The position numbers and the translations under genes are program-made. Positions 1-64,000 of a stretch of 64,000 nucleotides of DNA are shown in pieces. Positions within the stretch are counted from its first letter, which is position 1; the number at the start of each line of letters is the position of its first letter. The notes beneath the pieces are model-generated. The model ran no database searches, had not been told where the DNA came from, and was given only the letters and a program-made list of their open reading frames with translations. Origin of the DNA: Schlesneria paludicola DSM 18645 (GTDB taxonomy: Bacteria; Planctomycetota; Planctomycetia; Planctomycetales; Planctomycetaceae); the NCBI GenBank assembly GCA_945876035.1, contig CAMCMU010000006.1, forward strand, positions 1 to 64,000, written 5' to 3'.

Positions 1-183
1 CGCTCCGCCATCAAATCTCGCGACGACATCGCGCCGGCCCAACTCGTGAAATTCAGAGGAATTGGATTGACAATCTGTTTGCCCGGTTTCGCCTCCGTTT
101 GCGTATTGTTTTTCCTTTCATCAAAAGGACTGACGCCAAAGGAGGCTCCTGTGTTTGAATACGCTGTGAGAATTGCGCGCTAG
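1..183 (+). CDS. C-terminal end of a membrane protein (partial)
   Basis: The frame is open from base 1 to a TAG at 181-183, so only about 60 C-terminal residues are visible and the start lies outside the window. Residues 21-38 form a hydrophobic stretch that looks like a membrane segment (it ends VCVLFFLSS), followed by a short polar tail ending in RIAR. A strong hairpin at 544-578 lies between this gene and the convergent rhomboid gene. The fragment is too short to assign a family. The open frame and the membrane segment are seen directly; that it is a real gene is an inference from its position at the window edge. Confidence 0.45.
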   Translation, partial: RSAIKSRDDIAPAQLVKFRGIGLTICLPGFASVCVLFFLSSKGLTPKEAPVFEYAVRIAR

Positions 184-598
184 ATAGCGTAATTTTCAGG
201 CCTCTGCGGGGAGACTCGCTCGAGTTATCCGCCGCTTAAAATGAATCCGTTGGAAAGCGTTTTGGCCGATGGCAGGAGCGAAATTCCGCTCGTTTTCTAT
301 CGGACACGCGGCGTGTTGACTCAGGCTGAGTGCCGACCCACCTCTGGAGAAGGCGGGGTCAGGTTCCGGCCGAATGGTGTGGGAAAATTCCGGGAGAGGT
401 TTCTGGCAGCGCAGCGGGATCTTAACCCTCCGCAAAGTTCTTTTGGAACCGGCTGCTGATGCCTGAACACGGTCTCTCAGCGGGGAGACGCTGCGTCAGG
501 TAAAACGTGGCACCCGCCATCGTCTTGCGAAACATGGTCAAAGCCCGAGACTGCGGTAATCCGCGTCACAGTCTCGGGTTGTTTGAAGTTTACAGGCA
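184..598. other. Intergenic region between convergent genes
   Basis: No supported gene was found. Short frames on both strands (around 196-459) lack ribosome binding sites and recognisable domains. The only structure I see is the hairpin at 544-578, annotated separately. Confidence 0.5.
544..578. terminator. Bidirectional hairpin terminator candidate
   Basis: Arms CCCGAGACTG (544-553) and CAGTCTCGGG (569-578) are perfectly complementary over 10 bp with a 15-nt loop. The plus strand continues TTGTTTG and the minus strand CTTTG, so the U-run is weak on both sides. It sits between two convergent genes and could end both transcripts. Confidence 0.6.
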
Positions 599-1528
599 CT
601 AGGCTTGGGTCCTTTTTTTGATCCTTTCGCTGGCGCGTGTCAACGTCGCCCGTTCAGCATCGGTGATGTTTTCTGAACCAAATTCGTGAATTTTCGCGAG
701 AATCAAATCGACTTTTGCATCGATGTCTTCCAACTCCACAACCGGTTTGAAGACACGCAGATTGCGTCGGGTCGAGCCGCGTTGCAACGCCTTCTTCAGT
801 CGTTGGGGGTGGAGGTATTCCAAGACAGTGTTCAATTGCCAGCAAAAGCGGTGATAAATATAGCCGAATCCAATCCCGCACAGATCTGAGGCGGCATGAA
901 CCGCAGCCGCCGGTCCGTTATCACCTTGAACGGCCAACAATATCGAGTACACGTCAAGCCCGGTATAGATCCATAATAGAACCCAAATCTCTATCGGAAT
1001 GATCCAAGCAAACAGTATTTTCTCACGTGGAAAATGGGTTGCGTACAGAGTGAACAGTGACAGGACGGCTGGTGTCGCTCCGGACAATGGGACCGGAAGT
1101 GAAATGATCGTTCCACACGCGGCATACAACACTCCAGCAGATATCGAGGAACAGAGATAGAACGCCAGTAACTCTCGCTTGCCATACATGCGTTCAAGTC
1201 GTGAACCCAAAAACCAGACGGCAACCATGTTCAACACGAGCGAGAACGGTGCCTGACGATCATGGCAAAACACATACGTCAACACTCGCCAAACTTGTCC
1301 GCCTAAAACGGCCGGAGCGTCAAGCATGAACCATTCGTCGATCAATGACACGCGTCGAGCGCCAAATTTCAAAGCCGTATCGAAACTGCCCTCACGCGTC
1401 ACAATCGTCTGTGCCAAAAAGACAATTACGGTGACAATGATCAGCAGGCGAGTTGTCGGCGTGTCGTGACCCCAGCGAGGCTGCCAAGAATCTTCATCTT
1501 GGAAGTAGTCACGGTTCTCAAACCCCAT
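599..1528 (-). CDS. Rhomboid-family membrane protein, probably catalytically inactive
   Basis: A 309-residue polytopic protein. Segments near residues 27-42, 95-110, 120-140, 145-163, 172-200 and 208-226 are hydrophobic and follow the rhomboid fold. The C-terminal tail (about 265-309, ending in an ERATLTRASERIKKR stretch) is the kind found on planctomycete rhomboids. The catalytic serine motif GxSG is replaced: the sequence around residues 150-153 is GATP, with Thr152 where Ser is expected. In the last membrane segment the motif normally reading AHLGG is SDLCG, so the catalytic His position appears to be Asp215 or Ser214. His211 lies a few residues earlier. A function like that of pseudo-rhomboids (iRhom or derlin type: binding and escort rather than cleavage) is an inference. 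It is downstream of a coiled-coil membrane protein on the same strand. Confidence 0.8.
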   Translation of the reverse strand: MGFENRDYFQDEDSWQPRWGHDTPTTRLLIIVTVIVFLAQTIVTREGSFDTALKFGARRVSLIDEWFMLDAPAVLGGQVWRVLTYVFCHDRQAPFSLVLNMVAVWFLGSRLERMYGKRELLAFYLCSSISAGVLYAACGTIISLPVPLSGATPAVLSLFTLYATHFPREKILFAWIIPIEIWVLLWIYTGLDVYSILLAVQGDNGPAAAVHAASDLCGIGFGYIYHRFCWQLNTVLEYLHPQRLKKALQRGSTRRNLRVFKPVVELEDIDAKVDLILAKIHEFGSENITDAERATLTRASERIKKRTQA

Positions 1529-1548
1529 TGCATGATCCTTAAAGCTCT

Positions 1549-1612
1549 ATCGGCAATGTGTTACGCCATCCGTCTCTTGCGACAAAGACTGATGGCGTAT
1601 CACATTGCCGAT
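1549..1612. repeat. Long near-perfect inverted repeat between coiled-coil and rhomboid genes
   Basis: ATCGGCAATGTG (1549-1560) pairs with CACATTGCCGAT (1601-1612). After one mismatch, bases 1562-1570 pair with 1591-1599. This gives about 21 paired bases around a 20-nt loop. It fills most of the 88-nt gap between the two genes. There is no U-run on the minus strand after the stem (it continues AGAGCTTTAAGG), so it may attenuate or stabilise the transcript rather than being a simple terminator. Confidence 0.7.
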
Positions 1613-1616
1613 TTCG

Positions 1617-2486
1617 TCATTGCTGGCTCAAGGCCGGTGCCAACACAGGCTTCGGAAGTTTTTTCGTGAGTTTGACATTTCGGGTTTGTAAGCGATCCAC
1701 TTCACTTTGAACGGATTTCAGCTTGCGGCGGAGTTGGTCAATCTTGGTCAGACGGTTATTGCGTGTTTCCTCAATTTGCTCAACGGCGACCACCAAACCT
1801 TCGCGATGCTCCACACCGACCTTTGGATCGTTCGACAATTGCTCACCGCCAATCAACTCAGCTTCGCGCAATGCGAGTTGCTCCTGCGATTGTGCAAGCA
1901 GCCCTTCTTGAACGGCCAGCGTCTGGAGTCTGTCGTTCTGCTCGAATTCGGCTTCGCCAACTAGGAGCAGTAATCTGTCAAAATTTTCCTGAATGGATGA
2001 AGGAAGCTGATTTCTCCACCGCCATTTCCCACTCTGCCATGCCGCGACATCTTCGGGCCGAACCCGCCAGTTTGGAGTCAATTGCGACTGCACATCGCGT
2101 ACGTTATCGAGGGTAAAGTCACCGCGATAAACCACGCTGTTGTCGGGGCGGACTTCAAAACCGTAGAGAATTTTCTTTTCCGCGATTCCGGTCTTAGCCT
2201 CCGCTCCTAGGTCAACGACAAGTTTTCCCTGAGCCTGAACTGAAGTCTGAATGGGCGAGGAGGAATTACCCCACAATCCTAAGGAGCGAAACTTCTCTCT
2301 TTCCAGAACATTGAACTGTTCTTGGAGTTCCGCAATCTTCGGTGCAAGAATTCGAAATTCGTTGCGAGCAATGACCGCGCGTTTCGTCCAACTGTTTCTA
2401 ACCTGAATGAATTTGGTCGTGAGGAGGGTCCCCGAGACCGCAGCCAATACGACCAACCAAACGCCAAATTTTCCGGTCACATGCAT
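1617..2486 (-). CDS. Membrane-anchored coiled-coil protein of unknown function
   Basis: A 289-residue protein not assigned to a named family. The start chosen is the ATG at 2486, because AGGT lies about 8 nt upstream on the minus strand and the next residues give an N-terminal membrane anchor (GVWLVVLAAVSGTLL, about 7-21). The frame stays open further upstream, but that part has no anchor. Residues 30-65 and about 170-275 are rich in Q, E, L and R with heptad-like spacing, so coiled coils are likely. A middle part (about 95-160) contains a W-rich stretch (WQSGKWRWRNQ). It is followed on the same strand, after 88 nt with a long hairpin, by the rhomboid-like gene. The two may be co-transcribed and act together in the membrane; that pairing is inferred from position only. 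Confidence 0.65.
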   Translation of the reverse strand: MHVTGKFGVWLVVLAAVSGTLLTTKFIQVRNSWTKRAVIARNEFRILAPKIAELQEQFNVLEREKFRSLGLWGNSSSPIQTSVQAQGKLVVDLGAEAKTGIAEKKILYGFEVRPDNSVVYRGDFTLDNVRDVQSQLTPNWRVRPEDVAAWQSGKWRWRNQLPSSIQENFDRLLLLVGEAEFEQNDRLQTLAVQEGLLAQSQEQLALREAELIGGEQLSNDPKVGVEHREGLVVAVEQIEETRNNRLTKIDQLRRKLKSVQSEVDRLQTRNVKLTKKLPKPVLAPALSQQ

Positions 2487-3265
2487 TGTCAAGACCTCGC
2501 TGTCCTGGACCAAAACCGCCACGCCTCGTATCGACGTTTCAACAGCATCGACGATACGGCATTCAATTCCCCATATTCGCAATGATGTCAATGGTCGCTG
2601 AAGTTTCCGTCTAACCTTCGTAGCCAACCAAAACCAATCAGTCGTAAGATTCGGCACGAGTCTTATAACCCATCGGTCATCATTCCAAACCGATACTGCG
2701 GGGAATGATAGGGCGCGCGAAATAGACGGGTCAAGCAGTGGATTTCATCTTCTTCTGGGTTTTGATCGAATTCCACCTCATTCACAGCGGCGGCGTGACC
2801 ACTCGTCATCGCCCAGCAGGACTGCCTAGCGTCCGATGCGGAAAGCTAACTGCTTCACGCATGGTCGGCGACCCCTTGCTCCCTAACCGACTTTTAAATC
2901 AATCCTTCAGTGCGTTCCGCGGTTATCAGGGCCTGATGACGCTTATAGGAAGACATCCGCACCGTCCTGCGGCGGGTCGTCAGTGTTCACGCTGAGGGCT
3001 GACAATTGCCGGAGAAGTTGTTAAACCCAAGTCGTTGAAAGTGCGACCATCGTAAATTGAACGCGCAGTCTGGGGATGGTGTGGCGATTTGATCTCCACG
3101 GAACGAGCTAGCAAGCCTGAAGAGGGCGAATCGCATTCGAGCGTCGTGGCGATAAATGAGGTTGACCAGATTCACCAGAAACCGTGATTTTTAGTAAACA
3201 TCAAAAGACAAAAAAGAACCTCGATTCGGACGCGACGGGCGTTGATGAGGCTCGGGAGTGACTTG
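2487..3265. other. Intergenic region upstream of hpnH
   Basis: About 780 nt between divergent genes. Short frames (for example 2738-2995 plus and 2987-3175 minus) show no domain, no ribosome binding site and no continuity with the neighbours. I see no tRNA or riboswitch motif. Confidence 0.45.
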
Positions 3266-4390
3266 ATGGGTGTCCCCGTTTCTCAAATGTGGACTGTGGC
3301 GAGTTATGTGCTCGGTAAAAAATTGCGTGGCGTCAAACGTTATCCACTGGTGCTGATGCTCGAACCCCTTTTCCGTTGCAACTTAGCCTGTGCTGGCTGC
3401 GGAAAGATTCAGCATCCTGCCGACGTACTGCGGCGGCATTTGACACCCGAACAATGTTTCAAGGCGGTCGATGAATGTGGCGTGCCACTCGTCTCGATCC
3501 CCGGTGGTGAGCCATTGCTTCATCCTCAGATCGAAGAGATCGTCGCCGGACTGGTCGCTCGCAAAAAATATATCTATCTCTGCACGAACGCGATCCTTCT
3601 GGAAAAGTATCTCGACAAGTTCAAACCGTCAAAATATCTGTCGTTTTCCATCCATCTGGACGGACCTCAAAAAGAACACGACTTCGCCGTCTGTCGCGAG
3701 GGTGTCTACGACGTTGCCGTCAGCGCAATCAAGGCCGCCGTCGCCAAGGGATTTCGAGTCACGACGAACACGACCGTTTACAACAATGCGGATCCGAAGG
3801 CGATGCGTCAGATGTTCGACACGCTGATGGGTTTTGGTGTCGAAGGAATGATGATTTCGCCTGGCTATCCATACGAAAAAGCGCCGGGCCAAGAATTATT
3901 CCTGCACCGAAATCAAACGGCGAGTTTGTTCCGACGACTGCTTGGAAACCCGAAACGGGATTGGCGTTTCAATCTCTCACCGCTGTTTCTGGAATTTCTG
4001 AAGGGAAAATGGCAACTCGAATGCACCCCTTGGGGAATGCCAGCCTACAATCTATTCGGTTGGCAACGGCCATGCTATTTACTGAACGAAGGCTACTGCG
4101 AGACGTTCCAAGAACTGCTCGACACAACGGACTGGTCTGAGTATGGTCAAGCGAGCGGCAACCCCAAGTGTGCCGACTGCATGGTCCATTGCGGCTATGA
4201 AGCGACCGCGGTGGCCCAGACGTTCGGTTCACTCAAATCGTTCGGACGAGTTGCGTGGTTAACGATGTTTGGCGTTGAACGCGAAGAGTTACCACCGGAT
4301 GATCGGTCCCCGCCAAGAGGTGACGAGACCCAATCCTCCGCTGATGAGGAACGACTTCGCCGCCTGAAATTACCTGTTCTCAGTTCCTAG
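3266..4390 (+). CDS. hpnH: Adenosyl-hopene transferase HpnH (radical SAM)
   Basis: HpnH is the radical-SAM enzyme that joins the 5'-deoxyadenosyl group to diploptene in the first step of extended (C35) hopanoid synthesis. The 374-residue protein begins MGVPVSQMWTV, the family's usual start, so the ATG at 3266 is preferred over TTG 3242 and ATG 3245. The 4Fe-4S motif CNLACAGC (Cys38, Cys42, Cys45) is intact, followed by the PGGEPLLH SAM-binding motif near residues 79-86. A cysteine-rich C-terminal motif, CADCMVHCG, is also typical of HpnH. Length matches the family. No squalene-hopene cyclase or other hpn gene lies in the window, so the pathway must be encoded elsewhere. hemD follows on the same strand after 214 nt. 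Confidence 0.93.
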   Translation: MGVPVSQMWTVASYVLGKKLRGVKRYPLVLMLEPLFRCNLACAGCGKIQHPADVLRRHLTPEQCFKAVDECGVPLVSIPGGEPLLHPQIEEIVAGLVARKKYIYLCTNAILLEKYLDKFKPSKYLSFSIHLDGPQKEHDFAVCREGVYDVAVSAIKAAVAKGFRVTTNTTVYNNADPKAMRQMFDTLMGFGVEGMMISPGYPYEKAPGQELFLHRNQTASLFRRLLGNPKRDWRFNLSPLFLEFLKGKWQLECTPWGMPAYNLFGWQRPCYLLNEGYCETFQELLDTTDWSEYGQASGNPKCADCMVHCGYEATAVAQTFGSLKSFGRVAWLTMFGVEREELPPDDRSPPRGDETQSSADEERLRRLKLPVLSS

Positions 4391-4604
4391 AGGGGGAGGC
4401 CAACGGCGGGATCAATCATGCTTCGCCGAGTTCGTACCTTACATCGGCTTGTTCCATGGCGTCGATAGTCAAATCCGTAACGAGGGATCCTTTGATCTTC
4501 TGGCTTCTTACGAATCTCGGCTTGATCTCGATATTTCCACGACTCCGGTCGTACGACGGTTCCTGCATTGAACCTGTTTCACGGGCCCTCAAAAAGGTCG
4601 CCTG

Positions 4605-5495
4605 ATGGTGTCCAAACACATTGATTCTACTCCTCTGCGAGTTCTCAGCTTGGAAAGCCGACGCGGCGACGAGATGCGTTCGCTCATCGAACGACACGGA
4701 GGTCTTGCGACAGTCGCACCGTCCATGCGTGAGATTGTGATCGCAGAAAATGCTGCTGCGTTTGCCTTTGGAAACAGGTTGTTTGCCGGAGGAATCGACG
4801 TCGTCGTCTTCATGACTGGCGTGGGCGCCACGGCATTGATGGAGGCCTTAGAAACACGTTGGTCGAGAGCAGAGGTTTTGTCGGTGATGAATGTCTGCCG
4901 GACCGTTGTGCGCGGACCAAAACCAGCGGCGGTTTTGAGTAAATGGGGACTGCGGATCGATGATCGTGTTCCCGAGCCGAATACGTGGCGGGATTTACTC
5001 AGCACCATGGAAACGGCATTTCTTCTCTCCGGAAAAACGATCGCGATTCAGGAATATGGAAAACCGAGCGATGACCTTTATTACGAGTTGATTGAACGCA
5101 ACGCGTTGGTGGTTCGGGTCCCGGTCTATCGTTGGGCTCTTCCTGAAGATGTGCAACCCCTGATTGATGCCGTTCGCCAAACAGTCGAAGAGCGCTTCGA
5201 TTTGATTCTCTTCACGAGTGCGCAGCAGTTTCATCACATCATGACCGTTGCAGACACTTTGGGGCTTTCACAAAAATGGCTTGAAGCCGCCAATCGCTGC
5301 GTCGTTGCCTCCATCGGACCCACCGCCACAGAAACTCTTCGGGACGGCGGATTACCAGTTGATCTACAGCCGACACACCCTCGAATGGGGCCACTGGTCA
5401 GAGAGTCTTTGGATCTCGGCCGCGGCCTGCTGCTCACAAAACGAGGACTCCAACGCGCGGCAGATTTCGAGAACTCCAAGCAACTGGATGGCTAA
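4605..5495 (+). CDS. hemD: Uroporphyrinogen-III synthase
   Basis: HemD cyclises and inverts ring D of hydroxymethylbilane to give uroporphyrinogen III, the common precursor of heme, siroheme and corrinoids. The 296-residue protein shows the weakly conserved but recognisable HemD pattern: an N-terminal LSLESRRGDEM segment, FMTGVGATAL near residues 65-74, a central VRVPVYRW crossover, LILFTSAQQFHH near 204-215, VASIGPTATETLRDGGLPV near 233-252 and the P-T-H-P-R-M-G ending. Low overall conservation is normal for this family. The ATG at 4605 gives a full-length protein. An imperfect hairpin at 5579-5622 may terminate the transcript. No other heme genes are nearby. Confidence 0.85.
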   Translation: MVSKHIDSTPLRVLSLESRRGDEMRSLIERHGGLATVAPSMREIVIAENAAAFAFGNRLFAGGIDVVVFMTGVGATALMEALETRWSRAEVLSVMNVCRTVVRGPKPAAVLSKWGLRIDDRVPEPNTWRDLLSTMETAFLLSGKTIAIQEYGKPSDDLYYELIERNALVVRVPVYRWALPEDVQPLIDAVRQTVEERFDLILFTSAQQFHHIMTVADTLGLSQKWLEAANRCVVASIGPTATETLRDGGLPVDLQPTHPRMGPLVRESLDLGRGLLLTKRGLQRAADFENSKQLDG

Positions 5496-6076
5496 TCGGG
5501 TCAGGCATCGTCGTAGGATGCCGATCTCTCCGACGACCGATTCGTCATCGGCGTTGGTTCTTTGAGGTTTGCCTCTCGCCGCTGAGACCTCGTACTGCAG
5601 TGGAATACGTGAGTCTCGGCGGGAGTAATAGTCCATGCTGACAAAGAGGCGGTCACAGCCATGGGTCGGCAATCTGGTGCTCACCGTGAGCCTGTCAGAT
5701 TTGCAGATATTTTCAGGACTGGAGTGGCGAGAAGTCGTCGCTTGAGTTGATGGCGAGTCACTCACATCGGATGTCAATCGCTGGGTGTTACAGAAGAGCG
5801 AGGCACGACCGGAGATCTTTTTGAGTGGCCGGAGGCTTGGTCGAGGATTCTAGTCCTGACTTGATTGAGCACACCTCCGCCGAAGTGATCCGTGAACCCG
5901 TGTCCGGGTTCCGTCGGGAATCCGACGCTCTTCACGATCGACTTCCAAACCGGGCTATGGACGGCCTGATCTACAATGAAGGCCTGCCGTTTTGCTCCAA
6001 TTCCGCTACTCTTCGACAGCCAAGAACGCCCCATTGTCACGGTGTCAACGATCGTTTTTCGAGACGCGCAGCCAAT
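5496..6076. other. Intergenic region between hemD and the LptF/G gene
   Basis: About 580 nt between convergent genes. A plus-strand frame starting at 5825 is antisense to the permease gene and looks like a shadow. The only feature seen is the hairpin at 5579-5622. Confidence 0.45.
5579..5622 (+). terminator. Hairpin downstream of hemD
   Basis: CCGCTGAGAC (5579-5588) pairs with GTCTCGGCGG (5613-5622) over 10 bp with one G-T pair and a 24-nt loop. No U-run follows, so the terminator assignment is tentative. Confidence 0.35.
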
Positions 6077-7198
6077 CTATGTCCGAATGACTCCAGACAA
6101 CCACGCCGCCATTGTGCCGCCGATCACGACCGGAATCCACGCCGCCATATCCGCTGGAACAATCTGATTGGAGCCAAGAACCTGACTGACCTGAATCACT
6201 CCAAACACCACCGCGAGGGCGAATCCGCTCAATGCGGAATCGGCAACAATTCCGGGGCTTTCACGACGAACCATCAGCGGAATCGCAATGAGGACAGCAA
6301 TGATATTCAACAACGGCTGGACAAGGCGTGAGTGAAGATGAAGAACGTTTAGATGCACGGAAACCAATCCCATGGCAGGTGAACGAATGCGGCAAACAAG
6401 TTCCGGAATGGAAAACAGGGAAAAATTGGAGTTCCGTTTAAATAAGTCATCGCAGCTAATCGACGTCGTCACAAACACATCCGATTTCCCGGCCTTGAGA
6501 AGGACGACTTCCCGCCCACGATCCGTTAACAGTCGAGCGATTTCGTTGGGCGATTCGACGTCACGCAACAACCATCCTGCCGGACGTTTTCCTTGCGCAG
6601 GATAGAACTTAGCCGTGGGAGCTTTAAGAATCCGCAACTCCGTCACAAGCGACGGAGCAGGCAGCATGAACCATGCATTTTCAATCGTTCGCTCTGCCAA
6701 TTTTACCGATTCACCATCAATCGAGATGTGCGTCGAGTGATCCGTAAATGATTCCACTTGATGCTTTGCAGAACCAGACTCACCTCGCTTTTCGGAAGCG
6801 GTATGGGCGATCCTCGGTACGACCAACTCCTGATTGAGGGTGAACAGGAGGCTGAAGGCAGCGCTGGCGAAAATCAGTGGAGTCAGTATTCGATACATCG
6901 GTATGCCTGCTGCGAGCAACGGGTGCAATTCGCCGCTTCGCTGCAACAGAACAAGCACGACCATGATTGAGACAACGGCGATCGACGGCCCCGCCCTGTC
7001 CAAGAAAAATATCGATTGAAAGGCGTAGCATCGTCCAATTGTCCAGAGCAGCATTCCCATGCCACGGTCGGCATTGTGAGCTAGAAAATCGTCAATGTTC
7101 TCAAACAGGTCGATGACGATATACAGACCGAGTGTGGATGTCAGACACGCCGCAAAAACGTGCAGTAAACTGCGACACAAGTAACGGTCGTAAGTCAT
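6077..7198 (-). CDS. LptF/LptG family permease (lipopolysaccharide export)
   Basis: A YjgP/YjgQ-family membrane protein of 373 residues. In proteobacteria LptF and LptG form the membrane part of the LptB2FG transporter that extracts lipopolysaccharide from the inner membrane. The N-terminus (MTYDRYLCRSLLHVFAA) is the family's usual amphipathic start, so ATG 7198 is preferred over the upstream ATG at 7222. Hydrophobic segments lie near residues 13-35, 60-85, 93-115 and, after a large periplasmic beta-jellyroll-like region (about 120-275), three more near 290-372. That is the canonical 3+3 arrangement. The motif LLQRSGELHPLLAAGIP matches the family's coupling region. No partner or lptB is adjacent. 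The family is clear; LptF versus LptG cannot be settled from sequence alone. Confidence 0.82.
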   Translation of the reverse strand: MTYDRYLCRSLLHVFAACLTSTLGLYIVIDLFENIDDFLAHNADRGMGMLLWTIGRCYAFQSIFFLDRAGPSIAVVSIMVVLVLLQRSGELHPLLAAGIPMYRILTPLIFASAAFSLLFTLNQELVVPRIAHTASEKRGESGSAKHQVESFTDHSTHISIDGESVKLAERTIENAWFMLPAPSLVTELRILKAPTAKFYPAQGKRPAGWLLRDVESPNEIARLLTDRGREVVLLKAGKSDVFVTTSISCDDLFKRNSNFSLFSIPELVCRIRSPAMGLVSVHLNVLHLHSRLVQPLLNIIAVLIAIPLMVRRESPGIVADSALSGFALAVVFGVIQVSQVLGSNQIVPADMAAWIPVVIGGTMAAWLSGVIRT

Positions 7199-7771
7199 TC
7201 CTCCGTAACCCTTCAGCAACACGTAGCCACTCCGGAGATTTTATTGACCCGCGCGGCTTGCGATTACAGAACAATCTTCGAAATCGGTCAAGGGGATTCC
7301 GCCCCGACGACATCCATTCCGACTACGGCGGGCTTGATTCGATGAATCGAGGTCCTCTGCTATCGGTGTTGATTCGATCTTGATCGGCGTACGATGTTGT
7401 GATTCGTGTCCTCTCATGTCGTTGGCTCGGACTTTCTGTCTTCAGGTTTCGCGTTGGTGTGATGGCAACGCAATCACATGGTGGTCACGTCCACCTACGA
7501 AGTGTTGGCAGCCCGAAGGGCCGCTGGTCGACATCGTGAATCGAGACCGTTCTGGAACGGGACGTCCGTGCAACGCCTACCAACCTCGGCACAAAAACGA
7601 GTTCCAGTCAATGCTCCGGTTTCGCATAGAGATAATGGGTTTCTTCCCCCCATACTGCGTCGCAGAATTGTCCGGCCAGAGTGCACTCAATCAGAGATCA
7701 ATCGGATCGCTCGGTCACGCCTGCCTACGGCGATCTCTTACACTCGACAGCGGCCCGTTTCAAAATCCAAA
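7199..7771. other. Intergenic region upstream of the LptF/G gene
   Basis: About 570 nt. The short frames seen on both strands (7380-7928 plus, 7495-7686 minus) lack ribosome binding sites and recognisable domains. The segment presumably carries the promoter of the permease gene and the end of the secreted-protein transcript, but I cannot point to clear boxes. Confidence 0.4.
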
Positions 7772-8743
7772 TCATTTTTTTTCACTGGATTCCTGGCTGA
7801 AGCCCACCTTTTGGCCGGCCAATTCGGAAGAGACCAATGTTTCGTTCGATTCGCCGGCTACCTCTAACAGGCTTTGCGGCCCGAAGGCATTGATAATTTT
7901 TGCACTTGTCGTCAATTTCCGTGACTGAATTAAGCCGCGATGGACATCGAACTCAATCGTCCCCGACGGCGTCTGCTGCGCCAATCTCCCTTGAATTTCG
8001 GGATCTGTAATCAGGGCCAGTATTGAAGTCTTGAAGGTAATTGTGGCAACACCATTCACGAGACTCTTGAACTCATACTGCCTCATCATCGGAATTTGTT
8101 GAGTTAGTCCCTTTCCTGCCGATGTTTTTTCATCATATTTTTCCTTCCATCGGTGGCCAACAGCAATGGGCCCGCTCGGAAGAGGAGAGAGAAAACTCAA
8201 TTTCGGGTCGGTCTTCGCCGCAGCATCGGCGATCGATTGTGGAAGATTCCCGTCAATCACTTGAACGGCCAACAACTTGCCATCACGGGAATGGCGGAAT
8301 CGGGCGAGACTCCTTCCGACAGCCTCTTGATGGCGTTGAAATTGACTTGGAACGATGTCATTTTTCGTACTGTCGTACTCCACAACAGGTTGATCCGCAA
8401 ACTGAGCAAGCATTTTGATGCGATCGATCACCGGTTCCAGCAAGGCATTCCCTTCATCATCAACAGAGACAACTCGAAAATGCTTAGAGGAGTCGTTTGT
8501 CTGTTGGGTCACCACATTAATTCCGGCTTGTTGTGTGACGTAACGGACTTGTTCATTGACATTGTAATAAACAAACTGACCCGGTTGAAATCGATACTCC
8601 AAAACAACGGTCTGATCGACCCGATTCGTTGTCTCCTGCGATAATGTCTCCGCAGTCACGTCTTGGGCATCAACAATATGCCCCACCCAGAAGATGGTGC
8701 AACAAGCAAAGACTTGCCTGAAACTTCGTGCGCGGGCCAACAT
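7772..8743 (-). CDS. Secreted protein of unknown function (planctomycete type)
   Basis: A 323-residue protein with an N-terminal signal-like segment (MLARARSFRQVFACCTIFWVG, written here only to show the hydrophobic core after basic residues) and a likely cleavage after VDA. The rest is beta-rich: EYRFQPGQFVYYNVNEQ, later SPLPSGPIAVGHRW near residues 190-204, then GTIEFDVHRGLIQSRK near 265-280. This arrangement resembles secreted planctomycete proteins that end in a similar lipid- or heme-sized beta fold, sometimes annotated as DUF6263; I am not certain of the family. The start at 8743 is preferred because it puts the signal peptide at the very N-terminus. The gene is divergent from the HTH-repeat gene at 9043. 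Confidence 0.6.
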   Translation of the reverse strand: MLARARSFRQVFACCTIFWVGHIVDAQDVTAETLSQETTNRVDQTVVLEYRFQPGQFVYYNVNEQVRYVTQQAGINVVTQQTNDSSKHFRVVSVDDEGNALLEPVIDRIKMLAQFADQPVVEYDSTKNDIVPSQFQRHQEAVGRSLARFRHSRDGKLLAVQVIDGNLPQSIADAAAKTDPKLSFLSPLPSGPIAVGHRWKEKYDEKTSAGKGLTQQIPMMRQYEFKSLVNGVATITFKTSILALITDPEIQGRLAQQTPSGTIEFDVHRGLIQSRKLTTSAKIINAFGPQSLLEVAGESNETLVSSELAGQKVGFSQESSEKK

Positions 8744-9042
8744 GCCATCGACTCCTAGCCAAAACATTAAGACTCTTTTGATGTTGCTTTATTTCACCAT
8801 CCGGCAGACACAATCGAATACCAGAGGATAACAGAGGACGGGCAGACAGTGGAGACCAATTTCGACATCCCAAACTGCTGGTCATGACGATTATGGCACC
8901 CAACGCGTTGGGACGAGATCCAGCGAAGCCGTGAATCTGAATCGAGACCACAAAAACAACTGGAAATGGTTGACAATTCGACCTAGTCTGTAAGTTAGTG
9001 GGATTCTGAGATATCGATTAAAACGTTATTGAGTGTCAAACC

Positions 9043-10944
9043 ATGGACAGCACGATTTTTTTAACTGCCGCAGAAGTCGCTTCTGAATTTAATGTGGACT
9101 CACCGACGTTGGAGCGGTTTGTTCGTGAGGGTGTCCTTGGGGCACTCTCTGAAGTAGGACAACAAAAATTTAGTCGCCAAGATCTCCAGTCCCTAGTCGA
9201 TTCTGGACGGGTCAGTCCTATCACAGCAGAGATTCGATTGGATCGCCTAATCTCCGCAAGAGAAGCCACTCTCGGCAAAGGTGAGGGATATGACGAAGTC
9301 TCCTATATTGAGATCGACGAAAAGGCTTTGGCTGAGCACGCGGTTTCGCAGTTGACGGACGAGCAATTTGAGGACCGAACACCGGTCGTCGAAATCGGGA
9401 TTTTGAAAAACACGCCTCCGCAGGCCGACGCGAATGCATTGAAAATGCCGCAGGCGGAACCGTATCAATACCTCCACAGCGAGCCCTCCGATGCCTCGCC
9501 TCCAAGCGTAAGCAGTGTGCAGATCGAGTTGAAGGGTCCTTCTTCTAATGCCGGAACCCTCTCGGACAGCGCGTTCGAACTCGACGATTTTATTAAAAAA
9601 ACTGGCAGCGATAGTGATGTTTGGATTGCCAAAAATCTGGCCGACAGTGACAGCGATGTTCAGCTCTCAGATGCCGCGAATCCGAACAGACCGAGTCTCG
9701 CCCAACGTCTTCCTGACAGTGACAGTGACGTTCGGATTGCCGACAACTTGAAAGACAGTGACAGCGATGTCCGGCTCGCGAGTCACTCTCCAAGTGGGCT
9801 TTCGGAAGATGCTGGAATCATGCCCAACGTTGGCACAGATACCAAAGTTCCTGCTTCTCATTCTTCTCTGAAGAAACCGCAATCGGTGAATCCCAAGGAG
9901 CCTGTTTCCATTGAAAAGACAGAACCCTTGGAGAAAACGAGCTTGATGCACAGTTTTGAGAACCCTCCATCGGTCGCCACGCGAAATGATTCGGAAAAGG
10001 CTGCCAAAACCGATGCGTCAGGAAGTGCCATCGATCTAGGTGATGACAGTGGAATCAGTCTATTCGACTTGGAGGACAGCGGGATTACGCTCGACAGTGG
10101 TTCTGATGGGGGACCTCACGCCGCAGGAAGCTCGATCGTATTGTCGGGCGCCGACAGTGGTGTCACCTTGGAAATTGGGGATCCCGATCATTTCGGACTG
10201 GACAACTACAGTGGCCTAACGCTCGCTGGAGAAAGCGGCATTTCTCTGGAAACGGGTGACAGCGGCATTTCTCTGGGAGCACCCGACAGCGGTTTAGCGA
10301 TGCTATCGGCGAGCGACTCGGGAATCCGGCTTTCTTCCAAAAAACCGTCTTCTTCGCCAGACGACCTCGGCGCCACAACCTTTAAGGGGGATGATCCCGC
10401 GAAAACTCAAATGATTGAGTCTTTATCCAATTCTGGAAAATCATTGAACGTCAGCAAGGATCTGTCACAAACTCGAACGACTGGCGAAATATCGATTCTC
10501 GACGAGGATGATTTTGAAACCGCGGGGACACCTGTGCCAAGTCCCGAGCGAATCAAGGACAGTCCCGGGTTGACTGATGCCTTCCGAATGGACGACTCCC
10601 CAGCGGTCGACGAACTTGATATTGCCGACGAATTGGAAGCGGGCTTCGGCGTTGAGGATCAAGACATTTTCGATGCCGAGGAAGCCGCGTTTAATGACGA
10701 TGACGAGTATCCCAAGAGCAACGAATACCCCTCTTCAGCGGCCGAAATGAGCGACGTTAAAAAATCCAAAGGGCAGCGTGAGCCCGCTTGGGGGCTGGGC
10801 ATGTCGATTGGGTTAATCGCCTGCTCCGTGGTTCTCGCCGTAAACTCTGTTGTCATTTGGGCCGGTGTTTCGTCGATGTGGAGCGGTGCCGAGGGCTCGG
10901 GTATCGCCTCGGGAATCATTGCGCAATTGGCGGGACTCATTTGA
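9043..10944 (+). CDS. HTH-domain membrane protein with SDSDV and DSG repeats
   Basis: A 633-residue protein with three parts. Residues 5-62 look like a MerR/excisionase-type helix-turn-helix (LTAAEVASEFNVDSPTLERF, later LQSLVDSGRVSPI). Residues about 185-245 hold four copies of SDSDV followed by R, W or Q and I or L. Residues about 332-430 hold eight or more copies of a (D/E)SG(I/V/L)(S/T/R)L motif. The remaining linker is acidic and low in complexity. Near the C-terminus (about 584-606) one strongly hydrophobic segment suggests a membrane anchor, preceded by KKSKGQREPAW. The arrangement (cytoplasmic HTH, disordered acidic linker, tail anchor) fits a membrane-bound regulator or scaffold, but no function is known to me. 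Proteins with similar SDSDV runs occur in planctomycetes as far as I recall. It stands alone, divergent from 8743. Confidence 0.7.
   Translation: MDSTIFLTAAEVASEFNVDSPTLERFVREGVLGALSEVGQQKFSRQDLQSLVDSGRVSPITAEIRLDRLISAREATLGKGEGYDEVSYIEIDEKALAEHAVSQLTDEQFEDRTPVVEIGILKNTPPQADANALKMPQAEPYQYLHSEPSDASPPSVSSVQIELKGPSSNAGTLSDSAFELDDFIKKTGSDSDVWIAKNLADSDSDVQLSDAANPNRPSLAQRLPDSDSDVRIADNLKDSDSDVRLASHSPSGLSEDAGIMPNVGTDTKVPASHSSLKKPQSVNPKEPVSIEKTEPLEKTSLMHSFENPPSVATRNDSEKAAKTDASGSAIDLGDDSGISLFDLEDSGITLDSGSDGGPHAAGSSIVLSGADSGVTLEIGDPDHFGLDNYSGLTLAGESGISLETGDSGISLGAPDSGLAMLSASDSGIRLSSKKPSSSPDDLGATTFKGDDPAKTQMIESLSNSGKSLNVSKDLSQTRTTGEISILDEDDFETAGTPVPSPERIKDSPGLTDAFRMDDSPAVDELDIADELEAGFGVEDQDIFDAEEAAFNDDDEYPKSNEYPSSAAEMSDVKKSKGQREPAWGLGMSIGLIACSVVLAVNSVVIWAGVSSMWSGAEGSGIASGIIAQLAGLI
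9589..10341 (+). repeat. In-gene repeat region coding SDSDV and DSG motifs
   Basis: The DNA shows recurring GACAGTGACAGCGATGT-like units between about 9600 and 9780 (four copies, spaced by 42-66 nt). GACAGCGG(A/C)AT-like units recur between about 10040 and 10330. Codon use differs between copies, so the repeats are maintained at protein level and are not recent DNA duplications. Confidence 0.6.
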
Positions 10945-11013
10945 CGGAACTCACGGAGTTGCCAATATCAGTGGAAGATTGCCGAGATCGGAAGTGTTTC
11001 AGCCTCAGGAGAG

Positions 11014-12153
11014 TCAGGGAACGTTCCTGCTGGGGGTGTTCTTGTGACCCTGCAGGGGTTGGCTGAGAACTGTCCGGAATCCACAGTGGATGGTGCCTGA
11101 CTGGACGTCACCCTTCATGCGTGCGGACACCCGATATCCCGTGCAATAGTCGTCACTGCACAGGAATGATCCTCCTCGTTGAACCCGCTTCGGAATTGTC
11201 GGGTCATTCGGATCAAAACTGTCGATCGGCCCCCGAGGATTACGGGATTGGTGGATATTGTAAGAGTCCGGCCGATACCAGTCATGACACCACTCCCAGA
11301 CGTTGCCGGACATGTCATAGAGGCCATATCCATTTGGCGGAAAGGACTTTACAGGGGCCGTTCCGGCAAACCCATCTGAGCAGGTATTGTTTTCTGGAAA
11401 CGTTCCCTGCCAGATATTGTTCATCGACTTGCCTTCGGGATTGCATTCCCGCCCCCAAGGGTATTCCGCCCCATCCAATCCGCCCCGCGCTGCCCGTTCC
11501 CATTCGCTTTCAGTCGGCAAACGGCGACCTGCCCAACGACAGTACTCGACCGCATCATCCCAAGACACCTGTGTGACGGGATGGCCCATCTGATCTTGAA
11601 TCGACGATTGAGGGCCGAGTGGATGTCGCCAACTGGCTCCTGGTTCATATTTCCATACTTGGTAAGGCCAATTCACAAAATCTTTGCGAAGGGTTCGCAT
11701 GTCGATATTTGGATTGAAACAGATCGATCCGGGAACAAGTATCGCTTCGTCAATATTCGAGCCCAAAGGAACCTGAGCTGCAATATCGTCTCTGTTCGGC
11801 TTCCGTTCCGCCGTTGTGACATAGTGCGTGTTGTCGATAAATTCTGAAAATTGAGCATTCGTCACCTCCGTCTCGTCCATCCACAGTCCGTCAATGGTCA
11901 CACGGTGTTCGATCTGTTCATCCGCATGCGGACCACTCGAATTCCCCATGAGAAACGTCCCTCCTGGTATCCAACACATTCCCGCAGGGGTTATTCCCGG
12001 TTGATCCCTGAGCGGCATTGTCTTATTTGACGCCGCTTTCGGGACGGGGGGGATGCTGTTCGGCACGGGAGTCCCCACAGGACTCCAAATCGCCAATGAA
12101 AGAAGCAGTGAACACAGGAGTGGCGGAACAGCGTAGGCCCATTTAATTTTCAT
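11014..12153 (-). CDS. Formylglycine-generating enzyme (sulfatase maturation), exported
   Basis: FGE/SUMF1-family enzymes oxidise the active-site cysteine of sulfatases to formylglycine. The chosen ATG at 12153 has GAGGT 6 nt upstream and starts a signal or anchor (MKIKWAYAVPPLLCSLLLSL), giving 379 residues; the frame remains open far upstream without support. The FGE domain runs from about residue 55 (PAGMCWIPGGTFLMGN) to the end, with the typical QVSWDDAVEYCRWAGRRLP and MSGNVWEWCHDWY motifs. Both copper-binding catalytic cysteines are present in CSDDYC (Cys332 and Cys337), which many FGE-like paralogues lack, so true catalytic activity is likely. The export signal suggests that it acts outside the cytoplasm. 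No sulfatase gene lies in the window, but planctomycetes usually have many. Confidence 0.88.
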   Translation of the reverse strand: MKIKWAYAVPPLLCSLLLSLAIWSPVGTPVPNSIPPVPKAASNKTMPLRDQPGITPAGMCWIPGGTFLMGNSSGPHADEQIEHRVTIDGLWMDETEVTNAQFSEFIDNTHYVTTAERKPNRDDIAAQVPLGSNIDEAILVPGSICFNPNIDMRTLRKDFVNWPYQVWKYEPGASWRHPLGPQSSIQDQMGHPVTQVSWDDAVEYCRWAGRRLPTESEWERAARGGLDGAEYPWGRECNPEGKSMNNIWQGTFPENNTCSDGFAGTAPVKSFPPNGYGLYDMSGNVWEWCHDWYRPDSYNIHQSRNPRGPIDSFDPNDPTIPKRVQRGGSFLCSDDYCTGYRVSARMKGDVQSGTIHCGFRTVLSQPLQGHKNTPSRNVP

Positions 12154-12836
12154 GATTGACCTCATCGCGGAGACGAATGATCGGTTCCTGCAGAATCTGT
12201 GTGACTCAGCAGACGATAAAACGTGCGTGATCTTATTCTCGAAGCCGAATAGGAACAGCATTCCTATTCGGCTTCTGCCGTGGTTATTGTCCTGAGTGAG
12301 ACGTCGATTGGAAAGTGGCTGAGTCATTCCGGGATGAAATTGAGCCCGATTCGATCTCGAGAGTTGCGAATCGAGGACGTCTAGGACTCTGCTTTTCGTC
12401 ACCCACACGAGGATCCCTGAGCGGATCGACGATCGTTTTCAGAATCGCTGGAAGGGTTGTGGCGTGTGGCAAGACGTATCGAAGATCGCGGTCCAACCGG
12501 AGATGCTTGTTACCTCCGGCTCCAAAGCATGAAGTTCCGGATGAGGACTCGCCATCCGGGGGATTGCCACCCACCAACGAGCGTCTCCTTTGAGGAAATC
12601 CTGCGTTGGATTGTCGTTTGAGGATTCCGAATTCGGTGATACGCCAGAGGGGATCTCGCGTGGCCAAGTCGGAACGGTTTATTGAAGTGCGTCGACGACA
12701 CCCCCAGCATCGATGAGACGCGTGACTCAAATCTCACTCGACGTGGGTCTCGTTGAGAACGCAGTCGAGGGAAGCGGATCCCTGACTGTCGCATGGGTGA
12801 AGTCCTAACGCACTTGGATTCACCGGACGTGACCGA
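12154..12836. other. Intergenic region upstream of the FGE gene
   Basis: About 680 nt. The frames present (12315-12593 plus, 12284-12730 minus) have no domain and skewed composition. The one striking element is the perfect hairpin at 12241-12275. Confidence 0.45.
12241..12275. terminator. Perfect 15-bp hairpin upstream of the FGE gene
   Basis: GAAGCCGAATAGGAA (12241-12255) is the exact reverse complement of TTCCTATTCGGCTTC (12261-12275), with a 5-nt loop CAGCA. It lies 88 nt before the FGE start and about 560 nt after the end of the preceding minus-strand gene. No U-run flanks it. It may be a terminator for an unseen upstream transcript, or a leader structure controlling the FGE gene. Confidence 0.6.
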
Positions 12837-13415
12837 TTAATCTCGCATATATCGATTACGAAACAGTTGCCACGTTCGGTTTTGGGAGGGTTCTGAAATA
12901 CCGACACGACGGAATGACCGTGGTTGAAAGCCAATGAACGAAGCCACCACAATCATCGCGGAAGAGTACAAAATTCCGGTACGAACGGTTCGGTCTTCGG
13001 CCAATCGCGAGAGCCACGGGAGATACCATACCTGCGGTGTGACCGCCTCGATTTCCTGAATCTTGAATTGATTCCTGTTCAACTTCAGATCATCAGCCAC
13101 AGGAATAATTTCTTCATCAGATAAAACCGCATCAAATTCAACTCGAGTGAGCTCATTGACGAACTCCCGATCCTCTCGAATTGCCTTGGCCACGAGTTGC
13201 AGCCTTTCATTCTGATTTTCGACCGAGATGAGATTCAACTGACCCACGGAAAAGAGGTCTCGCAATCGGATGTTCTCCACGATCTTTGGAGCCAAAGCGA
13301 TAGAAGCAAACAGGCTGGCACCGGCCAGCAGACTGAGCCACGCCAACAAAGACACGATCAATCCTGACACCGATTCATTTTCGCATTGGCGATCGGAAAC
13401 GAGAGGGCTGTCCAT
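12837..13415 (-). CDS. Two-pass membrane protein of unknown function
   Basis: A 192-residue protein with hydrophobic segments near residues 20-43 (GLIVSLLAWLSLLAGASLFA) and 145-165 (TGILYSSAMIVVASFIGF). Between them is a charged extracytoplasmic or cytoplasmic domain that starts with a coiled-coil-like LRDLFSVGQLNLISVENQN stretch. No family recognised. The ATG at 13415 was chosen over 13427 because it sits closer to the first membrane segment; the evidence is weak. The gene is divergent from the gene at 13675. Confidence 0.55.
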   Translation of the reverse strand: MDSPLVSDRQCENESVSGLIVSLLAWLSLLAGASLFASIALAPKIVENIRLRDLFSVGQLNLISVENQNERLQLVAKAIREDREFVNELTRVEFDAVLSDEEIIPVADDLKLNRNQFKIQEIEAVTPQVWYLPWLSRLAEDRTVRTGILYSSAMIVVASFIGFQPRSFRRVGISEPSQNRTWQLFRNRYMRD

Positions 13416-13674
13416 GGGAGTTCTCAAAATTAAGACGCGTCATTCGAAGCCTAGATTCCGGTGGCATCATCGTAATTTTGGCTTTCAGACTTGAGCGGGG
13501 GGCGTTCCCGTCAGAAATATCACAGCTCAATGAAATCTGAGATCGTTCACTACAACCGTTCAAATTGGCAAAGGACCCGTGTCCCGACTCGTCTTGCTGG
13601 AAGCCAAGCTCTGCACTACAACCCCGCCCGCTGTGCGAGTCGCCAGACATGGTGGAAGAGAGGATCTGCGACGG

Positions 13675-14163
13675 ATGGACTATCGATTGAAACCACCAGG
13701 TAAGACGTGTGCCGGGACAGGACGTCCGCTCGTTCCCGGCGAAGTGTGCCATTCTGTACTGATCGAGAAGGAAGGTCACCTCGTCCGATTCGATTATTCC
13801 GATGCAGGGTGGTCCGAGCCACCCAAGGGACACGTTGGTTACTGGAAAACAACAACTCCTGCGGTGACTGATGCCCCGACACAGACACTCGATGCCGAAT
13901 CGGCACAGCGTTATTTCGAGCAACTGTCCGAGGAAGCCAGCCCGACTCACGATCGACAACGATATGTCTTGGCGTTGATTTTGCTGCAACAACGTCGATT
14001 GCGACTTGAAAACACCAGAGAGGATGGCGATGACGAGTTTCTGGAGCTCAGCGGTCGGCACGGTGAAGGGTCATTTGAAGTCCGAAACCTCAAACTTTCG
14101 GATGCGGACACTCAGCAGTTGCAAGTCGAATTGAAATCTCATCTGTCCACTGAATGGTCGTAA
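13675..14163 (+). CDS. Hypothetical protein, possible zinc-binding N-terminus
   Basis: A 162-residue soluble protein. The N-terminus MDYRLKPPGKTCAGTGRPL followed by VPGEVCHSVL is a short pattern seen in planctomycete proteins as far as I recall; two cysteines and a histidine could bind metal. A GWSEPPKGHVGYW stretch follows, then a charged helical region (QRYVLALILLQQRRLRLEN). The start at 13675 has GAGAGGA about 11 nt upstream. The stop lies 14 nt before the start of the next gene, so the two are probably co-transcribed and translationally coupled with the lipoprotein at 14178. Function is unknown; the neighbour suggests an envelope-related operon. Confidence 0.6.
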   Translation: MDYRLKPPGKTCAGTGRPLVPGEVCHSVLIEKEGHLVRFDYSDAGWSEPPKGHVGYWKTTTPAVTDAPTQTLDAESAQRYFEQLSEEASPTHDRQRYVLALILLQQRRLRLENTREDGDDEFLELSGRHGEGSFEVRNLKLSDADTQQLQVELKSHLSTEWS

Positions 14164-14177
14164 CAGGGACAATTCCA

Positions 14178-15368
14178 ATGCGGACGGAACTCAATCGACC
14201 CATCTTGGCAAAGGGCTATCGGTGTCTGCACCGGCGTTCAGTCTGCCTTGTGCTCAGGTCACGGCTCCTCTCGCCTCCATCCCGATTGGCCCTTTCTGTT
14301 TTTGTTGCCATGTCGCTGTGGGGCAGTCTTTCTGGATGTGCTGGATTTCGAGGATTGGGTTTTCGGCGAGGCGTTGACCCGATTGCCGGAGCACCAAAAC
14401 CCCGTTGGACGGACGACCCACAGCCGGAAGATGTTGTCGAGCACCTCAATCGGAACGTCGACAAATTACAGGCTTGGCGTGCAAATAATATTCGAATTCG
14501 CGCAAACAATATTCCGTTGTCTGGCACCCTCGCGGTCGAACGTGGGCGACGTTTACGCCTCGTTGTGAATTCGATCGCAGGCAACGAAGTCGACATTGGC
14601 AGCAACGACGATCTGTTTTGGGTTTGGGCGAAGCGCATGCCGCCCCCTGAATACGTTGTCTGTCACCACAAAGATACGGAAGCCGTACGACAAGCGATGG
14701 GCATCCCGTTTGAACCGGAGTGGTTGATGCAGGCACTCGGAGTGTCTCCTTTGAATTCAGCGGGAATGAGCGTGGAGCTCGAACCGACGATTCGACAAGC
14801 GCGGCTGGTTCAGAATGTAACATCGGCAGATGGGCATCCGTTGCGCAAGGTGATCCTTGTAGACCTGGCTCGAGGCCTGATTCTAGAGCACAGCGTGTAC
14901 GACGATCGAGGTCAACGTATCGCAGTGGCTCGGTTGGATGGCCACAGACTCGACGAGTCCAGCGGTGTGATCATGCCGCGTCGAGTCAAGCTCGACTGGC
15001 CTCAAAATCAAATGTCGCTGGTGATGACTCTTGGCCCTATTGAAATCAATCCCAAGGGAATTCCCTCGCAAATCTGGGACATGCCCAAGATGCAGGGTTA
15101 TCAAGTCGTCGATTTGGGTGCGACTATTCAACCGGGGACACGACTGGCGGATCGAGGGACTGATGCTCCGATCAAATTACTCACGCCTGCACTCGGTCAA
15201 GACGACAATGTCGGCCATGTCAAACTGGATACCGTCGGTTTTCCTGAGGATGAACGTTCTCAAGGCGTGGACGAACAGGAGGGCACGGAAGATACCGAGT
15301 TGCCGACTCAGGACACTGTCAGAGATGTGGTCAAGCCATCGATTCCGAAGAATTGGTGGAACGAATAA
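14178..15368 (+). CDS. LolA/LolB-like outer-membrane lipoprotein
   Basis: A 396-residue predicted lipoprotein. After a long basic N-terminus, a hydrophobic segment ends in the lipobox LSGC (Cys54 from ATG 14178). The mature part begins AGFRGLGFRRGVDPIAG, then HLNRNVDKLQAWRAN and alternating short strands (RANNIPLSGTLAVERGRRL, then LVVNSIAGNEVDIGSNDD) characteristic of the LolA/LolB-type half-barrel used to carry lipoproteins or lipids. Later EHSVYDDRGQRIAVARLDGH fits the same fold. The C-terminal 60 residues are acidic and likely disordered. An alternative ATG at 14154 overlaps the previous stop. The EVE-domain gene follows after 34 nt on the same strand. The fold assignment is an inference from strand pattern and not from a specific motif. 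Confidence 0.65.
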   Translation: MRTELNRPILAKGYRCLHRRSVCLVLRSRLLSPPSRLALSVFVAMSLWGSLSGCAGFRGLGFRRGVDPIAGAPKPRWTDDPQPEDVVEHLNRNVDKLQAWRANNIRIRANNIPLSGTLAVERGRRLRLVVNSIAGNEVDIGSNDDLFWVWAKRMPPPEYVVCHHKDTEAVRQAMGIPFEPEWLMQALGVSPLNSAGMSVELEPTIRQARLVQNVTSADGHPLRKVILVDLARGLILEHSVYDDRGQRIAVARLDGHRLDESSGVIMPRRVKLDWPQNQMSLVMTLGPIEINPKGIPSQIWDMPKMQGYQVVDLGATIQPGTRLADRGTDAPIKLLTPALGQDDNVGHVKLDTVGFPEDERSQGVDEQEGTEDTELPTQDTVRDVVKPSIPKNWWNE

Positions 15369-15402
15369 CACGACTTCTGCCCCAAACCGATGAAACTCGA
15401 AA

Positions 15403-15909
15403 ATGTCAACCGGTTCATGTCCCGCACGCCGCTTTTGGCTCTTCAAGTCGGAGCCTTCGGCATTTGGAATAGAGCATCTGGCTCAGTCCCCGCGTCAAAC
15501 CGCACCGTGGGATGGCGTCAGGAATTACCAAGCGCGAAATTTTCTTCGTGATGACGTTCAGTGCGGTGATCAAGTCTTGTTCTATCACAGTCGCGAGGAA
15601 CCGCTGGGAATCTTTGGAACGATGGAAGTCGTCAAACAGGGCTACCCCGATACCACGGCATTCAATCCGAAAAGCAAATACTTCGATCCGAAAAGTGATC
15701 TAACGAATCCTCGATGGTACATGGTCGACGTCAAGCTTGTCCGTCGTTTTGCAGAACCGCTGACTCGTGATCAATTGGCGAATGACGAAGTCGCGTCGAA
15801 AATGCTGGTGCTCAAACGCGGCATGCGGCTTTCTATCCAACCGGTCTCCCCGGCCGAATGGGCTGCGGTGCTTCAACTCGCTGGCATGTCCACGTGGCAT
15901 GAGTCGTAG
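15403..15909 (+). CDS. EVE domain-containing protein (ThyN1/YdcG-like)
   Basis: A 168-residue single-domain protein. EVE domains are relatives of PUA and YTH folds that bind modified bases, such as 5-methyl- or 5-hydroxymethyl-cytosine in DNA. The hallmark N-terminus FWLFKSEPSAF is followed by WDGVRNYQARNFLR, then DQVLFYHS near residues 58-65 and the segment SKYFDPKSDLTNPRWYMVDV, all strongly conserved in this family. Length matches the stand-alone EVE proteins. No restriction or modification gene is adjacent, so a housekeeping role is more likely than a defence role here. It follows the lipoprotein gene by 34 nt and may share its transcript. Confidence 0.9.
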   Translation: MSTGSCPARRFWLFKSEPSAFGIEHLAQSPRQTAPWDGVRNYQARNFLRDDVQCGDQVLFYHSREEPLGIFGTMEVVKQGYPDTTAFNPKSKYFDPKSDLTNPRWYMVDVKLVRRFAEPLTRDQLANDEVASKMLVLKRGMRLSIQPVSPAEWAAVLQLAGMSTWHES

Positions 15910-16050
15910 CCTGTCCTCTGACGTTTTTGGATTGCACGATGGTGGCATCCTCAATTGTTCCACCCGCCGTGTTGTGGTTGGATGAAATTTTGAAAACGGA
16001 TGCGGACTTCGGTCGTCCCTTACGGATCTGCGTCGACAGACGGCGTCTTC

Positions 16051-17253
16051 TCAAATTCGGAAAAAGATGCGTTGGCGATACAGCCACCACGCGAATCCCC
16101 AAAAACACAATAGAACCAAGTTGGAACGCACGAGGGGAATAAAATCTTCTCCCGCAGCGGCGAATAAATTCTGGCCGAAATGGGATTGAAGCAGATCGGC
16201 TGTCCAGCCTGTCAACCGCTGCGACAGGATGTACAGTGCCATCGAATTCATTCCGGCAATCTTCAATGGCCACGACCACGTCTTCCAGCCAAGTCCATCG
16301 ACCGTGGTATAAATGAAGGCGAATATTAGCAACGCAGCGCCCGCGCTGAATAATGTCCAACTCGGAGTCCAAATTCGTTTCACCAAGGGGCAATAGCCAT
16401 AATGATTCAGGGCCCAGCCGCATCCCAGCAGAACAATTCCTGCTGCGGCTAGGGAAAGCGTATTCTTCCGGTGATTTTGTGAACCACGAATGAACTCCCC
16501 GGTCATCAATCCCAGCAGCATTGTTGCAATCGACGGAATAAAATTCAGAGTTTGGTAACCACCCTCGTTCCATCGAAAAATTTCAGTACGAGGAAATTGA
16601 TTAAGGAACCACTGATCAAACACGGATGCCGCGTTGGCGTTTTTTTGCCAATGTGCTGTAAATCCCTTCAGAATAGGCCAGTCACGGGGAAGGCCAAGCA
16701 ATGTGCCATCCACCTCTGGACTGACCACCGGCGTCAGTGCGAACCACGCCCAATAGCCCAGAAAAATCGCAACGAGGGTCCCTATCTGTATACGGAAAGA
16801 ACGACGCCACAGCAGAAAGACAAAGGTGTACCCTAAGCCTATCTGCGACAGGACATTCATAAACGAAAAGTTGGTCATCGAATCTTTGGGGCCCGTGGAG
16901 AGAAACAGTCCCAAAAGAATCAGCAGCAGCGATCGAAACACGGCCTGACTCAGCAATGACAAAAACGGTGTTCTCGCATGGCTCTTTCGAGAATACGAGA
17001 ACGGCATGGACATGCCGACCATGAACATGAACGATGGCTGGATCAAGTCCCAGAAGGCACAACCGACCCAAGGGACGTGTTGAAATTGAAATCGCAGACT
17101 TTGCCAGATGTGACTTTCAGGAAAGGCGTTTGCGGTTGCCGAGATTCCGAAACCTCCCGAGGCGAGACAGATCATCACGAATCCACGAAATGCGTCGAGC
17201 GAATCGAGTCGAGCTGCAGTGTCAACAACGGAAAGATCTTCGCGCACTCTCAA
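16051..17253 (-). CDS. DUF5009-type multi-pass membrane acyltransferase homologue
   Basis: A 400-residue protein with about ten hydrophobic segments, starting with the family signature LDSLDAFRGFVMICLA and followed by WDLIQPSFMFMVGMSMPFS. These match the DUF5009/NagX family related to heparan-alpha-glucosaminide N-acetyltransferase, which moves acetyl groups across the membrane onto amino sugars. TTG at 17253 is chosen as start because AGGAG lies 7 nt upstream. GTG 17247 and TTG 17277 are also in frame, so the true start is uncertain by a few residues. The first hydrophobic helix begins about residue 22. It is in the same direction as gatB (which lies upstream on the minus strand), separated by about 43 nt, so it may be read from the gat transcript. 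The substrate is unknown. Confidence 0.75.
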   Translation of the reverse strand: MRVREDLSVVDTAARLDSLDAFRGFVMICLASGGFGISATANAFPESHIWQSLRFQFQHVPWVGCAFWDLIQPSFMFMVGMSMPFSYSRKSHARTPFLSLLSQAVFRSLLLILLGLFLSTGPKDSMTNFSFMNVLSQIGLGYTFVFLLWRRSFRIQIGTLVAIFLGYWAWFALTPVVSPEVDGTLLGLPRDWPILKGFTAHWQKNANAASVFDQWFLNQFPRTEIFRWNEGGYQTLNFIPSIATMLLGLMTGEFIRGSQNHRKNTLSLAAAGIVLLGCGWALNHYGYCPLVKRIWTPSWTLFSAGAALLIFAFIYTTVDGLGWKTWSWPLKIAGMNSMALYILSQRLTGWTADLLQSHFGQNLFAAAGEDFIPLVRSNLVLLCFWGFAWWLYRQRIFFRI

Positions 17254-17296
17254 TGAAAATCTCCTGAGACAATTCAATCCGGCGGGAGCAGGTCAA

Positions 17297-18832
17297 TCAG
17301 CGATTCAGTTCGTCAATGAGTTTGGCTCGGACATTTTGCGGGTCGGCGCCTTGGACCTGCTTCATCACTTGGCCGATCAAGGCTCCGATTGCTTTCTCAT
17401 TGCCGGATTTGAAGTCAGCAACGGCCTTCTCATTGCGGGCCAGCACGGCCGTGATCGCCGCGGTGATCACACTCGAGTCCTGCAGGATCGCCAAACCTTT
17501 GGCCGCAATAATTTCGTCGATCGCTTGCGGACGAATACAATCGGCAGAAACCATTTGAGGACAGGACGCATTGTCACTGACATCGGATGACAACAGTTCA
17601 GAAAAGACGTCTCGAGCCGATCTGATGGTGATTTTTTTTTCATTGATGCGACTGAGCAGAACGGAGAGAACGTCTGGACGGATTGCAAAAGTGTCGATTG
17701 TTTGCCCACGCTGATTCATCTCGCGGAGGACATCTTGAGTCATCCAGTTCGCCGCTTGTTTGCCATCGCCACACGCACACGCCACCTCTTCGAAGTAGTC
17801 GGCCAATTTGCGGCCTTGATCAATGATCACCGCCGCATCATAGGGAGTGAGTTGAAACTGCGATTGAAAACGATTTCGACGCTCCGCCGGCAATTCGCAC
17901 ATCTGCTGCCGTAGGGCCGTCAATTGGGCTTCATCGACCGTCACCGGAACAAGGTCCGGATCAGGGAAATAGCGGTAGTCCGCGGCGGCTTCCTTCTCAC
18001 GCAGGAGATACGTCACACCGCGATTCGGATCGTATCCACGCGTCGACTTGTGGCCTCCCTGGGCGCCCATGCAAATGCCTGTTTGCTGAAAGGCCGCCCA
18101 TTGTCGGGCGACCTCAAATTGAATGGCCTGTTCGGTAAAACGAAAGCTGTTCAGATTCTTGACTTCGACAATCGGCGTCGGAATGGTCGAACCATCTGAC
18201 TGGTGAACATGGAGATTGATGTTGGCATCACACCGCAGGCTGCCTTCTTGCATGTTACAGTCTGAAACCTCTAAATAAGTCAAAAGCAATCTTAATTCTT
18301 CGAGAAACGTCTTCGCTTCGGCAGCAGAACGCAGATCGGGTTCGGTGACAATTTCGACCAGAGGTGTGCCGGCTCGATTCAGATCGACTTGACTGTCTCG
18401 GCCTGTCCCCATTTCGTCGTGCACGTTCTTGCCGGCATCTTCCTCCATGTGTGCCCGAAGAATGCGGATGCGTCGTGTTGCCGCGAGACCATCACTGGAA
18501 TCGGTGGCGACATCAACAAACCCATCGTGACTAAACGGCAAGTCGTACTGACTAATCTGATATCCCTTGGGCAGGTCCGGATAGAAGTACTGCTTCCGAT
18601 CCCATTTTGTGAAACGGGCAATCTGGCAGTTCAGTCCGAGGGCCGTCTTCACCGCCAGATCGAAGCCCCGAGCATTCAGTACCGGTAAGGCACCGGGAAG
18701 GCCCAAGCAGACGGGGCACGTCTGTCCGTTGGGCTCATCGGGTTTGAAGGCGGTGGAACATCTGCAAAAAATCTTGGTCAACGTCTGCAGTTGCACGTGG
18801 ACTTCGAGACCAATGATGATGTCGTAGCTCAT
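17297..18832 (-). CDS. gatB: Asp-tRNA(Asn)/Glu-tRNA(Gln) amidotransferase subunit B
   Basis: GatB is the kinase and tRNA-binding subunit of the GatCAB complex that converts Glu-tRNA(Gln) to Gln-tRNA(Gln) and/or Asp-tRNA(Asn) to Asn-tRNA(Asn). The 511-residue protein starts with the signature IIIGLEVHVQLQT. It keeps the zinc-site cysteines (CRCSTAF and CPVCLGLPG) and contains the HMEEDAGKN-type motif and the DLNRAGTPLVEIVTEPD signature near residues 155-171. The C-terminal helical YqeY-like tail (about 355-511) is complete. Upstream on the same strand are gatA, gatC and rpmB, although gatA and gatB are separated by 295 nt, an unusually wide gap for this operon. Confidence 0.97.
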   Translation of the reverse strand: MSYDIIIGLEVHVQLQTLTKIFCRCSTAFKPDEPNGQTCPVCLGLPGALPVLNARGFDLAVKTALGLNCQIARFTKWDRKQYFYPDLPKGYQISQYDLPFSHDGFVDVATDSSDGLAATRRIRILRAHMEEDAGKNVHDEMGTGRDSQVDLNRAGTPLVEIVTEPDLRSAAEAKTFLEELRLLLTYLEVSDCNMQEGSLRCDANINLHVHQSDGSTIPTPIVEVKNLNSFRFTEQAIQFEVARQWAAFQQTGICMGAQGGHKSTRGYDPNRGVTYLLREKEAAADYRYFPDPDLVPVTVDEAQLTALRQQMCELPAERRNRFQSQFQLTPYDAAVIIDQGRKLADYFEEVACACGDGKQAANWMTQDVLREMNQRGQTIDTFAIRPDVLSVLLSRINEKKITIRSARDVFSELLSSDVSDNASCPQMVSADCIRPQAIDEIIAAKGLAILQDSSVITAAITAVLARNEKAVADFKSGNEKAIGALIGQVMKQVQGADPQNVRAKLIDELNR

Positions 18833-19127
18833 GAATCACTCTTGCCTAAAGTTGAACTACGATTGATTTGAAGAGCCAACAAACAGATCGGACGTGATCC
18901 GACACCCAATGGCATTGAAGACGCACATCACGACCTCAACCCATGACGAATGATGCAGACCCCTCATTTTCGATCTCCGGGGAGGACCATCTCTGACTCA
19001 CTCGCATTCGCTTAAAACAGGGGATACAGCGACGTTCGTTCAGGGGTTTGGCCTAGGAGATCCGCTCGTCCTGTAACCCTTTTTGGTTTTTCTGAGGGGA
19101 GGGTTTTCTTTTGGGATTTCGCGGAGT
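18833..19127. other. Gap between gatA and gatB
   Basis: About 295 nt with no gene and no clear hairpin. It could hold a separate promoter for gatB, but I see no convincing boxes. Confidence 0.4.
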
Positions 19128-20609
19128 TCATGGCGATGTGTTGGAACTATTGGGTTGCCGGCGGTGCCAATCGGTTTCGCGTTCGTACATCCTAGCCGCT
19201 CGGAGGAGTTGTTCCTCTTCAAACGGTGGCCCTTGAAGCTGCAGACCGATAGGAAGTCCTGCAGAGGTGAAACCGCAGGGTATCGAAATCCCTGGCAGAC
19301 CGGCAAGGTTCGCACTGATTGTATAGATATCCCCGAGATACATCGACAGTGGATTGTTGGTCTTTTCGGCAATTCGATACGCCGCGGTCGGAGTGACGGG
19401 CCCAGCGATGATATCGACATCCACAAAAGCCTCATCGAAGTCTCGCCGGATCAGTCGTCTGACTTTCAGTGCCTTGGTGTAATACTGATCCGCATAGCCC
19501 GCTGAGAGCGCGAAGATTCCAAGCATGATCCGTCGTTTGACCTCATCGCCGAAGCCTTCGGCACGACTGGCCTCGTACATCTCCACGAGGCTCCCAAACT
19601 CCGCTGCACGGTGTCCGAAGTGAACTCCGTCGTAACGAGACAGATTACTCGACGCTTCAGACGTCGCGATCAAGTAATACGTGGCGATCGCATACTTAGT
19701 ATGCGAGAGATGGATCTCCTTCAACGTGGCTCCGAGAGACTTATAAAGATCGAGAGCTTGTCGGACAGATCGCTCAACTTCCGCATCAAGTCCCTCTGCG
19801 AAATGTTCAACCGGCACGCCAATTCGCAACCCGCTCAACGGCTGTTCGATCGACGTCAGATACGACGGAACGGATCTGTTCACTGAGGTGGAATCACGTG
19901 GATCATGACCGGCCACGGCTTCGAGCAACAGGGCGACACTCGTCACATCCGTCGCCAAGGGACCGATTTGATCCAAGGAGCTGGCGTAGGCAACGAGTCC
20001 ATAACGCGAGACGCGTCCATAAGTCGGTTTCATGCCAACGATCCCGCATAGTCCGGCTGGCTGGCGAATCGACCCGCCTGTATCGCTTCCGAGAGCAAGC
20101 GGCACCATTCGAGCAGCAACAGCCGCCGCCGATCCACTGCTCGACCCACCCGGAATCCGCTCTGTATCCCATGGATTCCGCGTCGGGCCAAACGCGGAAT
20201 TTTCGCCGGACGAGCCCATCGCGAATTCGTCCATGTTCGTGCGGCCAATCAGAATCGCGTCGGCCGATTTCAGTTTTTCAATGACGTGCGCATCATACGG
20301 AGCGACAAAGTCTCGCAGCATTCTGCTACCACATGTTGTCCGTTGGCCGGATGCGCAGATAACATCTTTAATTGCCACGGGGACTCCTGCGAGCAGACCG
20401 AGTGGCTGATTCGTGACGCGTCTCCGATCGATCTCCTCGGCCTGCCTCAACGCATGTTCGGCATCCACACTTAGAAACGCACCGATCCGCGAATCAAGAC
20501 GGGCGATCGCCGATAGAAAATCTCGGGTCACTTCGACGCTGCTGACCTCTCGTGTGCCGAGTTTGGCAATAAGATCACTTGCCGCAAGGGCGGTAGTACT
20601 GGATGCCAC
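19128..20609 (-). CDS. gatA: Asp-tRNA(Asn)/Glu-tRNA(Gln) amidotransferase subunit A
   Basis: GatA is the glutaminase that supplies ammonia to the GatB active site through a channel. The 493-residue protein has the complete amidase Ser-cisSer-Lys triad: Lys81 in VAIKDV, Ser156 in PGGSSSGSAAA and Ser180 in GSDTGGSIRQPA, the positions expected from other GatA proteins. Length and ends are normal: the C-terminus carries the LPIGLQLQGPPFEEEQLLRA signature typical of GatA. It lies between gatC (about 108 nt upstream) and gatB on the minus strand. Part of the rpmB-gatC-gatA-gatB cluster. Confidence 0.97.
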   Translation of the reverse strand: MASSTTALAASDLIAKLGTREVSSVEVTRDFLSAIARLDSRIGAFLSVDAEHALRQAEEIDRRRVTNQPLGLLAGVPVAIKDVICASGQRTTCGSRMLRDFVAPYDAHVIEKLKSADAILIGRTNMDEFAMGSSGENSAFGPTRNPWDTERIPGGSSSGSAAAVAARMVPLALGSDTGGSIRQPAGLCGIVGMKPTYGRVSRYGLVAYASSLDQIGPLATDVTSVALLLEAVAGHDPRDSTSVNRSVPSYLTSIEQPLSGLRIGVPVEHFAEGLDAEVERSVRQALDLYKSLGATLKEIHLSHTKYAIATYYLIATSEASSNLSRYDGVHFGHRAAEFGSLVEMYEASRAEGFGDEVKRRIMLGIFALSAGYADQYYTKALKVRRLIRRDFDEAFVDVDIIAGPVTPTAAYRIAEKTNNPLSMYLGDIYTISANLAGLPGISIPCGFTSAGLPIGLQLQGPPFEEEQLLRAARMYERETDWHRRQPNSSNTSP

Positions 20610-20717
20610 AGAAGACCTTTATCGGTCGCGAGAGAATGGGCCGGGAAAACGATACCGCGTCGAAAACAGCCAAACGGGGAGGCTCATGGTAGCGAAGACC
20701 GATCGACGTTTCATCCC

Positions 20718-21011
20718 TCACTGGGCATCAATCATGGCTGGAACGAGGAAGAATTTTCCGTCCGACCGAGGCGCGTTTCTTAATGCGGCTTCTCGCGTCA
20801 GACACGTCCCAACAATGTCCTCACGAAGGACGTTGAGAAGCTCCACCGAGTGAACCATCGGCTCAATGCCAGTGGTGTCGATGTCTTTCAGGACATCGAC
20901 ATAGTGCACAATCGCGGTCAGTTCATCCGCGAGACGAGCAACATCCGCATCCGTCACCTTCAATCGGGCCAACAATGCCACTTTTCGGACGTCATCGTGA
21001 GTCAGACGCAT
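20718..21011 (-). CDS. gatC: Asp-tRNA(Asn)/Glu-tRNA(Gln) amidotransferase subunit C
   Basis: GatC wraps around GatA and GatB and stabilises the complex. The 97-residue protein has the usual pattern: an N-terminal THDDVRKVALLARLKVTD helix, the LTAIVHYVDVLKDIDTTGIEP middle segment and the late LREDIVGTCLTREAALRNAP stretch ending in FFLVPAMID, which matches the FxVPxxI ending of the family. Starts at ATG 21011, 86 nt after the rpmB stop on the same strand. This is the normal full length. Confidence 0.95.
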   Translation of the reverse strand: MRLTHDDVRKVALLARLKVTDADVARLADELTAIVHYVDVLKDIDTTGIEPMVHSVELLNVLREDIVGTCLTREAALRNAPRSDGKFFLVPAMIDAQ

Positions 21012-21097
21012 ACAAACACCGTTGTTGAACAGCAGTTAACCGACATTGTCGGTGGGCTTTCAAAATCAACATGCCGCTTTGAACAAGGAAAGCGATG

Positions 21098-21367
21098 TCA
21101 GGATTTCAGAGCCTTATCAATGGTGAAGGGCTTACGAACCACGCGCTTCACTACAAGACCACCACGAATGCACTTGGCGCACACACGAACCCGTGTTGAA
21201 GTTTCGCCGGTTTGCATTCGTAATGATTGCAAATTTGGCCGAAACCATCGTTTGGTGATACCCGTCGTCTTGCGACCGTTACCACCCAAGTACTTCGCTT
21301 TACCCCGTTCGACCTTGGAGTTTCCGCGGACTGGTTTTTTACCACAGATCGAGCACTCAGCACCCAT
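21098..21367 (-). CDS. rpmB: 50S ribosomal protein L28
   Basis: An 89-residue basic protein of the large ribosomal subunit. The N-terminus MGAECSICGKKPVRGN, the K-Y-L-GG-N-GRKTTGITKRWF region and the ST-R-V-R-V-C-A-K-C ending match L28. Two CxxC pairs (Cys5/Cys8 and the VCAKC pair) mark the zinc-binding C-plus form. It is slightly longer than the common 60-78-residue forms because of the internal insert. A promoter candidate lies at 21470-21497. It heads the rpmB-gatC-gatA-gatB cluster. Confidence 0.95.
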   Translation of the reverse strand: MGAECSICGKKPVRGNSKVERGKAKYLGGNGRKTTGITKRWFRPNLQSLRMQTGETSTRVRVCAKCIRGGLVVKRVVRKPFTIDKALKS

Positions 21368-22050
21368 CGTTCATCACCCTCGACTTTAAAGTAAAATCGG
21401 ACAAGCCATTAGCGGATGCGGGAAGCGTAAAAGTCCCACGCGAAACATCAGTTTATAATAAGAAGGGAGAGTATAGCGGCGAAGGCCAACGATGCAAGCC
21501 GTCCGGAATTGTTTCACCAAACAGGATGTTTGTTTTCGGTTCCGCTCCTAACCGCATATCAAGGTTCCCCGACACAGTGGTGGGTTTCGTCGATGATCGA
21601 GAGGAGTCATCCCGATGAGATCGACTGGATTTTTGAACCACGGAGATAACAGAAGTAGTTTTTAGCGTTGGTTTTGCGCACGACATCTGGTTTTAAAACA
21701 GAGATCCGCACAGAGCGACGACACCCAGTTCTCGGTTCCAATATCTCCCGAAGGTCGGGTGGTTGACTCTCGCGTGAATGGACCTTAACACAGCGGCTCC
21801 AAGCGGAAAAAGACGGCAGACTTCGCATTTCTCTAGCCGAGCTGAACACCAACGCTGTCACAACAAGTGGTCTGGTTTTGCTTGGGGTATCATCACTCCG
21901 CAGTTGAAGAAAAAACACGACTACGACAGACCCTCCTCGGATCCACAATGAGGGTAAAGATGTCGGGCTCGGACCTTAAATGCTCCCCAAAATACGGACC
22001 CGCGTGCAATTGCAAATGGCGCGTGTTACTTGCCATGGCTTTTATGTTCG
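21368..22050. other. Intergenic region upstream of rpmB
   Basis: About 680 nt between rpmB and the broken mtnN. Apart from the promoter candidate at 21470-21497, I see only short frames without ribosome binding sites. Confidence 0.45.
21470..21497 (-). promoter_or_regulatory. Sigma70-type promoter candidate for rpmB-gatCAB
   Basis: On the minus strand, TTGCAT (21492-21497) and TATACT (21470-21475) are separated by 16 nt and lie about 105 nt before the rpmB start. The boxes are near consensus in the -10 element and weaker in the -35. Confidence 0.45.
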
Positions 22051-22820
22051 TCACGCCTGCGTTCTCTGGAACATGTGTTTCAGAATGCCGTAGGATTAGG
22101 TACTTGCAACGGCCTTGACGAACTTTGGAAAATCGATCACGGAGCCTTCATCAGCGGCATCGGAAATTATCCGAATCACCGTACACGGAATATCGTATTC
22201 CTAACATACCTGAGCCACGGCCGCCCCTTCCATTTCAACGCAAGACTTACCCTGCAGACGCGACTTAAGTTCCTTGATCCCCCCCCCCCCCCGTCGCCGC
22301 GATGAATTTGTCGCCGCTCACTATATTGACCTTCAACGGCTCGTGGATCGACAATCCCGAAGTCAGCCAAAACGCTCGTGTCGATCTGGGATGCAAGGGC
22401 ATTCAGAAAGAAGCTTTTCGCAGCCTCAACGGCGTGAAGTCTGCGGACAATATCGGTCGGAAAGGTCGATCTGCCGATGAGCGGGATTTCGTACCGAAGA
22501 AAGAGCGGCCTAGCATCCATATCGTGCTGGCAAAGACCTGTGGCGACAACGACGTCTCCCACTCGAACTTTGGGGGCAGCGCCACCCGCCACGCCCGTAA
22601 AGATAATTTCACCAACGTTGAATTCCGCTATCAGACATGTTGCGGTTGTCGCTGCCGCAACTTTACCCCACTGCGAGAAGACCACGGCAACCGGTATTCC
22701 CCTCAGCGTACCAACATGGCTACTACGCACGCCTGTCTCAATGACCCGCCGATCTCCTCCCAACTCGGCAACCAACTTGGAATTTTCTTCCTGCATTGCG
22801 TTCATCAGTCCAATTGCCAT
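22051..22820 (-). pseudogene. mtnN: Broken 5'-methylthioadenosine/S-adenosylhomocysteine nucleosidase (mtnN)
   Basis: The intact family member cleaves MTA and SAH for methionine salvage. The first 160 codons are intact (MAIGLMNAMQEE, VVFSQWGKVAAATTATCLI, FTGVAGG). Then four lesions appear. An extra base near 22325-22331 shifts the frame away from VSGDKFIAATG. A run of 14 G residues on the coding strand (22279-22292) adds a second shift, where seven would read ATGGIKEL. TAG at 22201-22203 replaces the Tyr expected after AQVC. TAA at 22096-22098 replaces the Tyr expected after KAVAST. The correct-frame ending GILKHMFQRTQA stops at 22051. The catalytic Asp region ISDAADE is preserved but out of reach. 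Four lesions make sequencing error alone unlikely, though the G14 tract could be partly an assembly artefact. The neighbouring transposase remnant supports a decaying locus. Confidence 0.85.
22279..22292. repeat. 14-nt homopolymer (C on plus, G on the coding strand)
   Basis: Fourteen consecutive C residues on the plus strand lie inside the mtnN reading frame. They replace what should be about seven bases. Tracts of this length are prone to slippage in vivo and in sequencing. Confidence 0.9.
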
Positions 22821-22943
22821 CTTCGATTTCCATTTTCGCTTCTTCTCGAAATTGAGTGGGTGGAGTGTTTATTTGCGGTGCTTTTGATTTTTGAAAACCG
22901 CGGATTGGGATTAGAGTTTTCGGAGGCAAACATTACCTCAACA

Positions 22944-23835
22944 TTACAGCGACCGCTTGGGTCTGGACAAGTCGAGTCGAGTCGTCGGTATCGACTTGAA
23001 GATTGATCCGGCGGCGATCAGGATTTATCTGGAATCCGGAGGTTCCGCATTTGATTGCCGTGAATGCGGGTTAGCAGGCTTGCATCCTGTTGCGACTGAC
23101 GTGGGAGAGCGTGCAGCGGATCATGAATCGTGCGGTGGAACGTGGCATACTGCATCGCAAGATTGCAGATTTGCGAAAAGTCAGCAGGGATGAAAGAGCT
23201 TTGGCGCCACGCATGATTATGTGTTGGTACTGACGGATATCGATGAGTCTCGCGTGCTGGATGCTGTGCCGGGACACGATGGAGCAGCGGCTGATTCCCT
23301 GTGGAAGACGTTGTCAAACGATCAGACAGGCACGATCGAAGCCGGTGGCAAGATTCGAGGACAGGAAAATTAATCTCTTGTGCAGGACGGCGATGAAACG
23401 CTCAAAGGTCCAAAACAACTCTGGCTGTACAACCCGGAGAATATGAGCGACGAACAATCGGCTCAGATTAAACTCCTCAAAGGAATGAACCTGATGACCT
23501 CAACGGCGTGGGGCCTTCGCAAAAACTTCCGCTGGTTACGGGAATACACGTATGCTGGCAACGCAAGGAATTTTTTCTCCCATGGGTACGACTGGGCGTA
23601 CGAATCAGAACTTCAGCCCATCATCAAAGTTGCCACCCTGCTTAAGAAACGTCTGACCACTATTCTGACCTCGTTTCGCCACCGCATCAGCAACTGAACC
23701 GCCGAAGGTTTCAACAGCCGCATCCAGTCTCTCAAATCCGCCGCTCGCGGTTTGCGGATCTTCAAAAACGACGGAAGTCGAATCCTCTTCTTTTGCGGAA
23801 AGCTAAATCTTAAACCCAACCTTACTAGCCACTAA
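22944..23835 (+). mobile_element. Eroded ISL3-family transposase remnant
   Basis: Several frames together spell an ISL3 transposase. The N-terminal part (22944-23100) gives VVGIDLKIDP and FDCRECG, resembling the zinc-ribbon end. The middle (23100-23370) gives ERGILHRKIADLRKVSRDE, then SRVLDAVPGHDGAAADSLW. The C-terminal part (23380-23835) gives LWLYNPENMSDEQ, AYESELQPIIKVA, EGFNSRIQSLKSAARGL and RILFFCGKLNLKPN. Lesions include frameshifts, a TGA near 23695 and loss of about 50 residues that should hold the catalytic MDMW-to-AENKRL segment. No terminal inverted repeats or target duplication could be located. It is non-functional and sits 120 nt from the broken mtnN. Confidence 0.75.
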
Positions 23836-23990
23836 ATTCCGAGAAGATCCCAGAATTCGATCTTGTTGGACAATCCCTGACATTGAAGGAGCATGGTCAT
23901 ACCTCGGTATGACCATAGGATCACAATACGTCATCCAATCCGCAGAGGTGGGTGGGATCGTGAACATGTTTTTATCCGCGTCTGGGCTGG

Positions 23991-24019
23991 TTGACGGTAT
24001 TTGTGGTAGTCCGTATAAG
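23991..24019 (+). promoter_or_regulatory. Sigma70-type promoter candidate for thrS
   Basis: TTGACG (23991-23996), a 17-nt spacer and TATAAG (24014-24019) lie about 65 nt before the thrS start. Spacing is ideal and both boxes differ from consensus by one base. Confidence 0.6.
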
Positions 24020-24085
24020 ACGATCCACCCTTGATACAAGGTGGTATTTGAGTGGATTTTGTCTCTAACAGAAACGTGTTCCGTC

Positions 24086-26287
24086 ATGCTATCCATTCGC
24101 TTGCCCGATGGTAATGTTGTCGAACATCCTGATCATGCGACCGCGTTGGATGTTGCCATGGCCATTAGCCCAAGGCTCGGTGCGGCGGCGATCGGGGCAA
24201 AAGTTGGCGAAACGATTATTGATGCGATGCGTCCACTGGCGGAAGTCACCTCTGAACGGCCGATTCCATTGCAGTTGCTGACGGAGAAAGATGACGCCGC
24301 GTTGAGTATCCTGCGTCATTCGTGTGCTCACATCATGGCTCGGGCTGTGATGCGTCTCTGGTCAAATGTCGAACTGGCATTCGGTCCGACAACAGGTCAA
24401 GGATTTTATTACGACATTTCTTGCGATCACAAGATCAGCGAAGATGACTTCCCTCGTATCGAAGCCGAGATGCAGAAGATCGTCGATGCGGCTGAGCCTT
24501 TCGAACGCTTCCTCTGTGACCGCGAAGAAGCCCTGAAACTTGTTGCGGGGATGTCGCAGACACTCAAGGTCGAGCACATCAACACAGGGTTGGCGACTCA
24601 TCCGGTAGTGAGTTTCTACCGGCAGGGAGAGTTCGTCGATCTCTGCCGCGGCCCGCATATTCCCCATGCCAAAAAAGTGAAATCCTTCAAAATACTCTCC
24701 GTCGCGGGAGCTTATTGGAAGGGCGACGCTTCGGGGAAGCAACTTCAACGACTGTACGGCACAGCTTGGTTTTCACAAAACGATCTGAAGGCATACCTCG
24801 ATCAGGCCGATGAGGCAAAGCGGCGAGATCATCGAGTGTTGGGCAAACAACTCAATCTGTTTACCATCAGCCAGGACGTTGGCCAGGGGTTGTGCCTGTG
24901 GCTGCCCAAGGGTGCGACCATTCGCTCGATCCTCGAAGATTTCATCAAGAAGGAGTTGATCGCCAGAGGCTATCAACCGGTTTACTCACCGCACATTGGT
25001 CGTGTGGAAATGTACGAGACCAGCGGACACTTTCCGTTCTATCGTGACTCACAGTTCGCACCCATTTTCGGACACGAAGCAGGACAGTTGGTCGATTATT
25101 GGATTCGCCGGCTCGAGGCTCTCATCAAGACTCGGGTTCCGTTTCCTGCGGAAGACGAGAAGAAGCTCGCCGAATCCGCCAAGCTGATGGGAATGGACGT
25201 TGCCGCAATCCCCGTGGGAGGGACACCCGAAACGCGCAAAGAACAGCTCCACGCTTGGGAGAAACAACAAGAGCGGTATCTGCTCAAGCCCATGAATTGC
25301 CCGCACCACGTGCAGATTTACAAAGCCCAACACCGGAGCTATCGAGACCTCCCTGTTCGACTTGCTGAGTTTGGAACGGTCTATCGTCATGAGCAGTCGG
25401 GTGAACTGAACGGAATGCTTCGTGTGCGCGGACTGACACAGGACGACGCCCATTTGTTCGTCACTCCCGAGCAGGTGATGGAAGAATTTAAAGCAACGAT
25501 TGAACTAGTGAAGTTCGTCTTGGGCAGCGTCGGTCTCACAGATTACCGCGTGCAGTTGTCCTGTCGTGATTCGAGGAACACGTCCAAATACGTTGGGTCT
25601 GACGAAGGATGGGAAAACGCACAGAATGCGCTTCGCCAAGTTTTGAAAGATATGAAGATGTCGTTTGTGGAGTGCGAGGGTGAGGCCGCTTTTTATGGCC
25701 CCAAGACCGACTTCATGGTGCGCGATTGCATCGGCCGCGAGTGGCAACTTGGAACAGTACAACTCGACTTCAACCTTCCTGAACGATTCCAACTTGAATA
25801 CATCGGCGCGGACAATCAGGCTCATCGACCCGTCATGATCCATCGCGCGCCATTCGGCTCGATAGAGCGATTCACCGGAATGCTGATTGAACACTTCGCC
25901 GGCGCGTTTCCTCTGTGGCTGGCTCCAGAGCAAGTGCGAGTTCTCTCCATCAGCGACAAGTTTGCAGACTACGCGAAACAGGTAGAGGCTCGGTTCCGTG
26001 CTGCCGGATTCCGAGTCACGAGTGATTTGCGCAGCACAAAAATCAATAGCAAGGTGCGCGATGCCCAGCTCGAACTGACTCCTTACATGCTGGTTGTTGG
26101 CGGGCGAGATGCCGAAAATGGAACGGTCAGTCTTCGGGATCGAATCGAAGGGGACCTCGGCGCCATGCCGGTGGACGACGCCTTGTCAAAACTGCAATTG
26201 GAAGTCACCAATCGATCCATCCGACAAGTTTCTAAAAAGACGTTTCAACAGTTTTCCGAAATTGTTGAGGCGGACAATGAGTACTAG
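24086..26287 (+). CDS. thrS: Threonine-tRNA ligase, with a long catalytic-domain insertion
   Basis: Charges tRNA(Thr). ATG 24086 starts exactly at the TGS domain ([17 protein letters not shown]), so the upstream in-frame start at 24041 is rejected. The editing domain contains [11 protein letters not shown] near residues 75-85 and the zinc-editing [10 protein letters not shown] motif near 208-217. The catalytic domain has [11 protein letters not shown]-like motif 1, [10 protein letters not shown], the [13 protein letters not shown] motif and the [11 protein letters not shown] motif 3, followed by an anticodon-binding domain. The protein is 733 residues, about 90 longer than Escherichia coli ThrRS; about 60 extra residues (roughly 335-395, with [17 protein letters not shown]) lie between motif 1 and the NCPHH motif. 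That insertion may be lineage-specific. A good promoter is present at 23991-24019. Confidence 0.96.
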
Positions 26288-26892
26288 ATCGAGCATCTCA
26301 ACGGGCAAAGACAGCTCCACGAACCGCCCTAGCAGAATGTGGCTTGAGAATCGGTGCAGGGATATGGATCGGTGATAAAATTCGCGACGACTTGATACAA
26401 ACTGTGATCGCAGGTCACCAGGAATCAGACTTCCAATTACGTCACTGTTGACGGAGGGACTGCGGTGCAACACGAAATTGCTCTTGCGTCAAGACCCGCT
26501 CTTGGCGTCTGATCCGACGGAGATGGTGAGCATCGGTTCCACCTGATTCGAGAACCCACTGGAGACGTTCCGCAATGGCGAGTCGAATGTGACAGGCTGG
26601 GTACAAAGGCGGAAACGTTTTTTGACGGGGTGGTATCAGCGGTGATGCCGCCGGGAAACCGCTCCGAGGGGGGCAACGCCGTCGGCGGTGAGCCATGGTC
26701 TCCCTCAGAGATTGTGTCGGCCCCACGGGCAATGGGGGAACATCACTGGAGTTCGCTGGCGCAATACGCCACACTTTCGACGAAGGCGGGCGATCTCCTC
26801 TACGCGTTCGGGACAATGTCAGTGCAGCGACGCCGGTAATCCATGGCGGACACAACGAATTCTCTTCCAATTGAGAAGCCTAGAAAGAAGTG
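26288..26892. other. Intergenic region between thrS and surE
   Basis: About 600 nt. Frames on both strands (for example 26442-26870 minus and 26630-26839 plus) are rich in Arg, Pro and Ser, lack ribosome binding sites and match nothing I know. No tRNA-like or riboswitch motif. Confidence 0.45.
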
Positions 26893-27660
26893 ATGCGGAT
26901 TCTGCTCGTGAACGACGATGGCATTCACGCTCCAAGTCTATGGGCGTTTTATGACGAACTGATTCAATGGGGGGAGGTGACAGTGATTGCCCCCTCGACG
27001 GAACAGAGCGGGGTTGGCCATTCGATTACATTCCTGCACCCGCTGCTGGCTCACAAAGAGTTTCGGAATGGAACCTTTGTGGGATGGAAGGTGGACGGAC
27101 GTCCGGCTGACTGCGTCAAACTCGGCATACAGGAACTGTGCTCAAGCCGTCCGGATATCATTATCAGCGGCCTGAATGCGGGTGCCAATGTGGGCCTGAA
27201 CATTCTGTATTCGGGAACCGTTGCGGCAGCCGTTGAGGGGGCGTTTTACGGCATTCCTTCGTTTGCTGTCTCGCAGTGGATGGATGGCCCTGCAGATTTC
27301 GTGGCCACATCACGACGAGCGGTTGCTCTCTGTCAGCAATTACTTCCGCACTCTCGCCAAGGTTTGGTGTGGAACATTAATTTTCCCTCAGTCCAGACCA
27401 ACTGGCCTCGCGGTGTCAAAATTGTTGGGATGGAATCTCGACGTACAGCCGAGGGAGTGGAATCTCGAATTGATCCGCGGGGTCGAACGTATTATTGGAG
27501 CGGATTGAATCCCTTAAAAAGCCACGTTCTTGATGATTCCACCGATGTGAAGACGCTGCTCAACGGCTATGTCACCGTGACACCGTTGCAGTTCGACATG
27601 ACATCGACAGCCGACATGACTCGTCTGCAACTGGAAACATGGGAACTGCCGACGCCATGA
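26893..27660 (+). CDS. surE: 5'/3'-nucleotidase SurE
   Basis: A 255-residue metal-dependent phosphatase that removes phosphate from nucleoside monophosphates, often with stationary-phase survival roles. The N-terminal MRILLVNDDGIHAPSL carries the catalytic DD pair (Asp8-Asp9), and PSTEQSGVGHSITF near residues 37-50 and the SGLNAGANVGLNILYSGTV block near 96-114 are family signatures. The ATG at 26893 has AAAGAAG just upstream; GTG 26890 is an alternative. The stop overlaps the next gene's start by ATGA, so the two are translationally coupled. Confidence 0.95.
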   Translation: MRILLVNDDGIHAPSLWAFYDELIQWGEVTVIAPSTEQSGVGHSITFLHPLLAHKEFRNGTFVGWKVDGRPADCVKLGIQELCSSRPDIIISGLNAGANVGLNILYSGTVAAAVEGAFYGIPSFAVSQWMDGPADFVATSRRAVALCQQLLPHSRQGLVWNINFPSVQTNWPRGVKIVGMESRRTAEGVESRIDPRGRTYYWSGLNPLKSHVLDDSTDVKTLLNGYVTVTPLQFDMTSTADMTRLQLETWELPTP

Positions 27661-28637
27661 ATGAACAAGGCCGCCCCATTGCGAAGCTGTCCATTTCCAA
27701 AGAACTGACGGGCAAGACCGTGCTCGCCGTGCTGCGAACAATGCGGCAGGGGGAGTCATGGTCGCGACTGCGAACGCAAATTCAAAAAGGGAAAGTATCA
27801 CTGAATGATATTGTGTGCATCGATGACGCGAGGCGGGTCACACTCGGTGACGTAATCGCTTTGGGTGAACAGTCACTGACTCTTCCGCCGACTTCCTCGG
27901 ATGTGAAAATTCATTACGCCGATACACATGTCGTCGTTGTCGAGAAGCCCGCCGGAATGATGACACACCGCCGGCCGGAGGAACGCAACTGGTCCTCTGA
28001 GCGGAAGGCCCGACAACTGACGCTCGACGAATCTTTGATTCAGCTCTTGGTGAATCGCGCGACACAGCGTGGACAGGAACGTCCGCGAGGCAATCTCGTG
28101 CGATGCGTTCATCGTTTGGATCGCGACACAAGTGGCCTTCTGGTGTTTGCTCGCAATGAGACCGCGGCCGAACATCTGATCGGACAATTTCGACGCCATG
28201 AGGTCCATCGAGTCTATTGGGCAGTCGTCCACGGCGATCCCGCTGACGAGACGATCATCACTCACATCGCACGGGATCGCGGTGATGGCCGACGTGGTAG
28301 CACGGGCAATCAAAAGATTGGACAACGCGCCGTGACGCACGTTCGACGAATGCAACACTTCGGCAAATACAGTCTGGTGGAATGCCGACTCGAAACCGGC
28401 CGCACGAATCAAATTCGCATTCACCTTGCCGAAAAGGGCCATCTGGTCTGCGGGGATGTGAAATATCGTCAGCCTTACTCCGCGGAAGCGATCAACGACA
28501 TCAGTGACGCACCTCGGCTGGCACTCCACGCGGCGGAACTCGGGTTCGTTCACCCGATTTCTCAGGAACAGGTTTTCTTTACGATGCCGTTCCCTGAGGA
28601 TTTGGAGCAGTTCGTACACCGCATCGGCCAGCGTTGA
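27657..28637 (+). CDS. RluA-family pseudouridine synthase
   Basis: A 326-residue RNA pseudouridylase. The N-terminal part (about 1-80) includes a short S4-like segment (SWSRLRTQIQKGKVSLND). The catalytic motif HRLDRDTSGLLVFAR near residues 153-167 holds the active-site Asp. The downstream RVYWAVVHG and LVECRLETGRTNQIRIHLA motifs are the second and third family signatures. The enzyme could modify 23S rRNA or tRNA; RluA, RluC or RluD specificity cannot be resolved from sequence alone. It starts at ATG 27657 inside the surE stop codon region (ATGA overlap), so it depends on translation of surE. Confidence 0.92.
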   Translation: MNEQGRPIAKLSISKELTGKTVLAVLRTMRQGESWSRLRTQIQKGKVSLNDIVCIDDARRVTLGDVIALGEQSLTLPPTSSDVKIHYADTHVVVVEKPAGMMTHRRPEERNWSSERKARQLTLDESLIQLLVNRATQRGQERPRGNLVRCVHRLDRDTSGLLVFARNETAAEHLIGQFRRHEVHRVYWAVVHGDPADETIITHIARDRGDGRRGSTGNQKIGQRAVTHVRRMQHFGKYSLVECRLETGRTNQIRIHLAEKGHLVCGDVKYRQPYSAEAINDISDAPRLALHAAELGFVHPISQEQVFFTMPFPEDLEQFVHRIGQR

Positions 28638-29114
28638 GATGTCACTGGCCCACGGTCCAGAGTTTTTGAACGTCATTATGGACCGGATGTCCGTTGTGTG
28701 CTGATGGTCAAATGAGTTGATTCGAGAGGTCCCCCGGGGATGGGTGGAGATTCCGCTGGCAAGCCACCGAGTGATTTGAGGAGTTCGCAAATCGGTCGTT
28801 GACTCGACGTCTTCCCGAGGAGAATGCTAAAACGGCAACCGAAGACCGTATTTGATGGTCAGATTCATCCTGTTGGTGCAGGATGCCGCAGAGCGGAAGG
28901 ATTGGCCGTGAACGAAACCTCACAGAGGTTGTCAGGCGGGGGACTGAGCCTTTCTGACGTTCGGTGACCTGAGCGATTTGGTCGTCTTTGCACCGCCTTC
29001 GATGATGTCTCCTCGACTGCTGATTAAGACGCCTGTTGAGTTTCATGGCTCGCTCGGCCGTTGGCTTCCGAGGGATTCGATTATTTTTGAAAACTCTGAT
29101 TTCACTGAGGCAAC
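28638..29114. other. Intergenic region before folK
   Basis: About 475 nt. Only short frames without support. I found no terminator for the surE-pseudouridine-synthase unit and no clear promoter for folK. Confidence 0.4.
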
Positions 29115-29855
29115 ATGACCGGGTGTTGGATCGGATTGGGGGCCAATATCGGCGATGCTCATGCGGCGTTCGAAGCCGCGTGGGTCTGTCTCAAAAACCA
29201 TCCTCAGATCGACGTTGTCAACAGAAGCAGCCTCTACGAAACGTCGCCCATCGGGACAGTGGCAGGCTCGGCTTTCCTGAACGCGGTGTGCGGTATTTCA
29301 ACAGATATGGAACCGCTTCAGTTGCTAAATCTTCTTCAGTCAATCGAAACCTCACTCGGCCGAACAGTTGGTCTTCGATGGGGACCACGCGTGCTTGATC
29401 TGGACCTGCTTTTCGTAGGGGAACAGATCATCAATGAACCCCGTCTGGTCGTTCCACATCCCGCGGCTTGGTATCGTCGTTTCGTCACAGTTCCCCTGAT
29501 GGAAGTCGCCCCCCTCCTGATCCACCCGCTGGGGGGTGTGAGCCTGCACGAACTTTATTTACGATTGAAAAGGCGTCCTCTGCGGATTGGTTTGGATAGG
29601 CGCTGGTTAGTGTTGCTGGAGCAGTACCAAGACGAAGTCATTCGGCTGTTCCCGGAAGTCGAGTTCCTCAAGACGAATGATTTCGTTTCCGGTTCCTCTG
29701 TTTGGCTGCAATTGGCAGAGAGCGACGATCTTCCGCCTGCGTCCCACGGAATTCCGGTTGCCAATTTGAAGGGGTCGCCTGGCGAGCCGATTCAGCGAGT
29801 TTACGATTTTCTCGCTGCGATCCACGATGAGCCAACTCGAGCAGGAGTGTGGTGA
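29115..29855 (+). CDS. folK: HPPK folK with a C-terminal extension
   Basis: 6-hydroxymethyl-7,8-dihydropterin pyrophosphokinase makes the activated pterin for dihydropteroate synthase in folate synthesis. Residues 1-155 are a complete HPPK: CWIGLGANIGDA at the start, SLYETSPIG near 36-44, FLNAVCGI near 53-60 and the signature RWGPRVLDLDLLF near 88-100, with PHPAAWYRRFV near 115-125. The extra 85 residues (about 160-246) hold a mostly helical, acidic, W-containing segment (SSVWLQLAESDDLPP) with no family I know. Standard HPPKs are about 160-170 residues, so this is a fusion or lineage-specific tail. No folP is adjacent. The start at 29115 leaves the family's N-terminus intact. Confidence 0.9.
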   Translation: MTGCWIGLGANIGDAHAAFEAAWVCLKNHPQIDVVNRSSLYETSPIGTVAGSAFLNAVCGISTDMEPLQLLNLLQSIETSLGRTVGLRWGPRVLDLDLLFVGEQIINEPRLVVPHPAAWYRRFVTVPLMEVAPLLIHPLGGVSLHELYLRLKRRPLRIGLDRRWLVLLEQYQDEVIRLFPEVEFLKTNDFVSGSSVWLQLAESDDLPPASHGIPVANLKGSPGEPIQRVYDFLAAIHDEPTRAGVW

Positions 29856-29904
29856 TTGATCGCCGCATTTTTTGTTTGCGTTCGGAAACCGAGTCCCGCC
29901 TTGT

Positions 29905-31695
29905 TCACAAGCGGCCGCTGCGAAAGATTCCAAAAATCAACCATACGGCCAGAAGACTTGACAAAATGTAGATTGGAAGGCTGACCCAGACAGTGCTGAC
30001 GCCGCCAGCGATGATCAGTGCGGAAGCCATAATGAGCGCGGCCACGACCATTCCTACGACAAGTCGATTGCTCGATCGCTCAAGCTCAAGAATGAATTGA
30101 TCGAGATTCCGGTGTTCAAATTGAATCCGAAGATCGTCAGCACTCAATTTTCTCAGCGTGCGGTTGATGTTACGAGGAATGTCATGGGCGAACTCCAGTA
30201 GTTGCTTCGACTCGAGCCAGATTCGTTCGGCCACTTTCGAGGGTTCATATCGGGCACGAACAAGACGCTCGAGAAACGGTTGCAAATGGGCCGCCAGATT
30301 GAATGTCGGATCAAGATCGCGGCCGATCCCGTCGAGCGTGACGAGGGCTCGAATCAACAGCATCAAATTGCTTGGACAGCGGATACCATGATTTGAAAGG
30401 ATCGCTACGAAGTCCGACAGTAACCGGCCGACATTCAAGTGTTCCAATTCAACACCATAATAATTGAAGACAAAATCCCGCATGTCGATCTGTAACAAGG
30501 CTCGGTCAATCTGGCGATTCGGTTCAGCAAACTGCAGGATCAGTTGAATTGACGCATCGACATCCTGTTGACTGATTGCAACGATCAGATCAATCAGTTG
30601 TTCGCGTGTCCCGTCATCGAGTACGCCAACCATGCCGTAGTCGAGAAGACAAATCGTGCCATCGCGGCGAATGCGAATATTGCCGGGATGCGGATCTCCA
30701 TGAAAGACACCAAATTCGAATGCCTGCTTCATGAAAATGCGAGCGCCGTTGGCGGCTATTTCTGAGGGCTCTAAGGGAGCAGACTGATGCGGCTCAATTT
30801 CGTCGATGCGGAATCCGTCAATGAACTCCATAGTCAGAACGGCTTCGGTGGAAAGGTTCAAAAAGACTTGGGGGACATAGAGCGTCGCATCCTGTCGAAA
30901 CAGACGGCGGAACTCATCCATCGTCCGGCCTTCCCTTGCAAAATTCAGTTCACGTCGAATCGTCCGTGCGAAATGATTGACCAGTCCGACAGGATCGAAG
31001 ATCCGAGCCTCTGCAATGTTTCCCTCAACCAGCAGTGCGATTTGCTGCATCAGTGACAGATCACGCTCCACATGGCGAGCGGCATCCGGACGTTGAATTT
31101 TCACGGCGAGTGGCGTGCCGTCGAAATGTACCGCGCGGTGAACCTGCCCCAACGAACCAGCCGCAAGTGGCGTTTTGTCGAAAAATGCAAACAATTGCTC
31201 GACCGGCTGTCCCAATTCACTTTCAATACGTTTGATGGCCTCCTCAGACGAAAATGGCGGAACACGTTCTTGGAGTCGTTTGAGTTCGAGTAACATTTCG
31301 GGTGGAACGAGATCCGGACGAGTACTCATCACCTGGCCGAACTTAATATAGGTTGGTCCAAGACTTTCCAGCGTCAGTCGAATTCGCTCAACAACCTTCA
31401 AATGCCGCGAGGGTTCGACGGGCCTCCCGGACAATAATCGTCGCCAGCGATACCAAAAATTTCTCAGCCCGATTCGGTCAACGAGATCACCGAAGCCGTG
31501 ATTGAGGAGCACGGTTACGATCTCGCTCGTTCGACCAAGATTTCTGAGCAGACGAAACGAATGGCGGTCCAAATCGGTCTCCAAACGGTGGTAAAGGGAA
31601 CTGATTGTAAACACGAATCCGCGGCCAAGAAACGCGCTTGAGCAACGAATGCGGTAAAGGTCGCAACGTCTGCTAACGATTCGACCCACCATCAT
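29905..31695 (-). CDS. AarF/ABC1/UbiB-family kinase-like protein
   Basis: An atypical kinase of the UbiB group, which supports ubiquinone or other isoprenoid-lipid metabolism in the membrane. The 596-residue form starts at ATG 31695 (or 31692), because the longer open frame would overlap the upstream gene far more. It contains TYIKFGQVMSTRPDLVP near residues 114-130, the alanine-rich loop AAGSLGQVHRA near 180-190, LAVKIQRPDA (catalytic Lys), FHGDPHPGNIRI near 340-351 and LLDYGMVG (metal-binding Asp), all diagnostic. Two membrane segments lie at the C-terminus (about 545-565 and 570-590). It starts 23 nt before the end of the methyltransferase gene upstream, so the two genes overlap and are probably co-transcribed. 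Confidence 0.88.
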   Translation of the reverse strand: MMVGRIVSRRCDLYRIRCSSAFLGRGFVFTISSLYHRLETDLDRHSFRLLRNLGRTSEIVTVLLNHGFGDLVDRIGLRNFWYRWRRLLSGRPVEPSRHLKVVERIRLTLESLGPTYIKFGQVMSTRPDLVPPEMLLELKRLQERVPPFSSEEAIKRIESELGQPVEQLFAFFDKTPLAAGSLGQVHRAVHFDGTPLAVKIQRPDAARHVERDLSLMQQIALLVEGNIAEARIFDPVGLVNHFARTIRRELNFAREGRTMDEFRRLFRQDATLYVPQVFLNLSTEAVLTMEFIDGFRIDEIEPHQSAPLEPSEIAANGARIFMKQAFEFGVFHGDPHPGNIRIRRDGTICLLDYGMVGVLDDGTREQLIDLIVAISQQDVDASIQLILQFAEPNRQIDRALLQIDMRDFVFNYYGVELEHLNVGRLLSDFVAILSNHGIRCPSNLMLLIRALVTLDGIGRDLDPTFNLAAHLQPFLERLVRARYEPSKVAERIWLESKQLLEFAHDIPRNINRTLRKLSADDLRIQFEHRNLDQFILELERSSNRLVVGMVVAALIMASALIIAGGVSTVWVSLPIYILSSLLAVWLIFGIFRSGRL

Positions 31696-32899
31696 CAGAC
31701 TTGATTCGCCGAGCCATGATCGCCCTCGCTTTGCCATCACATCGAGCATAGAACAAGACACCCGGCTTGTTCCCGGGCAATGGCAGTCGGCGTCGCACGG
31801 CCTCCGCTTGAATTGGAATGTGACGGCATTTAATTTCGATTTCCCCAAAATCGGACGTTCTCAGCCACCCGCGAACTTCACGGTCGTTGTTGGGCAGATC
31901 CGCCAAGACTTCAAATGAATCCACAAACGCCGAATTCACTACGGAGTCTCCCGTCAAATATTCTTCAGCGCCATCCAAACGGTTCAACCCATGACGGTCT
32001 GCCACAAGATCAACCAGACCGGATCGAACCACCGCCGGATCGGGGTCAAACAGAAGGCGACCGAGTCGCGTGATGGGAACCGAACAGTCGAGCGGATGTC
32101 CGGCGATCGTTTCACCAGTCGGCAGAGACGTCGCTCGAAAAGGGGCCTCCCCGGCAAGCTCTCCGAACCAGAGTGTTGCTTCCTTACACTCGCCAGCAAG
32201 ACTGACGAGTTCAATTTCGACACCGTCAAACTTGCCACCAAAGTTGCTTGCCGGACCGACCTTGATCGCGCCGCCTCGACAACGTGTCATCAAGTCTTGG
32301 AGGAACCCCAGTCCTGGTTCATAATCTTCGATCCGTGAGACACGGCCTCCGGATCCGGCACGTCGATCCGGATCGACGTGCACCAATCCAGGGATCTCGG
32401 TCAGACTCGAAATATCGGCTGTGATCGTCTCAATGTGGGCGCCGACTCCGTACAACTCGGCGTTCCAAGTGGTACGCAAACAGGCGGCAGGATTCCGGTC
32501 GACGGCGGTGACGTGGCAGTGATCAGACAACGCCATGGCGTCTCCGCCGATTCCGCAACACAGATCCCAAACGACGCCACTGAATCGTCGAGATTTGTGT
32601 CTCGCGACCACTTCCGACGTGGATTGTTCCAAGCCCAAGCGGTCGATCCACATGGTATGACCGAGCACAAATTTAGCCGGAGCCTTTTGACGTAACTCAT
32701 GGAGCGACAATGCCGCCCGCACGAGGTCATTAGGATACCGTCGACGCAAAATGGCCTGTAAGCCGAGTGCTGAATCGGCTCCACCGGCAATCAGATCCAA
32801 AATTTCGGGGGTCCGACGCAAGACGTGAAGGACTCGGCACTCATCTTCCGGTAAGGCTAAGGACTCCGTCGTATTCGCGTTATGGTGTTGTCTTGCCAT
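31673..32899 (-). CDS. Class I SAM methyltransferase with THUMP-like domain
   Basis: A 408-residue protein of the family in which a SAM-dependent Rossmann methyltransferase is joined to a THUMP-like C-terminal domain. The SAM motif VWDLCCGIGGDAMAL lies near residues 110-124, VDRNPAACLRT near 135-145, and VHVDPDRRAGSGGR near 172-185 is characteristic. The C-terminal portion (about 290-400) has RLGRLLFDPDPAVVRSG and the REVRGWLRTSDFGEIEIK block of the THUMP-like domain. Members are thought to act on RNA, but the substrate is unknown. ATG 32899 opens right after the small membrane gene (6 nt gap), so the three minus-strand genes from 33166 to 29905 look like one operon. Confidence 0.88.
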   Translation of the reverse strand: MARQHHNANTTESLALPEDECRVLHVLRRTPEILDLIAGGADSALGLQAILRRRYPNDLVRAALSLHELRQKAPAKFVLGHTMWIDRLGLEQSTSEVVARHKSRRFSGVVWDLCCGIGGDAMALSDHCHVTAVDRNPAACLRTTWNAELYGVGAHIETITADISSLTEIPGLVHVDPDRRAGSGGRVSRIEDYEPGLGFLQDLMTRCRGGAIKVGPASNFGGKFDGVEIELVSLAGECKEATLWFGELAGEAPFRATSLPTGETIAGHPLDCSVPITRLGRLLFDPDPAVVRSGLVDLVADRHGLNRLDGAEEYLTGDSVVNSAFVDSFEVLADLPNNDREVRGWLRTSDFGEIEIKCRHIPIQAEAVRRRLPLPGNKPGVLFYARCDGKARAIMARRIKSDDGGSNR

Positions 32900-32905
32900 T
32901 GGTTC

Positions 32906-33166
32906 CTACAAAATCCACCAGTTAACGTAAACGTTCACGACATACCGAAGAGACTCAATGTGGTCGCAAAACCAAACCAACGGTGCATAAAATTTACCGA
33001 TCCAGCCTGAACCGTGAACGTGAACATCGGCAAACCAGTACCAAAACATCGGCCCAATCGTTGCCACAGAAACAAACAGGTATACGACACAATAAATCAC
33101 CAGACGCATTACCAACCCGCGCAAGTAGGAAAGGATTGGAACCGGGAGTGGTGAATCTTGACTCAT
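32906..33166 (-). CDS. Small membrane protein of unknown function
   Basis: An 86-residue protein starting MSQDSPLPVPILSYLRG at ATG 33166. A hydrophobic segment (LVIYCVVYLFVSVATIGPMF, about 21-40) is followed by WYWFADVHVHGSGWIGKFY, then a second amphipathic region near the end (YVVNVYVNWWIL). The frame stays open upstream for 122 further codons that overlap the start of rimO on the other strand and look non-coding. The stop is only 6 nt from the methyltransferase start, which indicates co-transcription. Family unknown. Confidence 0.7.
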   Translation of the reverse strand: MSQDSPLPVPILSYLRGLVMRLVIYCVVYLFVSVATIGPMFWYWFADVHVHGSGWIGKFYAPLVWFCDHIESLRYVVNVYVNWWIL

Positions 33167-33449
33167 ACCAGCAGGATATCGTGACAGAGCGCGTACCGAA
33201 ATCAACTTTGAAAACAAGCTGACCCTGAAATTCAGGGCGATGACGTTGCTGGATAGAAAAAACATGTGTGATAGGTTCTCGCGTTGATCGCAGCAACGAT
33301 GCTCCAAACGTGGAGCAAGAATGTCCGCGGTGGGAGAAGGCTTGCTGTTCCTTGCCTCTCGCGGTGAGTACACTTTGGTATCGAGAGCGATTTCGTTGAC
33401 CCTAGCCGTCTCTGCAGACTTCCGTTCAATCTGGAAAGTTCCTGAAATC

Positions 33450-34877
33450 ATGCAGTCTTTGCCCATCATCGGCGATGCCGAGACCCATCTCACACAGGCA
33501 GCATCCGGCCCACCGGTCGAGGGCTTTTGCAAGGGAACCTATGCTTTCGTGACTCTCGGTTGTCCGAAAAATCTCGTGGATAGCGAGAAGATGCTTGGAA
33601 TCTTGGCTTTGGACGGTTATGCGTTAGTCTCAGAGCCTACTGGAGCGGACTTTGTGATCGTCAACACCTGTGGTTTCATCGAGAGTTCGCGGGCGGAGTC
33701 GAAGGCCGTGATTCGGGAAATGCTCGATCTCAAAAAGGCCGGCAAAACCAAGGGGGTGATCGTCGCTGGCTGTCTACCACAGCGACTCGGCCCTGCGCTT
33801 CAAGATGAACTTCCAGAAATCGATCATATCGTCGGTGTGTTCGGACGGGACGAGATCAACCGTGTCGCGGATCACCTGATCGGTGGTTCGCGCGAGCAAC
33901 GGCAATTATTCCGTCCGGCACCCGTCAAAGCATTGGACGACCGTGCGCGTTTGAGGTTGACGCCGGAACATTTCGCCTATCTCAAGATCAGTGAAGGATG
34001 CGATCGAACCTGCACGTTTTGTTCCATCCCGAAAATGCGTGGCAAACACATTACAAAACCGATCGAGATGGTCATTTCCGAAGCGCAAGAACTGGCCAAA
34101 GATGGTGTCCGCGAGCTGAATATTGTCGCTCAAGATACGACCTATTATGGCCTTGATTTTTATGGCGAAGTTCGGCTTGTCCAATTATTAAAAGAACTCG
34201 AAAAGGTCGACGGAATCGATTGGATTCGGCTGATGTATCTTTATCCGGTCAACTTTACGGATGAGTTGATCGACACGATTGCCGGATCCGACAAAATCAT
34301 CCCTTATCTGGATATGCCACTTCAGCACATTAACGACACTGTCCTGAAGAGAATGCAGCGTCGGGTCAATCGCCGGCAGACCGTGGATCTCGTTCAAAAA
34401 CTCCGTGCGAGGATCGACAATCTCGTTATGCGAACGACGTTCGTGGTCGGCTTTCCGGGTGAAAGCGATGCACAATTTCAGGAATTAAAGCAGTTCGTGG
34501 CGGAATCAAAATTTGAGCGAATGGGAGTCTTTTCCTATTCCCTCGAACCGGACACGCCGGCGGTGAAGTTGGACGGACATCTGCCGGAAGAGGTGAAAAT
34601 CGCGAGGCGAGATGAATTGATGGCCCTTCAACAACCCCTCGCGTTTGCCTACGGTGACTCCTTGGTTGGCAATGAAATAGACGTTCTGATCGATGACGTC
34701 GTCGAAGACGGTTTGTGGCGAGGTCGCGGCTATATGGACGCTCCGGAAATTGACGGCGAGGTGATTGTTTCCGGTGTGGATCTGAGACCGGGCATGTTCG
34801 TTCCGGTCGAGATCCTCGAGCGTCGAGATTACGATCTCGTGGGAGTGATGGTCAACGACGAGGTTGCTCCGGAATGA
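33450..34877 (+). CDS. rimO: Ribosomal protein S12 methylthiotransferase RimO
   Basis: RimO is a radical-SAM enzyme that adds a methylthio group to Asp88/89 of ribosomal protein S12. The 475-residue protein starts at ATG 33450 (MQSLPII); the frame stays open for 43 more codons upstream without support. The UPF0004 domain has TYAFVTLGCPKNLVDSEKML near residues 33-52, with the first cluster cysteines in LGCPKN, NTCGFI and VAGCLPQR. The radical-SAM motif CDRTCTFCSIPKMRGKH near 186-202 is intact, and a TRAM domain occupies the last 70 residues. These motifs match RimO better than MiaB or MtaB. pgsA follows after 31 nt on the same strand. Confidence 0.95.
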   Translation: MQSLPIIGDAETHLTQAASGPPVEGFCKGTYAFVTLGCPKNLVDSEKMLGILALDGYALVSEPTGADFVIVNTCGFIESSRAESKAVIREMLDLKKAGKTKGVIVAGCLPQRLGPALQDELPEIDHIVGVFGRDEINRVADHLIGGSREQRQLFRPAPVKALDDRARLRLTPEHFAYLKISEGCDRTCTFCSIPKMRGKHITKPIEMVISEAQELAKDGVRELNIVAQDTTYYGLDFYGEVRLVQLLKELEKVDGIDWIRLMYLYPVNFTDELIDTIAGSDKIIPYLDMPLQHINDTVLKRMQRRVNRRQTVDLVQKLRARIDNLVMRTTFVVGFPGESDAQFQELKQFVAESKFERMGVFSYSLEPDTPAVKLDGHLPEEVKIARRDELMALQQPLAFAYGDSLVGNEIDVLIDDVVEDGLWRGRGYMDAPEIDGEVIVSGVDLRPGMFVPVEILERRDYDLVGVMVNDEVAPE

Positions 34878-34908
34878 TTGGCCACCCGGGATGACGGGAT
34901 CTGATGAC

Positions 34909-35505
34909 ATGTCAAGTACTGAACGCTCGCTCAACCTGCCGAATGTGATCACGTTCTCCCGATTCGTCTTGTCCTTTGTGCTGTTTGCCCTGATGGACAC
35001 GCGTGACCATTGGCTCTTGGTAGCGTTGCTGTTCGTGCTGGCGGTGCTTACGGATGTGCTGGATGGTTGGATTGCTAGGCGATTCAATCTGGTGACCCAA
35101 CTGGGTCGGATCATGGACCCGTTCGTTGACAAGTTCATCACCTGTGGAACATTTTTGTTCTTGTTGCCTGTCAGTCAAGATTCGGGTGTCACGGCTTGGA
35201 TGGTTGTGCTCGTCTTGGGACGTGAAATTCTTGTCACCAGCATACGCGGGTTCTTAGAGCAACGCGGGGCGGATTTCTCTGCCTCGACCAGCGGAAAACT
35301 CAAGATGTTTTTGCAGTGCCTAGCTGCGGTGGCCGCCATCCTGTCAATGGATCCATCGATCGCCTCGATATCGAGTGGTGGGGTGACCTTCAGCAATGTC
35401 CGCGACTTCCTGCTGTGGTTGATGGTCCTCGCGACACTCTGGAGTGGTTACGACTACGTCAAACGCGCGATTGAGTTACTGCGAAGGACAGAGTCCCAGA
35501 CCTGA
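34909..35505 (+). CDS. pgsA: CDP-diacylglycerol-glycerol-3-phosphate phosphatidyltransferase
   Basis: PgsA makes phosphatidylglycerophosphate, the precursor of phosphatidylglycerol and cardiolipin, in the inner membrane. The 198-residue protein has the CDP-alcohol phosphotransferase motif DVLDGWIARRF followed by GRIMDPFVDK (residues about 47-57 and 66-75; D-x2-DG-x2-AR-x8-G-x3-D-x3-D), starting from LNLPNVITFSRF. Five to six hydrophobic segments follow the family pattern. ATG 34909 is preferred; ATG 34891 is also in frame. It follows rimO by 31 nt, so co-transcription is likely. Convergent with hisF. Confidence 0.92.
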   Translation: MSSTERSLNLPNVITFSRFVLSFVLFALMDTRDHWLLVALLFVLAVLTDVLDGWIARRFNLVTQLGRIMDPFVDKFITCGTFLFLLPVSQDSGVTAWMVVLVLGREILVTSIRGFLEQRGADFSASTSGKLKMFLQCLAAVAAILSMDPSIASISSGGVTFSNVRDFLLWLMVLATLWSGYDYVKRAIELLRRTESQT

Positions 35506-35644
35506 GTGGTCATAGGATCGCGGAATTGTGGATCAACGACTGGCGGCCGAAGAACGGATTATCCCGTCCGCAAATGCGTCCGTCCGATGCCTCGACCGGC
35601 ACGGAGTCCCGATTTTGAACTCCGCCGCTGTTCTGTCAAATTCG

Positions 35645-36421
35645 TCAGAGTGAGTTAAACCGGATGGGGACCCCTTTTTCCTTGAGATACCTTTTCGTTT
35701 CACCGATCGGATGTGTCCCGTAGTGAAAAATGCTTGCGGCGAGGGCGGCACTGGCATGCCCTTCCGTGAGAATCGCTCTTAAGTGTTCCGGGTGACCGGC
35801 GCCTCCACTAGCAACCACGGGAATGCTCACCGCATCTGCAACGGCTCGAGTCATCTCCAAATCGTACCCGTTTTGGGTGCCGTCTGAATCCATGCAAGTC
35901 AGCACGATCTCCCCCGCACCAAGTCGCTCGACCTCTTGAGCCCAAGCGACCGCTTCCAAGCCTGTCGCAAGGCGGCCACCGTTGATGTGAACCTCCCATA
36001 CCACGCGGCCATCTTTTTCAACCCGTTTGGGGTCAATATTCACAACGATGCACTGGCTGCCAAATTTCAAGGCGGCTTCGCGAACAAGACTCGGATTTTT
36101 TACGGCCGTTGAATTGATCGAAACTTTGTCGCAGCCAGCGTTCAACAGCGCCCGAATGTCTTCAACCGTCCGAATGCCGCCGCCAACTGTCAATGGCATA
36201 AAACAAACCTCGGAGGTGCGTCTCACGACGTCAAGCATGATTTCTCGTTGCTCATGAGTTGCCGTGATATCAAGAAACACTATCTCATCCGCGCCGTCCT
36301 CTTCATACCTCGCAGCAATTTGAACGGGATCCCCCGCATCACGCAGGTTTACAAAGTTGACTCCCTTGACAACGCGACCGGCATGAACGTCCAAGCATGG
36401 AATGATCCGTTTAGAAAGCAT
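35645..36421 (-). CDS. hisF: Imidazole glycerol phosphate synthase cyclase subunit HisF
   Basis: HisF uses ammonia from HisH to close the imidazole ring in histidine synthesis, also yielding AICAR. The 258-residue TIM barrel is full length: [22 protein letters not shown] at the start with the catalytic Asp (Asp11), [14 protein letters not shown] near residues 76-89, [10 protein letters not shown] near 98-107 and VVNIDPKRV near 125-133 with the second catalytic Asp, then the [13 protein letters not shown] block. hisH is not adjacent, so the pathway genes are dispersed. The gene is divergent from the TPR lipoprotein gene and convergent with pgsA. Confidence 0.97.
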
Positions 36422-36660
36422 AAGAAGTGTTTTCGCCTAGAAATAACAAGGGTAAGGCTCGTCGAGGGACTGGATAGAAAAAACTTCGTCTCGACATGAT
36501 TTCAGAGAAACATTAGCATTTCTTCGGCAGACTGCATGAGAATCGGCAATTTTCGCATCCTGTTCAAGCGACTCGCAAGTGTGGCCGATTGACGGAAGTT
36601 TTGGGCCGAGATTGTTTCGCAGGCACATTTTTATCGCTCCTCAACCAAGGATTCGGTTGA

Positions 36661-38742
36661 ATGACAAAGTCACGGCTGACTGACACGGCATGTTTGGACA
36701 TCATGAGCTTTCTGATGCTCGGATTGTGCGGATGCGCATCGATGAACGCCACGTCTGAACGGTTATCGGTCTCCGGAAAAAACAGAATTCAAGCCAAAAC
36801 GGCGGATCGAAATTCCGAGGAAGTTGCGACAACTTTGGGACAGAAAAAAAGGGAACGAAAAAGCGTTGATATGGCTGCCGAGCGGAACGAACCCCTTGGC
36901 AAAACATCGGAAACATCACAGCAAAACAGGACGTATGCGGAAAACATCAAAGCCGGGAATCAACAGCAAAAAGAGGGGCGGATGGATGCCGCTCGTCGTC
37001 ACTATGAATTGGCCTTGGTGGCGAAGCCTGATGATCCCGAGGCCCATCATCGACTGGCAGTGGTGGCCGACAGGCAAGGGATGTTCGGAATGGCTGACGA
37101 TCATTACGAGGCTGCTCTTCGGAAATGTCCCCGCGATCCGAGCCTGTTAAGCGATTTTGGTTACTCGCACATTCTTCGCGGAGATGATCAGAAAGCGGAA
37201 GAGACTCTTCTGCAGGCGATCGCCCTCGATCCTTCACACAAGCCGGCCATGGCGAACTTGGGAACGATCTACTCCAAGCAAGGCCGGCATGAAGACGCCT
37301 TTTTACTTTTCCGCAAAGGAACAACCGAAGCGGAAGCTCAACAGTACATGTCACAACTGTTTCCGAATATTCGCCAACCCGAACAAGCTTTGAACGCGAT
37401 GGAATCAGTCACCGCAGTGTCGAAATCGGAACCACCAACGGCTCCGCACATACCCTCCGACGATCGCTCATCGCTGGGTCACTTGTCGACCGCGGAGTTG
37501 GAGGCGGAAGTCCGCCGAAGAACCCTTGAGAGGAGTCCGGGGCTTCAACAACAGTTCAGCCAAAGTTCACAGAATCCCACCAGCAGTTTCGGTTCACCAA
37601 TCCAACGAGATCCACGAAACAACGCGCTCTCGGAAAATCAATCTCTATCTCTGAACGCGTCGGCAATTTCATTCCAAAAAGGTGCCCAAGACCTCGGTCA
37701 GAATATGCCGTCCCTTCCACTAAGGTCCACTGACCGAGTCGGCAATTTCGCAAAGCCGTTCCCTGAAAATATACCGCTTGAGAATCCACCGACGACTCTA
37801 TCTGGCGACTCTCGAAACCAACTCGCATTCCAAAATCAGATGACGGGCGCAACCTCTCAACCACCAATTCGGATCCAGACTCCCGTCGCGCCACGCTCTC
37901 ATTTGGATTATTGGGACGGCGTTCCGGTGCACCCTGGTGGTGGTTCGATCAATGCCGCTTCTCTACAAAACCTCGAACAAACCGTTTCTGCTGACAAGGC
38001 TGGCGCCGCGGTCGCCAGCCCTCGCCAAGCAGCTGCGGAATGGGCTTTGAACTCCGGACCGGGGAGTATGTTTCCATCGGTAAAGAGTGACGCCAGCACG
38101 GTCGATGGAATGTACTCCGCGGTGACCGACCGGCAGATTCAAGACGCGCCATTCGCCCGCGAATTTCCACATCCGTCGCAGTACGAAAATCCCGCGAACC
38201 TGCGCGTTCCCAACGGTCACTCTTCCACGGAAGGCGCAAGCCCCGAGGGATCCAGCCATCGACCCCTGACCAACAACACGCCGCCACAATACTCCATATC
38301 GAATGACATCAAGATCGCTCCCGCATCACCGGCCAGTAACATGAGTCGCCCTTGGGAAACGGCTCTGAATCGTCAGCCATCATCGCAGCCCATTCCCCAA
38401 GATGCTCCCTCAGCGTGGGAGCAATCAACTTCCCGTCACGTGGACACGATCAGTTCATCTTCCCCCGAATCACACTCCAACGAGAACTTACTCTCTGCCA
38501 AGGATTCGTGGGACGAGCCATCAAACCAGTCCACCCAATCACGCCCTTACAACGGCACTTGGCCCAGCAACAATGCGAGGCCGACAAATCCGGCACACGT
38601 AAACGGAAATCCTGCGATTCGTTCCCCGCTGCAGAACAATCGAAATAATGCCGACGATTCCGTACAGATCAGAAAGGGAGACTTCGGCGGGAACACGAGT
38701 GGATCGGATCCGCAACCGTGGTCCTATTCGCCCTCGAAGTGA
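36661..38742 (+). CDS. TPR lipoprotein with long disordered tail
   Basis: A 693-residue predicted lipoprotein: the N-terminus ends in LGLCGC, with the lipid-acceptor Cys25, followed by ASMNATSERLS. Residues about 95-222 contain three to four TPR units (GRMDAARRHYELALVAKPDD, then GMFGMADDHYEAALRKCPRD, then DDQKAEETLLQAIALDPSHK), which usually bind partner proteins. From about 225 onward the sequence is rich in Ser, Pro, Asn and Gln with no recognisable fold (ending SGSDPQPWSYSPSK). It stands alone. Such proteins in planctomycetes are often called TPR-containing secreted scaffolds, but the partner here is unknown. Confidence 0.78.
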   Translation: MTKSRLTDTACLDIMSFLMLGLCGCASMNATSERLSVSGKNRIQAKTADRNSEEVATTLGQKKRERKSVDMAAERNEPLGKTSETSQQNRTYAENIKAGNQQQKEGRMDAARRHYELALVAKPDDPEAHHRLAVVADRQGMFGMADDHYEAALRKCPRDPSLLSDFGYSHILRGDDQKAEETLLQAIALDPSHKPAMANLGTIYSKQGRHEDAFLLFRKGTTEAEAQQYMSQLFPNIRQPEQALNAMESVTAVSKSEPPTAPHIPSDDRSSLGHLSTAELEAEVRRRTLERSPGLQQQFSQSSQNPTSSFGSPIQRDPRNNALSENQSLSLNASAISFQKGAQDLGQNMPSLPLRSTDRVGNFAKPFPENIPLENPPTTLSGDSRNQLAFQNQMTGATSQPPIRIQTPVAPRSHLDYWDGVPVHPGGGSINAASLQNLEQTVSADKAGAAVASPRQAAAEWALNSGPGSMFPSVKSDASTVDGMYSAVTDRQIQDAPFAREFPHPSQYENPANLRVPNGHSSTEGASPEGSSHRPLTNNTPPQYSISNDIKIAPASPASNMSRPWETALNRQPSSQPIPQDAPSAWEQSTSRHVDTISSSSPESHSNENLLSAKDSWDEPSNQSTQSRPYNGTWPSNNARPTNPAHVNGNPAIRSPLQNNRNNADDSVQIRKGDFGGNTSGSDPQPWSYSPSK

Positions 38743-39373
38743 CAAGCGGTGGAGGCCCATCAATACGATCAAATTGGTGACGCATAATTTATGCGGTTGG
38801 CCGGAAAGAAACGGGTCGTTTTCAACGCCCCAAGGTCGGCGCTTCACATAAACCTTCCCTCGCCGTGAACACACACCAAGCGAGGGGATTGAAAGCCAGT
38901 CGCTCGGATCATGGGTGCCGCGTCCGGTTTTCGGAATGCCTGTTGGTTCCAATCGCATCCTCCAGCGTCGCCCCTCTCCCCAGAAATCGACATCGAAACA
39001 AGTGGACAACACGTTGATCTGCGTCTCAGTCATCCCCACCTCGTCCATCGTCGAGATCTCTGATCGGCATCGCAACGGATCAGGGAACTCCCGCCGCTTG
39101 AAAAAGGACACCACAGAAAGAGCACCGCAGGCGAGTTTTTTGGCTGCAAGAAGAACCGGCAGGTCTCTCAACAGCGGAAACATCCTTGGACAAAGGCCTG
39201 ACCGTAGAGACATGAGCGAACAGACCGCTGATGGATCTCACATCTCCCCCAATAGTGATCCCCCTATCGAGGATCTGCATCTGACTCGAAGTGAAGAGAG
39301 AGCAAGACACCTGCCTACCCATGCGGGGACGAAGACCAGGGCCGTCAAATTGACGCGGGTTGTCTGCGAAGCG
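38743..39373. other. Intergenic region between convergent genes
   Basis: About 630 nt. Open frames on both strands (38915-39421 plus and one that runs back into the TPR gene) look like shadows. A weak hairpin, CCCTCGC (38857-38863) pairing with GCGAGGG (38880-38886), could serve as a terminator. Confidence 0.45.
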
Positions 39374-40057
39374 TTACTTTGTTCGTCCTTTGAGTCGCGA
39401 GGGAAACGGGATCGGTTGTGAAAACGCTGCCTCTGGAATGTGTGTTGTGACACATTCGCTTGCAGAAAGCATACCTCGCGACCAGAGTGTTCGTTCAACA
39501 AGAATTCGCAGCAGATTTTCCAAACTCGCTTGGGTTTCACGACATTCAAGAATCCCGATCGCCCGAGCAATCGCCTCGAGAGTGCAGAGGTTTTTGTCAT
39601 TGCGTTGGGTGCGTAGACGATACTCGGAGGGTGCTCCCTGCGGCAGTCGGACTGGAGGAATTCCGATCAGTGACGGTTCGCGACGAACAAACTTTGTCGT
39701 CTGCCTCCAATTCGCGTCGGGAACAATCAGGTTCACCGGTCCCGGCAAACGGGAGACGAACTCGGCCGTCAACTCGACAGAGCGGGGACTGGGATAGAGC
39801 AACAACGATGGTCGTTCGGAGTGAACCAGATCGTTCGCCCATAATCGATCATTCTTCCGGCTGTGAATCCGTAGTTCACTGTTTGTCAGTGCTTTGACCG
39901 CCAGACGAGCGGTATTCGTCGTCAACACCTCCTCCGATGTGTGCATCAGAATGATTATTCGCGTTTGAATTGCCAATTGCGGAATCAGATCACAAAAGCA
40001 GAGTGGCCGCCGAATTTCACAACCCGGACAACGATGAGGTGACAAGAAAGATCGCAT
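39374..40057 (-). CDS. DTW domain protein, probable tRNA acp3U synthase (TapT-like)
   Basis: A 227-residue protein of the DTW family; the founding enzymes add the 3-amino-3-carboxypropyl group of SAM to uridine in tRNA (position 47 in bacteria). The zinc motif CPGCEIRRPLCFC lies near residues 10-22, the DTW signature appears as DANWRQT near residues 126-132 and the Y-R-L-R-T-Q-RND block near 154-163 is the family ending. The usual D-[TS]-W is D-A-N-W here, a variant seen in some members. ATG 40057 starts just before the zinc motif; the open frame runs 22 codons further upstream without support. Convergent with the TPR gene and divergent from the small lipoprotein gene. Confidence 0.85.
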   Translation of the reverse strand: MRSFLSPHRCPGCEIRRPLCFCDLIPQLAIQTRIIILMHTSEEVLTTNTARLAVKALTNSELRIHSRKNDRLWANDLVHSERPSLLLYPSPRSVELTAEFVSRLPGPVNLIVPDANWRQTTKFVRREPSLIGIPPVRLPQGAPSEYRLRTQRNDKNLCTLEAIARAIGILECRETQASLENLLRILVERTLWSRGMLSASECVTTHIPEAAFSQPIPFPSRLKGRTK

Positions 40058-40746
40058 CGGGGCCTTCTTTAAGAGTCGTCTGCCGCCGGAAAAAACGCAA
40101 CACGGCGGGGTGATCAAGAACACTGTTTCGATCGTTGCAGGGGAGTCCTATGATACAAAAAATCGTGAGGCAAAGCGTCCTTTCAAAAGATCTCGGGGTC
40201 GATGATCAACTGAGTTCGCGCCGATCCCCGCAAAATTAACATTAAGAGACTTACGAACCGGTTGGGCCGTGAACCCGTCGTCTGCAGAACGGCACGGATC
40301 GACTCGGCGAACGTTGCCGCGTCCGAGCAGACGATCTGTCCCGACGAGCATCCGCAGAGACATGGACAGCTTGCGGCTTCGGAGACTGGCGAAAGAGAAC
40401 TCCATTGCCTTCTCGGCCCTCACCGCCGCCTGTTAAAAAATCACGGGCTCGGGTCCCGACGAGACTCGTCCGTACAGTAAATCGTATTTTTAGCGGAGAT
40501 CGGTGGGACTCGCGTTCGCCCTCAATGCCTGTTTCAACCGATGGCTGAGGATCCCGCACGCTCCCACCTGCCCTGCAGGGTCCTCCCGAGCCCCTATGCC
40601 TCGACGCAGAGGGGTTGCGGAAAACGATCTTCCCGCAAAAGTCACATTTTGTTATCACCCTCGGCGAACTCGGATCATGTTTGTAGGTTTGAGATGAGCA
40701 GGTTCCCACTTCGTATTCTCTCCGACAACTCTCTTCGTTGCCAAGA
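40058..40746. other. Intergenic region upstream of the DTW gene
   Basis: About 690 nt between divergent genes. Frames on both strands look random and lack ribosome binding sites; no tRNA or repeat seen. Confidence 0.45.
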
Positions 40747-41154
40747 ATGGATCTTGTGGCTGTGATACGTCAAATGCGGTTTCTTTCCGTATTGTTAGTG
40801 CTCTGCTTAGCCAACACACTCTGCCTTAGCCTGTCAGGTTGTGCTGTCGGAGGCCGCAACGCGTCAATAGATAGTAACTCCCGAATCCCTTTTTTCGGCT
40901 TGGAGCTCCATCAGCGGAAGCGTAAACTAGAGGGGCCTCCAATCCATTCCATTCGATGGAACTCGAGTTCTAATTTTCGAACCGAGCCTTTACGTTTGGT
41001 GGATGCATCAAAATCGCCCATTCAGAACAGAGATCCGTTGAAACAAAAAACGAACGGTGATCGAATGGTGTCTTTACCTTTGCCGCGTACAGATACCAAT
41101 CTCTTCCAAGACACTAAGGCCGATCCGCTCCGATGGCCGATCGACTTCCGCTAG
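40747..41154 (+). CDS. Small lipoprotein of unknown function
   Basis: A 135-residue protein with a clear lipoprotein signal: basic start, MRFLSVLLVLCLANTL core and lipobox LSGC (Cys32 from ATG 40747, or Cys23 from ATG 40774, which is the more compact alternative start). The mature part is short, polar and rich in Ser, Lys, Arg and Pro, with no known family. I cannot decide between the two starts because neither has a strong ribosome binding site. Confidence 0.6.
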   Translation: MDLVAVIRQMRFLSVLLVLCLANTLCLSLSGCAVGGRNASIDSNSRIPFFGLELHQRKRKLEGPPIHSIRWNSSSNFRTEPLRLVDASKSPIQNRDPLKQKTNGDRMVSLPLPRTDTNLFQDTKADPLRWPIDFR

Positions 41155-41887
41155 GAACAACGTTCAGCTGATCACATTTTTTTCTTGGCACAACCCCTCA
41201 ACTGCTGATTCATTTCGACGAGCATGGTTCCGCGATAGCAAATTCCGACGAAGCCGAAATCGCGAGGTTCGGTGATCGCAAAGATGAATCTGAGGATTAT
41301 CCGCGGAGGGTTGATCGAAACACGCTGAGACGTTCCAGATCGCCTGCCTCAGGATGATGGCCATCGGTCTCGCCGATGGACCTCCAAGCCGGCTCCCAAC
41401 GCTTCCTCAGCCATTGGAAATGGCGGACGTCCGGATCCTCCGGTCGCATCGGGACCCAACGGGCGGCGATAGTCGTCCTGCCCCCCCCAAAAATGTCGGC
41501 CCACTGTGGCCACCGCAAGAAAAATTCGATCGGGTCGTCAGACCGAACATTGCCGTTGTATCCCACTCAGACGACGTCCGAAATTCATTCAAGAGGCTGT
41601 CGGACAGAAGTTTGATGTGTCGCGAAAACGGTTTTGTCTTGGCTCATTTCCTCCGCAGTGGAGTGCATTATAAACTTGGTCGTCCCACCAAAACTGTCGT
41701 TTTTTGAGATTGCCTGCTGTCCATTGTCAACCGACCGCAAACGCGGTCGAATTGACGAGGATGCCTGATGTCGGCCATAATTCAAGTCAACAAACAACTT
41801 GCGAGTGCCCTTCCCGCCAGCGGACAGTCCGGTTTCGGAATGAAAAGTATTCGTGCCATGCCCTTATGTGAATTCCCGCCTCCATGG
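41155..41887. other. Intergenic region between two lipoprotein genes
   Basis: About 730 nt. It contains a run of 9 C (near 41481) and frames on both strands (41297-41566 minus, 41354-41707 plus) without starts or domains I can support. Confidence 0.4.
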
Positions 41888-42718
41888 ATGTCCTTCCGGA
41901 TCTTATTCTCGAGCATCGTATTCCTTGTTTTCACGGGTTGTGGATACGACTCCTACGAATCACGTCTGCAGCAGACAAGAGATTACTACAAATATTTTGA
42001 GAAGGTCGAAGCAAACCTCGGCCCGAAGTGGCGAGATGGGCTTGGTGCGTTAGAGATCAGGGTTCCCAAGCAGTTTATGCCGATCCCTGCTCCTCAGCCA
42101 TTGACTCGAGAAGATGGCACGATCGAGCCCCTCTCCATCGATCTAAGGCAACCGGACTACGTTAATCTGATCATTCCAGGGTTGCTCGGGGCATGGGAGG
42201 CAACTTTCGAGGTTCCGCTTGATGACAAGCTGAACTCCAGTACCACAAAAAATGCGCGTGAGTTGCGTAAGGCCTATATCTACGCGGCGAGCAACTACCG
42301 GATGTTTATTGAAAGTCCGAATGACGTTTCTCAGTTCATCCAGTCACTGACAGATCTCGTCGGGACGGCGTTGGGCGGAAAGGTCAAAACAGAACCGCCG
42401 GAAATGTATCCCAAGCCAGGAAATTTTACTCCGCCCGCCTCCTTCAACGTCTTTCGATACAATCAAAAGGCGATCACTCAGCAAACGAGTAATCGTAGAA
42501 CGACCGTCAACTATACTTTTGAAATCTATACGCCTCAAACGGGTGATATGAAATGCGCAATCGTGATTGCCCTTCCTGAGGGAATCGATTCTCGCGAAAA
42601 AATCAACGAACGAGTCTCCCTGATGCTCGAGCATGTCCGCCCAGCTCAGACGCCACCCCGACAAGAGACGTTCTCGAGTCCGACGGGACCAACGAATCCT
42701 GCATCGACCGGTTTTTGA
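41888..42718 (+). CDS. Lipoprotein of unknown function (planctomycete type)
   Basis: A 276-residue lipoprotein: MSFRILFSSIVFLVFTGC with the acceptor Cys18, followed by GYDSYESRLQQTRDYYKYFEKVEANLGPKW, written here in part only. The start at 41888 places the signal peptide at the N-terminus; upstream ATGs leave a non-hydrophobic lead. The mature part has predicted helices, then a beta-rich middle (KFMPIPAPQP-type loop, NLIIPGLLGAWEATFEVPL near residues 100-118) and a Pro/Thr-rich tail. A hairpin at 42742-42786 lies just downstream. Function unknown. Confidence 0.6.
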   Translation: MSFRILFSSIVFLVFTGCGYDSYESRLQQTRDYYKYFEKVEANLGPKWRDGLGALEIRVPKQFMPIPAPQPLTREDGTIEPLSIDLRQPDYVNLIIPGLLGAWEATFEVPLDDKLNSSTTKNARELRKAYIYAASNYRMFIESPNDVSQFIQSLTDLVGTALGGKVKTEPPEMYPKPGNFTPPASFNVFRYNQKAITQQTSNRRTTVNYTFEIYTPQTGDMKCAIVIALPEGIDSREKINERVSLMLEHVRPAQTPPRQETFSSPTGPTNPASTGF

Positions 42719-42741
42719 TGGAAAACAATGCGGTCATCACG

Positions 42742-42786
42742 GATTCTATTTCGTGGTGTAGGCATTCCGTTTACCACGATCGAATC
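42742..42786 (+). terminator. Hairpin downstream of the 41888 lipoprotein gene
   Basis: TCGTGGT (42751-42757) pairs with ACCACGA (42773-42779), and GATTC (42742-42746) with GAATC (42782-42786), with small internal bulges. No long U-run. Plausible as a terminator 24 nt after the stop. Confidence 0.45.
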
Positions 42787-42998
42787 ACCCCCGCCGTAAT
42801 AATTCGCTTCCGACAATGGGGCTCTCCGACGGGTTTCAATGGCCGAACACGTCTGCCGATGAACGGAATCCACCCCGTCTTCAGGACGAGAAATGGCATC
42901 AGGACTGAAGACAGTGAATCTTCCTCCAAAGCGACGCCAATCCTGCCACTTTGAGAGAGCGACCCATGCGAAACGCACATCCTAGAAACCGGAACGAA

Positions 42999-43026
42999 TT
43001 GACACTGTTTTCGCTATCCCTATAAT
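42999..43026 (+). promoter_or_regulatory. Consensus sigma70 promoter of trxA
   Basis: TTGACA (42999-43004), a 16-nt spacer and TATAAT (43021-43026) match both consensus boxes exactly. The leader to the trxA ATG at 43117 would be about 83 nt. Confidence 0.8.
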
Positions 43027-43116
43027 CCATCTCTCTACTTTAGAACTCCCCGGAAAGCTATCGACAGGGATGCTTTGTTTGTGGGGACGGCGTGTTTGAC
43101 ATCAAAGGGGCGATTC

Positions 43117-43443
43117 ATGGCTGGCAATTTGGTGGAGTTCACCGACGCAAATTTCAAAACTGAAGTGCTCGATTGCCAAGACCCTGTTCTAGTCGATTTT
43201 TGGGCACCTTGGTGCGGTCCCTGCAGAGCGATCGCTCCCACGGTTGAAGAGTTGGCAAACGACTATTCCGGCAAAGCCAAAATTGGGAAGATGAATACCG
43301 ACGACAACAATGGAATTCCAAGCGAATATCGAATTACTGGAATTCCCACATTGATTTTGTTTAAGGCTGGTCGCGAAGTGACTCGCTTTGTCGGAATGAT
43401 TCAAAAAAACAAGCTCGCCTTGGAGTTGGATCGATTGGCATAG
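43117..43443 (+). CDS. trxA: Thioredoxin
   Basis: A 108-residue cytoplasmic disulfide reductase. It has the redox motif WCGPC (Trp32-Cys36) within DFWAPWCGPCRAIAP, and the cis-proline segment RITGIPTLILF near residues 70-80 opposite the active site. Length and order are those of TrxA. ATG 43117 has AAGGGG upstream; the open frame extends 14 codons further without need. The strong promoter at 42999-43026 fits constitutive expression. No thioredoxin reductase nearby. A Lys-rich C-terminus ends LALELDRLA. Confidence 0.96.
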   Translation: MAGNLVEFTDANFKTEVLDCQDPVLVDFWAPWCGPCRAIAPTVEELANDYSGKAKIGKMNTDDNNGIPSEYRITGIPTLILFKAGREVTRFVGMIQKNKLALELDRLA

Positions 43444-43526
43444 ATCAACAACGGCCTTGGATAAGTTTCCCACGAACTTGTAACGATAGTGTGAATTTTG
43501 CTTCGAATAGGGAAGGGATTCCCGTT

Positions 43527-45482
43527 ATGGACGAGCGAAAGATTGACTCGGCGGTTCCGCGCGCACCTGAATTAGTGGAATTGTCTCCCTCGGATTCTGT
43601 TCAACCAAGGGTCAACGAAGCTGTGATTCGAATTGATGGCCGGCATTCGATCGCCGAAGCCTGTGACACTGCGTTGCCAAATCCGGCGGCAATTTCCTTG
43701 TCCTTCCCGAATTCGGCGAATCGAGTCAGTTCGCAGCTCCTGTTGGATGCCGGGCTTCTCGTTCAGCAGATGCAGGAAAAACTGATTGATCTCAGCCAGC
43801 GTGAGGGACTGATTGAACAACGCGCGGCCGAACTGGATGCCGAGCGGTTCCGAGACCAATCGTTGCGACTCCTGCAAATTGAAGAACTGGAGCAACGACG
43901 ACGGCAGATCCAGTCCGAAGAAACATCGCTTCACGATCGGGTGTCGGCAACCGCATCCCTGTTAGAGCAAGTCGATGCCGAGCGATCGGCCGTCGAACAA
44001 CGCCAACTCGAGCTGCGTGATAACCTGCTGGCTGAACGTCACACGGTCGAACAAGAACGCCGTACTCTTTTGGAGGAACAGACGCAGGTTCGCAGGCTGG
44101 CGGCCACACTTGAAGAACAGCACAGACAGGCGACGGTGGAGGCCGAAAAACTCATCCAATCGGAACGAGAGCGGCTTTGGCGGACACTCATTGCGGAGTG
44201 GGAAGAACGACGAAGCCAGTTCGAAGCGGAGCACGAAACATGGCGGGCCGAGGCACAAGCGGAGCGGCTCGAGATCGAACGAGAGAAGACGCTCTATGAT
44301 GCCGCCGTCTGTAATGCGGAATCCGTGTTCGCGGCCGCTAGAGCGACACAGACTGCGGAGCTATCTTCCATTCGCGAAACGGTTTTGGCATCGATCGAAA
44401 TCGAACGCCAAGCACAACGGGCCCTGATCGAAGAGGAACAGATCAAGAACCTCGAAACGATCCAGACCGAGCGACGGGCACACGAATCCTCGCTCCGGGC
44501 AGAACGCGACGAATGGGAAAAAACGTATGCCACGCAACGTGCGCAGATCGATGGGGAACGAACCGTATTGGAAAGCCGAGTTCGTTTTCAAGAGGAACAT
44601 TTGGAGAAGCTACGAGTAAATCTGGAACGTTCCCAAAATGAAAATCGGCATCAGCTTCAAATCGAGCGTCGATACCTCGAGGATAATACTCAACTGCTCC
44701 TGCGGAGAACCCATCAAAACGATCTCTATCGAGAGTCCATTGACGCGAGGGAAACATCGATCCAACGGGAACGCGATTTCCTTACCAAGTCGAGACTCGC
44801 GCATTCCAGTACAACGGATCTTGACCGAATCGGCTTGCAGACTGAGCGTGAGGCGTGGGAGCAGGAGAGGCAGATTCAGCAAGCCGAATTGCGGCGTCAA
44901 CAAGAACTTTTTACATCGCATTCCGAAAACCTCGAAAGCCGGCGAATTCGTCTGGACAAACTGAGGGGGGAATTGGAAGAGACACATCGCTCGACACTCG
45001 AAATGCGAATGGCCATCGAAGAGACATGGGTCGATCTCACGCAATCCGTGGGTCCGGAAGAGGCTCGGGAGCGAGTCGAAAAGGTTCGAAGTTCTCTCGT
45101 CGGTTATTACCGCCAGTTGCATGACGAAATCCTCGTTCAACGACGTGAGCATCTCGAGGCTCAGTCGAAATTGGAGAGACTTCGTGCCGACTTCCACGAC
45201 GAACGACACAAGCTAATGGATTGGATTGCTACTCGCGACAAGGAACTGTTAGTCACGGAGGAACGCTTGCGATTGGAATCCACTGAACTTGTCGTACGTG
45301 ACTCGGCATGGCAGATGACCCGAGATCGTTGGCTGATCGAAAAAGCAGAGGCCGAGCAGGTCATTCGCAGACTGTTGATGGAACTCGGTTCACAGCATCG
45401 CGATGACCCGCAATTTTTGGCATCCTCGACGATCTGCGCATCGTCAGCGCCGTTTGAATTCACTCTTCCAGCTGAAATTTGA
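43527..45482 (+). CDS. Large coiled-coil protein of unknown function
   Basis: A 651-residue soluble protein with no membrane segment and no recognised domain. From about residue 90 to 610 it is almost continuous coiled coil rich in E, Q, R, L and A, with arginine-poor breaks. The first 85 residues include a short basic motif and the only folded-looking part. ATG 43527 is chosen for the AAGGG 8 nt upstream; the open frame begins earlier at 43491 and leaves out the ribosome binding site. It is downstream of trxA by 84 nt and could be co-transcribed, but a separate function is likely. A cytoskeletal or scaffold role would fit planctomycete cell organisation, but that is speculation. Confidence 0.7.
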   Translation: MDERKIDSAVPRAPELVELSPSDSVQPRVNEAVIRIDGRHSIAEACDTALPNPAAISLSFPNSANRVSSQLLLDAGLLVQQMQEKLIDLSQREGLIEQRAAELDAERFRDQSLRLLQIEELEQRRRQIQSEETSLHDRVSATASLLEQVDAERSAVEQRQLELRDNLLAERHTVEQERRTLLEEQTQVRRLAATLEEQHRQATVEAEKLIQSERERLWRTLIAEWEERRSQFEAEHETWRAEAQAERLEIEREKTLYDAAVCNAESVFAAARATQTAELSSIRETVLASIEIERQAQRALIEEEQIKNLETIQTERRAHESSLRAERDEWEKTYATQRAQIDGERTVLESRVRFQEEHLEKLRVNLERSQNENRHQLQIERRYLEDNTQLLLRRTHQNDLYRESIDARETSIQRERDFLTKSRLAHSSTTDLDRIGLQTEREAWEQERQIQQAELRRQQELFTSHSENLESRRIRLDKLRGELEETHRSTLEMRMAIEETWVDLTQSVGPEEARERVEKVRSSLVGYYRQLHDEILVQRREHLEAQSKLERLRADFHDERHKLMDWIATRDKELLVTEERLRLESTELVVRDSAWQMTRDRWLIEKAEAEQVIRRLLMELGSQHRDDPQFLASSTICASSAPFEFTLPAEI

Positions 45483-45646
45483 CTCGGCCCCCATTTTTCG
45501 GTCTCCGGGACGATGCGATAGCCGTGCAAAAAACGGCTTAAGTAGGCGACACGTCGTCGATTCCCCGCATGCCGGCTGAAAACGGCAGAGCCGAGATGTT
45601 GCAAGCGATCACAGGTAAGTTATGCTCACTTAGACATCGAGTACGT

Positions 45647-48600
45647 TCATGGCCTTGTGATCGTCTCATGGAGGTTGAGCAGCGTTCTTGTCACGCTTGT
45701 CCAAGCGGCAAGATCGGATTTATCCAGTCCGTTGGGAGACGGAGCGTCCCCCGCAAGCGAGAGGCTTTCGGCATCGCCTGGGTTCGTGCGAAACTCCTTG
45801 CGGTGTCGGGAGAGTAGTCGGAGTAGCACCGCAGCCTCGTCAGATGTGGGAGGGCGAGCGACGGCGTTGCCAAAAGCCCAGATAAGACGGGATTCGTCTG
45901 TCTCGCCTCCCTCCAGTAAGATCCGAGCGGCGAACATTCGGGCGGCTTCGACGTGGCTGGGATCATTCAGTAGCGTGAGCGCTTGCTGAGGCGTATTTGA
46001 TCGGGGGCGATCGGCGGTACATTCTTCTCGACTCGGTGCGTCAAATGCGGACAAGGACGGGTGCAGAAATGAACGCTGCCACCAGGTGTAAATTCCTCGA
46101 CGATATTGGCGTTCTCCTTTGTCTGCCTCCCATGTCCGCCGAGGAAAGTTCAGGAACTCCCAATAACCCTCTGGCTGGTAAGGTTTATCGCTCTCACCTC
46201 CAATACGCCACGACATCAGGCCGCTGATCGTTAAGGCGTTGTCACGAATGAACTCCGCATCCAGACGCAAGCGGTTCTGCGCCGAGAGAAGCCGGTTGAA
46301 CGGATCGACTGCCCGTGCCGTACTAGATTGAACCGAGCTTTGACGATATACGCCGGAGCTGACCAACTGACGAACGAGCTGTTTGACATTCCAGCCACTC
46401 TCGCGAAAATCAACGGCCAAATGATCGAGCAACTCCGGATGAGTCGGCCACTCACCTTGGCTCCCCAAGTCTTCGAGAGACTTGGACAAGCCCTGCCCAT
46501 AGAAGAGTTTCCAGAGGCGATTGACGAAGACTCTCGCCGTGAGCGGATTTTCCGCCGAGACAATCCAATGGGCAAGCTCCAATCGTGTCGCCTGCCTATC
46601 GTCTACCGTGACCTTGCCCAAAAACCCCGGAACGCCTGGCTGAACGACCTCGCCAGAATCGTCTAACCAGTTTCCGCGTGGCAGAATGCGAGTCATCCGC
46701 GGCTCAACGGACTTTGTAATCAGGCTGGTTGGCAGTCGCTTGATCAGGGCATCTCGTTTGTCGGTCGCTTTTTGAATGTCCTCGCGTTGCGGCTGAAAAC
46801 GGCTGGAGCGTTCTCGCAGAAACGCGTGGAGTTGAGTTGCTTCCGACTCATTGCGTTGCTCAGCAATCTTGGCGATCACTGCACGCAAGACGGGCGGAAC
46901 CCATTCCGAAGTCGGTTTTGCAATGCGTGTTCCACTGATTCTCAATTTGCCGATGCCGTGCTTTAACAACTTCGATTTGAATTCCAAAAAAATGTTTGTT
47001 TTACCATCGTTGAGGGGCCTCTCAAATTCAAAAATTGCTTCGTGTGCCTGTCCCGGCTGGGGAAGAATTCCCCAACCGGTCTGGTCATTACCGTCGATTG
47101 ATTTGGCAATCTCCTGACCGACCTGAGAGTGATCGGCGACGGCACGCGTCACGGGCACGGGGAGCGTCTTGCCATCGGCATCGAGTATCGTAATTTTAAA
47201 TTCGGTCAATACAAAATTGCCGTCGGGAGCCATCCCCGGCCCATTCGCGGGCAACGTATTATCCGCCAGAACCTCTAGGCGGATGCCAGACAATCCTGAC
47301 AAAGAATCCACCGCAAACACATACGCCTCTTCGTCAGCGGCGGTGCCCGTGGACAGAAAGGAATCATCGTCCTGTTTAATCAGTTGCGATTGGCCGAGAA
47401 CGTGGATCTCCACCGGTTTGATGATCTGCCATGCGGAGTGAAAAGCTATTTCCGTCTCCCAGTGGGGATTGTTTGATAGGAAATCATTGACGGCGTTGAC
47501 GAGAGATTGACGCGATTCAGAGACCTCGAGGGCAAGGCGGGTCAGTTCCTCTTCTTCCGCAGGTGAGGGAACGGGCATGCCTGGCTCGCGTAAGCCGACG
47601 GCCGCTTCATCGACGTCAGCAAAAAATGCAGCCATACTGTAAAAGTCTCGCTGGCTGTACGGATCATATTTGTGATCGTGACATTCCGCGCAACCCATGG
47701 TGGCACCAAGCCACACGGCGGAGACGTTTCGCACTCGGTCAGATGCATATTTTGCGAGGTACTCCTTCGCCTGGGCGCCTCCTTCCTGCGTTGTCTGTAA
47801 CAGACGATTGTAGCCCGAGGCAACCTTTTGGTTCACGGACGGAGACGGCAATAAGTCTCCTGCAATCTGTTCGATGGTGAATACATCGAAGGGCAGATTG
47901 TCGTTGAATGAGCGAATCACGTAATCCCGATAGGGGGCGATGTCGCGAGGATTGTCGCTGTGATAGCCAATCGTGTCCGCAAAACGGACTAGGTCCAGCC
48001 AATAGGAGGCCATCCGTTCCCCAAAATGAGGCGATTCCAATAGTCGTTCGATCACTTTTTCATAGGCGTCTGGCGCAGTGTCACTCACAAACATTGCCAC
48101 GTGTTCTGGAGTGGGCGGCAGACCTGTGAGGTCGAATGAGAGACGCCGAATGAGCGTGGCGTGATCGGCTTCGGAGGCATGCTTTAAACCCGCAACATTG
48201 AGTTTTTCCAGTACAAACTGATCGATCTCGTTTCTCGTCACTCCCGGTTCTTGTGTCCGCGTTGGCCTTGAGCGAACGGGCTTCAGGTACGCCCAGTGCC
48301 CCTGCCATTTCGCACCCTGCTCAATCCACGTTTTCAGAATCGCAATGTCTCGAAGAGACACGTTTTTGCCGGAATCGACCGGCGGCATGATTTGTTCGTG
48401 ATCGACAGAAGTCACCCGCCTCAGGAGTTCGCTTTTTTCCGGCATCCCCGCCACAACGGGCGCCATCCCTGATCCCGCCCCAAACAGACCTGCTTCCGTA
48501 TCGAGCCGCAAATCACCCTGCCGCTTGTTGGCATCCGGCCCGTGACACGTGAAACAGGCTTCCGACAATATTGGTCGCACGTCACGGTTAAACTCAATGA

Positions 48601-48682
48601 TGGCAGGCAATGAGGCATCGCTGGCGAAGACTGATCGAAACGTTACGCTGAGACAGAAAATGCAAAGGAAATGCCATCGCAT
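45647..48682 (-). CDS. PSD1/DUF1553-DUF1549 protein with planctomycete cytochrome c motif
   Basis: A 1011-residue secreted protein of the planctomycete-specific set. The signal peptide ends near ASDASLP (about residue 20). The PSCyt1 motif CFTCHG (Cys43, Cys46, His47) sits near the N-terminus, followed by KRQGDLRLDTEAG, typical of planctomycete cytochrome c domains. The middle part (DUF1549; HWAYLKPVRS and DQFVLEKLNVAGLKH, about 160-350) and the C-terminal DUF1553 domain (TARVFVNRLWKLFYGQGL and LRLDAEFIRDNALTISGLM, from about 700) complete the family layout. Proteins of this kind are usually encoded next to a DUF1501 partner, which is absent here. The ATG at 48682 has GGAG upstream. Function in planctomycetes is unknown; a role in redox or metal-dependent processes at the cell surface has been suggested. 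Confidence 0.92.
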   Translation of the reverse strand: MRWHFLCIFCLSVTFRSVFASDASLPAIIEFNRDVRPILSEACFTCHGPDANKRQGDLRLDTEAGLFGAGSGMAPVVAGMPEKSELLRRVTSVDHEQIMPPVDSGKNVSLRDIAILKTWIEQGAKWQGHWAYLKPVRSRPTRTQEPGVTRNEIDQFVLEKLNVAGLKHASEADHATLIRRLSFDLTGLPPTPEHVAMFVSDTAPDAYEKVIERLLESPHFGERMASYWLDLVRFADTIGYHSDNPRDIAPYRDYVIRSFNDNLPFDVFTIEQIAGDLLPSPSVNQKVASGYNRLLQTTQEGGAQAKEYLAKYASDRVRNVSAVWLGATMGCAECHDHKYDPYSQRDFYSMAAFFADVDEAAVGLREPGMPVPSPAEEEELTRLALEVSESRQSLVNAVNDFLSNNPHWETEIAFHSAWQIIKPVEIHVLGQSQLIKQDDDSFLSTGTAADEEAYVFAVDSLSGLSGIRLEVLADNTLPANGPGMAPDGNFVLTEFKITILDADGKTLPVPVTRAVADHSQVGQEIAKSIDGNDQTGWGILPQPGQAHEAIFEFERPLNDGKTNIFLEFKSKLLKHGIGKLRISGTRIAKPTSEWVPPVLRAVIAKIAEQRNESEATQLHAFLRERSSRFQPQREDIQKATDKRDALIKRLPTSLITKSVEPRMTRILPRGNWLDDSGEVVQPGVPGFLGKVTVDDRQATRLELAHWIVSAENPLTARVFVNRLWKLFYGQGLSKSLEDLGSQGEWPTHPELLDHLAVDFRESGWNVKQLVRQLVSSGVYRQSSVQSSTARAVDPFNRLLSAQNRLRLDAEFIRDNALTISGLMSWRIGGESDKPYQPEGYWEFLNFPRRTWEADKGERQYRRGIYTWWQRSFLHPSLSAFDAPSREECTADRPRSNTPQQALTLLNDPSHVEAARMFAARILLEGGETDESRLIWAFGNAVARPPTSDEAAVLLRLLSRHRKEFRTNPGDAESLSLAGDAPSPNGLDKSDLAAWTSVTRTLLNLHETITRP

Positions 48683-49057
48683 GCAAGGACTCCGCAAGAC
48701 CCACGCACAAAAATACTTCACCGAATGGAAACCCGAAACGTTATGTTGGCTGAGATGGCCGAAATTCGCCAGCGTTGCAGACAATTATTGTCATTCATGG
48801 CCATAGCACAGGTCGGTTCAGCTCTGCTGCTAACGCCAGTTGATAGATGACAGATGGTAGCGTTCCTGTTAGTCTGAATCGGGTTGAGTCGCCGTGAAGA
48901 TTGGCCTGAGATCTTAATTAGCCGCGTCAAAGTTGTTCGTGACACGACAACTCAATGGGTCCTACCTGTTGTCTGTAACCATCGACGAGTATCGTTGTTG
49001 GCGCGCGCTGCCGATCAACGACGAAAGTGATACGAGAGGAGCTAAGGAGAACTCCGG
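48683..49057. other. Intergenic region between divergent genes
   Basis: About 375 nt carrying the promoters of the PSD1 gene and of the phosphatase gene. No clear boxes and no other gene. Confidence 0.45.
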
Positions 49058-50476
49058 GTGATAATGTTTTGCCTCTTGTGCTGTCTTGCTGTGAGTCCGC
49101 TGCTGCTGTCTGGTTGCCATGTGCAGGCCGATGCCGTTCCAGTCATTCTCCAAGAAACGAATCCGCAATCTGTACCCGAGGTCGAAGTTCATCGACCCAC
49201 GCGACTACCCGACCGGATCGTGTTGACTTGGACCGGTGATCCTTCTCGCTCACAAGCTGTCACTTGGCGATCCGATCCATCCGTGGCCGTTGGACTGGCA
49301 GAGATTGCCGTCGCTGATGACAACGCATCGTTTGCCGCACGGGCTCGCCAGTTGAAAGCGAAAACAACTTCTCTGACCAGTAATCTCGCGGCGGCTCATT
49401 ACCACTCCGTGGAATTCACCGCGTTATCGTCCCGTACCAAATACGCGTATCGTGTTGGCGATGGAACGAATTGGAGCGAGTGGTTTCATTTCACGACCGC
49501 TAGTGATCAGCCCGATCCCTTTTCATTTATTTACTTCGGTGATTCGCAGAACGACTTGAAGTCGTTGTGGTCGCGGGTCATTCGTGAAGCGTTCACGGAG
49601 GCACCGAAGGCCCGTTTCATGTTGCATGCTGGAGATCTGATCAATCATGCCAACAGCGACGCTCAATGGGGTGAATGGTTTCAGGCGGGAGGCTGGCTGA
49701 ACGGCACTATTCCGTGTGTACCAACACCTGGCAATCACGAATACAAGTCTGCGGCAAATATCCTCGGTCACCACCTGCCGACCTTGAGTGATCACTGGAA
49801 GCCACAGTTTACGTTGCCCGAACACGGGCCACCGGGACTCGAAGAAACCGTCTATTTTCTGGACTATCAGGGAGTCCGAATCGTCTCGCTGAATTCCAAC
49901 GAGAGGCACGCCGATCAGGTACTCTGGCTGGAATCAGTCCTGCGAGATAACCCTGGAAAATGGTGTATTGTAACCTTCCATCACCCGATTTATTCTTCTG
50001 CAAAACAGCGAGACAACGCGGCTCAGCGAGAAGCGTGGCAGCCATTGTTTGACAAGTACAGTGTTGATTTGGTTCTTCAGGGACATGACCACACCTACGC
50101 ACGGTCAGGGTTAGAAACATTCCGAGGAACAATCGAACCAAATCCGAAAAAAGATCAGATTACTGGAGCCGACGCGGCCAAATATGATTCTGCGGGAACT
50201 GTTTATGTCGTTTCAGTGAGTGGTCCAAAAATGTATGACTTGGGCCGGCCGTTACGCCCCGAGTTTCAACGCGTTGCCGAAGATACGCAACTCTTCCAGA
50301 TTATTTCAATTGAAGGCGACCAACTTCAGTACGTTGCTCGAACCGCCACCGGTCAGCTCTATGACGCGTTCAGACTGAAGAAGCGCGAGGGGCAATCCAA
50401 TCAGTTGATTGAGCAGGTGCCCGATATTCCACAACGATTACGCCCCCCGATACCGGAAAAACCAAAGAGGCCCTGA
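49058..50476 (+). CDS. Purple-acid-phosphatase-like lipoprotein
   Basis: A 472-residue metallophosphoesterase anchored in the outer or cytoplasmic membrane. The lipobox LLSGC puts the acceptor Cys at residue 20. Residues about 48-145 form the Fn3-like N-terminal domain of purple acid phosphatases (RIVLTWTGDPSRSQAVTWR). The catalytic domain has the metal motifs FGDSQND (about 164-170), HAGDLINH (about 193-200), PGNHEY (about 223-228), FHHPIY (about 307-312) and the GHDHTYARSG ending (about 343-352). GTG 49058 is preferred as start, because AAGGAG lies 8 nt before it; ATG 49064 is an alternative. Substrate unknown; phosphate release from organic phosphates outside the cell is likely. Confidence 0.88.
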   Translation: MIMFCLLCCLAVSPLLLSGCHVQADAVPVILQETNPQSVPEVEVHRPTRLPDRIVLTWTGDPSRSQAVTWRSDPSVAVGLAEIAVADDNASFAARARQLKAKTTSLTSNLAAAHYHSVEFTALSSRTKYAYRVGDGTNWSEWFHFTTASDQPDPFSFIYFGDSQNDLKSLWSRVIREAFTEAPKARFMLHAGDLINHANSDAQWGEWFQAGGWLNGTIPCVPTPGNHEYKSAANILGHHLPTLSDHWKPQFTLPEHGPPGLEETVYFLDYQGVRIVSLNSNERHADQVLWLESVLRDNPGKWCIVTFHHPIYSSAKQRDNAAQREAWQPLFDKYSVDLVLQGHDHTYARSGLETFRGTIEPNPKKDQITGADAAKYDSAGTVYVVSVSGPKMYDLGRPLRPEFQRVAEDTQLFQIISIEGDQLQYVARTATGQLYDAFRLKKREGQSNQLIEQVPDIPQRLRPPIPEKPKRP

Positions 50477-51021
50477 CGTTGTTCAAATCCCTAACAATGG
50501 CTGTGTCCTTGGGGATTCGGAAACCGATGCTCGACGGGGATTTCTCCTGCCCCCCATCGACTCGGTCGGTGATTTGCGGTGGAAGTCGTCTCGCCGTGGC
50601 GCATCGACTTGTCGAACAACAAGGACGTGGCGGCACACTTTTCGTTTGCGGTGTGCGTCTTGAACGAGAATCGATCGCGTGACGGCGACACCTGTTCGTC
50701 GGAATGCGTCGGCCGCCAGACACTTTTTGAACGAGGTCGTGATTCCGAGGGCGATGATCGTCATTCAGCAAGCGATCGCCTCAGAAAGCAAATGCAGAGC
50801 AATCTGAGGCGTTGCTTGAGAGCAGTTCCATACCGGATTCAAGAGCCAGCCTTGCTTGTCGTTGATTTCGAGTGAGAAACGAACGACTCAGACAAAACTC
50901 GACAGCGGAACGGTCCCGGTCGTTACGAAAGAGTTGACTGTTCGTGCTTCATTCTCAACGGCTGAGCGGTACAATCCAAGTCTTTCCCCACACAGTGATT
51001 TTTGACCCGTTCGCGGGTGGG
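50477..51021. other. Intergenic region upstream of dnaE
   Basis: About 545 nt. Only short overlapping frames; a GTTCAAATCC-like string near 50478 was tested as a tRNA T-arm and rejected. No promoter I can support. Confidence 0.4.
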
Positions 51022-54000
51022 ATGCCCATGCCCCCAACATTTTTAGAACACGAATCCGCTGCATTACTCAAGACACCCACTCCCGGGGCGTTTGCACATC
51101 TGCATTGCCATACTCATTACAGCCTACTTGACGGAGCCAACCGGATCGATCAGGTCGTCACAAAGGTAAAAGATGCCGGGATGAATGCCCTCGCCATCAC
51201 GGATCATGGCAACCTTTATGGTGCGTTAGAATTCTACAACGAATGTCGAAGCCGTTCTGTCAACCCGGTGCTGGGTTTAGAAGCCTACATCGCTCCAGGT
51301 TCAAGATTCGACAAGTCGGGCGCGTCACGCGTGAAGGAGGCAAGCTTTCACCTGACTCTTCTGGCCATGAACCGCGCCGGATTTCAAAACCTCGTTAAAC
51401 TGTCATCGGCATCATTTTTGGAAGGCTTCTACTACAAGCCCCGCATCGACAAAGAGCTACTCGAGGCTCATAGCGACGGGCTGATTCTGCTGTCCGGCTG
51501 TGCGGCGGGCGAGTTGTCTCAATTGTTACTCTCAGGAAAGGTCGACGAGGCCGAAAAGCTTGCGGCATGGTACTCGAAGGTCTTCGGTGACCGGTTGTAT
51601 ATGGAAATCCAAAATGCCGGATTCGCCATCCAGAAACAGTGCCTAGAAATGACCGTGGATCTTGCGAATCGGATGGGCTTGCCACTGGTGGCGACCAACG
51701 ATGCACACTATCTCAATCAATCCGATGCGGGGATGCACGATGTCTTGCTGTGCGTCAACACAAAAGCGGAACGGTCCGACACGAAGCGGATGAAAATGGA
51801 TACGGATCAGTTATTCGTGCGCATCCCCGCGGAAATGTACGCCGCATTTGTCGGCTTCGAAGAAGCGGTGGCTCGTTCGCAGGAAATTGCGGATCGCGTC
51901 GATATCCAGCTGGATCTGAAGTCACGGCATTACCCTGTCTTCCAACCTCCTGCTGGAAAAAAAGATATTGATTATCTGCGGGAATTGTGCGAGGAGGGTT
52001 TGGTTCTCCGTTACGGTGCGGACGGAATCACGAACGTGCATCGCGATCGCCTTGAATTTGAATTGGGCGTCATCGCAAAGATGGGTTATGCCAGCTATTT
52101 TCTGATTGTGTGGGATTTTGTTCGTTTTGCTGGTGAGCAGGGAATTCCCTGCAGCGCGCGAGGCTCCGCCTGCGGTGCACTCGTCGCTTTCGTACTGAGA
52201 CTCAGTCACGTCTGCCCCCTCGAATACGACCTGCTGTTCGAGCGATTTCTTGATCCAAGCCGCACGGAGCCGCCCGATATCGACATCGACTTCTGTCGCG
52301 ACCGGCGTCAGGCCGTAATCGATTACACCAAACAAAAATATGGAACCGCGAACGTCTGCCAGATCGGGACCTTCGGAACTCTAAAAGCCAAGGCGGCAAT
52401 CCGCGATGTCGCGCGGGCACTCTCGGTGTCACCCAGAGACGTCGACGTCATTTCCAAAATGGTGCCAGAAACACTCAATATCACTCTCGATGAGGCGATC
52501 AAAGACAGTCCCGATCTGAAGGCACTTTACGAAAGCGACCCAAAAATTCGGGAGATTCTTGATCTCGCTAAGCAGATCGAAGGTCTCGCACGAAGCGCCG
52601 GAACTCATGCGGCGGGAGTGGTTGTGTCAGATCAACCGATTTCCCAATACGTCCCCCTGCAAATCATTACTGGCAAAACGGATGTGATTACCCAATGGGA
52701 AGGCCCAACCGTCGAAAATGCCGGCCTGCTGAAGATGGACTTCCTCGGGCTGCGCAACCTGACAATCCTCGACAAGGCCGTTAAGAATGTCAAAATACAT
52801 CGCGGAGTCAGCATCGATCCCGTCAAGCTTCCGATGGATGACAAGACCACGTTTGCTCTCCTGCAACGTGGCGAAACGAAGGGGATTTTTCAGTTGGAAT
52901 CTGGTGGGATGCGAGATCTTCTCACCAAGATGAAGCCCGACACTTTTGCGGACATCATTGCCACATCCGCGCTCTACAGGCCCGGACCCCTAGAGGGGGG
53001 CATGGTCATGACTTACGTGGATGTGAAGCATGGGCGACTGCCTCTGCCACAGCTGCACCCGATCATTGACGAAATCCTGAACGAAACCTATGGAGTCATG
53101 GTTTATCAGGAACAGGTCATGCGAATCCTGAACCGGCTCGGCGGTATTGAACTGCCGCAATCCTATCAATGCATCAAAGCCATCAGCAAGAAAAAGCTGG
53201 AGACGATTGCCAAGTACCGCGAGCAATTCCTGCGAGGAGCGGGCGAAAAAAATCTGGCGGAAAACAAGGCGGTGGAGCTTTTTGGCATGATCGAAAAGTT
53301 CGCCGGCTACGGGTTCAACAAATCCCATTCAACGGCCTATGGTGCTGTCGCGTATCAGACGGCATACCTCAAAGCTCATTATCCCACGGAATTCATGGGG
53401 GCTCTTTTGTCCTGCGAGTTAGGTGAGACGGACAAACTGATCGAGCACGTCGACGATTGTCGCCGGATGGGCATTCAGATCCTGCCTCCAAACGTCAATG
53501 TCGGTGACGTCGAGTTCTCCGTCCACGGCGACCAGTTGGCCTTTGGAATGGGCGCAATCAAGGGTGTAGGTGCGGGTGCGATCGCAGCGATCGTAAGCCA
53601 ACGAACATTGAATGGCCCGTTCAAGAGCATTTTCGATTTGGCAGAACGTTGTGATCCCCGACATGTCACAAAAGGGGTCCTCGAACTGCTAGTCAAGGCG
53701 GGTGCGTGCGACTGTCTCGGTGGTCGGCGAGCCGCCCTTTATGCGGTCATCGAGCGTGCGGTGCAATCGGCAGCCAATATCTTGCGTGACAAACAACGCG
53801 GACAAAAGAATCTTTTTGGAGCAGATGACGACGACCAACAAGCGGCGGCCGGAATGTCGTTGTCGCCCACCAACCTTCCTGAAATGCCTGAATGGTCCCA
53901 ACGCGAAAAGCTGGCATCTGAAAAAGAGGCTCTCGGATTTTTTCTGACTTCGCATCCGCTCGCCGAAATGTCGGAGACGATCAGACAGTTCTCCACCTAC

Positions 54001-54600
54001 GAAGCTCGGGGCTTGGCCGAAGCCGGAGAAAACCAAGAAGTGATTCTCGGCGGCATGATCTCTGCCATCAAAAAGGCGACCACAAAAAAACCAAGTCGGA
54101 ACGGACACTCCAAATATGTCAACTTCGATTTTGAAGACCCCACAGGCGTCGTTCGCTGCATCATGTGGCCCGAAGAATTCGCGCGGCTTGGTGACAAGAT
54201 TGAACCAGAACAAGTTCGCTTCATCCGTGGCAAAGTCGACAAACGCAGCCGCGAACCCAACGTCGTCATCGACTCGATATGGACACTCGAAGAAGTCGAG
54301 AAAGAATTCACCAAGCAAGTCTTGATTAAATTCCAAAAGGGCCGACACGACCGACGGATCATCGAACGCGTACGCGATATCCTCCAAAAGAATCCCGGCA
54401 AAGCCGAAGTTATCTTGGTCGTGGATATCACCGATGCGGATTCACGTCTCAGATATATTTCGCAAAATCAACTCGACCAAAAATTAAACATCAGCAGCGA
54501 TCTACGACGCGAATTAACGGAGACCCTAGGAGAGGGACACGTCAAATTTGTGACGGATATCAAACGCAAGCCCCCATCGACCGGCGGAGTCGGGCGATAA
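51022..54600 (+). CDS. dnaE: DNA polymerase III subunit alpha
   Basis: The replicative polymerase, 1192 residues from ATG 51022 (51028 is also in frame, and the open frame extends to 50944). The N-terminal PHP domain starts with AHLHCHTHYSLLDG (about 25-38) and keeps the metal-site motifs ITDHGNLYG, GLEAYI, LLSGCAAGEL and ATNDAHYLN, so it may retain phosphoesterase activity. The polymerase core has PPDIDIDFCRDRR (about 416-428, two catalytic Asp) and KMDFLGLRNLTILD (third Asp, about 572). The GYGFNKSHSTAYGAVAYQTAYLK block, the tandem HhH region and the OB-fold with YVNFDFEDPTGVVRCIMWP (about 1031-1049) follow. This is the standard DnaE1 architecture; length is normal. It lies alone on its strand. 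Confidence 0.97.
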   Translation: MPMPPTFLEHESAALLKTPTPGAFAHLHCHTHYSLLDGANRIDQVVTKVKDAGMNALAITDHGNLYGALEFYNECRSRSVNPVLGLEAYIAPGSRFDKSGASRVKEASFHLTLLAMNRAGFQNLVKLSSASFLEGFYYKPRIDKELLEAHSDGLILLSGCAAGELSQLLLSGKVDEAEKLAAWYSKVFGDRLYMEIQNAGFAIQKQCLEMTVDLANRMGLPLVATNDAHYLNQSDAGMHDVLLCVNTKAERSDTKRMKMDTDQLFVRIPAEMYAAFVGFEEAVARSQEIADRVDIQLDLKSRHYPVFQPPAGKKDIDYLRELCEEGLVLRYGADGITNVHRDRLEFELGVIAKMGYASYFLIVWDFVRFAGEQGIPCSARGSACGALVAFVLRLSHVCPLEYDLLFERFLDPSRTEPPDIDIDFCRDRRQAVIDYTKQKYGTANVCQIGTFGTLKAKAAIRDVARALSVSPRDVDVISKMVPETLNITLDEAIKDSPDLKALYESDPKIREILDLAKQIEGLARSAGTHAAGVVVSDQPISQYVPLQIITGKTDVITQWEGPTVENAGLLKMDFLGLRNLTILDKAVKNVKIHRGVSIDPVKLPMDDKTTFALLQRGETKGIFQLESGGMRDLLTKMKPDTFADIIATSALYRPGPLEGGMVMTYVDVKHGRLPLPQLHPIIDEILNETYGVMVYQEQVMRILNRLGGIELPQSYQCIKAISKKKLETIAKYREQFLRGAGEKNLAENKAVELFGMIEKFAGYGFNKSHSTAYGAVAYQTAYLKAHYPTEFMGALLSCELGETDKLIEHVDDCRRMGIQILPPNVNVGDVEFSVHGDQLAFGMGAIKGVGAGAIAAIVSQRTLNGPFKSIFDLAERCDPRHVTKGVLELLVKAGACDCLGGRRAALYAVIERAVQSAANILRDKQRGQKNLFGADDDDQQAAAGMSLSPTNLPEMPEWSQREKLASEKEALGFFLTSHPLAEMSETIRQFSTYEARGLAEAGENQEVILGGMISAIKKATTKKPSRNGHSKYVNFDFEDPTGVVRCIMWPEEFARLGDKIEPEQVRFIRGKVDKRSREPNVVIDSIWTLEEVEKEFTKQVLIKFQKGRHDRRIIERVRDILQKNPGKAEVILVVDITDADSRLRYISQNQLDQKLNISSDLRRELTETLGEGHVKFVTDIKRKPPSTGGVGR

Positions 54601-54999
54601 GCCATGTGCATCCGAGGAAGCCCTAGTTTTCGATCGCAAAAACCGCTCCGTGAACTCCATATGCCTCTTCCATACTCCGCCAATCGCCTTGCTGTACAGG
54701 TGCTATCAACGCCGTTGAAAAATTCAATTCGACGCTTCGCGAAGGGCCCAATGTCGGCCGAGATTCTGAGTCTGAAGACTCCTGACAACGTTGCAAATCG
54801 TCGGTAACGCGGGTCCGGAAAAATCACGATCCGTTTTCAGCCACGACACCAGAAGCCACAGATTCCGCGGCCAAACGCTCGGCGAAGTCAATCACCGCCA
54901 GGTACGACCGCCGGCTCTCGATTATTTCGTCCCCCCAAGAATCAGAACCTGCTGAGCGCAACGTCTTAATTTTCGGAATCCGCCTTTTGCGTTGAGGCA
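54601..54999. other. Intergenic region between dnaE and the dehydrogenase gene
   Basis: About 400 nt between convergent genes with no supported gene or clear terminator. Confidence 0.4.
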
Positions 55000-56046
55000 T
55001 TAGCCGCTGAGAACTTCCCGATCACGATCAAAGTTTGTGAGTGGCAATTCAACCCACTCCGCGCGTCTCGCATGGGATGCATGACAGGCAACAATTACCT
55101 CCAGCGTTCGTCGTGATTCCTCGGCCGAGCAACAGACAGGAATCCCCTGATCCAACCAACCTACGATTTCTCGAACCGCTTGATCCATCGAGGTCCCGTA
55201 TTCGGAAGGGACATTGGGCAACGTTTCATGGCCCCTCTCCCGAGTGTCGATCACAGCAGTTCCCTCAGAAATGTAGGCTCTGCCCGTCGTTCCCTGCAGG
55301 ATGATTTCTGCTGGAAAACTCCCCTCGTCGGGCGCGTGAACGTGGACCATCAGGCCTCCCTGCAGTCTCAGTATCCCGAAGCCACCGGGATCGCGAAACT
55401 CCGGGCCACGACAATCAGGCCGGGCGGTCAGATCGAGGGTGGCAGAGACGGCGGTGACTTCGAGACCCGTCAGCATTCTCGCGGCATCGATCAGATGTGT
55501 TCCGATATTCCCAAGTCGCCCAGACCCCCAGTTCAGCCAAACTCCCGTCAACTTTCCGAAATCACGCGAGGCCACACGGCGGGCCAACTCTCTAAAATGT
55601 GGATGAAACCTGCGATTGTGATTGATGACCAGAAGAGTGCCCGTCTGTTGGCATGTGGCGATCATGCGTTCCGCATCAACGAGTCGCGTTGAAATCGGTT
55701 TTTCACAGAGGATCGCCCGTACGTTATGTTTCGCGCACGCCTCGACCAACTCGGCGTGACTCGGAGCGAACGACGCCACACCGACAATATCCAAATTTTC
55801 AGAAGCGAGCATTTGCCGCCAATCACCAAAGACATTGGCACCTGTCCGCCGTTGAAATCGTTCGCGACGCCCTTGATCTCTGCTACTTCCGGCCACGAGT
55901 TGAACTCGTTTGTGATTCGAAAAGGCATCCCGGTGAGTCCCATCCAAATCAACGACTTGCTGACCCAAACGATCCCCCGAGATCTGATCACCCCCACCAA
56001 TAAAACCGAGGCCAATAATGCCTGCCCGAAAACTCGAACGGGCCAT
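55000..56046 (-). CDS. Gfo/Idh/MocA-family oxidoreductase
   Basis: A 348-residue NAD(P)-dependent dehydrogenase. The N-terminal Rossmann fold reads FRAGIIGLGFIGGG near residues 5-18 (GxGxxG-type), then ASFAPSHAELVEACAKHN near 85-102 and the catalytic-lysine motif ILCEKPIST near 106-114. The C-terminal half contains NWGSGRLGNIGTHLIDAARM, with the conserved His near 180, and EIILQGTTGRAYI. These proteins reduce or oxidise sugars or sugar-like compounds; the substrate here is not evident. Start at ATG 56046 has GAAGGGATCGGA just upstream, whereas the upstream frame begins with a hydrophobic stretch that looks non-coding. Monocistronic. Confidence 0.9.
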   Translation of the reverse strand: MARSSFRAGIIGLGFIGGGDQISGDRLGQQVVDLDGTHRDAFSNHKRVQLVAGSSRDQGRRERFQRRTGANVFGDWRQMLASENLDIVGVASFAPSHAELVEACAKHNVRAILCEKPISTRLVDAERMIATCQQTGTLLVINHNRRFHPHFRELARRVASRDFGKLTGVWLNWGSGRLGNIGTHLIDAARMLTGLEVTAVSATLDLTARPDCRGPEFRDPGGFGILRLQGGLMVHVHAPDEGSFPAEIILQGTTGRAYISEGTAVIDTRERGHETLPNVPSEYGTSMDQAVREIVGWLDQGIPVCCSAEESRRTLEVIVACHASHARRAEWVELPLTNFDRDREVLSG

Positions 56047-56475
56047 TTCCGATCCCTTCTGCGATAAGTTTGGTTTGCCGGACGCTGCTGCGAGCGCATA
56101 ACTCTTCGAAATGACGGCAATAAGGAAAATCACGATAACGGGCTGGCGAGTAAACCATCAGTTATCGCTCTCGCTCGACTGCTGACGGCAGCAATCCCAC
56201 TACATCATCCAGACAAACTGGTATCACATGAACGGAAGTCTGTGAACTCCGTTTTATTTTGAGATCATCGCAACGTCCTGCATGCCTCAATTCCTGTTGT
56301 CCGTGATTGCACAGATCGTCAAGTCGTGGACGATGTTCTCCTAACTCTCAAATGTCGCTGGGGACACCGAATAAAAAAACGGGTGCCGACGACAATAGCG
56401 TCGTTGACTACCCGTTTCTTCAAATCGTGTGCTTAACCCTACGGAAACCCGTTTGGATCGAGTCCTCACAGGTCA
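56047..56475. other. Intergenic region with a terminator
   Basis: About 430 nt between two minus-strand genes. The main feature is the rho-independent terminator at 56377-56417, close to the end of the cysteine-rich gene. Confidence 0.5.
56371..56419 (-). terminator. Rho-independent terminator of the cysteine-rich protein gene
   Basis: ACCCGTTT (56410-56417) pairs with AAACGGGT (56377-56384), with an inner ACGAC/GTCGT extension. On the minus strand the stem is followed by a run of T (GTTTTTTTATT). It lies about 60 nt after the stop at 56476. Confidence 0.85.
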
Positions 56476-57117
56476 TCAGGGCGATGCAGGCACCTTGTTG
56501 TTGTTGTCGTCTTTCGCGAGAGCGACAATACCCACGACTAACGCTGCAGCCGAAATAATACCGACAGCAGGAAGCAGCCATCCGGAGCCATCACTGTTGC
56601 AAACACCACAAGGATCGCAGCTGGTGCCGCAAGAATCGTATGTGTTACCACAAGGATCGCAACTGTTGCCACAGGGATCGGACGTGTTACAGCATTGGCC
56701 GCGTGCTCCGTTTTTCGAAACAACAAGCAGACAATTTGCTTTCGCGGAAGGAGGAGCCGTTTTTTCGGACCAAAGGCGGTAGGTTCCTCTGGAAGAGCCC
56801 GTGCCTACCGTGTAAACACCGCTCCTCAAATTCGGCACGATGTACTGACCGTTCTGGTTTGTGACAACTTGGCTAACCTCGTTGTGCCCCTGTTTGATGA
56901 GGACTTGTGCGCCCTTGACCGGAACACCCGATTGATCAACAACCCGGCCGGCACAGGATCCGTTGCTCGTCAAACTGACGTCAAAAATTGTACCCACCGG
57001 TACAATTTTTATTTTTTGTGGTGCGCCTTTTGAAGCGGCCATTGCCGGTCCATCGACGACGATGCCGAGTAATGCCAACGTCACTGAGACACAACGGATG
57101 GAATTGGTCCACTTCAT
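56476..57117 (-). CDS. Secreted cysteine-rich protein with carboxypeptidase-regulatory-like domain
   Basis: A 213-residue protein with a signal peptide (MKWTNSIRCVSVTLALLGIV..., cleavage after PAMA). Residues about 50-125 form a carboxypeptidase regulatory-like or Ig-like beta domain (GRVVDQSGVPVKGAQVLI, then TNQNGQYIVPNLRSGVYTV). It is followed by a cysteine-rich stretch (about 140-180) with repeated CDPCGN or CGxSCDPCG units, and a C-terminal hydrophobic segment (WLLPAVGIISAAALVVGIVAL) with a short DDNNNK tail. AGAGAGAG upstream of ATG 57117 is an acceptable ribosome binding site. The repeats could bind metal or form disulfides at the cell surface. No homologue known to me. The gene has its own terminator. 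Confidence 0.7.
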   Translation of the reverse strand: MKWTNSIRCVSVTLALLGIVVDGPAMAASKGAPQKIKIVPVGTIFDVSLTSNGSCAGRVVDQSGVPVKGAQVLIKQGHNEVSQVVTNQNGQYIVPNLRSGVYTVGTGSSRGTYRLWSEKTAPPSAKANCLLVVSKNGARGQCCNTSDPCGNSCDPCGNTYDSCGTSCDPCGVCNSDGSGWLLPAVGIISAAALVVGIVALAKDDNNNKVPASP

Positions 57118-57752
57118 TCTGCTCTCTCTCTTTGAAATACGTTCCAAGCACAGATCTGATCGGTGACTGAAACCACATAAACCAATCTCTGCTTGATGAG
57201 GGCTGATGAGACAACAGCAACTGTCGTCGTGCACAGGGGTGCAACTGCACGCCACAAAATCACCCCAATCGATACAGTCTCTCTTATCGGAATATGTTCC
57301 GCAAAAAATTAACCGCAGTTCACGAATGACGTTAATTTTTTATTATTTACTGATGGCGAATAGTTTTGCACATTCACTCGAGGAATCACCTGACATCGCC
57401 GGCGGACACATCTATCGAGGGCGTTGGTCAGGCCGAGTCCCTTGGCGTGAAGTCCGTTGCGTTGCGATCAAGTGGCGTAACCCGCATCGATTCAATCGTT
57501 GGGCGACGCCCAAGGCGGTGAAAACGGCTGCGACTTCACTTGACATGCGGGGAGTTTACCCTCGTGGTGCACGACAGTTCCAAGCCCACACAACGTTTGT
57601 TGCCGCTCAGCGGAAGCATTACCCGCCATTTCAGCCTTTTCCAGTAGTGTGATGAGCGACACAAGCACGCGTCTCGAAATCGACTCCTGGCCCGCTTTGG
57701 AAGGTGAAAGACAGCGACATCCGGAACGGTCGGTTTGTATGACTTGGATTTG
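57118..57752. other. Intergenic region upstream of the cysteine-rich gene
   Basis: About 635 nt. It contains the AT-rich inverted repeat AAAAAATTAAC (57303-57313) / GTTAATTTTTT (57331-57341) with a 17-nt loop, and a plus-strand frame (57206-57652) that I do not accept as a gene. Confidence 0.45.
57303..57341. repeat. AT-rich inverted repeat
   Basis: AAAAAATTAAC and GTTAATTTTTT are perfect complements of 11 bp with a 17-nt loop. The stem is almost entirely A-T, so it is more likely an operator or a weak terminator than a strong RNA structure. Confidence 0.5.
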
Positions 57753-58775
57753 TCACTCGGTTTTCAGAAAATCCATCGTGAAGGCTGCTTCGGAATTTAC
57801 GGCGTTTTTTGCGAGTGAATCGATCTCGACCATTTGGGTCGTGAGTGTTTCCCAGCGATCGGCCGTCATTTCTCCGAGACGCTCCTCTGAAAAATGCTCC
57901 GGTAGGCAAAGTTTTCTGAGTTCGTTGACACCGAATCCCAAAACATCGAGACCCATTTGAGGGTTCCGTTCGTGGATGTGTCTGTTGGTTTCGTCAGGGG
58001 CCGTTAGGTATTTTTTCCAACCGCGAATTGAGGCACGTGTCATTTTGCCAATCAAGTCCGGATGCTTCTCAATCAACTCAACGCGTGTGATGAGCACGCT
58101 GGTATAAATATTGAAACCCAATTCGGACAACATCAGGCAAACGGGGTCGCCACCTTCCTTCTGTGCCACGAACGGTTCACTAAAATTATAAGCCTGTTGT
58201 CCGTAATTCGGTTCGAGTAAGAATCGTGCGACGTTCCCTGGATAGGCCACAATTTGAGCATCATTGAGGCGGACCCGTTTCATTAGAAATTGGGCGAATG
58301 CTTGTCCGGTGTTCATCGCCAAAGTCAGCGGTTTTCGGTTCGAGAGGTCTTCTAGTTTTGTAATTCCCGCCGTCTTATGAACCATGATGCATCGTGGGCT
58401 GTTCTGAATCGGAGCCATCAGTGCGACAACATCCGCTTGTTGGGCACGTCCCAGCAACACTTTATCCGCGTTATCAACACCAAACGCGACGGTTCCCGAC
58501 GCGACATCGGCAATGACCGGAACCTTGGGGCCACCGCTTCGGATCGTGACGTTGAGCCCCTCCTCCGCGTAATAGTTGTGAATCAGTGCGGCATAATACC
58601 CGCCATGCTCGACTTCGGGGAACCAGTTTAATGCTAGGACCACGTCGACGTTACTACTGGGGATCGGCTCCGCAGACCGAGTGTCGAGCGTCAACGCTGG
58701 TGTTTCTTTTTCTGCCTGACATCCAACGGCCGTACACAGAATCCAAACCAACGGGACGATGATTCCCACTCGCAT
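57753..58775 (-). CDS. NMT1/THI5-like substrate-binding lipoprotein of an ABC importer
   Basis: A 340-residue periplasmic binding protein. The signal MRVGIIVPLVWILCTAVGC gives lipid Cys19, followed by QAEKETPALTLD. The motif ALNWFPEVEHGGYYAALIHN (about 48-67) is the signature of the NMT1/THI5 family, seen in binding proteins for hydroxymethylpyrimidine (thiamine precursor), nitrate, taurine or alkanesulfonates. NGDVFGVDNADKVLL-type and SRKPLTLAMNTGQA-like segments follow. ATG 58775 is chosen for the compact lipoprotein signal. Together with the permease and ATPase upstream it forms a complete importer; the substrate cannot be decided here. Confidence 0.85.
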   Translation of the reverse strand: MRVGIIVPLVWILCTAVGCQAEKETPALTLDTRSAEPIPSSNVDVVLALNWFPEVEHGGYYAALIHNYYAEEGLNVTIRSGGPKVPVIADVASGTVAFGVDNADKVLLGRAQQADVVALMAPIQNSPRCIMVHKTAGITKLEDLSNRKPLTLAMNTGQAFAQFLMKRVRLNDAQIVAYPGNVARFLLEPNYGQQAYNFSEPFVAQKEGGDPVCLMLSELGFNIYTSVLITRVELIEKHPDLIGKMTRASIRGWKKYLTAPDETNRHIHERNPQMGLDVLGFGVNELRKLCLPEHFSEERLGEMTADRWETLTTQMVEIDSLAKNAVNSEAAFTMDFLKTE

Positions 58776-58868
58776 GGAAACCCCAAAAAAAATATGCGAT
58801 CTGAAAAGTATTCGGCGAATTTGACCGTTGACCGTTTGCACTCGTTTTTTCCTATGGCGATCTGACCT

Positions 58869-59666
58869 TCAATTGCGATGCTCCACGGCCTGATCATACC
58901 ACCGACGGAGAATCGTCGCACTCACCACGTTAATGGACGCAAAGATCGCAATCCCAAACAATGTCGATGTCAATACCGCGGCGAACAGCCGATCAAGCTC
59001 CAACTGATCATTTGTCGCATTGATCAGATAACCCAGTCCAAAACGGCGAGATCCATAGCCGACGAAGAATTCACCGACAATGGCTCCAACAACAGCCAGG
59101 CCGCTGGCCGTTCGTGCCCCAGTACAGATCGCAGGAACGGCGTTGGGAAAACGTAGTTTGACGAGCATCTGCCATCGTGATGCGTTGTTCAAGCGGAACA
59201 GATCCAGCAAATCGGGGTCAATGTGTAGCAAACCCTGTGTGGCATTGGACAGAATTGGAAACAGGCTGAGGATGAATGCGACCAAAACGACGCTCTGAAA
59301 GCCATTCCCGCACCAGCGAACGATCAGCGGTGCGATGGCAACAATAGGGACTGTCTGCAGGAAGATGAAATAGGGATAGCTGCTGTTTCTCAATATCCGA
59401 GATTGGGAAAACGCAAAGGCGATCAGTGTCCCCACAATGAGGCTCGCAGAAAACCCCAACAAGGAGGCGGCACCCGTGTAAGCCAGGGCACTTCCAAGCC
59501 GGGACCCATCACGAATCAGGGCGGCGCCCACGGCCAACGGTGACGGAAGAAGGTATGGCTTTATCTGGTAAACTACGACGGCGGCCTGCCAAACGACCGT
59601 GATCATTAAAAATAGCGAGAGCGGTGGCAACACCGTCTGCAAAATCCAAGCGACAATTCGCTTCAT
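58869..59666 (-). CDS. ABC transporter permease (SsuC/TauC/ThiX-type)
   Basis: A 265-residue inner-membrane permease with five to six hydrophobic segments, starting MKRIVAWILQTVLPPLSLF. The EAA-like coupling motif lies near residues 160-180 (LFRLNNASRWQMLVKLRFPNAVP, where the ASRWQ...LRFP pattern is typical of the sulfonate and thiamine-precursor permeases). ATG 59666 overlaps the ATPase stop by ATGA (59663-59666), so the two genes are translationally coupled. The binding-protein gene follows after about 90 nt. Confidence 0.9.
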   Translation of the reverse strand: MKRIVAWILQTVLPPLSLFLMITVVWQAAVVVYQIKPYLLPSPLAVGAALIRDGSRLGSALAYTGAASLLGFSASLIVGTLIAFAFSQSRILRNSSYPYFIFLQTVPIVAIAPLIVRWCGNGFQSVVLVAFILSLFPILSNATQGLLHIDPDLLDLFRLNNASRWQMLVKLRFPNAVPAICTGARTASGLAVVGAIVGEFFVGYGSRRFGLGYLINATNDQLELDRLFAAVLTSTLFGIAIFASINVVSATILRRWYDQAVEHRN

Positions 59667-60472
59667 TGTGCCGCCTCTCTGAGCCGAAAAGACAAATCGC
59701 CACACAACCGTGCAAAATCCGCTGTGGCTCGCAACGCAGGTTCACGAGGGTAACCAAAAGGCACTCGCACATCCGCCACAATCGTTCCGGGACGTTTACT
59801 CATCACAAAAACCCTTTGAGCGAGAAAGACTGCTTCGGCGACGTTGTGAGTCACAAACAAACCGGTCCATCGATGTGCAATCCAAATTCGCGAAAGTTCC
59901 TCATTGAGTTGTTGCCTGAGAACATCGTCTAGAGCCGCGAACGGCTCGTCGAGTAGCAAAACATCGGGCTTGGTCACCAACGCCCGAGCCAGTGAGACTC
60001 GCATTCGCATCCCGCCGGAGAGACTTCGGGGTTGTTTGCCTGCGTCATCTGCGGTCAGGCCGATGAGCGATAAAACCTGATTGATCTGCGGCATCCGCTC
60101 TTCGCGAGGGACGCCTCGCAGTTCCAACGGAAGAGCAATATTGTCAGCCACCGATCGCCACGGCAAAAGGTTCGGATCCTGAAACACAAATGCAACCGAT
60201 TGAGCCGTGCGACGGGCCTCGTTCGGACGCTGATTCGCAATCGTCAACGAGCCTGACGTATGGGACATTAGTCCGGCGACAATTCGCAAGAATGTTGATT
60301 TTCCGCAGCCCGACGGACCGAGAATTGCCACAAATTCTCCGGCTAAAATATTGCATGTTATCTCACGCAATACTGGTTTTAGAGGATCAAACGACATCGT
60401 CAGATCATGCGATTCGATCAGCGAAGGTGCGACACGCTCAGACGCAGCGGTCTTGGTTCCATTCGATCCCAT
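59663..60472 (-). CDS. ABC transporter ATP-binding protein (SsuB/TauB/ThiZ-type)
   Basis: A 269-residue cytoplasmic ATPase. Walker A GPSGCGKST near residues 53-61, Q-loop FVFQDPNLLPWR near 95-106, signature LSGGMRMRVSLARAL near 146-160, Walker B VLLLDEPFAALD near 167-178 and the H-loop THNVAEAVF near 203-211 are all present. The pattern FQDPNLLPWRSVADNIALP is the one found in nitrate/sulfonate/thiamine-precursor ATPases. It starts the importer operon at 60472. An ornithine-cyclodeaminase-like gene lies upstream after 231 nt on the same strand. Confidence 0.95.
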   Translation of the reverse strand: MGSNGTKTAASERVAPSLIESHDLTMSFDPLKPVLREITCNILAGEFVAILGPSGCGKSTFLRIVAGLMSHTSGSLTIANQRPNEARRTAQSVAFVFQDPNLLPWRSVADNIALPLELRGVPREERMPQINQVLSLIGLTADDAGKQPRSLSGGMRMRVSLARALVTKPDVLLLDEPFAALDDVLRQQLNEELSRIWIAHRWTGLFVTHNVAEAVFLAQRVFVMSKRPGTIVADVRVPFGYPREPALRATADFARLCGDLSFRLREAAQ

Positions 60473-60703
60473 TCAATTCTCCTAAGCCATTTTACTCGAT
60501 TGGGCAACGATTGGTCTTCGTCCCAATAAGGGGGATTCATCGGAGGGGGATTCGGACTCCGTTCGGGATACGGGCCTCTGTCATACTCCGCCCACTTCAC
60601 ACGTCTCCCACCGAATGGAGGCCATTCTCCAACAGATTGGACTGGGATTTTCCATCAAAAAACACGAGTTGGAGGATCCTGGGAACACCGCCAAAACGGA
60701 GCA

Positions 60704-61663
60704 TTAGAAAGGCAACGGCTGCCCCAATCCCTCTTCGCAGGCTCTTTGGAAAACTCGCACAGCGACGGCAAGATCCTCGAGTGCTAGTCCGACAGACTTG
60801 AACAATGTGATATCTTCACTTTTGGCTCGGCCCGTCTGGCGTTCCTGCACAACGTCCGCCAGCTCGAAAACGCGAGGCCAGTCAAGGCTGCCATCTTCCA
60901 ACGCCGGAACAAAGTCCCCGGCCTCAAGTTTGCATGCTTCAAGATCATCACAAACGATGTGATCCGCACGACGAATTGTTGTCACATCGATCTCGGCTTT
61001 CGACAAAAAATTGCTGCCGATGGCATTGATGTGCGTTCCCTCTAAAAGGCTATGCCCATCGAACAATGGAGTGCGGCTGGTTGTCGCGCAGATCACGATG
61101 TCTTTTTCCGCCGCCGCTTCCGCCGGAGAATGAACGGCGATGACGGGTACCCCGCATAATTCTGACATCTCCTCGGCGAACAGCCGGCGACGCGAGTCGT
61201 CTCGCCCATACACCTCCACCCGTTCAATCCGACGCACACTGCACACCGCCTTGAGTTGTGACCTCGCTTGAAACCCCGTGCCAAAGCAGCCGACCACCTT
61301 TGCGTCAGGACGGGCCATGAATTTTGTAGCGACACCCGAGGCCGCCCCGGTTCTCATCTGCCCCAAAAGATTCGCTTCGATGATGGCCGCCGGCTGTCCG
61401 GTTGTCGCATCAAACAGGGCAAACTGAAATCTCGCACCCGTCGGAGTGGTGACGTAAGCCTTGTACCCTACAAAACCAGCAGACGAGAGACCGGCAGACA
61501 TCGTGTGCAAAATGCTACCGGACCCGCCTGCAACACGACGACGAGGCTGATTTTCGGCCCGCTCTTGCCCCAATTGGCGAAAGGCGTTTTCGACGCATTC
61601 AATCGCCGCATTGATATCCAGCAACCACGCAACGTCTTCCTCATTGAGATACAACGCGGGCAT
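60704..61663 (-). CDS. Ornithine cyclodeaminase/mu-crystallin family protein
   Basis: A 319-residue NAD(P)H-dependent enzyme. ATG 61663 begins MPALYLNEEDVAWLLD, the family's usual N-terminus. The Rossmann motif VVGCFGTGFQARSQL lies near residues 127-141, preceded by LLGQMRTGAASGVATKFMARPDA (written in part), and ICATTSRTPLFDG and HINAIGSNFLSKAEID near 204-240 are family signatures. Members include ornithine cyclodeaminase (ornithine to proline), lysine cyclodeaminase, alanine dehydrogenase, NAD(P)H-dependent ketimine reductase and mu-crystallin; the specific substrate is not clear. It follows mcsB by about 100 nt on the same strand, an unusual neighbour for this enzyme. Confidence 0.85.
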   Translation of the reverse strand: MPALYLNEEDVAWLLDINAAIECVENAFRQLGQERAENQPRRRVAGGSGSILHTMSAGLSSAGFVGYKAYVTTPTGARFQFALFDATTGQPAAIIEANLLGQMRTGAASGVATKFMARPDAKVVGCFGTGFQARSQLKAVCSVRRIERVEVYGRDDSRRRLFAEEMSELCGVPVIAVHSPAEAAAEKDIVICATTSRTPLFDGHSLLEGTHINAIGSNFLSKAEIDVTTIRRADHIVCDDLEACKLEAGDFVPALEDGSLDWPRVFELADVVQERQTGRAKSEDITLFKSVGLALEDLAVAVRVFQRACEEGLGQPLPF

Positions 61664-61763
61664 GGGAGTCCCCCCCAAAAAATGCCAACCAAACAGTCCA
61701 ATCCGAAACCGAAAAAATTCGACTCCGGCACGTTCGTGCAATGCGTCACAAGCGTTGACAAGA

Positions 61764-62831
61764 TTAATTCCGATCGCGATGCCGTTCGGCAAGGCGTTCG
61801 CGAATGTAAGCAGCGCGGGCAATATTACGCTCGTTGGTTTCCAGCGTCTCCTGCCGTATTTTCTGCAAATGCGCCGGCTGAGTGTGTATAAACAACTCGT
61901 TAACGAGTGGGATTTCCAGATCTTCAATCAGCCCGATGTTGATTCCCATACGAACACTCGAGAGCAGATGCATTGTCTCTTCTGAACTGATCGTCTGAGC
62001 CGTTTGGAGAACGCCGTAGGCGCGCGACACCTGATCGTGCAATCCCTGTCTATTTTCCTTGACGAGTGCGGTTCGTACGCGTCGTTCGTAACTCAGGATA
62101 TTCGGCACAACATCTTGAATCGTCTTGATGGTTTGTAATTCGCTCTTTCCGAGAGTGACTTGATTTGAGATTTGATAAAAGTCGCCCATCGCTTGGCTTC
62201 CCTCGCCATAGAGCCCACGAACAGCGAGCCCTATTTTTTGAAGCGCTTGGAAAACTTTTTGGATTTCCTTCGTGGCGACCAATGCAGGAAGGTGCAGCAA
62301 GACACTCACCCGAATGCCCGTCCCGCAGTTGGTCGGACAGGCGGTGAGATAGCCTAGTCGTTCGTTGAACGCATAGGCCACCTCATTTTCGATCGCGTCA
62401 TCGATCTTGTCAATTTCTGCCCAACACTCATCGAGTGCCAATCCACTATGAAGTACCTGCATCCGCAAATGATCTTCTTCGTTGATCATCAGACTGACAT
62501 TCTCTTCATTGCTGATGCCAACACCGCGTCGCCCCTGAGTTTCCGAATGCTCACGGCTGATGAGCTGTCTTTCGACAAGCATCTGCCGGTCGAGCGTCGT
62601 CAAGGCGCTGACCGGAATGTAATTCAGATGCCTTCCCGCCGGGCGCCGTTTGATTAACTCGCGAAGAAGTTCTTCGATCTCGGCCCGTGTTGTGTCATCG
62701 GCGCGGGCAGGAAATGGAAACTGCGCCAGATTGCGTGCCAGTCGAATGCGACTGGACATGACGATGTCAGATTCCGGCCCGGTCGCTCGCAACCACTCGC
62801 CACTTTTTCGTGTTAGGGACTCGATGTCCAT
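61764..62831 (-). CDS. mcsB: Protein arginine kinase McsB
   Basis: McsB phosphorylates arginine residues in proteins, which in Bacillus marks them for ClpCP degradation. The 355-residue protein keeps the phosphagen-kinase fold: ESDIVMSSRIRLARNLAQFP near residues 20-39, the catalytic cysteine motif TACPTNCGTGIRVSVL near 163-178 with Cys165, GVGISNEENVSLMINEEDHLR (in part) near 103-123 and GLYGEGSQA near 209-217. ATG 62831 gives the family's usual N-terminus; an earlier in-frame start at 62876 is possible. It lies just after mcsA (67 nt). No ctsR or clpC is adjacent, unlike the classical operon. Confidence 0.95.
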   Translation of the reverse strand: MDIESLTRKSGEWLRATGPESDIVMSSRIRLARNLAQFPFPARADDTTRAEIEELLRELIKRRPAGRHLNYIPVSALTTLDRQMLVERQLISREHSETQGRRGVGISNEENVSLMINEEDHLRMQVLHSGLALDECWAEIDKIDDAIENEVAYAFNERLGYLTACPTNCGTGIRVSVLLHLPALVATKEIQKVFQALQKIGLAVRGLYGEGSQAMGDFYQISNQVTLGKSELQTIKTIQDVVPNILSYERRVRTALVKENRQGLHDQVSRAYGVLQTAQTISSEETMHLLSSVRMGINIGLIEDLEIPLVNELFIHTQPAHLQKIRQETLETNERNIARAAYIRERLAERHRDRN

Positions 62832-62898
62832 GTCGATCGCCTCATTCGAGTTGTCCAAGATAGACCTCACAATCACCTGAGTATGACCACTTCATCAC

Positions 62899-63402
62899 TC
62901 ATGCTGTTTCATGTGATGAATTCTCCGATGAAATCGATTGAATTTCATCTCGTATCTTGGCCGCGACCTCGTAACGTTCTTCTTCGACAGCCACACGCAA
63001 GTCGCTGCGAAGCTTGATCAGTTTAACCTGCCGCTGACTAGAATCCGGAGCGCGTTTGGGAACTTTGCCACAATGGTCTGTCTCACCGTGGATGTTTTCC
63101 AAGAGCGGCAGCAACTCGTCCTCAAAAACCGTGTAATCCTGTGGGCAGCCGAGCCTGCCTCCGGCCCTAAAATCTTTGAACGTAATTCCACAGCTGGGAC
63201 AAGACTGCTGATCGATCCCGTCCAAATCGTCTGCCGACTCGGAAGTCACATCATCCGGAGTGGGTTCAACCTGTTCGGCGGGGGATTGACTGAGGTACTC
63301 TTTGGCGCACACCTCGCACAAATGCAACGCCTTCACATCACCTTGCCGAAGCTCGGTGATGTGAAGTACAGCGGGCTTCGAACAGCGTCCACACTTCTTC
63401 AT
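62899..63402 (-). CDS. mcsA: McsA-type protein arginine kinase activator
   Basis: McsA is a zinc protein that activates McsB. The 167-residue protein has three cysteine pairs and a fourth cysteine: CGRCSKP near residues 4-10, CEVCAKEYL near 29-37, CPSCGITFKDF near 68-78 and LGCPQDY near 84-90. The C-terminal region (about 125-160) is a UVR motif (LRVAVEEERYEVAAKIRDEI) of the UvrB/UvrC type, characteristic of McsA. Between them is an acidic linker. It starts the mcsA-mcsB-ocd group at ATG 63402. Confidence 0.94.
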   Translation of the reverse strand: MKKCGRCSKPAVLHITELRQGDVKALHLCEVCAKEYLSQSPAEQVEPTPDDVTSESADDLDGIDQQSCPSCGITFKDFRAGGRLGCPQDYTVFEDELLPLLENIHGETDHCGKVPKRAPDSSQRQVKLIKLRSDLRVAVEEERYEVAAKIRDEIQSISSENSSHETA

Positions 63403-63857
63403 ATAGGATTCGCATTCGCCACAGCATGCAGTCTTTAAATCGTGTTGTCGAGCGGAAAATCTCCGACGGCCCTATCGTAGCGGACGGGATCGGCTTCAGC
63501 TACGACACATGACGGACCATGATCCCAAGTCCAGGTTGCGAATTCTAACTGTCCTCGAAAAGGTGTCAATTCACGTTCACCAGACATAACGTCAGGCCGG
63601 CACATTCTCCACCGGCCTCGAAGGTGCCTTGATACCCCGCAGTTCTGATATCAAAACACTGAAAGCGAGAATTCAAGAATTTTCGCGCACACAAAAAAAC
63701 AGCAGGTGCCGTTTCGATGACCTGCCTTTTCGAACCAGTCGCGACGTGGTATGTTGAGCATCTGCCCTTATTGATCCTGATTCCTAGACGCTTGTTGTTC
63801 ATGATCATGAGTGCTCAAATCGCAATCCACCCACAGGAAAGAATTGAAGGTCCGACG
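63403..63857. other. Intergenic region upstream of mcsA
   Basis: About 455 nt. A small hairpin at 63702-63725 is the only clear element; I see no convincing promoter for mcsA. Confidence 0.4.
63702..63725. terminator. Small hairpin with flanking A and T runs
   Basis: GCAGGT (63702-63707) pairs with ACCTGC (63720-63725), with AAAAAAA upstream and CTTTTC downstream. It could terminate transcripts in either direction; the stem is only 6 bp. Confidence 0.45.
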
Positions 63858-63947
63858 ATGAAAACAAATTTAACGACAAAGCAGAAACGGGATCGACGCT
63901 GGAAAATTAAACGAAGAAAACTGCGCCGTCAGAAAACTGGACTCTGA
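63858..63947 (+). CDS. Very small basic peptide (possible ribosome-associated protein)
   Basis: A 29-residue frame: MKTNLTTKQKRDRRWKIKRRK and a few more residues, with 14 Lys or Arg. ATG 63858 has GAAGG 8 nt upstream, a good ribosome binding site, and the sequence has no other plausible coding on either strand. The composition resembles small ribosome-associated proteins such as THX- or AURKAIP1/COX24-type peptides, but I cannot assign it to one. It lies near the right edge of the window. Confidence 0.45.
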   Translation: MKTNLTTKQKRDRRWKIKRRKLRRQKTGL

Positions 63948-64000
63948 ATGGTGGAACGCCGAAGCGACACATTGAAGGGTATTCATTCAAGGAAGTTTAA

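Follow-up and report, generated by a model that had tools for sequence, protein, structure and literature searches.

What can a helix-turn-helix (HTH) domain be doing at one end of a long acidic chain of repeats whose other end sits in a membrane? The question is raised by a gene of Schlesneria paludicola DSM 18645, found in a 64,000-nucleotide stretch of DNA that was analysed whole and is called the window here. An earlier note, made from the letters of this stretch and their open reading frames, had described an HTH of the MerR/excisionase type, a linker with two families of short repeats and a single membrane segment, and had named no described family with this layout. The answer to which we would give an even chance is that the protein is a tail-anchored inner-membrane scaffold whose HTH docks a protein. 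The parts of the gene, together with one neighbour, lie as follows.

9043..10944, + strand: the gene, a complete open reading frame with an ATG start, 633 amino acids (HTH, acidic disordered linker, membrane helix, short tail)
9058..9204, + strand: winged HTH, residues 6-54, net charge -4 (Pfam, AlphaFold, fold comparison)
9301..9342, + strand: SYIEIDEKALAEHA, conserved segment of the window-type paralogues, residues 87-100
9349..10785, + strand: acidic linker, predicted disordered, residues 103-581 (pLDDT <50 almost throughout)
9607..9621, + strand: SDSDV unit 1, residue 189 (motif count)
9646..9660, + strand: SDSDV unit 2, residue 202 (motif count)
9718..9732, + strand: SDSDV unit 3, residue 226 (motif count)
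9757..9771, + strand: SDSDV unit 4, residue 239 (motif count)
10045..10062, + strand: DSG unit DSGISL, residue 335 (strict pattern)
10075..10092, + strand: DSG unit DSGITL, residue 345 (strict pattern)
10153..10170, + strand: DSG unit DSGVTL, residue 371 (strict pattern)
10207..10224, + strand: degenerate unit YSGLTL, residue 389 (relaxed pattern only)
10231..10248, + strand: DSG unit ESGISL, residue 397 (strict pattern)
10258..10275, + strand: DSG unit DSGISL, residue 406 (strict pattern)
10285..10302, + strand: degenerate unit DSGLAM, residue 415 (relaxed pattern only)
10315..10332, + strand: DSG unit DSGIRL, residue 425 (strict pattern)
10789..10887, + strand: membrane helix, residues 583-615, hydrophobic core from 587 (AlphaFold, segment scan)
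10903..10938, + strand: short C-terminal helix, residues 621-632, conserved family tail (AlphaFold)
11014..12408, - strand: FGE-sulfatase (SUMF1-like) neighbour, convergent, not part of the system

Anatomy and spread of the family

In the AlphaFold model of the window protein, the HTH consists of helices at residues 9-16, 20-29 and 45-54 and of wing strands at 34-37 and 40-44. Its pLDDT is about 63-79 when taken in blocks of ten, that of the membrane and terminal helices is 52-64, and the mean for the protein is 42.7. The linker, 20% of whose residues are acidic, holds no long helix in this model; its low pLDDT is weak proof of disorder and should be taken as modest evidence, the AlphaFold alignments having 7 rows. 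A basic KKSKGQR stands immediately before the membrane helix, whose hydrophobic window begins at residue 587 and is followed by 28 residues. The long acidic linker and single C-terminal membrane segment that the earlier note had described are thus both present, and the latter is the rule in the family: a single membrane-like segment was counted in 84 of 92 distinct members, two in 5, and none in 3 whose sequences are cut off or masked. In the same 92, the tail after the segment has a median of 29 amino acids and the linker a median of 26% D/E and 4% K/R. The same carboxy end is met throughout the class: a W-G, a D-L-x-R-x-M-W and, after these, a short hydrophobic stretch. Basic residues are richer before the membrane segment (152 in the 15 amino acids before vs 89 in the 15 after, n=101), which favours a cytoplasmic N-terminus.

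How far the family can be traced depends on the query. A first single-sequence scan of the genome contigs found no relative, and the window protein as a lone query matched in 28 of 59 genomes, its own counted. With a profile of nine canonical members (A3), matches were obtained in 165 of the 170 genomes of the order, all of which belong to one family, including 128 of the 130 good ones, and in 188 of 294 genomes of the phylum. Among the matches listed outside the class, most cover the HTH part only; the dozen or so that were inspected have an acidic linker and a C-terminal hydrophobic segment unless they are cut off. A profile of the HTH (A6) matched in 192/198 genomes of the class, usually one to three times each, and as HTH_17 domains are widespread, the weaker of these matches, with E of about 1e-4 to 1e-8 and many of them from family f3, may not belong to the family. 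The named records among the matches are Schlesneria, Planctomyces and Planctomycetota, and any finer taxonomy is our own deduction. On these matches, the layout belongs to a conserved planctomycete family and is not a one-off. The earlier note's view that no described family fits it was supported: in 11 proteins scanned, no Pfam or NCBIfam model beyond the HTH was matched, and a search of the open-access literature, a weak negative, found no description of the family in print.

Two paralogues are present in the genome of the window: the one in the window itself and one of canonical type, on contig C88. A tree built from the HTH and the carboxy end places the window copy among the 16 members of a clade (UFBoot 100), here called clade B, which is made up of the genus copies plus L011, L022 and L038 and lies apart from the canonical copies. 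It is a second paralogue that has diverged and is kept alongside the canonical one. Deeper branches are poorly supported, with L163 of another family placed inside the window's family and L065 and L078 of the window's family placed among others. The convergent SUMF1-like neighbour is common to three relatives (G009, G012 and G015). A plasmid search gave no plasmid match, which leaves a plasmid origin unsupported.

Repeat motifs and selection on them

The four SDSDV units had been counted correctly in the earlier note. Its 'eight or more' DSG units are six by the strict pattern [DE]SG[IVL]xL and become eight only when the pattern is relaxed so that YSGLTL (389) and DSGLAM (415) fit loosely. Both motifs are far more frequent in the linker than its composition would give: DSDV is seen 4 times vs 0.05 expected and [DE]SG[IVL]xL 6 times vs 0.016 expected, and in 20,000 shuffles neither count was reached once. 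The string DSGISL is also found in papers on Nrf2, which was taken as coincidence.

That the units differ in codons and keep their residues was true mainly of third positions. An AGY codon is used by 15 of 16 core serines vs 24 of the 76 other serines in the window protein, and since nearly all core serines share this codon type, the units probably arose by duplication. Selection, which the earlier note had read from the codons, was instead recovered by an independent comparison of orthologues. In nine orthologue pairs, some sequences of which were used in two pairs and in which cores were defined on the first sequence (a mild bias), the rate of nonsynonymous change (pN) was lower in the motif cores than in the remaining linker every time. 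For instance, it was 0.009 vs 0.119 in L012/L014, 0.035 vs 0.149 in L006/L016, 0.000 vs 0.106 in L070/L072 and 0.186 vs 0.431 between the window protein and its nearest relative; in two pairs core pN was 0.000 at a pS of 0.43 and 0.76. Synonymous change is high in most of the nine pairs and saturated in some, and the pair L070/L071 is too close to inform. As judged from these orthologues, the motif cores of both repeat types are under selection. Care must be taken in reading the contrast, as purifying selection also acts on the remaining linker (dN/dS 0.02-0.17 where computable) and the difference between cores and linker is a matter of degree.

The motifs are also kept across the family, and so are not absent from orthologues. 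At least one DSD[VI] is present in 57/58 members in the window's family, in 12/22 in other families of the class (at least two in 5) and in 1/32 elsewhere. DSG units are present in 58/58, in 22/22 (at least two in 17) and in 0/32, respectively. In these counts the named metagenome-assembled genome L038 is assigned to the window's family by assumption, and the chance expectation given above is that of the window protein's linker and not of other families. Unit numbers vary among the family members printed, from 0 to 13 for DSD[VI] and from 1 to 14 for DSG. The simplest reading of this spread is that the acidic linker would have come first, DSG units would have been added in the class, and SDSDV arrays would have arisen mostly in the window's family.

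At the DNA level, a degenerate SDSDV pattern has 55 matches genome-wide (34 forward, 21 reverse), compared with 9 and 12 for a reversed-pattern control. The two paralogues account for ten of the 55 (4 and 6), and the other 45 still exceed the control. One other place was inspected, a close pair on contig C63, and it holds a methyltransferase-like open reading frame with TDSDV and SDSDV near its start. Single SDSDV motifs may therefore occur in other proteins of this genome.

The fold of the HTH and its DNA-facing positions

The HTH type proposed in the earlier note can be confirmed at the level of fold. AlphaFold gives a winged HTH at residues 6-54, and the nearest solved folds are BldC, then MerR proteins, excisionases (Xis) and CbpM, with RacA also among the near ones. 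No Foldseek match falls below E 0.001; as Z values <8 are common, the comparison gives the fold class only. In sequence, Pfam HTH_17 (PF12728) matches residues 6-54 with E 0.0014 and 19.3 bits, below the 27-bit cut-off, which is passed by 7/10 relatives. The family is, on these matches, derived from HTH_17, with a window copy too diverged to pass the cut-off. Two other models stay below their thresholds as well: the BldC family NF033787 gives the window protein 22.2 bits vs a threshold of 77, and the excisionase model TIGR01764 gives it 14 bits vs 28.8, a threshold that 2/10 relatives pass. Across the window protein and 10 relatives, the only Pfam HTH families matched were HTH_17 and, once, MerR_1; no Xre/Cro-type HTH was matched. 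Among solved structures, the best profile match was 8vd6 (CAP REPEAT; E 9e-8), which consists of five short partial matches to repetitive sequence and was rejected, and the next, 7bqb (NF6; E 0.011), was set aside as a repetitive partial match.

Whether such a domain reads DNA can be judged from the contacts described for BldC, in which Lys26 and Arg30 read bases, Thr27, Thr29, Trp31 and Lys33 hold phosphates, and His46, Arg47 and Arg48 dock the wing (as set out in part of PMC5859096). Family HTHs were compared at these positions with HTH_17 domains from relatives. For these controls, 29/30 loci were used (L175, a partial match, was left out), giving 24 distinct domains; four stray fragments of three domains were removed by hand from 27 aligned rows, which left 23, and 13 of them align at the wing. 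L013 and L015 stand outside the HTH counts because their sequence stretch holds no HTH.

The position of Lys26 is acidic in 92/109 distinct family HTHs vs 0/23 controls, and that of Thr27 in 82/109 vs 0/23. At the position of Arg30, a basic residue is found in 68/109 and an acidic one in 15/109, compared with 21/23 basic in the controls; arginine stands here in 2/16 members of clade B, the window copy being one of them, and is lost in the other 14/16, and outside clade B the position is R or K in 66/93. Two positions discriminate little: that of Lys33, acidic in 63/109 vs 9/23, and that of Arg47, basic in 0/109 vs 2/13. In the wing, the Arg48 position is basic in 103/109 vs 13/13 controls, and the wing lysine is nearly invariant (65/66). 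Among its contact positions, the window copy carries Thr22, Arg25, Arg28 and Lys42, and Arg25 aligns with Arg30 of BldC. The domain as a whole is acidic, with a median net charge of -2 in the 109 distinct HTHs vs +4 in the 24 distinct controls (Mann-Whitney p 6e-14; the rows are not independent, and the controls are high-scoring HTH_17 matches). Single domains range from +6 in BldC through -4 in the window copy to -8 in E. coli CbpM. In a profile comparison of the HTH (hhalign), BldC has a probability of 92% and CbpM, represented by a single E. coli sequence, one of 5.6% (E 0.0068).

These alignments lend no support to the DNA-binding role that the earlier note implied: the domain is acidic, and the positions that would face DNA have turned acidic or been lost. 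Weak or non-specific DNA binding is possible, because the basic residue of the wing is kept and the Arg30 position is mostly R or K outside clade B. The contact residues present in the window copy, and a profile closer to DNA-binding BldC than to CbpM, likewise count against a docking role.

Gene neighbours, proposed role and known systems

Further clues can be taken from the genes beside relatives of the window gene. Fifty loci outside the window's family (31 + 19) were chosen by hand from the matches of the A3 profile in the phylum and of the A6 profile in the class, favouring large contigs and many families. In 34 of them (20/31 + 14/19, three of the 20 being seen as overlapping frames), the adjacent upstream gene, on the same strand, encodes a small protein whose N-terminal part holds one hydrophobic segment. 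As the immediate downstream neighbour, an OmpA-domain gene is present in 20 loci on the same strand (15/31 + 5/19) and in L129 on the other strand. Neither neighbour profile was matched beside the gene in 12/50 loci, and it should be kept in mind that 4 and 6 of the 50 loci supplied the sequences for the two profiles and necessarily match them. A better, independent check comes from the 198 genomes of the class: 95 of them, none from the window's family, have a single match to the small protein. It lies 22-289 bases upstream of the HTH gene, on the same strand, in 74 of the 76 genomes for which both places are listed (the misses are G555 and G561; in the other 19/95 genomes the place of the HTH gene is not among the matches listed). 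Neither of two sequences of it that were scanned had a Pfam or NCBIfam match. The OmpA assignment rests on Pfam for one sequence (L107), and from our reading of their N-termini the OmpA-domain neighbours appear to be lipoproteins. A gene that reads as phosphatidylserine-decarboxylase-like adjoins instead in L109, L135 and L136, and lies 2 kb off in L134. In the window's family, the small upstream gene is absent from 17/17 loci inspected and an OmpA-domain gene adjoins in one (L101); the window's genome has no match anywhere to this small orphan membrane protein. A separate linkage with dnaG-rpoD was seen, downstream in nine distant loci and upstream in L160 and four genus copies; it may be inherited or due to chance, and is given no weight in the argument.

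From these data we infer the topology, docking role and partners of the scaffold in the following form. One C-terminal helix would hold the protein in the inner membrane, with its short tail outside. A cytoplasmic tether of ~480 residues, disordered and strongly acidic, would present several copies of SDSDV (followed by hydrophobic residues) and of DSG-I-x-L. The winged HTH at the end of the tether would mainly dock a protein partner and not DNA, the motifs may be further docking or phosphorylation sites, and the whole protein would act as a scaffold gathering cytoplasmic partners at the envelope.

The main rival to this docking scaffold is a DNA-membrane tether like RacA, in which an HTH of low specificity would bind the chromosome and the linker would tie the nucleoid to the inner membrane. 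It can call on a fold that matches the BldC-DNA and RacA-DNA structures, on the wing lysine (65/66) and the R or K at the Arg30 position (66/93 outside clade B), and on planctomycete DNA having been described as highly condensed (in the part of PMC10632474 used here). We consider it unlikely, however, given an acidic recognition helix in a domain of net negative charge, the loss of arginine at a base-reading position in 14/16 clade-B copies, a linker modelled by AlphaFold with no long helix, and the repulsion that an acidic linker would be expected to exert on DNA. An N-terminal HTH with a single membrane helix is also what one would expect of a membrane-bound transcription factor like CadC or ToxR, or of a latent one that a regulated cut in the linker or membrane helix would release, and the conserved neighbours of the relatives could serve as its targets. 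With ~29 residues (median) after the hydrophobic core, which leaves no periplasmic sensor domain, and with DNA-contact residues poorly kept, this reading appears distinctly improbable.

The repeats could also be unconstrained low-complexity filler in a gene that matters only for its HTH and anchor, as their widely varying numbers (DSD[VI] 0-13, DSG 1-14) and their absence outside the class (DSD[VI] in 31/32, DSG in 32/32) might suggest. Filler would hardly show a core pN below that of the linker in 9/9 pairs and down to 0.000, counts far above those of shuffles, or motifs in 57/58 (DSD[VI]) and 58/58 (DSG) family members, and we regard this explanation as very improbable.

If the scaffold reading is carried further, a wider picture can be drawn, which we offer tentatively and with more doubt than belief. 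An ancestral, phylum-wide module of orphan membrane protein, tail-anchored HTH scaffold and OmpA-domain protein may have existed, whose HTH turned from DNA to protein docking, as in CbpM; one class would then have elaborated the tether into DSG and later SDSDV arrays for docking or as phospho-switches, giving a planctomycete-specific organiser between cytoplasm and envelope in bacteria that divide without FtsZ. Planctomycetes are described as dividing without FtsZ in the portion of PMC12283558 consulted, and about one-fifth of the essential genes in one planctomycete as having no known function in that of PMC10632474. Such uncharacterised planctomycete biology has a concrete candidate in a conserved gene for a membrane scaffold that is linked to an orphan partner. 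After CbpM, the HTH may be another example of a MerR-type domain that no longer binds DNA, and, taken clade by clade, the family provides a natural record of how a linker acquired two short motifs.

Several known systems share parts of this layout. RodZ and CadC/ToxR likewise combine a cytoplasmic HTH with one membrane helix; RodZ has an Xre-type HTH and binds MreB, and CadC/ToxR have an OmpR-type winged HTH with periplasmic domains. Unlike these, the family has an HTH_17/MerR-like HTH and little after the membrane helix: past the hydrophobic window, the window protein runs on for 28 residues and the family for a median of 29, with no periplasmic sensor domain. RacA of Bacillus (PDB 5i41, 5i44) also places a MerR-like winged HTH in a protein that makes a DNA-membrane tether, and the likeness is weak (sequence E 0.27, Foldseek E 0.049, Z 4.5). 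In RacA there is a coiled coil, and DivIVA provides the contact with the membrane; the window protein is instead modelled with a membrane helix of its own and with an acidic repeat linker that is disordered. The DNA-binding domain of RacA has an arginine that reads YpG; Arg25 of the window copy aligns with Arg30 of BldC, and clade B keeps Arg at this position in 2/16.

BldC of Streptomyces (PDB 6ama, 6amk) is the nearest solved fold (Foldseek E 0.0026, Z 6.8, rmsd 2.4 over 56 residues). It is described in part of PMC5859096 as a free DNA binder of 68 residues, whereas the family HTH is fused to a linker and a membrane anchor; the BldC domain carries a charge of +6, and that of the family is acidic and without most contact residues. 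CbpM of E. coli (PDB 3ucs) has the MerR fold as well (Z 5.5) and, according to part of PMC4063869, lacks DNA-binding residues and binds a J-domain. Profile comparison gives direct homology to CbpM no support (hhalign probability 5.6%), and its likeness is one of analogy. CbpM itself contains a coiled coil and is without a membrane part. Its acidic recognition helix, ISEEEL, resembles the IDEEEL of deep-branching family members, an EEEL helix that the window copy does not have.

In relatives, a small membrane protein gene upstream and dnaG-rpoD nearby

In other families of the class, the counterpart of the HTH gene (window 9043-10944, plus strand) has the gene for an orphan protein directly upstream, an arrangement found in 74 of the 76 class genomes for which the places of both genes are listed, and also at the family loci L102, L103, L105 and L139. 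The protein is single-copy, about 110-140 aa long, and has one hydrophobic segment, at its N terminus; its conserved part reads roughly ID-x-x-x-x-x-x-x-VY-x-x-D ... I-x-L-x-x-x-R, and the two sequences scanned gave no match in Pfam or NCBIfam.

At nine distant loci (L110-L113, L129, L133 and L137-L139), dnaG and rpoD are also close to the HTH gene, no more than a few kb downstream of it. The pair lies on the opposite side in L160 and in four genus copies (L114, L118, L119 and L121). The proximity of the three genes may possibly reflect an inherited gene order.

Within the HTH family, L109, L134, L135 and L136 form a sub-group with a second hydrophobic segment at the extreme C terminus. A phosphatidylserine-decarboxylase-like gene adjoins the HTH gene in L109, L135 and L136, and is 2 kb away in L134.

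Other genes of the window

The following are ordinary neighbours:
17297-20609, GatB and an amidase (GatA-like) gene
24041-26287, class II tRNA synthetase with a TGS domain
45647-48784, planctomycete PSCyt/PSD1 cytochrome protein
50944-54600, DNA polymerase III alpha

Two further long ORFs, 14154-15368 (404 aa) and 43491-45482 (663 aa), had no Pfam match at E 1e-5, and no tRNA genes were found within the 64-kb window.

The SDSDV pattern across the genome

Searching the whole Schlesneria genome with the degenerate DNA pattern for the SDSDV linker repeat returned 55 matches, 45 of them outside the two HTH paralogues, versus 21 with the reversed control. Among the 55, the sole further close same-strand pair is a TDSDV and an SDSDV in L145, a locus on contig C63. 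These motifs sit close to the start of a methyltransferase-like ORF (L145 85-1167).
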